This document shows, piece after piece, positions 1 through 64,000 of a stretch of DNA of 64,000 nucleotides (within the stretch, counting starts at the first letter, position 1; the number at the start of each line of letters is the position of its first letter). Position numbers and translations under genes: made by a program. Location: positions 1,922,001 through 1,986,000 of the forward strand of contig JAQJZZ010000014.1 of NCBI GenBank assembly GCA_030077755.1. Direction: 5' to 3'. The notes beneath the pieces are model-generated. The model did not search any database. It saw only the letters and a program-made list of their open reading frames with translations, and was not told the DNA's origin. The stretch is from Filosporella fistucella (lineage: Eukaryota; Ascomycota; Leotiomycetes; Helotiales).

Positions 1-544
1 CGAGGGACCAGATGGACTTTCCATGGCGAAACGACGAATAAGTTCTGCAGATTGAGTTTCCAAAGAGTTCATTTTCTCTCTCTTTCCTCTAATACAGGTG
101 CGTCTAATTTAGCCTTGCAGTCACACAACCTACGACTGCACGCTGGAAGATTCACCTCACGTTGAGCGAGGCAGTGAGGGCAGCGGGCGTTGATGATCAC
201 TGGCCGTCGAAATTTCTCGTTCTCACGCGAGCAATGTCTACCCCTTGGTACATATGGGCGGCCAAGTGCCTATGATAGTCGCATGCCTGGACCAGTCCAT
301 CAGAACCATTGTGAAAGCACACCGGGTGCTCAATCATAACGTACTTACTCCAAGTCCAGCGACACGTTTTGATCTCGATATGTTGAAACTGTGTTAGAAG
401 CCACTAAAAGAAGGTACTTGTCTTTGATGTGATGACCAAACCTTGTCAGTAGGTTGAAAGTCTTGTGTGTAACCTCTGAGCAAGTAAGCAGGTTTCTCTT
501 TATGAAGAAGTTCTGGTGTTGCGTTACAGGAAGACGATTGATGG

Positions 545-595
<51 letters not shown>

Positions 596-967
596 GGAAC
601 AACTCTTCTCGCAGGAAACTGGAAGGTTTTATACTTTTTGTTTCTCTAAGTGATTCACAACTCTTCATGGCAGTGTTGCGAAGTTGGGATAATGTCGTGA
701 ATCACGGAGAGATTATTTGAATGTCATCAAAATGATTCTAGGTTATCAGATCAGATCAAGAATTGAATTGTGCAGGAGACTTTTCAACTTGAGTTAAGGC
801 TCGGAACGGTGTTTATGTATCCGATTCCAACATAGCTTATTTGCTGATTTAAGAGCCCCGACGCCCAAAGTCAATGAAACTCATATGAACAAATTATTGA
901 GTCTGAAACAGAAAGGCTTACTGCATTAGCTTCAGACTCCACAACACAACCCCCCGACTTCATCCAT
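1..967. other. Intergenic, no supported gene
   Basis: Nothing in the first 967 bases reads as a convincing gene on either strand. Apparent open frames near 345-720 are produced by a trinucleotide microsatellite, which reads as poly-Ile on one strand and poly-Met on the other. A gene running in from the left cannot be excluded. Confidence 0.5.
545..595. repeat. (GAT)n / (ATC)n trinucleotide microsatellite
   Basis: About 17 nearly perfect units of a GAT/ATG trinucleotide lie here in noncoding DNA. It is an ordinary simple-sequence repeat, likely to vary in length between strains. Confidence 0.95.
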
Positions 968-2494
968 TCACCACATGTTCCTCTGCTCATGGCCACATTT
1001 TTTACATTTATATCTACCCATACGACTGGTTTTTCTGCCGCAGTCCAAGCAATGGTAGCCTCCAAGCCCGAATAGCCCTTTCCTTTGAACTTTGGGGAGT
1101 TTCTTCGGGGCAGGCACCGTTTGCAGATACAACTTTTCTGCTTCTAAACGGGCTATTTTGGCGCGGTTTTGTTCCAAGGCAGCACTTAGATTTCTCGCAA
1201 GGTCTCTATCACCTGCCCAATGTCAGTCTTTCCAATCCACTACCAGTTTTACATGGCCTAGTAGATCTGTGAAATTGATTGAACAGGTGAATCTCACGAG
1301 CTAGTTGAGCAGTCTTTAGCTCCTTCACAGAATCTTCGTGTTCGGATCTGAGTCTTTGCTCCAGTTTCTTGAGTTCACCCATGATCTCCGAACCGGCTGT
1401 AGTCTGGATGAGGCTAGATCCGCTATGAAGCTCTTCCTGAAGCTGGGTCGGTCTGGGCCTTTTCTTCATCAAGGACTTCACCAGATCGAGAGCCTTGTTG
1501 CCGGATTTGTACTCTACCCGAGCAACAGAAGAGCCCTTTGAAATCATGTTATACCAGAATTTTTCCTTTAGCTCGGCTTCACGACGTTCTCCTTCCTTGT
1601 CTGTCACCTTGTCCCACATTGTCGTTGCGAGAGCGACATTTTTTAGAGTCTTTGTTCCACATAACTTCTGCATCATTATGAGATTCTTGAGACTTGGTCC
1701 ATCCATACGAACGTCAATGATACGGTGAAGGTATATGATTCCAGAAAGTAGCTGCCCGTCTTCATAATTATCTTGCATCCACGTAGCGATCCGTGCCAAA
1801 ATCTCACTATCGCTGAAGTTGGTATCACTGAATCCTGGAGTGTCAACAAGTACTACGTTGACATTGTCGATGACACATGGTACCGCGAGGACATCTTCCG
1901 TACCTGTATCAACGCATCAGCTTTACCCATTACTGCTTGGTGAACAAAGCCTCACATGATTCAAGTCCATGCCCAACTTCAATATCCGCTCCAGTAACGG
2001 CTTTGATGAAGGATGATTTACCCGTGCCAGTTTGACCAAACACGGCAATTACAATGGGTGGCATGCCTGGTATGTGACTATCACTGTGAGTATGTACTAT
2101 TCACACGTTGAGGATAGTCGTACTTTGTCTGCGTTTGATGGACGCCCGGCATAGTCTGGTCAATTTGCTCTTCAGGAAGATACTGATCATCAAAAGGAGA
2201 GTCTAGAGATGTTATGAAACCCTCACTGGTGGAGCGAGCAGCTGGTTCAGTATCCAGAAAGAGCTCAGGGTTTTTATTAACAGATGAATTTGGTTGAGGT
2301 GTGATGGACTGATATCCACTTGCTAGAGGATGCCCTCCGACGGCAAGTTCGCTGAGGTCCTTGTTCAAAGAAGTAGCTTCCATTTCAAAATGAGGCTCTT
2401 GGGCAGGAGAATCTTCATCCTGGTCATCGTTGACTGGGGGAAAGTCATCCCACGCTGGGTCCCACGAGCATGGCATAGCACATTCGCTAGACAT
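968..2494 (-). CDS. P-loop GTPase with coiled coil and C-terminal zinc ribbon
   Basis: Joined exons 2494..2124, 2083..1956, 1903..1298 and 1212..968 give about 449 aa. An acidic, disordered N-terminus of about 125 residues precedes the Walker A motif GQTGTGKS (about 140-147) and the G3 motif DTPG (about 187-190). The stretch GHGLESCTEDV between them is typical of fungal AIG1/dynamin-like G proteins and is only produced when the 52-nt intron 1904..1955 is removed. After the G domain come a Lys/Glu-rich coiled coil and four cysteines in two CxxC pairs (about 423, 426, 438, 441), which look like a zinc ribbon. The first intron (40 nt) is short, so that join is the least certain. The ATG at 2494 is the first in frame. 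Binding and hydrolysis of GTP follow from the family; the cellular role is unknown. Confidence 0.78.
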
Positions 2495-2866
2495 TATTGA
2501 CAAAAACCTCAGAAGAACGACGAATTTCACCAATGTCAGTACGCTTGAAATATAACCTGTTGCGTTCCAAAAAAGAACTGCATCGAGGCGATAGTAATGT
2601 GGGCTGAGTATGCACGCAACCTTACTCGGTGTTGCTGCATGATAGACCCCATTCAGCTATGTGCATGTTGGTAAGGCGGTTCATCCAATAAAGAAAAGAA
2701 GACAGAATTGGGGTGGACAGTGGCATGACCAATACGGAGATTGATAAAATGTCCATATACTATTGGTTTCTGAAACTCTGAGGCTTTTGAAAGATCTAGA
2801 TTACTACGTAAAAGAATGGGTGCATTGCCTCGACTGCCTGAAGAAGAGGCTTTTGAGACTGCGATG
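2495..2866. other. Intergenic between GTPase and transcription factor
   Basis: This holds the upstream region of the GTPase gene and the 3' flank of the Zn2Cys6 gene. An 82-codon open frame at 2653..2901 overlaps the end of the factor and looks like a chance frame. I see no other structure. Confidence 0.5.
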
Positions 2867-5247
2867 TTAGTTCGACTGCATCCCGTTCCAGGAATTCCCA
2901 TCAGATGCCATTGGAGTTTGGACTGGCATCTGCATCAAGTCGTTCCATATCGGCCATGAATTTTGGGCATTATTATCAACGGGTATGATTCCTGCCATTA
3001 TACCCTGACCATAAGCTTGGAATCCCACACCCATACCCATGTTTGGGCTCATATTCATTCCTAGTCCCATTCCCATATCATTCTGATCCCACTGGAAACC
3101 ATCCATAAATTGTGTATCGAAAACAGTATCCACGTTGTCTATAGGTGGAGTGACGGGCTCTGATGCAGTCCTGGCCGCCTTTTTAGCAGCAATCGTCTCC
3201 TGAACTGCAATGATAAATGGTGGACTCGGGAGTCCTGGTTGTTCCTTCTGCTTTGCCTCCCAAGCTTTAAGCATAAGGTTGCACAGCGCCAAATGCATCG
3301 CACTGTTCTTATGATGAAGCTTGTGTACTTCACTTTTCTCCCACATTTGGCCCCTGAGAATACAGCTTTCCTCAACTACAGCCCAGCCACGGTCTGAGAA
3401 TTCGCCGCTTGTTCGAGTGCGTAGAGCAATGAGAAGATATACGTGAGCTGGAAATGGAAAGTTGGAAAGAATGTGCCAGAGGAAGCGGGAAACTGATTTG
3501 GCTTTGATAAGCCTGTTGTGATTTTCGAGCAGTTTTACGCTTAGCATGAACAATTTGTCTTTCTCATCAGTAGAGAGACCTTTCGAAGAGATCAGATGTG
3601 GGTGACGCGACATGACCATCAGCTTCAGGACACCTGAGCGAGCCATGACAGAAGACAGCAAATGAAGTGGAATTGAGGGATCGCAATACTGAATGTATCT
3701 GCTTTCAAGACGCTTCGACAGTTCTTCAATGAGCTTGTCCTTAGAGTCAAGAGAGTCTCCGACTTCTTTCAGTTCTTGAAGTGTATTGGCGACCTCGCAA
3801 GCCTGGAGAACAAATATCATCTCCGATATTCTACCTGGATTTTCAGATGGCGGCTCCTTCATGCCTGGAAATAGGTCGCTATCATTGACATTTGAAGGTA
3901 GCTTGGTGGTCCAGACATGAGTGAGTATTGTAGTGCCAGCTCCTGAAAGTGCCGCCACCCGAAAATCTAATAGAATTATCTGCCACCAAAGTCGCCGGCG
4001 CATTTCCACGTCAAATGGCGGAACGCCGTAGCTTGTACCGTCGTAATGGAGGCCCATCCTCTGAGCTATTCGGACAGCGATCCCAGTCAGACAGAAGAGG
4101 GAACGAGGATCCATGGAAAAATTGAGACAAGAGTACTATGGTTTTGTCAGCATTCTGAAGCGAAGGATCCAGTCTCAACATACCAAATACAGAACAAAAG
4201 CTTGTAGGAGTGTTATGTCAGAACTCCGAAGCAGCCCAGCTCGATGAAGGGCCAGGCGTGCAGCAGCTTGGTATCTTGTCCTCATATTTACTTTCGTTTC
4301 GCCAAAGATATCAAGTGCATCGGATTCACTAAGTGACATGGTTGCAGTGGAATAGATGCCAAACATCAATGCTTCCACATCTTTCGGTACATTTTCCAAA
4401 TCGCCGACAGCATCAAGAAATTGCTGCTGGACCGTAGGAGCATGAAAAATCTTCATCAACGGATTGACATTATCGATGAAAGTTTGCCAAAGTCGGAATG
4501 CCTGCACAGCACTGGGGTGGTAGTCACGGGTGGTGTCTGAGGCAGGACTGGGAAAGAGAAAATCCCCGCCAGTCTCAAGTAGGGAGTCGTACGTTTTAGT
4601 GATCGGTGTCTCATACATTTCATCCTCGGAAGAGCCTTGAAGTAGGTCTTCGGCATCTTGGAACTTCAAATTGTTAGTGATAGTTCAATAATGATGGCAT
4701 ATATATGTAAGAAGCATATTCCGACTTGCCTCTTGAGGAGCACCAGCCCACATATCACTGTATATGTCAGTACTGTGTATATCCCAAAGATAGACGGCGA
4801 TATCGCTTACCATTTGACTTTCTTAAGGGACCTCCTGATGGATAGTGATCTCATTGGGTGTGGGAGGCTCTCCGCTGTCACCGGGGAGGTTGTGATGTTT
4901 GAACCGGTAGAAGCATTTCTTTCGGAGGGAAGAGGGGCAGAAGTTGTCCCTTCGGCATTAATCGCATCTATATCAGCCCCGTAACGTCTGAGGTGATCTT
5001 CATATCTTTTTAAACGGGCAAGCAATTCAGCCTCGGGAAATCGTTTCTTCCGTCTCTTCGGAGGTAGAGTAGTTGGCGAGACGCATTCGACGCGTGCTTT
5101 AGTACAGTTTGCGCAAGGCACAGCACGGTCGCACTTGACCTTTCGTTGTTGACATAGAATACATGGGTGTTTGCGCTTCGGATAGGATGCATCTGGAGAC
5201 GCTGGTGCGGTGGAAGTGATAGTTTGATCCGATCCATTGGACGCCAT
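2867..5247 (-). CDS. Zn(II)2Cys6 fungal transcription factor
   Basis: Four exons (5247..4811, 4757..4730, 4663..4184, 4135..2867) encode about 737 aa. The N-terminus carries a canonical binuclear zinc cluster, C-X2-C-X6-C-X5-C-X2-C-X6-C, with cysteines at 29, 32, 39, 45, 48 and 55, followed by a basic linker and a short helical segment suited to dimerisation. The middle contains the fungal-specific transcription factor domain, recognisable by GLHYDG and MRRRLWWQ. The C-terminus is Met/Gly/Asn-rich and may activate transcription. Exon 2 is only 28 nt, and the intron after it (4664..4729) starts with GC in the context GAG|GCAAGT, a textbook GC-AG donor; both are required to keep the frame. It is a nuclear DNA-binding regulator by family; target genes cannot be read from the sequence. 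Confidence 0.9.
4664..4729 (-). other. GC-AG intron in the Zn2Cys6 gene
   Basis: On the minus strand this 66-nt intron begins GCAAGT after GAG and ends GAAG, with a CACTAAC branch site about 10 nt before the end. Removing it joins the 28-nt exon 2 to exon 3 in phase 0. No GT donor nearby gives an open frame. Confidence 0.75.
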
Positions 5248-6439
5248 TGTGGAGACAATATCTTGAGATAGGATTGCCTGGAACTGGCCCAGATGTCAAG
5301 GAGTTGCCAAGACTAGGCGGAAAATTATTCGAGAAGGGTCAAATGCTAAATTACAAAGTTCACTACGCAGTGAAACCAATGATTTACAAAATAGTCAAAA
5401 TCGCAATCGTAGGGTGTGAGAGTCTACGGACTTCAACAATCACGACACCAACTTATAGTCGTGCTTCAAAATATAAACAACAAGATCTAACAGAGCAGTC
5501 AAGGACTCTTAGGAAATATTAATGAGTGATGAGGTAAAGTTGCTGAAGGCAGCCATGCACTGTGCATGATGAAGGAATCATCTCGGAATCATAGAATATT
5601 CCGAAATCGCGATTTGGTACTAACCACAGCTACTCTCTGATACCTCAAACTTGTGGATATTGTATTTTTAATGACCCAATTTTGAAAATATGAGTGTCAG
5701 AAATTGGGCACTGTCCATAATTGACCCGATCTTCGGCAAATAGAAACTTCCGAAGCACTTTTCCAGCAAATGCGAATGGTACAATTGGACGAATGAGAAA
5801 AATTCAATCACTATAAAGGAACTATATTAGCCCGCTCATGCTGTTGCTTATGGATTTCCCCAGATGTTAATAGATACGAAAGAAGAGGAACTCGAGGGAG
5901 GAGGAGGGATTAATAAAGGGGCAGACGACACGGCTGGCGTACAACAAGAATTCCGAAAAAGCTTCTCGTTGACTATCGCAACTCTTTGGAAACAAATGCT
6001 GATATTAAAGTTCTCCAAAGGGTCTGCCAATGGCACTTTTCCTATCAATCAATCTTAAGCAATGCGGCTCTATTGAGAAGCTCTCCACACGTGACTCTGA
6101 GGACTCGTGGCTCTGAAGAGTCGCCGAGAAATCCGAGCAATTTGATTGGGACCACATTTGCTTGTCGCCGCGTACTCCGTACCTTGCGACGCAGTCAAGT
6201 TCATGCAAGACATTTCAAGTCTTTGACAAGCTCGACAAGCAAACCGCCTCCTGAACGGTTATGATTGGCAAATCTTCATCTTGAGCCTCAACTAATTCAT
6301 CACATCTCGAAGACTTTACTGTTCTCTCGAGTGTCTGTTCGCCACGCTCTTCCCCCACCTCCAGCTGGGATTTACCCCCGTTTCCCGAAACATCGTTCGA
6401 GTTGCGCCCAAGCATCCCAGGGGATTGAAATCACAAAAC
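5248..6439. promoter_or_regulatory. Divergent intergenic region
   Basis: About 1.2 kb separate the starts of the Zn2Cys6 factor (-) and the YTP1-like gene (+), so both promoters must lie here. A CACGTG E-box lies at 6088..6093. Short open frames on both strands show no protein-like composition. Confidence 0.45.
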
Positions 6440-7991
6440 ATGGGCAGCTTCAGGATTCTCACGCCATCTCTGGCTGTGTCTGCTGTATTATTACTCTCTG
6501 CAAGAGGCGTACAAGCACACGGTCACGATATGTCTAAAATTCAAGAGGGAGAGTTCGTTAGTCCGGAGCCTATGGTACGGGATTCGATTTTGGCAAAGAA
6601 TAACAGCTGATGATGGCAGGACTCCATACTATGGATTCATATCCTATTGATGATGCTGGCCTTTGGCATTATATTTCCCACCGGAATGGTTCTTGGAGTA
6701 GGACTTCCTACTCGCTCTGCGTGGAGCAATACTGACTGCGTATAACAGATAGTCCGGAATCGATGGCACGTACCTACACAGGTCGCGGGAACCGTTATTG
6801 CAGTCGTGGCATACTTTTTGGGTCATTTACACAAGGGGAGGGTCTTTTCAAAGAATGTTCACGCATCATTCTCCAATTGGTTGATGTTGATGCTGGTAGT
6901 TCAAATTGTCTTCGGAATCTACCTCAAATTTCACATCACGAAAGGATTTCATGGCAAGATTCGAAAGGTGGCCGTTGTAGGACATGGAATAGTTGGCAAA
7001 TTGATGCCGGTCGTCGCTTGGGTGCAAATGCTCTTCGGTGGCATCACGGCTTTGGGATTTTGTCGCGATGATCATTTGGGACAATGTCTAGCACACTTCA
7101 TTATGGGAAGCGCTTTTATCGGATACGGAATCCTCCTGACGCTCATGATGCTTGTTGGACAAGTTTGGTTGAAGAGAACCGGACGCTCCCAGGAATTCTT
7201 CGACTCATCTATGATCGCTATATGGGGTTGTGTCAATACCTTCACTGAACACAGATGGGGAGGTGCTTGGGTTGCAAACGATATTCAACATACCACAATG
7301 GGTGTCATTTGGTGGTGTGCGGGTCTCACAGGTGTCTGGCTCAGCAGAAAGAGAGACGGTTCACCCAAGAGGAATTTCGTTCCAGGATTCGTCATTGCAA
7401 TTACAGGATGGGCCATGTCCGGTCATCCTCAGCATCTACCACTCAGTACCATGGTTCACACCGTTTTTGGATACACATTGATGGGCGCTGGAATCACTAG
7501 AATCATTGAGGTTGCATTTGTCCTCCGGGATGCAAATACCTTTTCTGATGATGGAGACGCTAACAGTTTCCAATATATACCACCATTCGTAAGTATATCT
7601 GCCTTCCTCTCTAGACTTTGCTAATTCCATACAGTTACTTTATGCCTCCGGGTTCCTGTTCATGGGCGCTACTGAGGAGCAAATGAAGCTAATTTCCGAC
7701 GCTGGCATTACACATGTTTCTTATGTACTGGTACTTTACAGCTTCGCCTTCTTAATCTTTCTCCTCACGAACATGCTTCTCCACCTTTACGCAGTCAACT
7801 CCAGTCCGCCAGTACCACCGAAGGACAGCGAGCCTGTACCAAGATTGCCACGCATGAGCGGTCATCGTCCAACAGACTCGAGGCAAATTAGAGATGCAGA
7901 GGAGTTTGAGTTGGAGGGTTTGATGAGTGATGATGAACAACCGGAGAGTCCAAGTACACTGGGGAAGAACAATGAGGCGAGAGTCGAGTAG
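6440..7991 (+). CDS. YTP1-like polytopic membrane protein
   Basis: Exons 6440..6574, 6620..6697, 6749..7588 and 7635..7991 give about 469 aa. The product opens with a signal peptide (ending near VQA), then HGHD and a short lumenal segment. About nine or ten hydrophobic helices follow, with polar residues such as His, Glu and Asp between or inside them, and an acidic, hydrophilic cytosolic tail of about 75 residues closes the protein. This layout, with the split N-terminal (DUF2427-type) and main YTP1-type regions, matches the fungal YTP1 family. The function of that family is not well established; some members resemble cytochrome b561-like or respiratory membrane proteins. The ATG at 6440 is the first in frame and directly starts the signal peptide. 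Confidence 0.82.
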
Positions 7992-8223
7992 GATGCTTTG
8001 ACAGGCACGTTTTTGGAGAGTTTGGGTTTTCATGGATCAGGAGGAAGTTTCTGCATGGCAAGGCGTTTGATTAGGGTAGGCACATAGAAAGTTGACACCG
8101 ATAATTTACATATCTAGATTTATCATGAAAACCAACCATGCTAGTGTTCACAAATTTCATTTTGTGGATGCAAATTTGTACCATACATTCTCCCCGAGAC
8201 CCCCATCTTCATCTCGTTCTAAC

Positions 8224-8619
8224 TCATCGAGCCTCTATCCACCACCCCATCCATGCCCCTATAGCCAAACTCAAAAACGGCCAAGACTGGGGGAAAGTCT
8301 CCACATCCCCAAACTCAGGGTCGAGCGCTTTGCTCCCTGGGTATAAAATAGCACTCAACCCAGTGACCCAGTACAAGCTCCCCAGCATAGCCGCACTGAA
8401 TAATGAATCTCTCTGGGCAGCTAAAGTTGGACGCGGCCGATGTGTGAAATATAAAGTCAGTAGACCGAGACCAAGACCCATAGACATGGTTTGTCCATTG
8501 TGAAAACGGGCGTGTGGTGGCCAATTGGGATTTAGGACGTGGGTGTGGTTGAAATCGAAGAGGAAGGGACCAAGTATCTGGGAGATGGCTGAGAGGGAGA
8601 GGAGGGATTTGCCGAGCAT
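8224..8619 (-). CDS. Small four-helix membrane protein (DUF6640-like)
   Basis: A single exon of 131 aa starts at the ATG at 8619. Four hydrophobic segments are visible (about 3-20, 48-60, 75-95, 110-128). The loop after the first carries a conserved-looking NPNWPPHARFHNGQT stretch that I associate with small fungal membrane proteins of the DUF6640 type. It probably sits in an intracellular membrane. There is no catalytic motif and no functional prediction. It is convergent with the YTP1-like gene and about 600 bp from the divergent oxidoreductase. Confidence 0.65.
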   Translation of the reverse strand: MLGKSLLSLSAISQILGPFLFDFNHTHVLNPNWPPHARFHNGQTMSMGLGLGLLTLYFTHRPRPTLAAQRDSLFSAAMLGSLYWVTGLSAILYPGSKALDPEFGDVETFPQSWPFLSLAIGAWMGWWIEAR

Positions 8620-9218
8620 TCTGATGGGAATTAAAAATTAGATAGATTCAGTTAGGATGGGATTGGATGGAATTGGAAGGGGAAATATTGAAGACTTTGA
8701 TGAGAGACATTGGATGTATGAAGGCAGAGGTTGGGGTGGTACAATATGTCAGGTACTAACAGCACCCCGCCATCTGGAATATAGGGAGCTCGGGGAGTTA
8801 CTTCTCGCAAAGAAGATCGAAGGACATCCGACCGGAGGTCAATTAGTCTAAAGATTCTTCATCGGATGTCCTTGTGCTTTGTCTTTTCGCATCAAGCATC
8901 ACGCATCGAGTATAAAGCTGATTCGTCGCTTTCTTGCGAACAGACCATGGTAAAGGCAAGTTAGTTATCAAAGTCTTCGGAACGGAGTGCAAGATATCAA
9001 ATGTCCGTGACAAATACGCCACTTTGGATGTCTCATACGCTACCGAGGAATGGCACCTGGTGTTCTGGAACCAACAGTGATGGCAGGGCAGAAATAATTC
9101 AAGAGGAGATAGCCACGCCCTAGTTAGCTGCTGCTCTTTTTTGTGTTGATATATCCGTGACATCCTTCATATCTACACTCAATTGACCTCTCAGTATTTC
9201 AATTCAGTAGTCGCAATA
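8620..9218. promoter_or_regulatory. Divergent intergenic region
   Basis: About 600 bp lie between the starts of the small membrane protein (-) and the FAD oxidoreductase (+). A purine-rich stretch occupies 8650..8700. No defined site stands out. Confidence 0.4.
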
Positions 9219-10376
9219 ATGTCAACCCACGAAATCGTCATTCTCGGCGGCCACCACGCAGGCCTCAATCTCGCCCACTATCTCCTCCGCCACATTATCC
9301 CCAAGCTCTCTACCCTCACACCCACCGTCACATACCACCTCACAATCGTGACACCCAACACGAGTTTCTTCTGGAACGTCGCCGCGCCACGCTTCCTCGT
9401 CAGCGAGACCCTCATCCCAGAAAGCGCCATCTTTCTCGATATTCCCAGCGCGTTCGCAGCTTACGATGCCAAGCTCTTCTCCTTCGTGCACGGCAAGGCT
9501 AGTGGGCTGGACGCCGAGAAGAAACTCGTGACTGTTACGACGAATAGTAAAGGCACGGTGGAGATAGGATATCAGACTTTGGTCATCGCTACGGGATCAA
9601 CATATAAAGAGGATGTCTGGCAGATTAATCAGAGCGAGGAAGTGACGAAAGCTGCGTTTGGAAGGATAAGAGAGTCCCTGAAGAACGCGAAGAGTGTCTT
9701 GATCGCTGGGGGTGGAACAGTAGGTGTTGAGACGGCTGGAGAGATCGGAACCCAATTCCCTGGCGCCGAAACGACTATTCTTTCTGGAACAACCAGATTG
9801 TTACCAGCGCTTGTGGCAGCTAATAGCGCCGCCGCGGAATCGAGATTGAGAGCTCTAGGCGTCACGACTGTGCATGGTGTCAAAGTCACGTCGAGCAGGA
9901 AAGAGGGAGGTACTACTACGGTGGTATTAAGCGACGGTACGGAGCGAAAAGTAGATGTCTTCATCGACGCTACAGGCAGGAAACCTAATACCGATTTCCT
10001 ACCTAAATCCTGGCTCGATTCTACAGACAGAGTAGTCGTCGACGATAAGACGATGAGAGCTCCTATCCCGGGCGTGTATGCCCTAGGCGACGTAGCGAGT
10101 TTCAGTGATGGAAGCATCATGGGGACAGGCAATTCTGTGGCTCCGACTGGAAGTAGCATTGGTATCGATATTGTGAAGAAAGAGGGTGTTTTCACGCAGA
10201 AGACGTATAGTGCGTTTAAGGATACGCAGTTTGTGCCTACGGGGCCAAGTGGCGGCGTTGGACAGGTTATGGGGTGGAGGGTGCCGAGTTTCATGGTTTG
10301 GTTGGTGAAGAGTAGAGGGTACTTTGTGAGTATGGCCAAGGGGGCTGTGGGTGGTGATAATGTGAAGAAGGCGTAG
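9219..10376 (+). CDS. AIF/AMID-like FAD-dependent oxidoreductase
   Basis: A single exon of 385 aa from the ATG at 9219. It has the two-dinucleotide-fold layout of pyridine nucleotide-disulphide oxidoreductases. The N-terminal FAD-binding loop reads VILGGHHAGLNLA (about 7-19); the usual GxGxxG is altered by two histidines, which is common in fungal AMID/AIF homologues. An ATG motif follows (VIATGS), then a second GGGTVGVETAGE loop for NAD(P)H at about 165-176, and the C-terminal FAD motif ALGDV near 288. There is no redox-active CxxC. A hydrophobic C-terminus (about 355-375) may associate with membranes, as in AMID/FSP1-type proteins. The likely role is NAD(P)H-dependent reduction of a quinone or similar acceptor; the exact acceptor is unknown. 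Confidence 0.85.
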   Translation: MSTHEIVILGGHHAGLNLAHYLLRHIIPKLSTLTPTVTYHLTIVTPNTSFFWNVAAPRFLVSETLIPESAIFLDIPSAFAAYDAKLFSFVHGKASGLDAEKKLVTVTTNSKGTVEIGYQTLVIATGSTYKEDVWQINQSEEVTKAAFGRIRESLKNAKSVLIAGGGTVGVETAGEIGTQFPGAETTILSGTTRLLPALVAANSAAAESRLRALGVTTVHGVKVTSSRKEGGTTTVVLSDGTERKVDVFIDATGRKPNTDFLPKSWLDSTDRVVVDDKTMRAPIPGVYALGDVASFSDGSIMGTGNSVAPTGSSIGIDIVKKEGVFTQKTYSAFKDTQFVPTGPSGGVGQVMGWRVPSFMVWLVKSRGYFVSMAKGAVGGDNVKKA

Positions 10377-12037
10377 GGTGGTGATGGTGGAGGTGGAGGT
10401 GTATGTGAGATGGGGGTTGAAAGCAGAAGTGAAATGAGCTTCATTGCGTGGTGTATGATCTATCGGAATAGAAGGATTTTGTGAAGCCACGAAGATTCGT
10501 GGCACGTGCTCATAGATCAATTAGGGTCCATTGGGCTCTAGCTGTGGGTTTCAATGATAGAGAAAAGTGTATCTTATCAAGCCGCTGCTTCTGATGTTCG
10601 TCTGTTGGTATATTGCATCTGCATGACTTACCAGATCGACGACTACCTACGGTGAGGAGCCCAGATCACGGAATTCAAAGCCGACGAATAAGTAGCTGTT
10701 GTTAGAGCTTGTTATTCAAGGCCTAGCGATGTCCAAGCAGTTTATATCACCTGTACATGATCACAAGACAGCTAAATTTGTCATTAACAGCTCTGATAAT
10801 TAGCAAGAATATATAATATGGTCATTATACTCCGCCTTCATGGTCCAAATAACCGGTCAAATTGCCAAGAATCTTAATTCCACCTGCAATTCAAAGTGCG
10901 GCAAAGCACATCCTACAAAATACAACAACTCTCACCATTTGGTCTCTCTGAAACAATAGCTGATATTCTATAATTTCAATCCCAGACTCGGTTCTCCATT
11001 GTTCATCTGATGCAGACAATCCTTCTCCATTCTTGGAACAGTGGCCTCCGAATTAAGGTGCGGCTTGCCAAGCGAGTCCAGGGACCCGTCACCGTCGCCA
11101 CCCATCCGGCCGGGATAAAGTAGAACTGCCATCTGCCGTCTAAAGTCTTGTTCAACCTTCCTCAACAAGAAACGAGCTGGAGCTTTCTGTTCTTCCATGA
11201 ATCTGTCATTTGTTCCCATCGCCCAGAGATGGAGAATAGGCAGTATGCACGAGAGATGGTATATGATGGATACTTTATGTAATGCAGAATTGACTGGGAC
11301 TTTGCTAAGGAGACGGTAGGACTGAAATGATGATGGGAGAGGCAAGGAAGGAAGGAAAAAGGAGTAGAAAGGGAGAGATGAACAATGCAACGACTGAATC
11401 GAATGTTACCTTGCCCTCCCTGGTCTCCGACAACGAGTGCCTATCACGTACTCTTATTTTCGTGATCCTCAAGCACCCGGACGTCGCCAGCCAATTGACA
11501 TGTGCTTTCTCGTGCTCTGCAGGTGGTCCTAGCCAAAGGATCGTCAGGTACACAGCCAATCAAAACCTTCCCCTTTTCTTACTCAGTACATTACAATACA
11601 GTACAGGCTCTTCTCCGCAATAAACAAAACGTTTATCTCAACCTTTATCTTCTTGGCATTATCGATCTTCGCCGAGGCCTTAAATTACCCAATCCGGCCA
11701 TGCCTGTCCAGCCTGTCATTTCGTCCCAAGCCCATCCACATCGAGAAGGTCCTATCCACTATCCATGGAAGTACTAACGAGGTAAGTAGGTACATTCGGA
11801 CGTACCGTAGAGACACAAATGGTCATGGGCCTAGCTCGCCTCGTTCTCGTTCGTTCCAACTTGCATAGTGAATATGAAAATTTGACTAATATAAGGTGAA
11901 GGAGGTACCTCGCACGTTGACCCTCCAGGCAAGGACTTTGCTACCTTTTCCTTCCTCTCCCTCTCACTCTTCCTCTTCCTCTCCCCATACCCAAGGAAAT
12001 CCTGCTGCAGACACTCGTCCGGTCAAGCATCACCAGC
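10377..12037. other. Intergenic, 1.7 kb, no supported gene
   Basis: No convincing gene is seen. A 140-codon frame on the minus strand (10968..11390) begins with TTG and lacks protein-like composition in its first third; its Met-initiated part from about residue 57 could be a small gene but is unsupported. A pyrimidine-rich block at 11940..11995 just upstream of the S41 gene resembles a fungal CT-rich core promoter. Confidence 0.4.
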
Positions 12038-14743
12038 ATGCTTTTCCCTCTCTCAATCCTGTTGTTTGCCTCTCTGGCTTCAGCTGATTGCACCTCCGAC
12101 AATTGTCTGCGTGCTTTTCGAGCAACGCAAACTCCGACTCGACTGCAAGTGGCAAAGCAATTTTGTGCTACATTCAAACCAGCTGCTCCCACTGGAATCC
12201 CCTCGTTTGCGTCGAGTGCGTGCATCAAGAACCAGAATGGAAATCGTACTGCTAGAATCGCCAGTGCTTGTGCTTGCATTGCGGCATCTCCTGCAACGAC
12301 CACTGCAGCTCCTACCGTCGTTGCTACGCCTCCACCAAGCGGAGCATGTGCTCTTGTGAGCAGTTCATCCTCTGTTCAAAAAGCTGCAAATCCATCTGGT
12401 ATGAAAATCACGTGCACACGCTTAACCAGCACTGACTACCCTTCCAGCTACACCAACAGTCGCAGCATCTCTGGCTCGAGAATGTCTAAATTCTGTGCCT
12501 TTGAACAAGACGGCTGCAATTCAACTTGTTGATTCCATGTTCCCGTATCTGGAATGGCAAAGTGGTGAGTCGATCAGTACGTCATGGGGTTCAGAGTGAT
12601 TTGCTGATGTGTTTCAGATTCTGCATGGAAGAAGGCTCCCCCTGCCGATTACTTCTACCCGCCTCATGACATTTTTGCGTATCTGGCCTCGGTGAAGAAG
12701 AATTTGCAGGCCGATAAATATGTTAATGAATATGGTAAGTTATGAATCATTTGAATTTGAAACTTATTTTGTGTTCCGAGGTCAAACGGTTTTGAAGCTC
12801 AAAAATGCTGAGTGGGGCAAGGAGGGTTTGCTGACTTCATGATGCAGAATTTCAAGCCGATCTTTACCAAGTCTTTGCACGAGCACATGATGGTCATTTC
12901 GTCTTTTATCCGGATGCATTGACCAAGGCTTTTGAGTTTGGCCGAACGAGATCCCTCGTTTCTATTAGTGAGGATGGATCATCACTTCCCGTGATCAAGA
13001 TATATGGTGAGTTGTGTGGAGAGAGGTCAGGATAGAATTCATGCTGATTCGGAATAGAGGATTTTGTCGTCTCGAATTCTACAGCATCTGTCGTTACTGA
13101 GATTAATGGTGTTGAGGCTTCTAAATATGTCGCAGGCTTTGCCTATACTGCTTCTTTCAACCAGGATGCAGACGCAGCTTATAATTCGATGTTTTATGAG
13201 AAGGCATTCGTTGCAGGGGCCGTGTCTAATGGTTACTTTTCAGGAGGTGGACGTATGAGGTATGTTCTCTCTTTTGCTTTCTATGGACCATGCTGAAATT
13301 TACAGATACATTTATCCTGGAGACAACACGACTTTCACCTTCGCAAATGGATCCACCTTGACAACTGAGAATATTGCCAAGGTCAAGGGTAACTTCGCCC
13401 GAGTAACCAACGGAACTACATTCTATCAAGTCTTCTGTACCGGCCCAAGCAGCCGTGCTGGTGTAGCTGAAGTGGACGGTCTTGAGGTGGAAGCTGCAGA
13501 GGAAGAATTGGTTCCAACTGTCCTCGCTCCTGGGTATCCTCCTGCTGTTGTCATTACTTCTGATAGTGTTGTTTCGGGATATTATCTTGATGGCGCTGGA
13601 TATGAAGATGTGGCTGTTATCAGTCTCCTGGCGTTCGAATCGAATTCGGTCACTGAGTTCCAGTCAGTGGCTCAAACCTTCTTCGCCGCTGCCATTCGCG
13701 ACGGAAAGAAGAAATTGGTCATTGATTTGAGTGCTAATGGTGGTGGATATATTTTGCAAGGTTACGACCTTTTCAGACAGCTCTTCCCCGATATTGTCCA
13801 GGATGGGTTTTCTCGTTGGAGAGAGAGCGATACACTTCTCGCAATTTCGCAGGTTTACTCCAATAACACAGCAAATTTCGATCCAAGCAACGCCCCATCT
13901 AGTCTCGTCAATCAGTACGAAAGTTTCTTCAACTACCGTTACGACCTGAATCTGACAAATCAGAATTTCCAGTCGTTTGCAGACAAATTTGCTCCTCGAC
14001 AACTACGAGGTGACAATTTTACGGCCACAGTACGATGGAATCTTTCCGATCCTCTAACCACTAGTAATGGGCAATATGGTCTTGGAACAGATGTGACTGG
14101 ATATGGAAGCCGAACAAATTTCACTCAGCCATTCAAGGCAGAGAACATAATTATGCTACAAGATGGATATTGTGCCTCGACATGCACTCTATTTTCTGAA
14201 ATGATGCGAATCCAAGCAGGCGTCAAATCGATTGCAATGGGAGGTCGACCCAAGACTGGACCAATCCAAGGAGTTGGTGGTATCAAGGGAGCTCAGATTC
14301 TCTCCTGGACCGATATTTACTCTTCTGCTCAAGATGCGCTCAAAACTGCGACTCCTGAACAAGCCGAAATTCTGAAGCGTCTTTCACCATACCCCATCAA
14401 CCGTAGCTCAAGCAATGGTATCAATGTCAGAGATCAAATCCTTCGTGACAACGTGGAAGATGGTCTACCAGCGCAATTTGTTCGTGAAGAAGCAGATTGC
14501 AGACTTTACTACACCAAGCCTATGATCACTGACGTGACAGCATTGTGGAAAGCAGCAGCAGACGCAGCCTTTAATGGCAAGACCTGTGCAGCAGGTGGTC
14601 TATCCAAGCCAAAGAGAGGTCTTGAGAGTGTCCCAAGATCGAAGGCGTTGGGAGGCAAGACGAAGCCTAAGGTCATCAGGAAGGCAAAGACGGTAAAGAC
14701 TGCCGAGTGGGCTGCGAGACACGAGCAGAAGGTTATTCCTTAG
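12038..14743 (+). CDS. Secreted S41-family (CPAF-like) serine peptidase with N-terminal Cys-rich module
   Basis: Six exons (12038..12398, 12448..12564, 12618..12734, 12848..13006, 13058..13259, 13306..14743) give about 797 aa. A signal peptide (1-16) is followed by a Cys-rich module with DCTSDNCLRAFRA and SACACI, a Thr/Ala/Pro linker, and then the fungal CPAF-like S41 region beginning ACALVSS. The region includes ARECLNSVP, YLEWQSD, the AHDGHF segment with the candidate catalytic His (about 212-216) and GYCASTC with the candidate Ser (about 606-611). N-glycosylation sequons are frequent. Fungal relatives include the ustP-type S41 proteins. The C-terminal 40 residues are Lys/Arg-rich and unusual for a secreted enzyme. 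Function: extracellular or vacuolar endopeptidase by family; substrate unknown. Confidence 0.88.
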
Positions 14744-15754
14744 ACTCATAGCTCTGGGTGTCATATTCCGCATTGCTCTTCCTAAAAGTAAAGTAGATCT
14801 TGGAGGGTTGTATCGTGGACTTTAGTCATAGACATACAATCATAATGTTTTTTTGAGTCTCAATGGCCTTAGTTTAAGTGATGATTTCGAACGCTGGTAA
14901 GATGTGGCTCGCCTAGCTCATTCCAAGTGCATATATCTATTCCGAGGTTGGCGGTCGTTTGTTTCTTGTATCGCTATCCGTGATTCCAGAGGACTTCCGT
15001 TTGCTTTCCCAGTGTGTCAAAGGGACAATCATCCCAAATTCAGCGTCCAGGTCCCTACATTGTAGGCTTAAACCACTATGATTTAGCGAGTCGCCACCGC
15101 TGAAGGAACACCAAAACGTGGAACAAAGTTTGCGATTGAAAGTGGTATTCTTACTTTGTACAATATGATAAGGCGCTTGAGTTTTCGTTAGTATGACGAG
15201 TTATGAATTTTGATTTTAAAATGAAAATGAGCGTGCCTTTGTGAGTGGATTTATATCTACAAGAAGGGTATATTGGGGGATATATCCCCCGGCCTTCTGC
15301 GATTAGGATAGATGTACTTATTTTTATAACGATATCTGTTCTATACGTGATTTTTCAAGCATTTCCCCCTACCTTTTGTAAGGCAAGACTTTTCTGTATA
15401 TAGAGCAGTTAGGTAGAACATAATTATAATTTAACTATAAACCAAAAAGTGCGGAGATCATATGACTAGTATGAAGGTAAAATAATATACACAGCAATCT
15501 GCAACATTCAAGGAGTTGTAAACTCAAACTTTTCAACATTTTTACTACCCGATTTGTTCGTCCCCACAGGTAACACGGCCAACCCCTTTATCAACCCCAC
15601 CATCGCACCCCCACTTTCGCTTCTCACCTCAGGGGTTCACTTCCCTGCCACGCATCAGATAAGATAAAGCCTTGGCAAGCACAAAAACATCCGGCATCGC
15701 AGTTTCCTCCAATCCTTCCTCTCTCATTTGCAACAACATTCATGAGACGATACG
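14744..15754. other. Intergenic, 1.0 kb, AT-rich
   Basis: No gene is seen. The interval holds a 16-bp perfect palindrome (15275..15290) inside a longer interrupted inverted repeat, and AT-rich sequence up to the start of the hydrolase gene. Confidence 0.5.
15275..15290. repeat. Perfect 16-bp palindrome
   Basis: The sequence GGGGGATATATCCCCC equals its own reverse complement. It is flanked by AGAAGG about 7 nt to the left and CCTTCT 2 nt to the right, extending the dyad with a gap. It lies between the S41 and hydrolase genes. It could be a binding site for a dimeric regulator or part of a 3'-end structure; neither is shown. Confidence 0.8.
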
Positions 15755-18137
15755 ATGAGTGAGAAAGCTAGCTTAGGTGAGGTTGTTAGACCTCGGGAAT
15801 CGCGGATTGGGATTGTGCAAAGACTTCTGGTTATTGTACTGGGTGCCATATGTGTTGGTCTTGTGACTGGTAGATTTGAAGGTGTTTTGGGGGGTCGGGA
15901 TGGGGGATGGAGATGGGGAGGGAAAGATGGAAATGAGGTGGTAGTGGGCGTGAGGAGATGGAGTGAAGTGAGTTTGGAAATTCAAGAATAACGTTTTCGA
16001 AGAATCTTTGTCTGGCGTATGAAAACTGACTCGTGTAAAGGTAATTCCGTCGGAGGAATTGATATGGCATCGCTGCTACGATATATATGACTGTGCCAGA
16101 CTGGATGTGAGTATAGCTCCATTGAATGCTTTGCTGGTGTAAAATTCGACTCTGTCAGCTGATTTGTGCGAGGTTCCACTGGATTGGCTCGTTTCTGATT
16201 CGAGGAAAGTTACCATTGCAATCATTCGATACAATGCCACCGAGAGGTTGGACTATAAAGGACCGGTGTTTATTAACCCAGGTAGAGTTTTTCAGTGGTC
16301 AAACACATGTTCTGACTTAGTGCAGGTGGTCCTGGAGGATCAGGAATCTGGTTCGTGAAACATTTGGCACCGTATTATCAGTACGTCGTGGGAAGAAATC
16401 ATGTATGGATTGCTTCGAAACCCAGCTACGCTTACTGATCTTCCCAGGATATAATTTCATTCGACCCTAGAGGCGTTGGAGCTACCACTCCTAGTATAAA
16501 CTGCTGGAACGATTCCCTGTCAAGCAGCTCCTCTGTCATATGGGATCTCCAGGAACCACCTGTGATTGATGCACATCCGGGAATTCTATATGATGCATAT
16601 GCACATGCAAAGGCGTTCTCGCAGCAATGCAAAGATAATATCGGAGAGATTGGCAGATATGTGAGTACGCCGAACGTGGCAAGAGATATGCTTCATATCG
16701 CGGAGAAGCTAGGACAAGAGAAAATCAAGTACTGGGGCTTCTCATATGGAACTTTTCTGGGAGTTACTTTTGCTTCCCTTTTCCCCGACAAAGTGGAGAG
16801 GATGGTAAATGATGGTATGTGGTTTATGTCACTTGGAGGAATCGCGCTGACTGAAACTAGGCAACGTCGACGCTATTGACTATGTCTCTGGGAGAGGAAC
16901 CCATTTTCTGGCGGATACAGACAAGGTTATGTCCGCATTTTACAGATTCTGCCACCAAGCCGGTCCTTCCCTTTGCGCACTTTACGATACTTCGCCATTA
17001 GCCATTGAGGCTCGATTGTCTTTGCTCTTAGCGAATATTAAAATGAATCCGGTGATCGTTCCGGCTTTGCTCCCTATGAGCAATCGTCCAGAGATTCTAT
17101 CATACTCCAATATTCGGCGAATGATTTCATCAGCCCTATACAGGCCGCTCGTGATGTTCCCACCACTAGCAGAAGCACTCGCAGCTCTTGAGGTGGGCGA
17201 TGGAAGGCCTTTCCTCAACCTGGCGAGGCAAGGAGGGTATGAATTATCTCTATGCCAGAACAGTTACCACGCAAGTGATGGAGATGTGGAAAATCCCACG
17301 CCAGAAATTCCAGAGGCAGAAGGTAGTGCGGATGCAAGCAAAGCTATATTCTGCTCTGATGGAGAGGATGTCCCAGATGGAGTGGAGAAATTTGGGCAGT
17401 ACATGGACATTTTACAAAACTTGAGCTTTGCGGCTGGGGCGACGATGGCAAGCATGATACTCTCGGTATGCAGCCTTTTTTCCTTATTTCCCTATTCCTG
17501 AATTTGCAGTAGATCCACTTCTGACGGAAATTCGGCCAGCTCGCCTGATAAAATTTTGCCAAATTCCTGTGCTAATTTGTTGCAGTGTGTAGGATGGAAG
17601 TTGAAAGGCAAATGGCAGTACACTGGTAATTATAAACTTTTTATATGCGCAAAGGATTCTGACTTGCGCATAGGACCATTCGAGGGAAATACTTCTCATC
17701 CCATTCTCTTCATCGCTAATACAGCTGATAATGTGACCCCACGCTTCAGCGCATTGCGAAATGCAAAGGGTTTTCCGGGATCAGTTGTGGTGACACAAGA
17801 TTCTTATGGGGTAAGACTCCTTCTTTCCAGATGATAACTTATCACTTTTTTGGAAACACACTTAACCATTCTCGGTGTATCAAATGCCTTGATTGAAAGC
17901 TGACTCCTTAATCAGCACACGTCTCTCTGCTCTCCATCTCGATGCACTGCACTTACCATCCGAGCCTACTTTCAGAACGGAACACTTCCTGAACCAGGCA
18001 CCGTTTGTCCCACAGATCTCGTGCCTTTCGAACCGTGGGACACGATCTCTTCGAAGAAGATGCCTGAGGGTTTGGACAACTCCACTCTGGACTACTCATT
18101 GATGAAGCTGATGAACGCTCCCGTTGTAGTCTTCTGA
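15755..18137 (+). CDS. Membrane-anchored alpha/beta hydrolase, tripeptidyl aminopeptidase (TAP) type
   Basis: Nine exons (15755..15967, 16041..16106, 16173..16281, 16326..16402, 16448..16814, 16861..17465, 17586..17625, 17674..17810, 17916..18137) give about 611 aa. A single hydrophobic segment (about 20-40) anchors the N-terminus, so it is probably type II membrane-bound or secreted. The enzyme begins at CARLDVPLDW and has the oxyanion GGPGGSG, DPRGVG, the nucleophile elbow GFSYGTFLG (Ser), NTADNVTP with the candidate Asp, and SYGHTSLC with the candidate His; the last lies in the TAP-like C-terminal domain. The triad is complete. Such enzymes cleave N-terminal peptides or small esters and amides; they occur both as general secreted peptidases and in secondary-metabolite loci. 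No biosynthetic genes lie beside it here. Confidence 0.88.
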
Positions 18138-18967
18138 GGCCTACACAAGATTGAATGAATGAGGGATGGGATATGAATTACGAATCTTTTACCAATATGA
18201 CGATACCAACATTTTCAAGCACAAAATGGACTCAGCATTGACGTGGCTTGGATCACAATCAAATGAGGGTTGAGAAACGCCAACGGACCAAAATTCAGAC
18301 GTACAGTGGCCCTACCCAATTAATGAATTTTATGCTGTATTGGAACCTGTAAAAGTTAAGCTTGAATCGTCCCATCGATGGCAATGGCAATGCCCCGCCC
18401 TCGTGACTAAATGCGCTTGAGTCGCGACTCGGTCACCGCAGAAACGAACTTCATGAACTGATCTTTGATGATTCTACTTCTTCATCCTCTATCTACAACA
18501 GCAGAGCTTGATACTTGCGATTTCCTATCCTCTTCCTGAACCTTATTCATTCAACAAGAGTTCATTAAGTATAGAGTGTTCTTACTGTTGATTGATATTG
18601 TCTCATAACTTTCTGGCTTCCTTCCAATACCCTAAAGCGCACCAGCATCGCGTCAACTGAGACGAATGTCCCAGTCCGAGATATCCGAGAGTATACAGAA
18701 GAGCCGATACTAAGTGTGGAATTGTTCACGTATTTTCTTTATGTTCCATGCGAGCTTTAACCCAGCTTGACATATCGCAGACCCCTCCTTTATAGTATTA
18801 CGATTTCCAGTGGCGTGTTACACTATATTTTCACATTAACTATTGGTCTACAGCGCCAGTCGACTCTGAACTCAATAACTTTGTCTATCATGTCTCGTTT
18901 CCGATATCACGATGCACTCCCCACCGAATCATACCTCCGCACTGCACACCTACTACATTCTAACAAA
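18138..18967. other. Convergent intergenic region
   Basis: About 830 bp lie between the ends of the hydrolase gene (+) and gene A of the central island (-). There is no supported gene or strong structure. It marks the left border of the island. Confidence 0.5.
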
Positions 18968-21900
18968 TCACCCAAGATCATCTGATTTCAACGGCTGCAT
19001 CAACTGCAAGTAGCCTTCCAACATTGTGTACGGTCCAGCCTCGAACCGCAACCTGCCATCATCTAACAATTTGTTAGCGCCTTACTCAAGACCAAAGCCT
19101 ATAAGAAACAACTTACCTTGTCCGACATCAAATGCATTATAGTGTCTCTTGCCATCAGATGCCTCATCCAGCGGATACGGCTCAAGCCAATTCCAGGTAC
19201 CTCTTCTTGCCGCCAGAGGCAATTTGATAGGAGCTTCATCACGATCACTAACAGAACCCTGTTGCCGGCTCAGCCAATCTTTGGCAATCACAGCCTTAGT
19301 AGAGTCATAGGCGCTGGGAAGGTTTTGTGTCACTAGAATTGGACCGATATGGAAGAATGCACCTGGAGGAAGCTCGGTCAGTTGAGAGGCCCTTGAATAG
19401 AGTTGGAGTCTGAAGACAAAACAAAGGGACTTACTCATTCTCTCGAAGACGCTCTGCACTGTCCAATCGGGCAATCTCAGCGATTTGATCGGTAATATCG
19501 GACTATATACATGCAGTGGAGTATATGGATCGATCAAAAGCGTTTTCACGTTGAGTTTGGCGGTATGCGCCATGACAAAGCCACCATTACCGAATTCTCC
19601 TTCCGGATGGATATAATAAGGACTCAATGTGTCAAAATTTCCTGGCTGGATTTCCGTACGTGGATCATTTTGCTCCACGGCTGCTCCACCAGATCGCATG
19701 AAATACGTATAGAGCTTAGACCAGTTAGTTACTCCTGGCTTGATTCTATCCAGGTCGCAGTACCCTACCACACCGTCGAAGGGCCGATCTTTGTCTCCAA
19801 TCTTGATGGGAAATTTGTACCCAAAAAGTCGATCGGCGTCCGATGGTTCGTTGGGTACTACTGGTTGCAAAGCAGGAATGACTTGTGACTCATGTGGTGG
19901 CAGAGCCAGTTCTAAGCTGAATCCGACATTGACAAGTGCAAAGGGCTTGCCAATGATTGAGCTTGCATATGTGCCATATGAGGCAGGAGCAAAGGACATA
20001 GATCCAACTGCCTCAACAATCATTTCCCAGAATGACCTCAGATATGCTGCCCCAGTCGTGGGATGAGACATCGCCGAGATGAGATTCTGAAGCTGTGGAG
20101 AGACAAGCTTGGAGAGACCAGGGGCGGGATCAAAAGGTTGCCATGATGGTGACTTGATTGAATTGGAAGGGCCCTGCCAAATAATGAGTTCCAATTCTCC
20201 AATGCTGCGATTCCTGATTTACTTACTCCTAAAGACATCTCAACGAAAAATGCCCCTTCCCCAGTGAAGAATTGAAGAGCTTGGTCTGCAACATTCACAA
20301 CAACCCTGTAACTCGTCAGCAGGCCACTCACGCTATAAATGCGAAGGGAATTAGAGCTCACCAGCCAAACACAGGTTGTTCCCAATCTGCAACATTTTTC
20401 CATCGAAGGAAGCGTCCAAAAGTGTCATATTGTGGAAGTACGAACTCAGCATTCAGTCTAGCCTCTTGATTGATAGCCGGCGTCAACTGTACGTATGGGG
20501 AAAGTGGATAGTCGCCTGGAAGGTTCTGATCGATTTCAGTTATTGGTGTTATCGTGTTCAACTGGGTGGTTCCAGGCACCAGTCCTGGACAAAGTTGATC
20601 CCCTAAACATGGGTAGATTGTGTTTTTCAAAGCAGTCTGATCTTGAAGCGGAAGCTCCGGAGATATTGCGCTTATAACTTGGCCAAACTTGTCAATGACA
20701 TTAAGTTTTGAGAATCGGAATTGTCCATGGGTTACCCCTTTGAACGGCCTTTTGGTGCCAGCCGAGAAATCAATCGTTCCACCGTATGGTGTCAAAGCAC
20801 TTTCTTCTCCAATGAGCTTGAAGTCAGCCTCAGTAAATCCGATCGGTGCTCCAGCGGTTAACGCAGCAATTATTGGATCACTTCCCTCTACTCCAGGAGT
20901 ACTGAAATTTGGCTGAACATGAGTCCCTTGCATGACAGTGAGGAGGTTCGTCGTCATGCCTTCCATCTCCGCAACTGCGAAGTGGACTTTGTCGATGTTT
21001 GCCTTCAGATCATTGATTTCTGTCTCTGAGAGGGTTACACTAGGATCCGAAAGCACCTGCTCGACGAGGGCTTTCAGATTGATGCCTGAATGTGGTAAAA
21101 GGATCGCACGCCCCGATACCGCTCGATTATCCAAACTGTTGCTGCGATCGTTGAAGATGCCTTCCTTGACGTCATATCGCACACGTTTCTGAGTACTGTC
21201 TACTGCGGATGTCGTCAAACTGACTGACCACTTGTCGAATGGAATGTGGAAATAGTCAGCCTCCCATTCGATGTACAGTGGACACCAAGGTTGCCCATTC
21301 CAGCGCTTGAAACCAAGTCCAGACCCACGATCTAGAGATAAGAACGACTCGCGGAGCAAGACATTTGCTGGTTGCCATACGTTTGGAGCGTATGGCAGAG
21401 GTAGTGTGGCATTGGGTGGAATGCTTGCTTTCACATCAGACAACAGTCTCACGCGAACATACCCTGCATACTCCGGGAGCCACCCAGTCTCCATGCCGGC
21501 CAAGCAAAGGGTGGGATCTCTTCTTTGAAAAAACGTTGATTGGGGCACACATCGCGAAGGAACGATCGCACCGACGCGAATTTGAAAGCCTGGAAGTCTC
21601 GGACCTTCGACAATATATGCCAAACGATCCTCCAATCCAGTGTCTGGCGACGATATAAGGGCCGTGAGTGAGATGACCTCCGATCGATATTTGGCGAGGA
21701 GATTCTGGTAGTATGTAATCCTCGCAACATCTTCATTCTGAACATCGGATACAAAACTCCACCATACAGAAAACAATGACCATCTCTTGAGCTTCAGCTT
21801 CCTTTTTGCTGTATCTAGCTGGTATTGCAAATCACTAGCCCGACGAAGAAATTCGCGCTCAGAGGCATCGAATCCTGCGATACGCTTGACACCTGGACGA

Positions 21901-23288
21901 GCTGGAGCACCACCAGGGGCTGCCTTACCATCGTAATGCCATTCTCGTCCACCTTCGGAGGGAGCGAAGTTGCGTGCGAATATCAGATCGGCAGCCTTAA
22001 GGCGAGAATCAAAATCATCGCCAGTGGATTCAAGCAGCTGCCCAAGACTGAGGAGGTCCTTTGCCAAGGAACCCGTTCCCGGCCCTAACGGCGCATTTTC
22101 AGTCCCATCCTCTGATCGCCCCTCATGAGCCCGAAGAAAGCTGAGAATTGCATCTAGTCCTGTTGTCCCTACCGATACTGGCTCCATGGGGGTATCGGTA
22201 TTAGATTTGAATAGGCCAGCGAATAGGTCCGCTGGTGTGTCCGGCTTTACATCGCGATCGTACTGTACGTTATATATTGTGCCATAGCAAAGGGTTCTGA
22301 ACTCTTTTTTTGTCTGGAGAAAGCGTTCTGGATAATCCAGAAAGAGAGCATGCAGTCGATGGCTTAATGCGCCAATCATACCCGCCTTGGTATATAAAGG
22401 ATCTTCCGTTTCCACTTCATGCCAGCCAACGATCGAGTAGTCGCAGTTTACTTTGGTCAAGTATTGGGTATTACCAGTAGGATCCTGAAACTGGAAGTTG
22501 TCAATGATCGAGAAAACGTTTGGATTGTGAACAGCATTGTCAGCAAAACAGAAGTTGGACGAGTTCATGACTGTAAGTGGAATACGTTTGGCATTAGGAG
22601 GTCGGTTGTCAGGCCAATTCATAGCAGGAAACTTGGCTCCAATATATACACTCGATTGTGCATTCAATGCATCCGGAGAACTGGGTTCAGATGCTGTGAC
22701 GTAGGGACTGACATCGGTTTCGAGGTCAACTTCAGGCCCAAGGTCGCTGATGTCGAACATCATGTCGCTTTCAACAATCCAAGCTCTTCTCTTTTCTACA
22801 GCCGGAGCCTCTGGCACAGAGGATCTGATGTTCCTCACTACACACCACCGATTAGGAACGAGACGAAACTCTGGGCTTGAGTTGAGATCCCTATTCTGCG
22901 TCACCATCTGTTTAGACGCATATTGGACCTCGTCGGCGCCACTTGTTCCTACACGGTACATTCGTGGAAGGCTCCAGTGTACATATACTCCAACACGGTT
23001 TTGCCTCAGCGGAGGAACCGTAGGAGAATCACTTGACGGATCATTTGCGTTAAGTAAAACCGATTGAAGGGATTCAGTAGCAGAAATGCGCGAATTGCTT
23101 GATGCTGGCTGACTTGACGTGACATCGACATGAGAGAGAATATCAGGCCGGATTTGACGCTTGTCAGGTCGAAGTCCAAGGTAGTCGGGTTGTGTGATGG
23201 GTGCAATTCGTGACTCTCCCGAGTCGCAAACTAGTCGATTCAAGATGAATGCATCTACATTCATTGGCACACATACAACGTCCGTCAT
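18968..23288 (-). CDS. Island protein A: large uncharacterised bacterial-type protein
   Basis: Exons 23288..20362, 20305..20227, 20173..19435, 19362..19117 and 19062..18968 give about 1361 aa. Stopping at the first in-frame stop near 19082 would lose a tail that reads GRLRFEAGPYTMLEGYLQL; splicing a 54-nt intron with a GCTAAC branch restores it. Recognisable stretches are GVYVHWSLP (about 100-108), VPNRWCVVR (about 144-152), WIVESD (about 170), YSIVGWHEVE, TLCYGTIYNV, and a helical, coiled-coil-like segment with RWSLFSVWWSFV (about 476-545). I recall this set from long hypothetical proteins of soil bacteria, where the function is also unknown. There is no signal peptide or membrane helix, and the rest appears beta-rich. 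It is divergent from gene B, 590 bp away. The start is the ATG giving MTDVVCVPMNVDAF; the upstream frame has only a TTG. Confidence 0.8.
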
Positions 23289-23878
23289 TGTTGCCGACTT
23301 GCAACGAATATTCGTGGGCGCTGGAGATTTAAATCGCAAACTTGATATTAAAAGCTATCCTCTCAATATCGGCCATTCTCAGGCGTGTAATTATGTCCAG
23401 CGTGAAATCTGAGTTGCTAATCGGGTAGAAGACTGGCCACTGATCAAATTAGTTGCGGCGCTTGGCAACATGGGATTTGCGCCACAAACTGGTCCTTCAA
23501 GGCAACCCTAACCGATGGCTTCTTCAGCCCTTCAGCTCCGAATCTCTCACTGCCTGCTCAGCAAAAAGTACGTCAAATTCCAAGAAATAATCAGGCAAAA
23601 GCAAAGGGCCAAGGATTCTGCAGATAAAAGAGGGGTTCAATTGGATGTGACTTGGAACAGATAGGGCTGGGAGCATACTCCATATACAAGAATACGGATT
23701 TTAACAATTGGTATGACGATTGCACCGCTATCTTCAGCCTCTACGAGACTTGCTGTGTTGTCTCTGCGTTACAGACAAAAACTCAATCTCTACAAACCTG
23801 TCTCATCTGCATGAGTGTCGGCATCAAATTCTGAGCTGCTTTTGATTCTCACAATTTTGCCATACAGGTCTCGCTGTC
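23289..23878. promoter_or_regulatory. Bidirectional promoter region of island genes A and B
   Basis: 590 bp separate the two start codons, which face away from each other. No clear shared motif or TATA box stands out by eye. Joint control of A and B is inferred only from the head-to-head arrangement. Confidence 0.45.
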
Positions 23879-26800
23879 ATGGCTAACCAGCACGTTCCAG
23901 AGGGCCCTGGTCAAATTGTTCTTTACGATCAGTATAAACCCACATTGTACGAAGGCAATTACTCCATTGAAGCGACACAAACCATTAAAACCACGGACGG
24001 TCAAAATCTTACCATCTACAACTATGACAGTCTCAGCATTGTTGAGCCTCCAGCTGGTCAGCCGGTTCCCGCTCCAGCTTTACATCCCCAACGTTTTAAA
24101 ATTGTGGCACCTCAGTGGAAGATTGACCCTAAGATCGTCAATTCTTGTTATCCACCAGATGGACATGCAGACGAAGGAAGGATCCTTCCCCATATTGTTT
24201 TCAATGATCCTCATCTCCCTTGGGAACGATCGCCATTTCCGGGCCCACCATTTCCTCCAGCAGTGCTGGCAGCTTTTGATCACAAACCGTGGCCACCGTG
24301 GATTGCTTTGGTTGTATTCGATCCTAACGAGCTCAAAGTGGATTCGGCCTCGTCAAGATCGTTGGGAATACGTGAGGACATGAAACAATCACATTCTGGA
24401 GCATACAAAATGTCAGTCGGAGACTTTTTGGGTAATATCAAGTCGAAAGCAGACTATAACACGGCTTACAACAAGAAAGGATTTAAACAGTCTGAGTTCA
24501 AAGAAATGCACTCCTCCAAGGAGCCGGTGGATGTTATCTTTACTTCGTCGAATGTTCTTAACGCTGTTTGTAAACATCCAGTCAAGTTTAAGTACATGTG
24601 TCATGTACGCAAGCTCGACACACATGGCCTTCCTGACGGTGCTGGGGAAGATAACCAGGGCCTCTATTCAATATGTGTGAGCCACCGGTCTGGGCCAATC
24701 ATGGTTCACAACCCCGAGAAACCCCCTGCTCCACGCCCTCAGATTGTTCACTTAATCAGTATTGAGTGCTTGATTGATGAAAATGGAGATCTCGTCCCTC
24801 CTGCAAACGACTCCGGCACCAGTATGGTAGGACTTGTATCGCTATACAGCTGGACTTATCTGGCTACCCCTCCATCTCCGAACAACCTCATCTCAATCAT
24901 GAAAGATCTTGGAGCGAAGAAGCAGCCACTGATGCCACCACAGCCGCTTTTAGACACAATATTGGGTTCTGCCGGGAGCACCGAAACCAAGAAGCAGATA
25001 ATGAACAAGAAGCTCCATGCTCGATTATCGCAAGGCTACAGCATGGTACGCTGGAGAACAGCAACAGGAGAAGAAACTGCGGCATACAATAGAGGACCAT
25101 TGACGCCCAATGCCACGGCACAGACGCTGACGATGTCAAATGACTGGCCTGATAGCTCCAGCACGGGAAAAGAATTTCAGATATTGGACAAATCCACGGG
25201 GCTTATGGATTTAAGCTACTCATCAGCCTGGCAATTAGGTAAACTCCTTGCTATAAGCGACACAATATTTTCATCAGCCCTGCTCCGGTTTCGATCAACA
25301 CTCTATCAAAGAGCCGCAAGCCAAGCGAGACTAGTCATAAATAACTTGAGATCTGCGCCAGAAATCCTGAGCAGCGCTACAGTTACTACAGCAAACGTCG
25401 CAGCCATTTCAAAAGACAGCTCAAATGTCCCAGTTCGGATACCTTTGGCATCTGGTCATGTCGCTCCAAAGGTCTTGGATCAGGCTAGTGACACCCCGGT
25501 TTTCAGCGATGCATTGCACAGCGAAATGGATTTTTTAACGGGATTTAGGGATGGGCTCCTCGAGACTGTTAATTACAGTTTGTCTGCCTCGCCTGATTTT
25601 GTCTTAATTCAAAATTGGATTGTTAACAAATTGCTCCTGAATGGGATACCCTTCCATTATCTTGTCACGGACCCGAGTCACTTGTCAAGTACGCTCGAAG
25701 CACCTCAAGTGAGAGGTGATATCAATCTTTCTCCTGAGGCACTTCGATTCTTCTATATCGACAATGTCTGGATGGATTGTCTAATTGATGGTGCTCTGTC
25801 CACAGCCAATCATTTGGACCCAGGTGATGACTCTCTTCGGAGGGAAATCAAGTCAATGTTCAACAAAAACCTAATTCGCAGCAAGAGGCCCATAGCACGC
25901 TATGGTTTTTTCTTGCGCTCTGTTGTGGTCAAAGCTATTCCAGACTTACGTATAACTGCTCGTTTACGGGTGAAAAATAGCTCGGGCGCGTGGCAGGAAG
26001 ATCCATCGCTGGATCCCAGCAGCAGCCCTATATTACGGTCAGCAAGAGTTGACGATCATACAATGCTAGTTCTGTTGAAATGTCTCCCAGAAGACCTTCA
26101 CTCCATTATCATTTCTCAGCCGGCGCATCAGCAAAGATATGTGGCTCCCCTTCCGCCCGTTCATGGAGAACCCTATCGGTTGAAGAGGTTGTACACTTCC
26201 GGTGCGCCACAACGACGTATTCCAGCCGTCACGACAAAAGACGAAGGGATCTGGGAGACCATATCAGATGCAGTTCTTGCGGAAAATGCTCGAGTAGAAA
26301 CATGGTACAATCCAAGAACTAGATGTATTGAAGTTGAGCAGATGACTGCTGATCTCGCGCAAATTCTGCCATTCAGTGAACCTCCCGCTGAATTTCATGC
26401 TCCTATCGGTTCAGCTGTGTTTTCACTGGAACTCAACGACAAATCATACTACATGGAAATTCCTTTCCCACCAGGGACCACACCCACCGAGGCCTCTTTT
26501 GTGCGACAGCTTTGGCTTCGACCTTCTCACGCAGAAACAGCATTACCTGGTCATCCGGTCTTATCACCTAGTCCACATCGTAGTGCTGAGATCATACCAG
26601 TCACTGTTCCTCGGAATCCTATAGCCTCTCTGCAACATCAACTCCTATTTCCGTTCACGCCAAGTGCATTCTCTACTCCCTTAGTCACTGGCCCTAGAAT
26701 CGAGTTCATACCTGATACGCCATCAAGTGGTGGTGGCCCCTTCCTGGGTAGAGACCGGTACATTCTATCTATTCACCCGTCATACCGGCCGGCTGCTGCT

Positions 26801-27391
26801 CGTCCCACGATCGTCCCCAACTCAACACCGGCCCGATTTCTCTTTTCGGCCCATGATTATCTTCCGGCTCAAACGACACGTCGAGTCGATCTCGTCTTCT
26901 CTTTACATCGAAATATCACAGGCATGTCGGGGTCCGACTTTGTCACTTCTATTACAATTATTATACCTATCGCTAGCAGTGGCGACATGCCGACTTCTGA
27001 ACCGCTGCTTGTTGGCCCGTATAAGGGACAAGGAGCCACGATGGTACATAATCGGCGCCTGACACCAACTCTCATATCCGCACCTGGCCAGTTACAAATT
27101 ACACTCAAAGCTCGTAATGCAGCTCCATCTGCGGAGCGTTCACTTGTCAATACACAGACTTCTGATGCCAGTTTTGTGCTTAAGGGTTGTGAGATCGCAA
27201 CGGTTAGGACTCCGGTGATGGTGGATGTTATGGGAGCTGGCTCTGTCTCGAGGGGCTTGGTGAAGGTTGGGGTTTTGTTCAAGACAAGACGGTTGTTTCC
27301 TCTACTTTCGCCGGCAAGGACAACGAGATATGCGGTAGATGTGGTTAAAAAGAGCGGTGTTGAGTTAGATGCTAGTGGACAGTCGGTATGA
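23879..27391 (+). CDS. Island protein B: large intronless bacterial-type protein
   Basis: One uninterrupted frame of 1170 aa starts at an ATG whose product opens MANQHVPEGPGQ. It is the longest intronless gene here. Motifs in order: KPTLYEGNYSIEATQ (about 20-34), SCYPPDGHADEGRILPHIV (about 89-107), LPWER (113-117), PWIALVVFD (about 140-148), YMCHVRKLD, HLISIE, WTYLATP, LSQGYSMVRWRT followed by AYNRGPL, AWQLGKLLAISD, FHYLVTDP, and LRFFYIDNVWMDCLIDGALS (about 620-640). I recall the same order of motifs in long uncharacterised bacterial proteins. It has no signal peptide, membrane helix or known catalytic motif and looks mostly beta-structured. It pairs with A (divergent) and is convergent with C, with 193 bp between the stop codons. 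The role is probably structural within a complex with A; this is inference. Confidence 0.85.
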   Translation: MANQHVPEGPGQIVLYDQYKPTLYEGNYSIEATQTIKTTDGQNLTIYNYDSLSIVEPPAGQPVPAPALHPQRFKIVAPQWKIDPKIVNSCYPPDGHADEGRILPHIVFNDPHLPWERSPFPGPPFPPAVLAAFDHKPWPPWIALVVFDPNELKVDSASSRSLGIREDMKQSHSGAYKMSVGDFLGNIKSKADYNTAYNKKGFKQSEFKEMHSSKEPVDVIFTSSNVLNAVCKHPVKFKYMCHVRKLDTHGLPDGAGEDNQGLYSICVSHRSGPIMVHNPEKPPAPRPQIVHLISIECLIDENGDLVPPANDSGTSMVGLVSLYSWTYLATPPSPNNLISIMKDLGAKKQPLMPPQPLLDTILGSAGSTETKKQIMNKKLHARLSQGYSMVRWRTATGEETAAYNRGPLTPNATAQTLTMSNDWPDSSSTGKEFQILDKSTGLMDLSYSSAWQLGKLLAISDTIFSSALLRFRSTLYQRAASQARLVINNLRSAPEILSSATVTTANVAAISKDSSNVPVRIPLASGHVAPKVLDQASDTPVFSDALHSEMDFLTGFRDGLLETVNYSLSASPDFVLIQNWIVNKLLLNGIPFHYLVTDPSHLSSTLEAPQVRGDINLSPEALRFFYIDNVWMDCLIDGALSTANHLDPGDDSLRREIKSMFNKNLIRSKRPIARYGFFLRSVVVKAIPDLRITARLRVKNSSGAWQEDPSLDPSSSPILRSARVDDHTMLVLLKCLPEDLHSIIISQPAHQQRYVAPLPPVHGEPYRLKRLYTSGAPQRRIPAVTTKDEGIWETISDAVLAENARVETWYNPRTRCIEVEQMTADLAQILPFSEPPAEFHAPIGSAVFSLELNDKSYYMEIPFPPGTTPTEASFVRQLWLRPSHAETALPGHPVLSPSPHRSAEIIPVTVPRNPIASLQHQLLFPFTPSAFSTPLVTGPRIEFIPDTPSSGGGPFLGRDRYILSIHPSYRPAAARPTIVPNSTPARFLFSAHDYLPAQTTRRVDLVFSLHRNITGMSGSDFVTSITIIIPIASSGDMPTSEPLLVGPYKGQGATMVHNRRLTPTLISAPGQLQITLKARNAAPSAERSLVNTQTSDASFVLKGCEIATVRTPVMVDVMGAGSVSRGLVKVGVLFKTRRLFPLLSPARTTRYAVDVVKKSGVELDASGQSV

Positions 27392-27584
27392 TAGCAATGC
27401 CTGAGCTATTTCATAAGTTCATTATATATAGGTAAATTATACCATCATATGCCGAGTGCACTTTCTGATTTTGTCTGACTTCCGACTGTGCACGCATCTC
27501 TTTCTGAGTTCAATATCTTCTATGCTTGTGCTGTCTTTCCCGAGAAGTTTCTTGATTTTTGCGAGCTACAAAAGTCTCTAACAA

Positions 27585-30255
27585 TCATGGATAGGATACA
27601 CCCGCATCGAAAAACTGCCACGCGATTCCGTACCAGTCCTGTACTGATGATGATGGTGACGTGGAGTCATCTGCCTGGAACAAGACTAGTATTCTATACT
27701 CAACATTTGGCTCAGCTTTCCACTGCACAATCTCGTAATTGTTATCGAATGAACTGGACGCAGCAACAAACTCATCAGTCCCCGCTGTGTATACCGCCAA
27801 GTCGTACCGCTTCTGAAGCACCGAGGTGTATGACCCAGCAAGAAGAATGGCATCGATATCATAAGAGCCTGTTGTTCTTGAATTCCATGCAATCGCAGCT
27901 TTAGCGATGAGATGGTCATTGCCCGCTGGGGTTTTCACCACCACTTGATACGGCGACCGTCTTCTTTCTTGCCCAATATAAGTTCGCAATATCGTCCCCC
28001 TATACCACCCCCCTTGCCTTGAAGGAACACTTGATGTCTGTGTGATGTCGACCTGGTTCCTAGCAATTTTCACAGCGGAATTTGTGTCAAGAATGCCAGC
28101 GCCATCTTTCAGGTCTGGCCATTTAGGCCCTTGTGCTGTGCCACGACGGATTTCGTCCCACCAACCTGGACCTTCGACGTCGACATATCCAACTCTGCGT
28201 CCTGCTGATGCATAAATGATAGCGCGGACGGTTTCAGGGGAATGCATCAGTTCGTCGCTCATTCCTTGCAATAGAGCAGCGGTACCGGACACAGCTGGCG
28301 CCGCGAGACTCGTTCCTTGATATTCATTTTTCGTCATCAGTATCCTCATGCCCATACCGCCCTATCAAAAAGTTAGTGATACATTATTGCTGATTGCTTG
28401 GAAGCCGAAAGGAGAAATTTTGCAATTCTAGGATCCTCATAAACGCTCAGGGACATTTTTTCTCGCTTCCCTAATTTCGGAGCATATACTCTTTTTCAAT
28501 ACCCTGAATATTCGACATATCGAACAATCGCAGACGTTGAAACGTGCCCAAGGTATTTATCAAGAGACAATATGAGTCTCGTTCCATGCCATAAAGGAAG
28601 AAGCCTAAAGAAAAGGGAACAATTACATGAGCAGTGATATCTGGAAGCTCGCGATCATGCTCTCTGTTTTGTGGCTGAGGATTGCCAAACAGAGATCCAT
28701 TCCACATGGTCTTACCATCTGGCTCATGAGCGCCCACGATCAGGCCGTTGTAGAACCGGTGCGAAACCTCCAGTGATGGATCACCTTCAGTATTTCCGGA
28801 GACCGAAACTACGAGGGGATATGGGTCGGTTGTGGCTGCCCAATCTATCATATTTTCCACATGGGTAATATCAGCTGCACTCGCCTGACCAGGATTGAGT
28901 CGGAAGCTGGCGTTGATGACAGTGCACCTATTGGTTATCATTGCCCATAGAAAGCTTTTTTCCGGATCCAATTCTAGTTTCCTTTGAGCAATTGGTGGCC
29001 ATATCCTTCTCAAAAAGTTTGCAAGATACTGCTCACATTCTGGAGCAAATCCGTGGTAATGCTTGTCTGGTTCCGGATGGTTATTTTGGATGATAGCGCT
29101 GGTGAGACAAAAATGGGGACGATCTGGAGGATCTTCTGCAGGTGCCCCTGCTGCATCTTCAAATTCCCTCCATTTTGATTTCCATGGATTGTTTCTCGGG
29201 GCTTCGGTGGTGGCCCATTGTCCATATTCCCATACGGCCACTTTGACCCCACGTCCTTGAGGTCCATTGCCACGATCGTGTGCTTCGATACATCTACTAA
29301 TCGTCATTGTCTCGTACAATCCGGGCATCTCTCTTGGGCTCATAATATCAGTTGGGAGCGTGACTGATTGATTTGCTGAAGTCGTGGAAAAATGGTGACT
29401 GACTATGGTACGAACATCTTCCAACTTCGCAACGGCTTCGATCTGACTACAGGTGAGTTGGGTGGTGACATATGGAAACTTGGGATGGTGGTCAAAAGTC
29501 ACGCCCAAATCTTTGATAGTAGTCATCACTGATGTTTTGGGTCGTTGGAACGACGTGAGATGGACTGAATCCCCCGAATCCATGGAAGGACGTTTAGCAA
29601 ATTTGTCATATCCGCAGTGATCATGGTCTAGCTTAGGCCAGATTGCCACTGCTATTTCTTCCTCCTCTCCTGCTTCCTGCATTCGATGCCATAGCTTTTC
29701 TCCAACTCGTCCGAATTTTGTCAATCGTCTCTTTTCGATACGTGCCAGTATCTCGCCGTAATTCACCTCATTCCCTTCAGCATCTCGAGCAATAGTCTCC
29801 ACGACATTAGTTCGCAGATTGAGTCCCTTGATGACATCAACATGATGAGTCCCTTCAGGAGGTTCTTCTTCTGGTCTCAGTCTTGTAGTACCCAGCTCTC
29901 CGACTGCCAAATGAAGCACACGCAGAATTCGGATTTCATCTGGAATAGTACCGCATATATTTTGAATGCGGAGAGTTTGCGAGACTGGTTTAACATTGAT
30001 TTGCTTCTCATTCATGTCCACAAGAGACCTGACCAAAATCTGGTACTGACCAGATCTCAGCCGCGCGGTAGAGATCTGGAAATCATGACCATCAACTCTA
30101 AACCCAATTCCCGACACTTCTTCTCCGTCTGCAAGTCTGACAATTGTCACAGCATGGAAGTCTAAATCATTGTGTAGTGTTTGAGGTGAACGAATTGTGA
30201 CGATTCTACCCTCTGGCACATACTCGCAATCAAGAAACGAAAATTTGAGAGCCAT
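27585..30255 (-). CDS. Island protein C: S8 subtilase-like protein with Glu in place of Asp
   Basis: Exons 30255..28627 and 28361..27585 give about 801 aa. An N-terminal beta-rich region of about 320 residues precedes the peptidase. VKVAVWEYG (about 338-346) aligns with the VAVxDTG strand of subtilisins, with Glu at the catalytic Asp position. RPHFCLTSAII carries the His (about 380), SVSGNTEGD the oxyanion Asn (about 486), and GTSLAAPAVSG the Ser (about 561). The C-terminal jelly-roll-like region (LAVYTAGTDEF, SSFDNNYEIVQW) resembles the tail of bacterial secreted S8 proteins, yet no signal peptide is present. The single intron (28362..28626) is 265 nt, long for this locus. Product: an intracellular protease, or an inactive scaffold if Glu cannot replace Asp. 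It is divergent from D and convergent with B. Confidence 0.85.
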
Positions 30256-30813
30256 ATCTGTACTGACAGATTATCTTCGGAGCTGGGTTTAAAGCAAGAG
30301 AGCTCTGCATTTAAAAATAGTGAATTACGAAGCTCCAGCGTCTATCCTGAGCACAATTGGACAATCGTTTAATGATAGCTATCTCCGACAGAGGACATAA
30401 TCTTTGACGCAGCCAAGGCAGAAGTAAATACATGTTGTTGTTTCCTCCAATCCAGCTGAAGTTTATTTTCAGCTCGGGTTGAAGTGCATGTTGTGTGGCT
30501 TGCCGAGCAAAAGGGGAAACATGCCAAGAGAGCAGGTATAGACGAAGCGGGTCGGTGAAAGAATGCAAGCTGTAAGTTGCAAGATATGTACATTTGTCAG
30601 TCAATCACTAGAATCGTATTGTCAACGTTCCGGCGCGATAAGCTGGATAAACTCACAGGGCAAACTCCAACTCCTGGCCTGAAAGATACCACATCCACGA
30701 CACAATCTGTCAAGCTTACCTGGGCAGTAACATTAATCAGGGCAAGTCGCGAAAGAGCTATATCACAAATGTGATTTTCAAGCCTCTGAAATCTACCTGC
30801 TGAGATAGCTGCA
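30256..30813. promoter_or_regulatory. Bidirectional promoter region of island genes C and D
   Basis: 558 bp lie between the two divergent start codons. Several GATA cores and an AT-rich TTTAAAAATAG stretch (30310..30320) are present but not distinctive. The arrangement and spacing copy that of genes A and B. Confidence 0.45.
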
Positions 30814-33800
30814 ATGGCCTTGAACCCGGATAGCTTCCTTGTCCCAGGTCGAGATGAAGTTGCAAATGGGGACAAATGGAATGCAATAATTGCACAGTCA
30901 CCACTCGGGATCAAACTATTTTCTCCCACATCCCCTATTAGATTAGGCCTCACAAATCTTTGGGGTCTCTCATTCTCCAGCAGCGAGAATGCTAGCCGTT
31001 TGGGTTCATTACCGGTCTCTTCGACTGCATCTACACTCAACGATGCAAAAGATGCAGTATTTTGCCTGGTCCGACCAGCTCAAACCCCACAGCCTGGATT
31101 CTCTTTCGTTACGATCAAAAATTTCTTTCAGATTATCCCCGAGGATTTCTCCCCAGAATTCGAAACTCTGGTGAACTTAATTGATGCTAACGGCCCAGTA
31201 TCATTCATCTTGGATGATGCTGCCAATTCGAGAAGTGCATTATGGACGCTTTCTGGAATGAATTACCGCACAGTGGTCATTCTAGTATTCAAGATACCAG
31301 ATATTGCTATTCCACCCATTAGAACTTTCATCCAGCAAACATTCGGGCTGGCTGTTCAGATACAAACAGCTGCACCAGGATCTACTCCCATCAGACTATC
31401 GATCAGTTGGACCATATCATATACGCCAAAGACGTCGAGCCCGCTCACATTCGGCTTCACATACGAATACTCAATTACTCTTAGTGTTCCTATCAACGGC
31501 TTCGATATGAATTTTACCTTCAGCGCTCTGGGTGTCAGTCTACGCATTGGGAATCCCAGCGGAGCCCGTCCGCCAGGCTCAGTCCTCAGCCGTCTGAACA
31601 CCGCACTTCTCAATCAGAATCCTACTTCAACTCTAGGCTCGGTAGATTTGCTCGATTCTAGTCCTTTCAATACGTTTTTCTCGAATGTTGATCTTTGGTA
31701 CATCTCACTGACGAGATCTGTCAATAAATCTCAAATTGGGAATGCAATCGCTACCCCTCAATTCGGTGCCCTAGAATGGCAGATCAATTTCATTGCCGAC
31801 TGGAGCGCTAGTAACGGAATTGTGGTTGCTTTGCGTTATGAGTCAAGAACTTCCTCATTCTTTGGAAGACTTCTATTCGACAGCGATGGTCCCTCTGCTG
31901 CATTGCCGCCAGGAGTTACACTGTCCGATTATGCCAGGCGCCAACATAATTTTGATGCTATGACTGACATAACCTCAGCAACTTCAAAGAAGCTGCCAGG
32001 ACCTATTGATGTTTGGAAACTTCTGGGTTTGAAAGCATCCGCTCCGTCACAGATTCCTCACCTGCTGACTGCAGCCAACCTCATGGTCAAGAAAGTCCCA
32101 AGCGGATTCATTGTATCGCTTCAGTCAGTACTTCGATCTGATTTCGCCCAGTCTGGTGGATCGAATAACAACGGCAATGACAAAGAGGCCCCTAACGGAT
32201 TTGTCTGGGATTTGATCTCCATAAATACTCTCACTTCGGTCGCAGGTCCGCAGAGGTCTCTTTCAGTGCGAGTTTCCACACAGATGTCTCTTCACCCCAA
32301 AAGTGGAAGCACTATTGAGCCCGCTGTTTTCGCAGTTGATGTTGCATATGAGGCAGGAGGCTCCTGGATACTGAACGGTCGAGTCTCTGATCTCAAATTT
32401 GCTCTGCTTTACAGTTTCTTCCACCCATCTGCTCAGGACTTTGCGTTGAAAGTTCTGGGTGATCTTGAACTGAAAGATCTAAACATATTCTACACTTTTC
32501 ATCCGAGCGGTAGCGGCGAGGCATCCTCTGGGAAAGCCTCTTCCTTTTTCATCACCGGAACCATAGCATTTGGCGATCTCGAGTTGACGCTGAACTATGA
32601 ATACGTGTCAACTCAAATTCAAGAATCAGGCCAGTCAGCATCTCACTTGTATAGAACTCAGCAAGGCATGGAGCCTGCGAAAACCCCAATGATGCCGAAA
32701 AATAACAAAGATCAGTGGACTTTCGCAGCAGTCTTGTCATCGGGATCTAAAAACACAACATTGGATAAGATTGTCAACACATTGACCGGCAAGAACTTAC
32801 TTCCTGAGTTCATCGGTGGGATAGAGATTCAAGCTGGCCCTGGAGGAAACGCTTCCGTTATGTTAATTCTCCGCGGCACAGATGACTTCACTGTGTTATC
32901 CCTCTACCTCAGCCTGGGGACTATCAGCGTGACGCTAGTCTTTCTGAGCCCATCTGGCAACGTTCAAGCATCCGGAAGCTCTGGATCGAAATCAAAAATG
33001 ATTCTGCGAGTGTCTTTGGATCAGATACCGATTGTTCCTGAAATACCCTTGGTGAAAGTAATGCCCATGCCATTTGACAAATTACTATACCTTTGGTTAG
33101 ACGATGAAGGGTCAGGATTGTCCAGAAAAGAGCTCGGTGTCATCAATGACGAACTTGGCACTCTTTCTATTGGAAGAATTGACTTCAAAGAAATCAGCAA
33201 GGACTCTTCACTTCCGGCAATAAGACCTGGTCATCACTTCATGGTAGTCGACAAAGGTAATGTGATCTTAGATCACTGCTTTTCTGAACCCAATGGTCAA
33301 CCCCCAGAAGGCCCTCCTCCAAATCCCCCGCCACCTGGAGGTACTGTCAAGGAAGAAGCCCCACCAACCAAGGGGGCTGTTGAGAAAAAATTACCTCTTA
33401 TCTCCATCTCAGCCCTATCTTTGATGTTCAAGAGCGGTCTTCTGGGCTTTGAGTTTGATGCAATGATAACACTTGGCTCGTTCATAAATTTCTCTCTTCT
33501 AGATTTCAGCCTTGGTGTGGACTTGGCGGTCCTTACCCGTCTTGCAGCGACAACTCCAAAATTCGATCTTCATGGACTTGCTCTATCACTGAACGCTCCG
33601 CCAGTCAAGCTCGATGGAATATTTGTGCGAGAAGTGACCGCCGAGAAGGAAAGTTATAGGGGCGGAGTGAGTCTTGGGTTTCAGACGTGGAACTTCCTGG
33701 CTGTCGGAGAATATGCCATTATAACTCTCGAAGGCGCAGAGTTTAAATCTATGTTTGTGTATGCCAAATTGATGGGTCCTTTGATGACGATTGGATTTGC

Positions 33801-35907
33801 TACGGTGTCCGGTGTCCGTATCGGGCTTGGGTATAACAGCGCAGTGCGCTCCCCTTCCATAGGAGACTTACCAAAATTTCCATTCTTGACAGACTCCGCG
33901 GATTCGAATGGAGGCAATGAGCCTCTGAAAATTGTCGAGTCTATGATGGCTCCATCGCCTAGTGGACCGGCCTGGGTTGCTCCAAAACAGAATGCATATT
34001 GGGTTGCAGCAGTAAGTTGTTGTTTTTCAGATAGATCAATATCTTGCAAATTAACTTGGGCGTAGGGCCTGACATTGACTGCGTTTGGAATACTTTCTGT
34101 CACAGCTGCAATGATGCTACAAATGCAGGAGCAAGGATGTATCATCTCAGTTTTTGCAAATGGCAAAGCTCAACTTCCGTGCAATGTCAGCCCGAATGCT
34201 ACATTGTTCTATGTTGAGATTGGAATGATTTCAGAGATCAACACGATCGAGGGGTACTTTACTGTTCAGGCAGCTCTTGCGCCAGCATCACATATCCTTG
34301 TTCCAAATTGTCGACTGACTGGGGGTTTTGCACTTGTAAATTGGTTCCATCCAAGCCCGCATTCTGGAGATTTCGTCTTTACCGTTGGCGGGGTAAGTCC
34401 AGTTCCTCCTTTCGGTATTCCCGAAGTCAGATAATAACAAAGAGCAGTATCACCGTGCGTACAAACCACCAGCATGGTATCCTATTGTCGAGCGGATTGG
34501 CATCTCTTTCACCCTAGGTGGTATGATTAATGTCACAGGGGGTGTTTACTTTGCTATCACCCCTAAATGTGTAATGGGCGGAGGATCCTTGCATATGGGC
34601 TTAGACGTCGGTCCAGTATCCGCTTGGCTTGACATAGCTCTCGATGTGTTCGTCCAGTTCAAACCATTCCATTATACTGCTGATCTACAGGTCTCCGTTG
34701 GGTGTGCTATTTCCATCAAGGTCTGGTTTATTCATGTACGCATCAGTGCAAGTGTGGGTGCTCTGCTTCATATTGAAGGACCTGATCCATTTGGCGGGGT
34801 AAAAATCCACTCGATGATACAAGATTTTACGGTCACTAACATTAAAGACAGTATGCCACTGTTGACTTCTACCTGTTCTCGTTTACCATTCATTTCGGTG
34901 GGAACGCTCTGCCTCCAGATGCAGCCAAACTCGACGAATTTTATCAGATGGTTCATCAACCTGGACCAGATTCAGCACCATCAGTGCCGAGTAGCCCACC
35001 TACAGATCCAATGATGGCCCAAATCAAGTTCAACCTGGAATCTGGCCTCTCTCCTCAATATCAGCAGCCAGACACTGTCACCAGCTCAGGACCATTCCAG
35101 GATACAGGAAGCTCCAAAGCGTGGATTGTCAAATCGGGTACCTTCAATTTCACCATCTCCTGTGAATTCCCACTTCGAACAGCTAGACTCAACAGTAGCA
35201 CAGGATTCATTGACATCCTAACGACAACACGGAACTTCGCTCCCTTCTTCGCCTCAAAACCAATGCATATTTCGACAGCTTCGACGAATCAAATCTTCTC
35301 GGATATTGAAATCACTATCAAGAATCAAGACAGTGTAGTTCTTGATGGTTTTACAGCAGTTCTTATCGAACGTCCGTTGCCAACTGCGCTTTGGGGCTCA
35401 TATTCTGAAGATGATGATCCGGCACGAAACGCATCTCCAATCAACCTTCGCAAAGCGGATAACCCAACCATCAGTTTAGCAGTCGGAATTTCTATTTCAC
35501 GTCCAGAGAATCCTGAAAATTTGATCTACAGCGGCATCCAGTCTTTTGATCCGGCAATTGCATTAAGAACCCCACTGGGGCCTTTCGCTCTTGAGAGTTC
35601 CAAAGATATGGATCCAGCATTCATTGCGGCTGCATCTCCACCAGTACTTGAAGCTGAATCTTGGAATAATTTCGGGCATGACTGGGTTACAGCAAGTATA
35701 CAGTCACAAAACATTGTCGGGAGTGTACCTGGAGAAGAAGGCATGCTGAAGATGGCTGCGGAATGGCTGGGATGGAACATGATACCTGTTCCGGAGTCCG
35801 GCGACAAAGAGCCTTGGGTGTTGGATGGAAAGTTGCCGAAAGGCCTACTGCAGAACTTTGGGACTGAATACCCTGTCCTGCCGAGAACGTGCGGAGTTTT
35901 CTCGTAG
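30814..35907 (+). CDS. Island protein D: giant beta-rich protein with DUF6603-type region
   Basis: Exons 30814..34011, 34066..34392, 34448..34798 and 34852..35907 give about 1643 aa. The first 820 residues are beta-rich with many Ser/Thr-Phe-Leu repeats and no recognised domain. A Pro/Gly-rich linker (about 823-850, with PPNPPPPGG) leads to the region I assign to DUF6603: LSLMFKSGLLGFEFDA, LHGLALSLNAPPVKLDG, FMV-type strands, CRLTGGFALVNWF, SGDFVFTVGG, GGVYFAITPKCVMGGG, FVQFKPFHYTAD and VDFYLFSFTIHFGG. Three of these only read through after removal of introns of 53-55 nt, which confirms the splicing. The final 330 residues form a separate domain. No signal peptide or membrane anchor. DUF6603 proteins are mainly bacterial and have no known function. 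It is divergent from C. Confidence 0.85.
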
Positions 35908-36671
35908 CTCAAGCTTAACATTTCAATGTTCAGTTTCCGGCATGCTGTCCCTATGATACCTGGAATCATTTTCAAGCGATACGAAAATCAAGTATTTCTG
36001 CCAAAACTATCTGTATAAAGTATAGAGAAAGGCTAACGGAGGCATGATTAGGGACATGTCAGCCCCCTGAAATTGTAACAAGTTGTAGGCTGATTTAGCA
36101 GTGCTGGCAATTACGCCTGGTTCCGGGTAAGAACGCATTTCTCAGTCCGATGCTACCTAACCACCACCTCAAGCATCACCCATTCTGTACTACCAACACC
36201 ACCGTCATTATTTTCTCAACAAACACTACGAGCAGCATCGCAAATAGTACTTGCATTGTCGAAAAGGATCAATTTCTATATTCTGGTTGATCTTCACCTC
36301 TCTAGTCTCGACCATAAGCCCGACGAGATGAAACACCTTCAGCCTGATTTAGCATTGTACCGCCCAAGGCTGGGCCGCGAAGGTTCCAATTTTCAGACCC
36401 GATTCTGTTCAATTGAATTTTCATGCGCTGTTGTCTTTTAGTTTTTCTTGCCTGCATTCTGTTGAGAATGAAGTATGGTGTTAAATTTGGAACGCCCCAT
36501 CTTACCAGACCTCAATATACCTCGAGTTACATCATCCCGTGATTGAATCGGTTTGGTGCAGAGTTCGCTCACCAACACAATTTGGGAAATGATTACATCG
36601 TCGTTTGTGCGGCACCTTTTCTTCTCTTCTCCTTCAGCGTTCGATTGTCACGATAGCCACTCGTTTCTATC
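35908..36671. other. Intergenic, right border of the island
   Basis: About 760 bp without a gene lie between the end of island gene D and the glycosyltransferase start. It contains the latter's promoter; no repeat or mobile-element signature is visible at the border. Confidence 0.5.
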
Positions 36672-38138
36672 ATGGCAGTCTATTCTTTCCTCAATGGCGC
36701 ACGCCGAAATCGACCTTGTATCTATGCCAGCCTCTTCATTTCTCTGCTCCTCGTTTGGACGTACTCCTGCTTCACACCTGCACACCAAAACGTCAAACAG
36801 AGCGTGATACCGTATGCAAAATCGTTCATGGATCGTGTCTCGGTACAGCAACATCTCTCGACCCTCGACCTCTCGCACCTGCACAAACATGTCCGCACTC
36901 CTACATTCAGCTATGCTCGTCGAACTATCCGTACCCAGACATATAAGGGCGAGAGACCAGAGTTGACAAGAATCAACGAGACGTTGACTGGCCCTCCCCA
37001 GTATGTGGCGAAGGATAACCTCACAGCGATCAATGTTGCCTCTCTTCCCATCCTCACATTGGACATTCCTGTCTCCCCAAAAGTCGACACATCGATCATT
37101 TCTTTCGGTATCGCAACCAAGATGCCTCGTCTTGTACAGGCTTTACCACAATTCCTCCACTGGCTTCCTGGCAGTGGTGCCCAGCTCCACGTCATCGCTC
37201 CTTCACACGACGAGGACGTAAGAATCGAGCGAGAGGTCCGCGCTATGGGTATCAACCTCACAATCACAGTATCTGATCTTGAATTTCCGAAAGCTTATTT
37301 CAGCATCATCAAGCAGCTTTACGTATCTCGCACTCGTAGCACCAAGTGGCTTGCCCTGATTGATGACGACACCTTCGTGCCTTCCCTCCCATACCTTGTT
37401 GACCATCTCAACACGAACTATGATGCCAGTAAGCCAGTCATGGTAGCCGCTCTCTCGGATAACCTACACCAAATTCAAACCTTCGGCATGATTCCTTTCG
37501 GCGGTGGCGGTATCTTTATCAGCGTACCTTTGGCAAAACAATTGGTTAAAGGCGACGTATGGCAGAAGTGCATGGACACAGATAAAGACCAAGGTGATCA
37601 GATCGTCAATAATTGCCTGACAAAGTACTCTTCCGTACGACCATCATGGGATCTAGGGCTCAACCAAATGGATTTTCGCGGCGATCCGTCTGGCTACTTC
37701 GAGAGTGGTAGGAGGATGCTTACAATTCACCACTGGAAAACCTGGTTTAATGTTAATATCCCCCGAGCAGCCAACGTCACCAGAGCTTGTGGCTATGAAT
37801 GTCTTTTCCAACGTTGGCAATTTGATGGTGAATGGGTTTTGAGTAATGGCTACTCCCTTGTTGAGTATACATACCAAATCGGAACCGAGGCTGGAGTTGA
37901 CCTTGGGTCTGTAGAGTTGACATGGGATGGAGAAATTGGACAGTTCGGGCATCATACGGGACCGATGAGAGATAAGGTCAAGAAGGTGGAGAAGAATTCG
38001 TTGTTGCTTGTGGAGGCAGAAGTGTTGCCCAAGGTGGGTGTCAGACAGATCTATCTTGAGAGGGCTGAGGATGGAGAGGATGGCAAGAGTGTAGAAGGTG
38101 CGATGGACAGGGTCGTAGAGTTGCTTTGGTTGGCTTAG
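36672..38138 (+). CDS. Fringe-like type II glycosyltransferase (GT31-like)
   Basis: A single exon of 488 aa. A short basic cytosolic tail is followed by one membrane segment (about 16-34), then a stem and a lumenal catalytic region, which is the topology of Golgi glycosyltransferases. The segment KWLALIDDDTFVP (about 225-238) holds the metal- and nucleotide-sugar-binding DDD motif of Fringe-like enzymes, and FGGGGIFIS and LGLNQMDFRGDPSGYFESG follow as in fungal DUF604/GT31 proteins. Several N-glycosylation sequons lie in the lumenal part. It probably transfers a hexose or GlcNAc in the secretory pathway; donor and acceptor are unknown. Confidence 0.87.
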   Translation: MAVYSFLNGARRNRPCIYASLFISLLLVWTYSCFTPAHQNVKQSVIPYAKSFMDRVSVQQHLSTLDLSHLHKHVRTPTFSYARRTIRTQTYKGERPELTRINETLTGPPQYVAKDNLTAINVASLPILTLDIPVSPKVDTSIISFGIATKMPRLVQALPQFLHWLPGSGAQLHVIAPSHDEDVRIEREVRAMGINLTITVSDLEFPKAYFSIIKQLYVSRTRSTKWLALIDDDTFVPSLPYLVDHLNTNYDASKPVMVAALSDNLHQIQTFGMIPFGGGGIFISVPLAKQLVKGDVWQKCMDTDKDQGDQIVNNCLTKYSSVRPSWDLGLNQMDFRGDPSGYFESGRRMLTIHHWKTWFNVNIPRAANVTRACGYECLFQRWQFDGEWVLSNGYSLVEYTYQIGTEAGVDLGSVELTWDGEIGQFGHHTGPMRDKVKKVEKNSLLLVEAEVLPKVGVRQIYLERAEDGEDGKSVEGAMDRVVELLWLA

Positions 38139-39395
38139 TCTTGTCGGGGATTTTACTTGGGGTTTGGACGTTGCATGGTTTGTGTATTCCTGCTACGGTA
38201 TTGGAGTTTGGAACGGAAAATGGCTGGTGGAGGTCATCTGCTTGTTCATGATGGTGCCTTTGGCAGATTGTGAAAAAGAAATGAAGCTGGTTGTAGCAGC
38301 GCAATAAGTAGATAGAGAGAATTGTTCTAGCTCCTGTTTCAGGCGCTACTGTCAATTTATATTGGTCCTGTCTTCTGCTACTTCGACACATACAAGGGAG
38401 GCCCGAATGTACTGTTTAAATATTGTAAGTGTGGTGTATATACGGAGTATTCATGCTCTGTAGGCTAGTGCCCTCACTGCTCAGATTAGCAATCACGGAT
38501 ACGCTTTCGTCGACTCTCCTCATAAGTATATTGATATATGTCCCACTCATGAAATGATTTTAACCTCTATCAGCGGGTCCCAGCTCTCAAGTGAAAGATG
38601 TGCTGGGTTAATATCATGTCAATACCTGCACTTTCTACTCCCAACACATCACAATAGAATCTATATGTTCTTCTCCAATGAATCTTCGAAATTTTCTACT
38701 TTCTTCACTTGATACTACGTAAGTGCAAGGAGTAATAAACCATCAGCTTCAATTGTTGCTAAAAGTGTTCATGGTGACCTTTTCTTAGTCTCCAGACCAG
38801 TAAACTATTCCCAAACACATAAACCTTTTCTTCACCAGCGATTCCTGTTCAATGACATGTAGTTCTCTTCGTGTCCTTGACGACTTATAAAATTGGTAAT
38901 GTCCTTTCCTAGCAACAACGTTAAAGACACAAGATATTGTCTGATTCACAGCTCGTAAATGAATCAAAGAAAAATTTCTCGAAGCTTTCTCAGAAATCAT
39001 CCAACATGAATCACCATAGAAACCCCTGATAAAAGGAATTTTGAAGTACTTAAGCCTCCGCTTGAGTACCGTTCTCGTTATCTTTTTCATCAACGTACAC
39101 ATCGATACACTTCAACACTTCAAGCATCGTCAAACATACTTCAATACTTTGAAAACCCTCAACACAAACAGAAATTCTTGCCGCAACTCAAATCTAAGTC
39201 AACTTCTTTTCCTGGAATTTCTTACTGCTGCTTCTGACTACACAATAAGGAGACAGCTTCTTCTTGCTCACATCCCACACTCTCCTATTACTTGCGTTTG
39301 GCGTTACTGCTTGTTTCTAACTTCTGAATTTCATAGCCTTTCCTTCCTCTTTCTCAATAGACCACCCGTTTATCGTTTCGACCGAGCAGGAAATA
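38139..39395. other. Intergenic, 1.26 kb, no supported gene
   Basis: No protein-like frame is seen. The last 300 bases contain CA- and CTTCAA-rich sequence, typical of a fungal 5' leader upstream of the small CxxC protein. Confidence 0.45.
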
Positions 39396-39836
39396 ATGTC
39401 GGGACGACTGAATTTTCCACGTCCTGGCTCAATTGACGTGTGGTGTTCATCTTGTGGCGCCCACCACCGGACTGTAAGGGGAATACTTGAGTTTGATCAG
39501 AGAATTTGCCCAAATTGCGATCAGGTTGACATGGGTCAATTGGCCGCATACGCGGTGGACGAAATGCGAGGAACCATCGAGCAGTATGATGGTGTGGCGG
39601 ATTGGATCGAGCACGCAAACTAGTACACACGATCTTATGAAAGGATGGTCTCAAGAGAGCCTACGATCGACCCATCATCCAGGAGCAGAAGTGGCAATCA
39701 TGAACAAGGTGAGAGCAGCAGGTCAGGCAAGAAAAAGCACAAAGGGCAGGGAAGGGAAAAGGACTCGAAGCAGGATGATAAGAAGGGGGAAAAGCGGGGA
39801 GGAGGAAAAGACCCCGATGGTGGCAGGAAAGGATAA
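39396..39836 (+). pseudogene. Small CxxC/CxxC zinc-ribbon protein interrupted by an in-frame amber codon
   Basis: The ATG at 39396 opens a 75-codon frame with VWCSSCGAHH and ICPNCD, two CxxC pairs 22 residues apart, a likely small zinc ribbon. The frame ends at TAG (39621..39623) but then stays open in the same phase for another 70 codons to TAA near 39836. The continuation (YTRSYERMVSREP, then a Lys/Gly/Ser-rich basic tail) reads naturally on from ADWIEHAN, so the whole 146-codon frame looks like one gene broken by a nonsense codon. Alternatives are a true 75-aa protein with chance downstream frame, readthrough, or a strain-specific mutation. No plausible intron removes the stop. Function unknown. 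Confidence 0.5.
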
Positions 39837-42459
39837 AAAAATCAAGCACTAGAGCAGAGGACATCCTGGGAAGGTAATCTGTAAGCTTTTGGGAGATTCA
39901 AATCGATGTTTTTAGCCGTTACGATGTGTGTTTCTCGTAACATTATGTTTGAGTGTCAATTTTGGAACTTTTATGAGGCATTGATCTCAGGACGTAGTTT
40001 TAACGGGGTTCCCAGCAGAGTCTGGAACACCGCAACGATGATCTCTTCTTCCATTGGACTATGGCCATCAAGCTTTGAAATCAAGGCTCTATTTTTGATT
40101 CAGTATTTGAAAACCTTTTGGTATTCAAAAGTACCTGCGCACATTAGGACTGGATTTGGGTCCACGAGAAGCCACCAGAGGCGAAACATCAGAAAAAGAT
40201 ATGAGATAGGACTCAGACCTCATGCTACCCCTTTTCCATTTGTTATTCTGCACTGGTTCGGATCTGAAACGTTATACCAAGTCACAGATTGCCGCATTGT
40301 ATTTCCACTCGAGGTTGATTTGGTGTGGACAATTGAGGTAGCACTAGTGTAACAATCGACCGTAGGGATATTGGACCTTTAAGAGGTCTTCTACTCAAAG
40401 GCCTAGACTTCCGCAGACTTTGTAGTAGCCTCAAAACGCTCGAACGTGTGGATAATTGATAATATTGTCTCAAGTCGACTTTCCTCTTTACCTTCTGGAT
40501 GCCACTAGATGAGTTCCGGGCTGCTGCCTTTGTTGTCCACCTGAGCCTCCCTCGGCATCCAATTCGTGTAGGCATTACATAAGCCCCGATGCCGATACGG
40601 TAGTCAAGCACAACATCTCCGATTCACACAAGCCTCTTCCATTTAACGCCACATTTGTTCGCCGTGTTGAGTAATCTGATGCGCGTTCCTCCCTATCCCG
40701 AAAGACGGCATCCAGTATCATATTCTATCACACAATGCAGACTGTATGCATTAAGGCGATTTATGCGTTCAGCGCGGTCAGACGATCCTCGCAACGACTT
40801 GTCCTCAACTGCACTCGAGTTCTTTAGTTGCGGCTCAGGAATCATCACACATTGACCTGACCCGGGTTCTCGGAATCGATCCCTCGGCATGGATCGATAT
40901 ACACATAGTCGGGAAATTGTTTGCTTATGGAGGAACAGGTTGCGGGAGACTCTCCTCGGATGACGCCTGGAAATTAGACGCCGTCCGTCCTTAGGTCGGT
41001 AATGCAGACCTACATGCGATCCAAAGCCACCCAACAGATCTCGACAACGTTGTGCTTCGTACCGTCAGATGGCATGCTTCCATAATGGCATGTCGGTCAT
41101 CAGATCTGCCGATTTTGAGATGCATATCGAACACACCGAGATCTGGACCGGTTCTATCCCGAGGCGCGACCTTTCAAAAAGCAAAAACCGTATCGAGACT
41201 TGACGTTTGATGGATGCAGGGTTGCCAAGGTTCTGCAGTCGGCCTGCATTTCTATACAGCTGTGCATGGATGCTTCTTCCTGGACAGATGGGCAAACTTG
41301 AGCCGTAGGGTTTGATGATTTGATGGCTAAATTCGACAGTTGTGAAGTAAACCTTTACAGGTAGCTGGATTGTGAGAACAAGACAAGAGTGTTCCAATTA
41401 TCATTCCATGGTCAAGATAATACCAGCTTCAAGTTGTTACGGGCTACTCTTACTAAACCCTCCCCAATTTTAGCATCTTTCGTTCGTAACCGCCTGAGTA
41501 TATCACAACAGCTCGTACTTTAAGACTTCTCGTCCAACATTCTATCGAGAAGATCCAGCCCTATCAAAACCAAGGGTATCATCGTCACCACCACCACTAT
41601 TTCTAGCATCCTACCGAAGTATTCTTGAGATCTTCATACTTGCGCGGGGCACAGCCGATCATGCATCTATTTTGCGTCAAATGCCACAGGTCACATTTTC
41701 TATGACACCGAATCCCAAAAACGGCCACGCCTGCATGAAAGATCCAGATTTCATCTGCTCTGAACTGTGGCTTGCTACGGAGTGCAGGCATCTTCGCCCA
41801 CGCGAAAGCACAAGGGTGTACGATTTCCGCCAAGTCTCAAGGATTGCAGTGAGGCATGAGGCAGATCCGTCTGCGTTTACCCTCTTGACTTCTGGATTTC
41901 TCTTCCGGCTCAATCAATATTTCTGGAAGTGTGGTGTTCGTACGGTCTCGAGCAGTTGATGAGCAGAACAAGCCTCTTTTCAATCGCCGCATCTTCCAGA
42001 AACGCTCTTTGGCCAAGTTGGCCTTCAGCGGATTTGCGTCATCCGCACATCTTTCAAGAAGCCACACGATTACCCTAGAGTTCTGAAAGTTCAGATCCTA
42101 CGCCTCCGTGGGGAAGAGGTGAGATAAACTCCATGTGTGAATCCCTATTCCATCTTCGTGATCTTGTACGTTAGCCAAGCGAGCTTTGGAGAGCGTTACA
42201 CAACGCTATGTCGCCGCTCTCATTTCAGAACTTAGTTGGAGCTCTCTTTTTTTTTTCTTATTTTATTGCCGACAGGGATTCACTTAAGTCAGATTCTGCA
42301 GGAACTATCGGCTCAGTTAACACGGGGAAAGAGTTGGCTATAACTATTGAGATTCCGGGGCCGATGAATGTCGACTGCACAGCATATCGTTTGTTTAACC
42401 CTCACCACTACCCCGCATTCAGATGAAATTTTTGATTCCCACTCTTATTTGGCATCACG
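39837..42459. other. Gene-poor stretch, 2.6 kb
   Basis: Only isolated short frames are present. The longest is a 148-codon ATG-started frame at 39906..40352 (+) of unusual composition that I do not recognise; the others overlap on both strands. It may hold decayed genes. The last 250 bases contain a long T-tract followed by a 3' splice-like CGACAG and are probably the 5' leader, perhaps with an intron, of the RRM gene. Confidence 0.4.
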
Positions 42460-43769
42460 ATGTTCGTCAATCCAGGTGATCAGACTGGTGAATACTACAT
42501 TATCGTTTCAAATCTCAGATGGAATAGCAAATGGCAAGATCTGAAGGACTTTGCCAGATACCACCCAGATGGGACATGCCTCAACGTTGATCATGCTTAC
42601 ATATATCCAAATGGATATCAGGGATGGGTACGAATCAAGGGGAAGGAGGACTTCAAGAAAGCTTTTGGTGCGTTTCCTTGTGCTGTTAGCTGAACTCTCT
42701 TTTTTTTTTACTGACGATGTAAGCTCGTCTGAATGGAGGCATATTAGAAGGTCGAGCGTTGTTGGCAGACAGTCGCAATGAATATCAGCCATTGAATCTT
42801 CCAGATCCCATAGTTGACAGCGGATCGGCATCACAACATCACAGAGATCAGAGGACATCAAGTATCAGTTTACCATCACCAACGTATCCTGGGCGGCAGA
42901 ATAATAATCCCAATATGAATGTCAGTCAAAATACTCGATTTTTCCTGCTGTCTAACTTCTTAAAGTGGAACAATCCATCTTCTGGGAATGTTTACACCCC
43001 AATGTCTCCAGTCTTCGCAAACGGATCCTTTCCATCTCCATCACCTCAGAGAACACCCACAGACTATCTAAACACAATTCATAATGGGGGTATAGTATAC
43101 GCAGGCAACGTGGCCCCGAATACGCCAATAATAATGGCACCGCAACCTTCATTATACATGGTCCCGATAACTTACGCACCCGTTACATACTATCATGCTT
43201 CAGTGCCACCCCAACCTTTGCCTCAGAGTGGGACGATACAAACGGAAATGAGGAAAGTTCTGATTACCAGACTACCGCACACGGCCACGGCGGAGGATTT
43301 ACAAGGGCTCCTTTACCGTACCATATCGAAATCCAATTCTTCTAGCATGCGAGGAACCCGATCATTCGAGTCCATTGACATTGTACGGAATTCAAGCGGG
43401 CAACCACGACATGCCTTTGTTATTTGCGACAGTGCCAGTACTGCGAGGAGAATTGTGCAGGCTCTGGATGGACGAGAGTTTCTTGGGCGGGAGTTGCAGG
43501 TTCGACTTGCAAAAGAAGGTGTAGAGTCAGGTTCGAGACATCATTTTCATCAGGATTATCATTTGGGTCCTACATCTGGTCCAGTGGGGCCGAGAACCAT
43601 CGGTCAGGAGTTTGATATTTCCGAATACAGAGCAAACTCTGCCAAAATGGCCGCAGAATCAACTTCAAATCGACTCACACCTCCACCGAGCGTTTCTAGT
43701 TCATGCTCCTCTTCCAGCATGGGACCTTGTGTCGTGGACGGAACTGGGAGAAGGCGTGAGAATATTTAG
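42460..43769 (+). CDS. Two-RRM RNA-binding protein
   Basis: Exons 42460..42667 and 42724..43769 give about 417 aa. The first RRM (about 8-85) begins YYIIVSNL as RNP2-like and is split by the intron after KKAFA, continuing RLNGGILEGRALLAD. A Pro/Ser/Asn-rich spacer follows. A second RRM (about 246-328) has KVLITRLP as RNP2 and RHAFVICDS as RNP1, with LDGREFLGRELQVRLA at its end. The C-terminus is Ser-rich and disordered. RNP1 aromatic positions are partly replaced in both, so RNA affinity or specificity may be unusual. It is likely a cytoplasmic or nuclear mRNA-binding protein; targets unknown. Confidence 0.85.
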
Positions 43770-46009
43770 AGCTTCACGTCAAGAGAGATTTAATGAAATT
43801 TTCTGAGACAATTGATCTATGTATGTACCTAATACCTGTAGCAAAGAGCACAGCGTCTACATTTTCAGTTTACTTGCCTTTGTTCACGTGCGCGCAGATT
43901 TACTTGCTGTATAGTCGTTCAGACTTTTTGCGTAGTCAGGATCAGACCACTCTCATGAGACAGGATTCTTTGTCCTAGTCTGTGCCATGACTGTCTTACA
44001 CCATGTCTATTAAGCGAGTTATATCCGTGCTTTCCTAAGACGTGGCTCAAGCTATTCCTACCTTACTTCTCCTCGCACTTGTCGGCACTGGGTCTGTATC
44101 CGACATATCGTTACGCGGCCCGATCCCAATATTTTCAAGGGTCCAAGTTAAGGCTCCAATTGTGCGTTGTGGCAATGATGCAGCGCCATGACGTGTTGTA
44201 TTTTATCTTTGTGGCTGCATTCATAAGAAACATTTGAGTTTTGGCTGTCTCAAATTGGTGGGTGGTTGTTGCGCGGGGCAAGCAGGTTGATATGACTCCT
44301 GTCAAATTTTAAGTTTAGGTTGAGGCAGTAAGGACTGTGTTTGGGACTTTAGGTATCTATCCGACCTCGGGATATCGATGCCGGCCTGTTTATCCCCAAG
44401 ACAAGAAGCAGTCTTTGACTCTCAGTGTCATTTGCAATTTGATAAGAAGGGTCCCTCGCCAGAGTCTAGTGTCTGTCTGCTACTTCGAGGCTCGACAACA
44501 CGATTCATGTGGTCGCACTGGTACCTGCCCCTTTACCAAGCTCACCGTGTTGCACAGGATTCCAAGTTATCTGACACTGGATGAAGGGTCCACGCCGTTG
44601 AGCCCGCCTGTTGCACAACAGAGAAAATTTCAAACAGTCTCTGACATCATCATCATACGATAAACATATTTTAACCAAAATTCGAGGCTAACTACCCAAT
44701 TTTCTCTTCCATCTCACATACACATATCCAGCATCAATAATGTCGCCAGCATTGCTGCTCACTTCTTGGCATTTGCTGTTTGAAAACGCATACCGCTTCT
44801 TGGCCAGTGCCAAAACTCGGAAGTGTCTAGTGTGTCGTGATAGATGCAAAAGAGCCACATGCCAGCACATCACGTCAATGTGAATTTCAAAGTTGATCAT
44901 ATCTCATGACTTGCTCCCAAGCCCATCACAAGCCTACATGGCTCACCGCTCCACAATCAAGCCCCGGTGGAAAACTATCGTTTTGCAAAACAGCCTCCAA
45001 AGCGTATTTCTGTCCTTGAAACACTTTTTTTTATTATTCTGATATTGCGTGTGTTTGAGTTGTGGACGTGAGTGGTCATTTACACCTTATGTTGGAGATG
45101 CATGCCCCAACGGGGCTGAGGGGCAAGCCTTACAGCGAGGTTAGCGAGGCTGTAAGGCAAAGGGTAATGCATATTATAGCATCTTTGGAATGATAAGTAA
45201 GGCATGTCTAGATACTCAGCAATAGCAGGCGCTGGTGACTCAATAATGTAAGATGGCTAGCGGTGAGCCGTAGGTGGGTGAATCGGGCTTCATACTTCAG
45301 TACTTGTAGGGTGCACATGGAGCATGTCAAGTGACGACTACTTGTCTGGGTTTGGAACCGGCTTAAGATTACGATTTCTCATCGATTCACGGCTGGGTTA
45401 AAACAAGCTGTAAGAACGAAGCTTCGTAAAATAGATCACTTGATCCTTCATATTTTGGAATTGCGAACACCGCTGCCTTCTCGCTTCAAGTGCTCGTTGA
45501 AACAGGGAGGATAATAAGAGTAGAAGAATAAAAGACAGGAGAAATGAAATCTCCATTGGAGAGGCGTTAAGTGTAAGTTGAGAGCTCGTATGACCGGGAA
45601 AACATGCCCTAAGACGGGTTTTGGAAGTTTGGCAAGCTTTATGGTACTCAAATTGCGGATCAGTCTTAGAGATATCTTTCCAAGGGGATAATCAGAGATT
45701 CTGGAACAACTAATTACTCGTCTTCCTTGTCAAGGGATATGTAAAAGGTGTATTCCAGCATAGTTTAAGAGCTTTCGACCAAGAAATTATATTCCCTTGA
45801 AGGGAAAGCAGATACTTCGTCGTAGATACATATTTTCGATACCCAGATGGCTCCAACGCTGTCATGGGAGATAAATATGTAATTTTTCTATCAAGCTTTG
45901 AACCAACACAGGTTTTGATGTGAGTTTGAAAATATACGATATCTCAACATGACCGTCAATATATACTCTATACTACCACCAAATATATACTACAGGTACG
46001 TCACCGAAC
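43770..46009. other. Gene-poor stretch, 2.2 kb
   Basis: No supported gene. It contains a strong hairpin at 45127..45158 and a G/C-rich inverted repeat just before it; the rest is AT-rich with short unrelated frames. Confidence 0.45.
45127..45158. repeat. Perfect 10-bp inverted repeat, 12-nt loop
   Basis: GCCTTACAGC (45127..45136) and GCTGTAAGGC (45149..45158) are exact reverse complements, separated by 12 nt. Just upstream, about 45104..45125, TGCCCC and GGGGCA arms form a second small dyad. It may be a structured RNA, a terminator or a remnant of a small transposable element. Confidence 0.75.
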
Positions 46010-48452
<2,443 letters not shown>

Positions 48453-49028
48453 CTAATCTTGAAGCACGGAATCCATTGTTGGTTTGCCGACCACGCTTTC
48501 TGATTCTCGACTGACTTCCCTGCTCAGAGGACCGGAGCCAATCATGCTACTCCTCTTTCTGTCAATTCGCTCTCCAACCACACTGTTCATCCTACTTGTG
48601 CCGGGACTGACGCCGGAGAATACACTTCCACTCCTACGGCCCTCCATACTTGTTCTAACATTGAAATTCCATTCAAATGCTCTCAACAAATCTTGATGGT
48701 GTTTACTCTTCTTTCCTTTCCCTGGGTAACGCCCAGTGGGTTCCCTCCATTCTCTTTCATCATATTTCTCCCACTTCTCGATCTTCTTTTCTCGTTTGCT
48801 GCTCGCGGATCTCCAGGTAAGAGTCTTAGAGAGGCGAAGGGAGGAGTTGGTCTTGGTGAGGGTGATAGGTGGAGGATTGGAGGCTACCGGTGTCATTGTT
48901 CCGGGTGTTTGTGAGTATGGAGTGGCAGTCGATGAAGGAGCTGTGGTTGTGGAGGTCGAAGAGTTGGAGGAGGAGGAGCGGTCATCGGAGCGACCTATTG
49001 CTCGACGGAAGCGGTCCTTGAGAGGCAT
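48453..49028 (-). CDS. Hypothetical disordered basic protein
   Basis: A single exon of 191 aa from the ATG at 49028 (MPLKDRFRRAIGR). The longer upstream frame starts only with GTG. The protein is low-complexity, Ser/Thr-rich in the first 60 residues, with a central charged helix (KREKKIEKWEKYDEREW) followed by a GRYPGKGKKSKHH basic patch and AFEWNF. It resembles conserved fungal proteins of unknown function in layout, with likely phosphorylation sites. No enzyme or membrane feature. Confidence 0.6.
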   Translation of the reverse strand: MPLKDRFRRAIGRSDDRSSSSNSSTSTTTAPSSTATPYSQTPGTMTPVASNPPPITLTKTNSSLRLSKTLTWRSASSKREKKIEKWEKYDEREWREPTGRYPGKGKKSKHHQDLLRAFEWNFNVRTSMEGRRSGSVFSGVSPGTSRMNSVVGERIDRKRSSMIGSGPLSREVSRESESVVGKPTMDSVLQD

Positions 49029-50453
49029 TGTAGCATTGAAAGGTAGATTGGTTGTGGTGATAGATTGTTTCGTTTGCACCTCTTTTCGATTGATTTATCG
49101 ATACAGAGGGCAATTGAGTGTTATTATTGAAATATGACGTGAAAACACTCTCGGGCGGATCCGCAGAAGCCAAGCTCGTCTCGTATTACCACTTCGGCTT
49201 AGGAATGATTCCTGTTTTCTTCTCTTGTGCCGACCGCAGAATCTACCGAATGGAAAGCAGGCCTGAAAGAACAATCGAATGTTCGAATGCTCGCAGAAGC
49301 CGGGAAATAATATCAATCGTCTGCTCTGCTTAGGGTGTGGTGTCTCAAATACGATTCATTCGTTTGGTGGTTCGGCCCTATTCGCGGTGTTCTAGCCTCT
49401 GCCGACTTTTTCTCGTTGGGCTGCAGATCTGGTGTTTGTATGATGCTTTTAGAAGATATTTTGAAGGAGAGTTGGTGCTGCCACAAGTGAGGCAGATCAT
49501 GAGTGTATTAAGTATTGAGGGATATTAAACAGGTTGGACAAATTCTCGCGCTCTTGGTCGTTCGACATTGTCCAACAGGAAGAAACAGGCGCTTTCATCC
49601 TTCGCTCGCCGGCTCAGGATCTGTATTATGATGCGGGATGCGGACATAGGTGCAGTTAATTGGCCCGTCGGCGTTTGTTGGGGAACAAACCGGCTTGTTC
49701 TGTTGCAGCTAAGACTGTGGAGGGGCGTGCACGTGATATAAATCCCGGAGTCCCCAAGTTTCTATTTCAGCGAAGAGAGGAGCGAGCAAAGTTAAACCTG
49801 CGGAGGCGTTCTGGAGAAGATCTAGAAGCTGGCCAAACGGCAGAGCACACCACCTACCATATCTCTAGCTGTACCATAATCCATTTCCATGCAATAATAC
49901 TAAGCCTTCAATGAACCTGGTTCAGTGTTTCGGATTCGAGCACCAACAGTCTCACAATCGTCTGGTCCAAACTTCAATCCATCACAACTTTTGACACATG
50001 TCAAGCAATGCATTGACCAGTGCTTAAAGGCATATAAATCATCCGGTAGATCAGACCATAGCCCAAGCGGAGAGTTCATGATTTGCAGTTCCACATTTTG
50101 TTTCAACGTCACAAGAACTGCAGCGCAATGCTTAACCAAGACCTCTTTGCATTGCACAAAAAATATCCACAAGGCTATTGCAAAAAAAACCGCCACCAGA
50201 TTTCCCTGGTATCTCCCTCCTCATGACAAGAAATCGTATACATGTAAAGCAGACAGTTTCGTACCAGTACTCCCACCCTAATCATGTCACGGATCTACCG
50301 TCAACAGTCATAGACATTCCCACCCTCTACCAGAACCTCTTCCCAGAACCCCAGTCTGCCCTTTAAAACACCATCATTATCTACATGTACATTTACCCTG
50401 CCCAAAACTCCAGTATAAAGCCAAATCCCATTTCATACCTGCACACAGCTACA
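49029..50453. other. Intergenic, 1.4 kb, no supported gene
   Basis: Several short frames on both strands were examined; those around 49660..49914 and 49925..50281 start with non-ATG codons or lack protein-like composition. Nothing else stands out. Confidence 0.4.
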
Positions 50454-51389
50454 TCACTTCCCAGCCGAGGCGAGAGCAAGAAGAGCTGCAACGGAGAACT
50501 GGTTTTGGTTGTTGTTCTGTTGAACGAACAACTGCTGGTTGGCTTGGATGATAAGAGCTGGATCGTTGAATCCTTGTGCATTGGCAAATGATGGGGAGGA
50601 AACGCCGAATGGGAGTAGGTTCAACCCTTGTGCGTTCAAAGAGATGTTTCCACCAGGGGTGTATGAGCCCATTGCTGGTGCAGCGAATGATCCAGTCTCA
50701 GTGGCTTGGGCAGCGCCAATAACTTGAGAGGGGATGATATTGTTGATAGTCATCGTTGCTTGTTCCTGGATCACGACGAAGACTTGCTCTTGGATCTGAG
50801 AATTGCTTTGAAGTTGGCGGACCATGTATCGTGTGTTGCGGTTGTTATTATCTCTGTTGTCGACGACCTGGGTGACGATAACCAGCACGGTGTTCTAAAT
50901 GATCAGTAGGGGATTTAATAAAGTGATAGGGTACACATACCACATTCTGGTTGAGTGCGTTGAATGTGTTTCTCCGGATGTTGTCAACTGCGAATTGCAA
51001 TTCTGCTTGAGCCAAAAGTTGTTGCTGAATTGCTTGAACTAATAAAAGTTCTTGCTGAATTTGAATTTGCTGGAGCTGTTGCTCTTGGAGCTGCAATATA
51101 TTGATTTGTTGCTGAGCGATCAAGTTGTTGATATCGAAGCTGTTGAGACTGAAGCTGTTGCCAAAGTTGTTGGAGAATCCGCCCCGGGGTGAGATAGAGC
51201 GTGTTGGCGTCCAAGATAAACCCCGCGCAGCAGGCGTAATAGCTTCACGTGTGACAACATCCTTTTCAAACCTGGAGTGGAGGTGAGGGGCTATGGGTTG
51301 TCAGTTGTGGACTAAAAGCTCGTAGGACAGTACTAACCAGAGGCTGCAACGGCAGCAAGGCCAAGAACAGTTAATGTGTTGAAGAGCAT
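50454..51389 (-). CDS. Secreted Gln/Asn-rich protein
   Basis: Exons 51389..51338, 51290..50941 and 50894..50454 give about 280 aa. A signal peptide (MLFNTLTVLGLAAVAAS) is split by the first intron. A short pro-like region (VVTREAITPAARG) follows, then a long Gln/Leu-rich helical stretch built on LQEQQLQQIQIQQ-type sequence, a beta-prone NTVLVIVTQVV segment, and a C-terminal portion rich in Asn and Gln. No cysteine framework or catalytic motif. Such proteins are probably cell-wall or matrix associated; the composition suggests self-assembly. The two introns are 47 and 46 nt, and the first carries an ACTGAC branch site. Function unknown. Confidence 0.8.
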
Positions 51390-53100
51390 GATGGATGTTT
51401 AAAAGTTAAGACTGAAGATACGATATTAAAAGAATGTTTGGAAAGTAAATGATAGTGGCGGCCGCTGGGGCGCTCGTGAAAAGAATGGGAGAGGTAGTGG
51501 GCACTGTGAAAGTAGAAAGTGGTGCTGATCAGAAAACAGAAGAAGTAGCTGATGAAGACTTATTATACTCCTGCCTCACCGTGCCCAACGTCCCATGCTG
51601 GTGATTGATCTATTCGGAACCAATTTTGCCCGCTCATGAACCTACCCCAGAAGCTGGGCAAATCCAAGGTTATTCGAAATAGGCTCAGCCGCCAGCAGGG
51701 GTGCCCTTTCTGAAAACTCTTCCTTCAATCCTCCAAGCTTAATGCGTTCTTCAATGCTTAACCAAGGTCCAAGAAAATAGCGACATTGTGCGTGGGGAGT
51801 ATCCCACGCATGCAAAATAAACACAAGCATAACCGCCAAGCCGGCTCTAAATGCTTTTGACTTGTCTGACGTCGGGCCATGCACTGACTCCATCCCATGA
51901 AAGACAGACAGGATGGCAGAAAACCGTTTATTTTGGAGGCTTAAAACACGCAATATCCAATAGCAAGTGGAGAAGAAGGTGAAACGTCGATGCGTATAAA
52001 AATTGGCGAGGTTATACCCCTGCCCTTCTCGAGACTCCATCGAAACTCGACTGGTGTCAACGAACGAGATACTGGCTGCATTCGCAACAGTACCGGTGAC
52101 AGGTGGCCCAATTCGTCCCATCAAACGCAGTATAGGCATGATAGATTGATAAGACAAAGATGCAAGTAGGGAATTGTTCGACTCACCAAGCTGAATTCTT
52201 CAGATGTCTAATCTTCAGCTGATGCCCAAGGCCCTTTACCAGATTTTAACATCACTGGAATGCCAGGCACCCTTGATTTTTGAGGGAAGAACTGCCGTCT
52301 CAACTGAAAAACTTGCCACAGTGCTGCCTGTGCGACGGCAATGGCTTCAAAACTACGTTGGCCACCCACCCAGAATGGGATGAGCACGCGACTGGAACTT
52401 GAAAATCTGTTTTATGACGGCAGGATCGATTGGTCTGATGGGGAAATCATAGAACTTGCAATCATATAATCTGAAGTGCGGATAATACAGAACGAAATGA
52501 TCGAGGAGAATCGTGCTGTTTGAATCTCCCTCAGCGGGGATTGTCGTAACGGCTGTGTTTGTGATTTTGTTGGAACTTACATTTACACGGAATGAAAGGA
52601 ATGCCGAGACGAGTCATCAGATTTCGTGATACCGACGGTATGTCTGACCACGAGGTAGATCTGACGAGGTCTCATCAGACCGTTGAGTCGTTGTCGCAGG
52701 ACTTGAACGATCTTCCAGATGTCCCAATGCGACCGGCCAAAATAAATGCCGGCAAAATCAAGAGAGATGATATATCGCCAAGGCATCCTCCCTTCAAAGT
52801 GGATATCATCTCATGACGACATTTCTTGGAAGAAATGGAACGTTTCTTCGTGAAGAAACATTGATGCTCAGAAACAAGATAAGATGTGAAAGTTTCATTC
52901 TCAGGGACCAGATAAAAGGTACTAAGATACTTGTCCCAATTGGGGTCTAGTGATCACATGATATGCACTAGGCCGAAAATGTCGAGCTTTGCATCGGTAA
53001 AAAAAAATACCTAGCAAAATTTCCATTTCACAATTGAGCTCCAAGTACGACCTCACTTTAACGCTCTGCTCTTCAATTGTTTTCCACAACACATACAGAG
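51390..53100. other. Intergenic, 1.7 kb, with one weak frame
   Basis: A minus-strand frame starting at the ATG at 52139 and ending at 51642 would give a 165-aa protein with one hydrophobic helix (AFRAGLAVMLVFIL) but no recognised domain. A 74-codon plus-strand frame (52592..52816) is highly charged. Both are doubtful. The last 150 bases form the fibrillarin promoter. Confidence 0.35.
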
Positions 53101-54281
53101 ATGGCATACACACCAAGAGGAGGTCGCGGCGGTGGAGACCGTGGAGGACGAGGTGGATTTGGAGGAGGAAGAGGCGGTGGTGATCGTGGAGGTCGAGGAG
53201 GATTTTCTCGAGGTGGTGGCAGAGGTCAGTTTCACATCCCCGCCTTTTATATTTTCACAACATTGAGAAATATGAATCGCGATCCCAATACCTTGCTTGC
53301 GCAAGAATCATGAAAACAAGAGTAGCTGACCGGAGGGTAAGGAGGTCGAGGTGATAGCAGAGGCGGTCGTGGAGGAAGAGGCGCACCACGAGGTGGCCGT
53401 GGTGCCCCAAGAGGACGTGGAGCTGGTGGTGCAAAAGGTGGTGCAAAGACCATTGTTGTATGTTCGATCTCCAGCTATACTGCTTGCGTATACTGACATT
53501 TTTCAGGAACCCCATCGTCATGCCGGTATCTTTGTTGCCCGAGGAAAGGAAGATATGTTGGTAACCAAGAACATGGCACCTGGAGAGTCTGTGTACGGAG
53601 AAAAGCGCATCAGTGTTGAGAATAACGGACCTGCAAATGCAGATGGCACCCCGAGCGTCACAAAGACCGAGTACCGTGTATGGAATCCCTTCCGTAGCAA
53701 GTTGGCTGCTGGTGTTCTTGGTGGTCTGGACGAAATCTTCATCAAGCCTGGTGCAAAGGTTTTGTATCTTGGTGCTGCTTCTGGTACCTCGGTCTCCCAC
53801 GTTGCAGATATTGTTGGCCCTACTGGAACTGTTTTCGCTGTCGAGTTTTCGCACCGATCTGGTCGTGATCTGATCAACATGGCAACCCACCGCACAAATG
53901 TTATCCCAATCATTGAGGATGCTCGTCACCCGCTCCGCTACAGAATGCTGGTTTCAATGGTGGATGTCATCTTCGCAGATGTTGCCCAACCTGATCAGGC
54001 CCGTATTGTTGGATTAAACGCACATTTGTTCTTGAAGGTTGGAGGTGGCATTGTTGTTTCAATCAAGGCAAACTGTATCGACAGTACTGCTGCGCCAGAA
54101 GCTGTCTTTGCACGGGAGGTGCAAAAACTGAGGGAGGAGAGAATTAAGCCTTTGGAGCAGTTGACTTTGGGTAAGCTTACTCACATTCCTAAATTTTGGA
54201 AATCGCTAATCACATTCCACAGAACCCTTTGAGAGAGATCATTGTATCGTTGTAGGTCGTTATGTTCGCTCCACCACCTAA
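53101..54281 (+). CDS. Fibrillarin (rRNA 2'-O-methyltransferase of box C/D snoRNPs)
   Basis: Exons 53101..53224, 53342..53457, 53507..54170 and 54223..54281 give 320 aa. The first 80 residues form a Gly/Arg-rich (GAR) domain of RGG repeats, built by the first two exons. The methyltransferase follows: [16 protein letters not shown], the SAM-binding [40 protein letters not shown] and [13 protein letters not shown]. The C-terminus is [15 protein letters not shown], joined correctly only by the last 59-nt exon. It methylates ribose 2'-OH groups of pre-rRNA in the nucleolus with Nop56, Nop58 and Snu13, guided by box C/D snoRNAs. Length and motifs match yeast Nop1. Confidence 0.98.
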
Positions 54282-55048
54282 ATAGAATTATGGTGGTGTT
54301 TGCTTTACTTCTCGCACTGCACAAATGAGGTTACGAGATGTGGTGGTAGTGCTCAGCGGGTTTTCTTGTCAGGATAAGGGTCTCTTTTGCTCTGGTGTAA
54401 CTACTCAGGTCCTGGCGTCCAGGTCTTTTACGGGTTTCTATAAAAGAATATTATGCATTGAAATGTCGAGTTCTGCTATATGCGAGTTCTATTGAGGTGT
54501 TCTCAGGAATCTTATCTCCTTATGTGGTCTGCCTTCGACTTATAATGTAAAGATTGTCACTCAAGCAGTATGCAGCAGACTGTAGGTATGCTATAATGCG
54601 ATCAATTCTCATACCCCGAATTGAACTGGTGCACCAAGTGGGTGAGAAATTCTTGCTACAATCACAGCTTTTGTATGGGGACTGAAACACCTTGTATTGC
54701 TTTTGACTCTACTACCATTTACCTCCGCCAGTTTTGCGGGGGCGTTAAATGTGGCTGCGCATGAAGCGATCTCGTTGGCTGAATTGGTGTGATTTGTCTG
54801 GCCATGTTCATTGGGTACTCTGTATAGGCTTCTGGGAATGCTCACCGAATCTGGAGCACTCAGCCCCGCTTCAACTGCACACCTGATGATGGAAATATAT
54901 CGCTCTGCAATATCCAAGTCGCAAAACTACGATTTCTCTTGCTTTTGCTGCTTCATCCTCGAGCTTAGTTCCGAAACGTGTTTTGTGTTATCAGTCGAAA
55001 CCGCTGCCAACTCAAGTGTTGGCGACATAGTCTCACAAACAACCCACC
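54282..55048. other. Intergenic, 0.77 kb
   Basis: Downstream flank of fibrillarin and promoter of the HET-domain gene. No gene or repeat is seen. Confidence 0.5.
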
Positions 55049-56590
55049 ATGAGGCTGCTGAATGCCACCACGATAAATCTACAGGAATTTCAGGAAGGCT
55101 CTATACCTCGATATGCAATCCTCTCTCATACATGGGGAAGCGACGAGGTCTCCTTTCAGGACATTCAACGTCCCAATGCGACTATGAAGGCTGGGTATGC
55201 AAAAATACAATTTGCTTGTGCAGAAGCTCTGAATGAAGGTCTTCAGTATGTTTGGGTAGACACATGCTGCATCGACAAGACGAGCAGCGCAGAATTGTCC
55301 GAAGCTATCAACTCTATGTTTCAGTGGTATGCAGATTCGAGAGTATGTTTCGCATATCTAGCAGATGTTCCAGATGCAAATATTACACACCTGGAGTCAG
55401 CACACGCGATCCTCTCAAAGAGTCGATGGTTCACCAGAGGTTGGACGCTACAAGAGCTGCTAGCGCCTAAAACGGTCAAGTTTTTTGCAGCAAACGGAAG
55501 TCTACTAGGGGACAGGAGTTCGGAGTCCTTTCTGAAAACAATTTCAGACATCACAGGCATTGATGAAAAGTTTCTTCGTGGCGGTACCTTTGTAAAGACA
55601 GCTAGCGTTGCAAAACGGATGTCATGGGCATCGCGGCGTCAGACAACGCGGAGGGAGGATATTGCCTACTGTCTCATGGGTTTATTCGACATTAATATGC
55701 CGTTGCTTTATGGCGAAGGCAGCAATGCTTTCATGAGATTACAGGAGGAAATCATAAAAAATTCAGATGATCACTCTATCTTTGCTTGGGGCTATAGTAC
55801 CTCTGAAAATCACAAATTCAGTTCGATGTCTGGCCTATTCGCTTCTCATCCTCATGCCTTCAAGCACTCGAGTGATTTTATTCCAGATGAACTTAAAGCG
55901 CATACGGCACCCTATTCAATGACGAACAGAGGCCTTCAGATTTCATTTCAAATCATTAGGCAGCCTCGCCATTTGGCAATTCTCTCATGTCGCCCACACA
56001 ATGAATTCCACTCCCTTGTGGCTATTCCTATTTTTGAGCTCCAAGATGGCAATCTGGCACGTGTAGGAATGTGGGAATGCGAAACAATAAGCCGCGATGA
56101 GATCCAGGATACTGCCACTACGGCTCCTAGATACTTTTCGAGGAAGATACACCGTACGGTACATCCATTGCAACGCTCGCCTTCGCGACAACCCTCCTTT
56201 GTTATAAGAAAGCTACCCAGACGGGAGAGTGGCCTCCGCATTTGGCAAAGCCACCCCGATAGGACTTGGGAAGGAAATCAGCGACTCCTTCGTCCTTCAA
56301 CAACTGAACCAACATCACTCCGTCTTTGGCGGAAATCAGGAGATGGCTTTGTGATTGTTTTCTATCCGCAAACCCGTAGTGGTCAAGATTGGTCGTTCGA
56401 GATCTTCTGTGAACGTGAAGGTGTACCTTACACAAACCAGGAACTTGAATCAATTCGAGACAGTGTTGTGCCATATAATGGAATTACAGTAAGTGTAGGA
56501 AAGCAGCGTATCATTATGTCAACTGGTCTTACTATCAACATAGTCGATATTGAATTGAACGATGTTGCGATGGCACCTGAGACATTATAG
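55049..56590 (+). CDS. HET-domain (heterokaryon incompatibility) protein
   Basis: A single exon of 513 aa. The N-terminal HET domain shows its usual blocks: YAILSHTWG (about 22-30), YVWVDTCCIDK (about 66-76), WYADSRVCFAYLADV, and RWFTRGWTLQELLAP (about 125-139). DIAYCLMGLFDINMPLLYGEG follows as in the common VIB/HET family. The remaining 300 residues form a C-terminal region without a recognised repeat, ankyrin or NACHT module. HET proteins trigger or regulate programmed cell death after fusion of unlike mycelia, and form large families in filamentous fungi; most members have not been tied to a specific incompatibility. Product is probably cytosolic. Confidence 0.93.
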   Translation: MRLLNATTINLQEFQEGSIPRYAILSHTWGSDEVSFQDIQRPNATMKAGYAKIQFACAEALNEGLQYVWVDTCCIDKTSSAELSEAINSMFQWYADSRVCFAYLADVPDANITHLESAHAILSKSRWFTRGWTLQELLAPKTVKFFAANGSLLGDRSSESFLKTISDITGIDEKFLRGGTFVKTASVAKRMSWASRRQTTRREDIAYCLMGLFDINMPLLYGEGSNAFMRLQEEIIKNSDDHSIFAWGYSTSENHKFSSMSGLFASHPHAFKHSSDFIPDELKAHTAPYSMTNRGLQISFQIIRQPRHLAILSCRPHNEFHSLVAIPIFELQDGNLARVGMWECETISRDEIQDTATTAPRYFSRKIHRTVHPLQRSPSRQPSFVIRKLPRRESGLRIWQSHPDRTWEGNQRLLRPSTTEPTSLRLWRKSGDGFVIVFYPQTRSGQDWSFEIFCEREGVPYTNQELESIRDSVVPYNGITVSVGKQRIIMSTGLTINIVDIELNDVAMAPETL

Positions 56591-57240
56591 AATATGTTGT
56601 AGGACATCAAAATATGTACGCTGATAATCTCACTTCTATGTTGCCAAATGTCCAATCTTTTAGGCTAGGCGAAACTGTACAATAAATCGCATGATAGCTT
56701 CAAATAGAGGTCATGGAATTCCGGCTTCTTTGAGATACATTTGGCGATACAGATATTCGGCATGAGATTACAATGGTTTATCGTTACCTAGAGAACGACT
56801 TGTAATACATTGTCCTACCAACATTGGAATATCTTAGCAATGGCCGAATCATGGGATTTTCACTGCTAGCATCCGACTTTCAGACTCCACCAGACAAAGA
56901 AAATAAGAAGGAAGACCAAATAGGTAACAACTATAAACCACTGTCGAAGATGCCCATGAAGTGATTGGGCGAAGATGAGAGGACACACAAAATAGCAATA
57001 GTGGAGAGCCCGTACGCGCCAAAGCTTCAGGACCCAGAGAAGAGGCGAGCAGGGAAGGTCAAAACGAGGGGGTAGAGACACCTAAAGGAATGGCTCGACA
57101 TTTTGAAAGCTTCCAAACGATTGAGAACAAACCAGCAAATTCGGAGGATAGACATGATATGAAGCAAAATGCTGAAACATAGGATGGTCTTTCTTCTATA
57201 TATTCAGACGATGATAACACTCCTGCCATTACCTCCACTT
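56591..57240. other. Intergenic, 0.65 kb
   Basis: Convergent interval between the HET gene (+) and cnxABC (-). Short frames only; no structure noticed. Confidence 0.5.
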
Positions 57241-59563
57241 TCAATCAGTATCAAAACTCTCTCCTTCAACCCACGTCCCGCTCTTTCCTCCCTCTTTCCT
57301 TACTACCCTTAGCCCGTCAATCCGCATGCCCTTATCCACAGCTTTACACATATCATAAACCGTCAAACTCGCCACACTCGCCGCAGTAAGTGCTTCCATC
57401 TCTACACCAGTCTTGCCATCACATTGCACAGTAGCCGTAATCTCAATACTTCCGTACTCTCCCCCTTTCTTCATTCCGTCCGTCTTCTTTTCACTTACGC
57501 CGTCATTTCCAAATTCTATCTTCTTATGAAAGGGATACGCATCACCTTGTCCTGTGCCCGCCCATCTGACTATAGTTTTCTCACCCTCTCCTTCTTTCTC
57601 TTCCTTAGGAGTACATACTTCCAACTCAACAAGGACATGCGTAATCATAATCGGATGACACAACGGCACCAACTCACTCGTTTTTTTGGCAGCCATAATA
57701 CCAGCTATACGCGCCACACTCAATACGTCTCCTTTCTTCATGCTGTTAGAGTGGATCAGGGGAAGAGCTGTATGGTTACTGAAGTAAAGGATACAAGCTG
57801 CGGTTGCGAGACGGGTGGTAGGTGTTTTGGAGGAGATGGAGACCATGTGCGCGGTGCCTTTAGGGGTAAGGTGGGTGAGTTTTGGTGGGGAAGGAGAGCG
57901 TTTGGTGGTATACAAGCGGATTGAGGAAGTAGTAGATGAGGAGAGGAGGTAGTGTGGGACTTTCTGCCACGAGTGCTTGGGCAGTAGGCGTCTTGGAAGG
58001 TCGGGGGAAGTTGCAGGTATGGGTCGGTTATCTATGAGTAGTTAGCTAAAGCACAGAGAAAATAAGGGAGAAGAATTTGAAATTTGCTGTATAGTAGCGC
58101 AAGATGGGTAAGGTGCTGCAAGTGGCAATTGACATGACGCAAGCAAGATTTGTGATAAGACAAGAACAGCCAATTTTCAGGTACATCCATTGCTATACAG
58201 CTACGTACACCGGGTATATGCTCAAATACGCCATTTATGCAGTATGCAACCCCAAAAATTTAAATGAGACCTACCCACCTATCAAGATCATGGGCCGATT
58301 TTTCATGTTTTCTAGCTCTCCCATTCCTGCGTGCTTTTCTTTCTTCCTACTGACCGCTAGGCCAATGACATCTAATAATTCTCGCTCATGTTCTGTACCT
58401 CCAAGCGGGCTTTGAGAGGTTGAGAGACCTTGCTGACGATCCATTTCAATTTGCTTCATTGCTTCGAATGCTTCCTCATTGATAGGATTGCCGTTATTTG
58501 TTTTTCTTAGTATATCTCGAAGGGATACTTCTGCATTTCCGAAGAGACAAACTTTCAAATTACCATCACTGGTAATTCGAAGCCTATTACACGTGCCGCA
58601 AAAGTTATGCGTCATGCTCGTAATGAAGCCCATCTTTCCTACAAATCCGGGGATTTCGTATGTTTTGCTTGTATCATTTTTGTGATCTTGAACCTTCCTT
58701 AAGCTGGGGTACTTCTCACGAATCATGTCAAGCATTTCTTGATAGCTGAGCATTTTCCCCTGGCTCCATTTGTTGCCATCGAATGGCATGTATTCGATGA
58801 AACGGACTTCAAGGTCTTGTTCGCGTCCCAGCTCCACGAACGGGAGAATCTCTCTTTCATTCACTCCCCTCATCACCACACAATTAATTTTCAATTTGAT
58901 TCCCGCACCAAGTTTGTTCATCTCCAATATCCGATTGATGCTTTTCATGACGGCCTCGAAGCCTTTCCTCCTTGTCATGATTTGAAATTGCCAAGGATCC
59001 AGAGTATCTAAACTGAGATTGACACCAGTGAGTCCTGCTTCTACCATGGCATCTAGTTTCCGATGTAGAGTGACTCCATTGGTAGTTAGACATAGTTCCC
59101 GCAGGCCTTGTGAACGTAGAGAGCCAATCTGACTCATAAGTGGGAGAATGTCTCGCCGAATCGTTGGCTCTCCGCCTGTCAAACGAATCTTTGTAACTCC
59201 TTGGGAAACAAACACCGAGGAGAGCATGAATATCTCAGGTGTTGTGAGGAGATTTGGTGGAGGTGATTGAGGTACACCTTCCTCCGGCATGCAGTATAGA
59301 CATCTAAGATTGCATTTTTCTGTTATAGATATTCGAAGATAGTCGTGTTGACGTTGGTAGCTGTCTGTGAGGAAGGAGGAGAAAGGCTTTGCATTCTTGA
59401 TAGCTTCTCGCCGGCTTTCGACTGCTGGAGGGGGAGGAAGAACATGGGGAGGATATTCTTGAATCGCAGGAGTTACGGAAGTGATGTTTCTTAGAGAGGA
59501 GGGAAGTCTCCGCTTGCCACTGCTGATCGCCGTTCCCCGGCTTGCTGTTCTGAGCAACTTCAT
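57241..59563 (-). CDS. cnxABC: Bifunctional molybdenum cofactor biosynthesis protein MoaA-MoaC (CnxABC)
   Basis: Exons 59563..58279 and 58031..57241 give about 691 aa. The first exon encodes a MoaA-type radical-SAM GTP 3',8-cyclase with a mitochondrial-like basic N-terminus, the first [4Fe-4S] motif CNLRCLYC (84, 88, 91), [11 protein letters not shown], and a second cluster CGTC...C (about 319-336). The second exon is MoaC (cyclic pyranopterin monophosphate synthase): [26 protein letters not shown] and [22 protein letters not shown]. Together they turn GTP into cPMP, the first step of molybdenum cofactor synthesis, as in Aspergillus cnxABC and human MOCS1. If the 247-nt intron is kept, MoaA ends in Gly-Gly; splicing removes it. 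The gene is divergent from the WRAP73-like gene. Confidence 0.95.
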
Positions 59564-59883
59564 TGTCGCAGACGGTGTAGAAGAGAAATGTCGAGGGATG
59601 TGTCGCCTTTATGTTGGAAAACTTGCCATCCTGCCGCAGTACATCAGCTCTTCCCGGAACTTTTCAAGAAAAGAAAGTATTTCCTAACTGTGTGACGGAG
59701 ATGCTTTTATGTAAGTGGGGTTAATCGTTAAAGACGGCTTGCAGCGGAGAGCTGTGATGCGGGCTGCGAGCTGCTTATCTTATCGCGCTATCTCAGCGTG
59801 GAAGCCTCGACATTGAGGCATAAATATAAACAATGGACATAATTCGGAGTATCTGCGACTGACACCATCTAGCAACAGTGACA
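59564..59883. promoter_or_regulatory. Divergent promoter of cnxABC and WRAP73-like gene
   Basis: 320 bp lie between the two start codons. GATA-type cores (TTATCT, TTATCG) are present near 59775..59785, which is of interest because nitrogen-source regulators of GATA type control molybdoenzyme genes in fungi; the match is too short to call a site. Confidence 0.45.
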
Positions 59884-61616
59884 ATGCGGTTCTCTCGGAC
59901 ATTGAAGTGTAAGACTCCATGAACTTTTCTATTGAGCATTCTGCTAACATTCTTCCCAATATTAGCCTCCACTCAATCAATTCCAAGCCCAAATGGCGCA
60001 TACATTGCTACCATCTTTCCATCTCAACTGAGCATTCGTGAGACGCGATCGCTCGAGATATCACGCGTTATATCCCTCCCGCCCGACCTTACCACCTCCA
60101 TTACATACTTCCTATGGTCGGCGTCATCGACTCGAGTCCTTGTAGCCTCTGCAGAAAACATCCGAATCTTTTCACTATCAAATCCGCAATTCTCGGCCAG
60201 CATCACTCATCCCACGGCAGGGACTACCAAGGTAGCATTTTTGGCATTTGGGGCGAACGAGGACGAAATACTTGTGTTCTCCGACTTTGGACTAAAACTT
60301 TCAATACATAATCTCACTACATCAAAATCGGTGGAAATCAATGCGCCTAAGTTTTATAATCCAAGTGTTGCTACGAGGGGCTATGCGTACAGGCATGGAA
60401 CATCTCATTTGGCGCTGTTGACCCGAAGTGGTGGGAAAGACGTAATAAGCGTACATGGACCGAAATCTCTGGATATAAAGAGATCATGGTGGCCGGATAC
60501 CATTGACGCCCAAGGATTGAGTTGGAGTGCTGATGGCCGTTGGCTCATTGTCTGGGAATCAGCATCTCAAGGGCACAGGCTGTTTATTTATACAGCAGAT
60601 GGACATCTTTTCAAGACTTGGAATGGCCCGGTAGCAACTTCGGACGAGGACGCACAATTATCTCTGGGAGCTGGTATCAAGCTCCTTGAATGGAGCAGTA
60701 ATGGCGCACATATAGCTCTTGGTGATTTCAGTATGAGGGTGACACTTCTTTCCGCGCCGTGGTTCTCTGAATCAATGACGATTCAACATACATTGGCAGT
60801 GACTCCTGCAGAGACGTTACAGGTAAGACTTGATTGGCACCAAAAGTACACTTCTAATACACTCAGATCTGGCAGGAGCAAATATCTCCCTCGCCGAGCG
60901 GGGGTGCTATTCGTGAGTTTGTACAAGCAACGCAAGCAATTTGTCCTCCAACAACATATCCTGCTCATTCTGCAAACGCAGAGCCAAAAACTGGCACATG
61001 TATGATCAGTTTCGATCATTCGGGTACACTCCTGGCGACTCGTACAGAAAATATGCCTACTACAGTGTGGATATGGGACATAGGCACACGGATCCTTCGC
61101 GCAGTCATGATTCTCCACGCTTCCATAGCAAAAATCAGTTGGCATCCCTCAATAAACGAATTGCTCATGATTCGCTGTGAAGGCGATGAGGGGCGCCGAT
61201 TGGTACATATTTGGGACCCATCCTGGCCAACGCCTCAAATTCTCGATTTCGCAACACAAATGCCTGGTGGAAAAATACTCGGAAAGACAAAAGCTCGGTG
61301 GCTTAATGTGGATGACCCTCATCCTGCAATTTATTTCAGTGACTCTCAAGATTGCTTGCTATTGTCGATATCAGAGCCAGAAGATGGCGATGTACCATGG
61401 CAAGATTCCGAGATCAGAGGTGTAGACATCTACGGGCAGAGAGAAGAAAGTCCACTCAACCTTGTCCCTGCACCCGAGAGGACATACAAACTACGAAAAG
61501 CGGAGGAATTTACAGAAGACGAAAAGTATAACTGGACTGCAAGTGGGGAGAGCGATGAGGTCGAAGACACCTTTCAATTTCGCAAATTTGTAGAACCCGA
61601 CGACTCTTTCTTCTGA
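59884..61616 (+). CDS. WRAP73/Wdr8-like WD40 protein
   Basis: Exons 59884..59908, 59966..60822 and 60867..61616 give about 543 aa. The first exon holds only MRFSRTLK. Weak WD40 repeats run through the chain; the clearest blocks are SPNGAYIATIFPSQLSIRE, LSWSADGRWLIVWES, LEWSSNGAHIALGDF, and SFDHSGTLLATRTENMPTTVWIWDI with ILHASIAKISWHP. This order matches the WRAP73 (Wdr8) family, which in fission yeast acts with Msd1 to anchor spindle microtubule minus ends at the pole body. The C-terminus is acidic. It probably acts at the spindle pole body or centrosome equivalent; the assignment rests on my recollection of the family pattern. Confidence 0.82.
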
Positions 61617-63269
61617 TCAAAATAGGGACTTGCTTCCCAGCGCCAAACCTGGTTTGGGGTTTCATTCTCTGGCTCATAGTGGCACAGCGGTCGGGAAAGT
61701 TTTATCACTTTCCGAGCTTTCATCAGTCTGAGGCAATTTTCTGTCAAGATTGAAGATAAACAAAGTCTCCGACGGAATTCGGTCCTGTTGAATTGTTCTC
61801 ATTTTGAGGACGAGCTCAGTCCACATGTGATGCAAACCTGATGAGGTAGCACTCACATATCATATCCCAGCTGTGGCGGTGCAACGGTGCAATCCCATTC
61901 TGATTCCGCACATTGCGACGCTTTATCTCCATTTTGAGCTAGCAATTCGCGCCGCAATATGGGAGATTCAATTGGATGGGTAAATGGAATTAGTGCAACG
62001 CTTCGATTTCGATTTCCACAATTGAATCTGCAGGACGGAAAGGTTACCGTGTCCGCCTAAAAATTTGTTGATGGGGAGTCGAAAGAGTGGTGGCCGAAGG
62101 GATGCTGCAGTGGATTTCGTGGCCGTCAGCACTCTAATTTCGCGGCCTGACGATCGAGGAAGAAGGGAAAGGAGCTCCAATTGAGCAGCGAGCATCAGGT
62201 CAAGTGTTGCTGTCATGGGGTTCTGAGTTGGCATGAGACTTGATATAGGAGAAGAAGATAGTCGGTCTGGAGGATAGAAAGGAAACATATCAGCGTCATC
62301 CAGCAGGAGTATGAAATGCTTCAAGCCCTGCTTTTCTGCATCTTGACACATCAGCCCAGTTACAAGCCAAACTAACACTTCCATCTTCTTTCACACAGAC
62401 AAATCACACGGCGTGTAACAGCAGTTGAGCCACCGCTAAAACGCTCGGTACGCCCCTTGTCCCTGGTTGCTGCACTCAGGGTCCTGTTGCTCCCTGGCCT
62501 GGTCTGCCTGGAGACTGGAGACTGGACTCGCCAGATCACCAAAACCATACCAAGGTTAGCGTAGTAAGGTACTCTGTACCAGTAGGTACGTACCCAAACC
62601 AAAAATTCCTGTCCCACACCGCGGTGTAATGTAGCAATGGAACCGCAGCTTGCGTCTGCGTCCTTCGTGGGAACTCTGAATTCGGACTGTACTCGTGCTT
62701 GCCGTAATCAATGTACTCAGTCAGTGGGCGCAGTGGGCTGGCTGGACTAGGTACTGTACGAAGTACCTAGGTTCAGCATCCGCCAAATTTACCCTTCCCT
62801 CTCCAGCTCCTCTCTCACCAGCCTGAGACACTTGCAGCAGACAGGACGGAAATGCTAAAAAGGGCGCTCTCGTTGAGGTGGATTGGCCTTGGCTAGCACT
62901 GGGCACTGCCTTGGCTGTATCCAGGCGAGGCTTGCTTTTATCGTGGGCTTAATTTTGGGCGTGTCCTCTTAACCACCTTCCTCTGCCCTGCTGAGATTCC
63001 CACTCTTGTTGTTGGTTTGTTGCATCCTTCTTTCTTGCTCAACTTCACGCAGAGTGATTGAATGGAATCCGTCTTCTACCTCACTCCTTCCTGCCGCCTC
63101 TATTCGAAGTGATTGAGATCCAATTGCAGAATCAAATTCGCTCTCGCAAAATTGTTTGCTGGTCGTATACTCCTACTCAATTTCCCCAGCTGAAGTTCTC
63201 CACACCTCCACGACCCCAAACCTGAACGACATTCTCGAAAAATCAACATCTGCAACAGCTATAGCTACG
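61617..63269. other. Intergenic, 1.65 kb, no supported gene
   Basis: Several minus-strand frames (for example 61968..62384) overlap low-complexity or repeated short sequence and are not convincing. A GGAGACTGGAGACTGGACT direct repeat lies at about 62511..62528. The last 500 bases form a CT-rich promoter and leader for the sterol isomerase gene. Confidence 0.4.
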
Positions 63270-64000
63270 ATGGCCTCAAAGATCTTGAACAGCGCGCTCA
63301 ATGCCTCCGCTCCTATCATGGTCACCAATCACCCTTACTACCCTCTCGAGGTCGAAATTGCTTCGTACTTGGCCAATGAGTGGAGCATGGAGATTCTGCT
63401 GGCCATTTTTGCTGCTATGTGGGTGGTAATCATGATGGGCACCAAGCTCGTGGTTGATAGAATTCACCCAAACTTGAAGTCTACTGAGAAGGCAGCCATC
63501 TGGTGGTGGGTGCTCTGTAAGTACTTTTTTCCCACTTGTCAAAGTCCCCGTATCTTCGCAGATCCTGAAAGTCGAGGACAAGGTGTGGGAAGCTAATTTG
63601 GAGCTTCAATTGACCAATTGAATTTTTGCTAACTGCATTGTAGCTGGGGCTATTCATCTCTTCTTCGAGGGCTATTTCTCCCTTCACCACCACCGTATGG
63701 GACCAGCACAAGATCTTTTTGGTCAATTATGGAAGGAATATGCGCTTTCAGACTCGAGATATTTGACCTCTGATCCATTTGTTCTTTGCATGGAGACTGT
63801 CACTGCTGTATGTCTCTGACAAACCCTTTGTACAAGCTGAAAGGAGGTGGAACTGATCTGCGAATAGTTTACATGGGGACCTCTTTGCTTCATTGTCGCA
63901 GCCTTCATCATCACCGGAAACCCCCTCCGTCACCCTTTGACAATCATTGTCTGCGTTGGACAAATCTACGGTCTCATTCTCTACTATGCTACTAGCATGT
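63270..64000 (+). CDS. Emopamil-binding-protein-type sterol delta8-delta7 isomerase, 5' part
   Basis: Exons 63270..63516, 63644..63807 and 63868..64000 (cut by the window end) give the first 181 residues or so. An N-terminal HPYYPLEVEI stretch and membrane helices (about 38-58, then HLFFEGYFSLHH) are followed by QLWKEYALSDSRYL and DPFVLCMETVTAF, then FTWGPLCFIVAAFIITGNPLRHP. These are the EXPERA-fold helices and active-site His, Glu and polar residues of EBP proteins, and fungal members form part of ergosterol synthesis (C-8 sterol isomerase-like). It lies in the endoplasmic reticulum membrane. Two phase-consistent introns (127 and 60 nt) were removed. The ATG at 63270 is the first in frame. 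Confidence 0.88.

Follow-up and report, generated by a model that had tools for sequence, protein, structure and literature searches.

A four-gene island in the genome of the fungus Filosporella fistucella contains homologues of three consecutive genes of an operon that is conserved in Actinomycetota and Bacillota. The island occupies positions 18,968 to 35,907 of the 64,000-nt stretch that was analysed (the window), and its genes D, B and A are homologous to the first, second and third genes of the bacterial D-B-A operon, respectively. That the island is the fungal counterpart of D-B-A is, in our judgement, very probable. The fuller account, in which this three-gene system was joined in this fungal lineage by gene C and its products act through the complex proposed below, is more tentative and falls a little short of an even chance. 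These results place DUF6603, a single catalogued domain without an assigned function, in a system of three components, two of them new partner families, that spans two bacterial phyla, is widespread in fungi and is still clustered across the divide between bacteria and fungi. It appears to be an uncharacterised multi-protein system common to soil bacteria and fungi, and what is new is the set of genes described here; no such claim extends to its biochemical kind. To our knowledge, it is unusual for bacteria and fungi to share several genes for giant proteins that are non-metabolic. The bacterial operon offers a testable handle, and a result obtained with it would extend to many unannotated fungal proteins.

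Spliced models bore out the arrangement given by an earlier sequence-only reading of four adjacent genes in two divergent (head-to-head) pairs, and none of the models had an internal stop, indicating that all four genes are intact. Gene A (23288..18968, minus strand; exons 23288-20362, 20305-20227, 20173-19117 and 19062-18968) encodes 1385 aa, compared to the ~1361 aa first read; the lengths read for the other three proteins agreed with the models. Gene B (23879..27391, plus strand) is a single exon encoding 1170 aa, and 590 nt (23289..23878) of intergenic region are common to the A/B pair. Gene C (30255..27585, minus strand; exons 30255-28627 and 28361-27585) encodes a predicted subtilase-like protease of 801 aa, and gene D (30814..35907, plus strand; exons 30814-34011, 34066-34392, 34448-34798 and 34852-35907) encodes a DUF6603 protein of 1643 aa; by the same models the C/D pair has 558 nt of intergenic region in common (30256..30813). 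Of the seven introns, six measure 53-56 nt, and five of these six begin with GTAAGT or GTGAGC; the remaining one, the only intron of C, spans 265 nt and contains CACTAAC, which resembles a branch site. Codon usage in the island resembles that of neighbouring genes, and eight of ten flanking ORFs scanned with Pfam matched families that fungi commonly carry, among them YTP1, HET and a fungal transcription-factor domain. Kyte-Doolittle hydropathy revealed no N-terminal hydrophobic segment in the island proteins, in agreement with the earlier view that they have no signal peptides, and two short internal hydrophobic stretches in D, near residues 692 and 1063.

To compare the island with bacteria, tblastn searches of plasmids were performed with A, B and D separately. 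The same bacterial records were returned each time, with the three genes on one strand in the order D(DUF6603)-B-A, which substantiates the bacterial counterparts that had been suggested for these proteins. The operon was found in Streptomyces, Embleya, Nocardia and Paenibacillus polymyxa, and several of the bacterial copies sit on plasmids. In Streptomyces sp. NBC_01276 and P. polymyxa, DUF6603 is annotated next to two large hypothetical proteins, and the D and B reading frames overlap in P. polymyxa. Among 15 bacterial loci selected with B, D adjoined B in 13 (missing in L029 and L041) and A was present in 14 (missing in L041); the L041 genome carries a full D-B-A-F set on a different contig (L081), F being a target-binding gene after A. 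When Actinomycetota loci were instead selected with DUF6603, a B-like gene lay directly 3' of D in all 12, eight of which were of a divergent subtype weakly linked to B; A was unrecognised in 8 of the 12. DUF6603 itself was present in 12 of 396 Actinomycetota genomes, a count that includes one known-positive centre. Across 27 bacterial loci, some of them cut by contig ends, F was recognised in 12 and not found in 15, and an MBL-fold gene before D was present in four and not found in 23. The downstream gene carries PLAT (8e-16) or F5/8C (9.8e-13, 7.7e-12) domains. The alignment of fungal with bacterial A (A5) extends through the C-terminus. The three homologous genes thus lie together in both settings, but in the fungus the minus strand carries A and the plus strand B and D, so that the same-strand bacterial order is not kept. 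The fungal cluster also differs by its introns, an extra domain on B and a protease gene between B and D, and F was not found in it; a search of the fungal genome with one bacterial F query, a weak test, gave no match.

Three exons of D matched DUF6603 (PF20248) with E values of 1.7e-36 (first exon), 2.2e-27 and 3.5e-41, at 126.3, 96.3 and 141.8 bits against a curated cut-off of 27 bits; the fourth exon gave 0.048. D is thus a member of the family under which the bacterial first gene is annotated, whereas its partners A and B had no match in Pfam or NCBIfam at E <= 1. Profile searches against PDB sequences with the B alignment (A1) and the A alignment gave no matches. By hhalign, neither A and B nor D and F can be recognised as mutual copies (probability 0.1% for each pair). 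No toxin-complex or contractile-injection-system domain was detected in A, B or D using Pfam, and neither DUF6603 nor PF20248 occurred in any paper of the literature library searched. A phage origin is unsupported: tblastn of one bacterial B against phage records gave 0 relatives, none was found in viral contigs, and the only PHROGs match, on an F protein, had an E value of 0.23.

Structure prediction provided some indication of what B and D may be. Residues of B up to ~870 align with the bacterial second gene, and residues ~957-1161 are modelled as a beta-sandwich that is absent from three aligned bacterial B proteins. Foldseek searches of PDB and BFVD for the fold of the B core gave no match with E <= 0.001, and in the VIA list the C-terminal domain filled the matches, so that the core was barely covered. 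D has an amphipathic beta moment of z = 7.0, and its model contains long strands with ushers, barrels and ApoB as the best Foldseek matches. Model quality was poor (mean pLDDT 56.1, pTM 0.42, 7 rows). The 11 matches below 0.001, including ApoB100, had rmsd values of 31-41 A, and the barrel matches in VIA ~8-11 A with few exceptions. Given this model and these rmsd values, a barrel, a lipid sheet and an ordinary beta-sandwich are all possible for D. The likeness to outer-membrane beta-barrels or ApoB lipid sheets (rmsd 9.5 A over 246 residues at low model confidence) is a resemblance only, and unlike outer-membrane barrels, D has no signal peptide that we could see and occurs in Gram-positives and fungi, hosts without a Gram-negative outer membrane.

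We infer a complex made in the cytosol in which D, as a very large amphipathic beta-sheet, may be the part that acts on membranes or lipids. A, B and D would be synthesised in the cytosol and join into one large soluble complex, with B and A as the scaffold and with the long amphipathic beta-strands of D forming a sheet that binds membrane lipid or inserts into it. In bacteria, the gene next to these three, whose PLAT or F5/8-type C tips are interchangeable, would direct the complex to its target; in the fungus, the extra adhesin-like beta-sandwich of B would take the place of a separate tip gene, and C might have a part in processing or arming the complex. There is only a modest chance that this mechanism is right in its details. 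A somewhat better chance, though still a minor one, belongs to the alternative that D-B-A is a housekeeping complex for lipid carriage or storage, an ApoB-like sheet with two partners, with the PLAT or F5/8C protein anchoring it to lipid bodies or the wall of the cell that makes it. Such a role would fit the presence of ApoB100 among the matches of D, the binding of PLAT domains to the surface of lipids, and the lack of any toxin domain in a Pfam scan of four bacterial D proteins. The patchy presence of DUF6603 in Actinomycetota, the plasmid location of several copies and the variable tips are better suited to an accessory role.

For the proposed membrane-active complex, the most likely use is a role in microbial conflict. 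The context for such a role is weak, since no relative of B was found in the phage records or viral contigs searched and no PADLOC family matched at E 0.01 for the three bacterial proteins of L027 or for A, B and D of the window (A and D scanned with the first exon only). The MBL-fold protein encoded 5' of D at L039 is similar to MBL models of defence systems (PADLOC LmuA 1.8e-7). An HNH-like stretch at the N-terminal end of D from L033 had no Pfam support and was discarded. The boldest version, a released membrane-active conflict machine of bacteria and fungi consisting of the D sheet, two scaffolds and exchangeable aiming modules, which passed between domains as a unit and in fungi was given new arms in the form of the adhesin-like B domain and, in one lineage, a Glu-type subtilase, would be a long shot.

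Gene C had been described as an S8-type protease, and the family assignment held: the second exon matched subtilase family S8 (PF00082) with an E value of 4.6e-6 and 26.6 bits, above the cut-off of 21.8. In C and five relatives, the oxyanion Asn and the catalytic His and Ser are kept in 6/6 rows, but Glu stands at the position of the catalytic Asp in all six. C also differs from the S8 family in having no N-terminal hydrophobic segment. Judged by these residues, C is a rare subtilase-like predicted protease. The five relatives were the only homologues found; C had no match among ORFs from the 27 bacterial loci, its first exon matched nothing in plasmids and nothing elsewhere in the fungal genome, and a profile of its relative P0124 had no match among PDB sequences. 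This scarcity would also fit a chance neighbour that sits between B and D with no role in the system. We regard that as less likely, because all three homologues on contigs above 100 kb (352843, 113309 and 130435 bases) share the contig with A, and two of them also with B. C therefore looks like a clade-specific addition. Of the single four-member system first proposed, the A-B-D grouping stood, recurring in bacterial loci and in a second fungal cluster, while C, which joins A on the contigs of three relatives, was not found in the 27 bacterial loci.

Searches identified 60 homologues of A and 151 of B. Identity to Clohesyomyces aquaticus proteins was 72% for A and 66% for B over 98-99% of the query, a conservation that, on sequence comparison, is far above chance. 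B relatives span a wide fungal range including two named basidiomycetes, and no non-fungal eukaryote was among the named A and B matches listed, many of the listed rows carrying no name and 31 of the 151 B matches falling outside that list. The A and B trees agree in placing fungi on one side of a single branch. Fungal A and B are thus related to their bacterial counterparts, yet fungi do not nest among the sampled bacteria, and the trees give no direction for a transfer, so that acquisition from a bacterium, as first proposed, is a possibility only. Introns and codon usage look native, which suggests that any transfer was old. The lack of nesting and the wide fungal range would also agree with a fungal origin followed by passage to bacteria, or with a system that predates the split. 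This is unlikely, as bacteria of two phyla have a compact same-strand operon, only fungi occur among the named organisms in the A and B matches listed, and a bacterial order is presumably broken in fungi more easily than fungal genes are assembled into an operon. Assembly artefact or bacterial contamination, favoured by bacterial kinship alone, is refuted by the short fungal-type introns, neighbour-like codon usage, ordinary fungal genes on both sides and close fungal orthologues.

A single-sequence scan of the genome_contigs collection with B found no relative, and a broad six-row alignment had no usable stretch. The fungal genome contains a second A-B-D cluster, on contig C9. It has no match to C, and two small minus-strand ORFs between its B and D genes (B' and D') had no Pfam match. 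The two clusters are diverged from each other and have the same strand arrangement, with A opposite to B and D.

The giant genes A, B and D of the window very probably form a cassette shared by bacteria and fungi. In tblastn searches of plasmids, the first exon of D matched five records, B eight and the first exon of A eight; records of Streptomyces NBC_01276 (one), S. clavuligerus (three) and Embleya NBC_00896 (one) were common to the A, B and D queries, and Paenibacillus was not reached by the first exon of D. In Streptomyces NBC_01276 and on Paenibacillus polymyxa p-YT9A, B and A come immediately after a DUF6603 gene, the D and B frames overlapping on p-YT9A; this arrangement bears out the bacterial kinship claimed for A, B and D by the sequence-only reading. 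The D-query match of Embleya NBC_00896 lies ~100 kb away from B, and a different DUF6603 gene directly adjoins B there. A second scan, of genome contigs with two actinobacterial B rows as queries, gave 9 further loci. Joint occurrence in bacteria, put forward as a check for all four genes, was found for A, B and D among the 15 loci selected by B: D adjoins B in 13 (exceptions, L029 and L041) and A was detected in all but L041, hence in 14, the A gene of L036 being incomplete where its contig ends, as scored with HMMs built here and seeded partly from the same 15 loci. The Nocardiopsis genome with the lone B of L041 (9506-11806) carries a complete D-B-A-F set, F being the putative target-binding gene after A, on a separate contig (L081, 4125-15156). 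The D protein of L035 (5241-9962) has a C-terminal lactonase-type β-propeller (Pfam, 2.9e-9), and that of L033 (5985-7000) has an N-terminus that resembles an HNH motif on visual inspection, without Pfam support for HNH.

As a sample independent of B, 396 Actinomycetota genomes were searched for DUF6603, which was found in 12 of them, including the known-positive centre G001, and in none of 14 control genomes. Twelve of 13 DUF6603 loci were compared, the thirteenth being the locus of L033 itself. All 12 have a gene in the B position directly downstream of D. The B HMM recognised it at E below 1e-30 in four loci, and A was likewise detected by HMM in four of the 12. In eight of the 12, the B-position genes form a single blastp family, a divergent subtype matching the B HMM weakly (E 2e-6 to 0.09; one locus without any link). 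Several divergent loci (the group comprises L070 and L073-L079, all Actinomycetota, sharing one divergent DUF6603 subtype with its own B-like partner) have a different large third gene without an HMM link to A, and others stop at contig ends.

F follows A in 12 of the 27 bacterial loci and consists of a common N-terminal part and variable C-terminal modules. The F genes of L028 (20770-23522), L030 (21251-23299) and L038 (13733-15928) share the N-terminus and have exchangeable tips: PLAT in one of the two F genes of L028, F5/8 type C in L030 and L038. No C-terminal module was recognised at the cut-off in L037 or in the scanned pair of L034, where a separate F5/8C gene directly follows A. One bacterial F protein used as query, a weak test, had no match in the fungal genome. 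An MBL-fold gene lies directly upstream of D in L039 (599-2959), L028 (8843-10624) and L030 (9396-10574), and weakly in L069; the L039 protein matched the defence MBL models LmuA (1.8e-7) and RTasMBL (8.4e-5).

The fungal assembly comprises 45.8 Mb in 19 contigs, with the window at C13:1922001-1986000. Models derived from open frames, splice sites and homology uphold the four giant genes reported earlier, all without internal stops: A (23288..18968, minus strand, 1385 aa), B (23879..27391, plus, 1170 aa), C (30255..27585, minus, 801 aa) and D (30814..35907, plus, 1643 aa). Their introns measure 53-56 nt, except one of 265 nt in C, and their GC3 is 0.43-0.45 compared to 0.42-0.58 in ten flanking ORFs. 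The correlation in codon usage between A-D and the flanking ORFs is 0.56-0.73; for each flanking ORF against the other nine it is 0.23-0.66, noise being smaller in longer genes. Eight of the ten flanking ORFs scanned have Pfam matches, including a fungal transcription-factor domain, YTP1, GH30 and HET. Intron sizes, GC3, codon usage and fungal neighbours together show that A-D are native to the fungal chromosome. The window also encodes a protein matching CPAF-like PDZ and S41 peptidase (13259-14740) and a HET-domain heterokaryon incompatibility gene (55031-56587; PF06985, 3.3e-14).

A word-based search, which distant relatives escape, found 151 homologues of B (7996 scored candidates), 60 of A (7991) and 5 of C (7995) at E <= 0.001. 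All organisms named among the A and B matches listed (for B, the best 120 of 151) are fungi, mainly ascomycetes of many classes, with two basidiomycetes among the B matches listed. Comparison of the match lists, with equal-sized contigs as a proxy that says nothing on adjacency, put A together with B five times, and C together with A three times (twice with B as well); all three C homologues on contigs >100 kb share the contig with A. The tags of Squamulea A and B (Q9209_004484 and Q9209_004486) suggest that these genes lie close together.

The same genome holds a second cluster on contig C9, with A' (2335064-2330296, minus), B' (2335912-2340045, plus) and D' (about 2344062-2347885, plus), homologues of A, B and D in the gene order and orientation of the window. 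A' with a Phialocephala A, and B' with a Cadophora B, share 54-76% identity when compared in pieces, against about 31-44% between A' or B' and the Clohesyomyces type, which includes the window copy. By these identities, two old, separate cluster lineages are present together in one genome. At residue 42 of B', homology is interrupted over 46 nt, consistent with an intron, whereas B is continuous. In this second cluster (C9:2330296-2347885), small minus-strand ORFs stand between B' and D' in place of C.

Trees that took in 34 of the 120 B homologues listed, and 22 of the 60 listed for A, were built by quick searches, which gave warnings for long branches and unequal composition. The B tree has 52 rows, 17 bacterial and 35 in the fungal group (4 assigned to fungi in this analysis, not by name); the A tree has 40, with 18 fungal (one assigned without an organism name), 16 bacterial and 6 weak matches falling on the bacterial side. 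All fungi lie on one side of a single branch in the B tree (SH-aLRT 100), and likewise in the A tree. The trees bear out the kinship behind the proposed acquisition from a bacterium, with transfer from bacterium to fungus as one possible direction. Both trees pair the window gene with Clohesyomyces as its sister, and the pair then with lichen fungi (Squamulea; in the A tree also Kuettlingeria and Pyrenodesmia), and the nearest kin of the C9 cluster in the A tree are Phialocephala, Tricladium and Cadophora. Lindgomyces, of the same family as Clohesyomyces, lies far from it in the A tree; this distance suggests either paralogy or exchange between fungi.

DUF6603 was matched above the cut-off by three exons of D and weakly by a fourth (0.048); A and B had no Pfam or NCBIfam match at E <= 1. 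Kyte-Doolittle analysis found no N-terminal hydrophobic segment in A, B, C or D, in agreement with the reported lack of signal peptides, and two short internal segments in D. Strong β-type amphipathicity is seen in D alone (z = 7.0 relative to 30 shuffles, compared to 1.9 for A, -0.2 for B and 0.5 for C). The mechanism proposed, a membrane- or lipid-active A-B-D complex, seems unlikely to hold in detail.

Of the shared four-gene system proposed earlier, A, B and D hold together in bacterial loci, and C was found neither in the bacterial loci nor in plasmids; we lean slightly towards C being a functional part of the system. The first exon of C finds only itself in the fungal genome. Only one relative looks bacterial: P0125 (E 6.8e-7), which carries a PPC domain and, by our reading of its N-terminus, a putative lipoprotein-like start. 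The peptidase S8 match of C lies in its second exon. In C and five relatives His, Asn and Ser are conserved and Glu occupies the subtilase Asp position (6 of 6 rows); these Glu-His-Ser subtilases (window 27585-30255) are possibly a distinct S8 subgroup.
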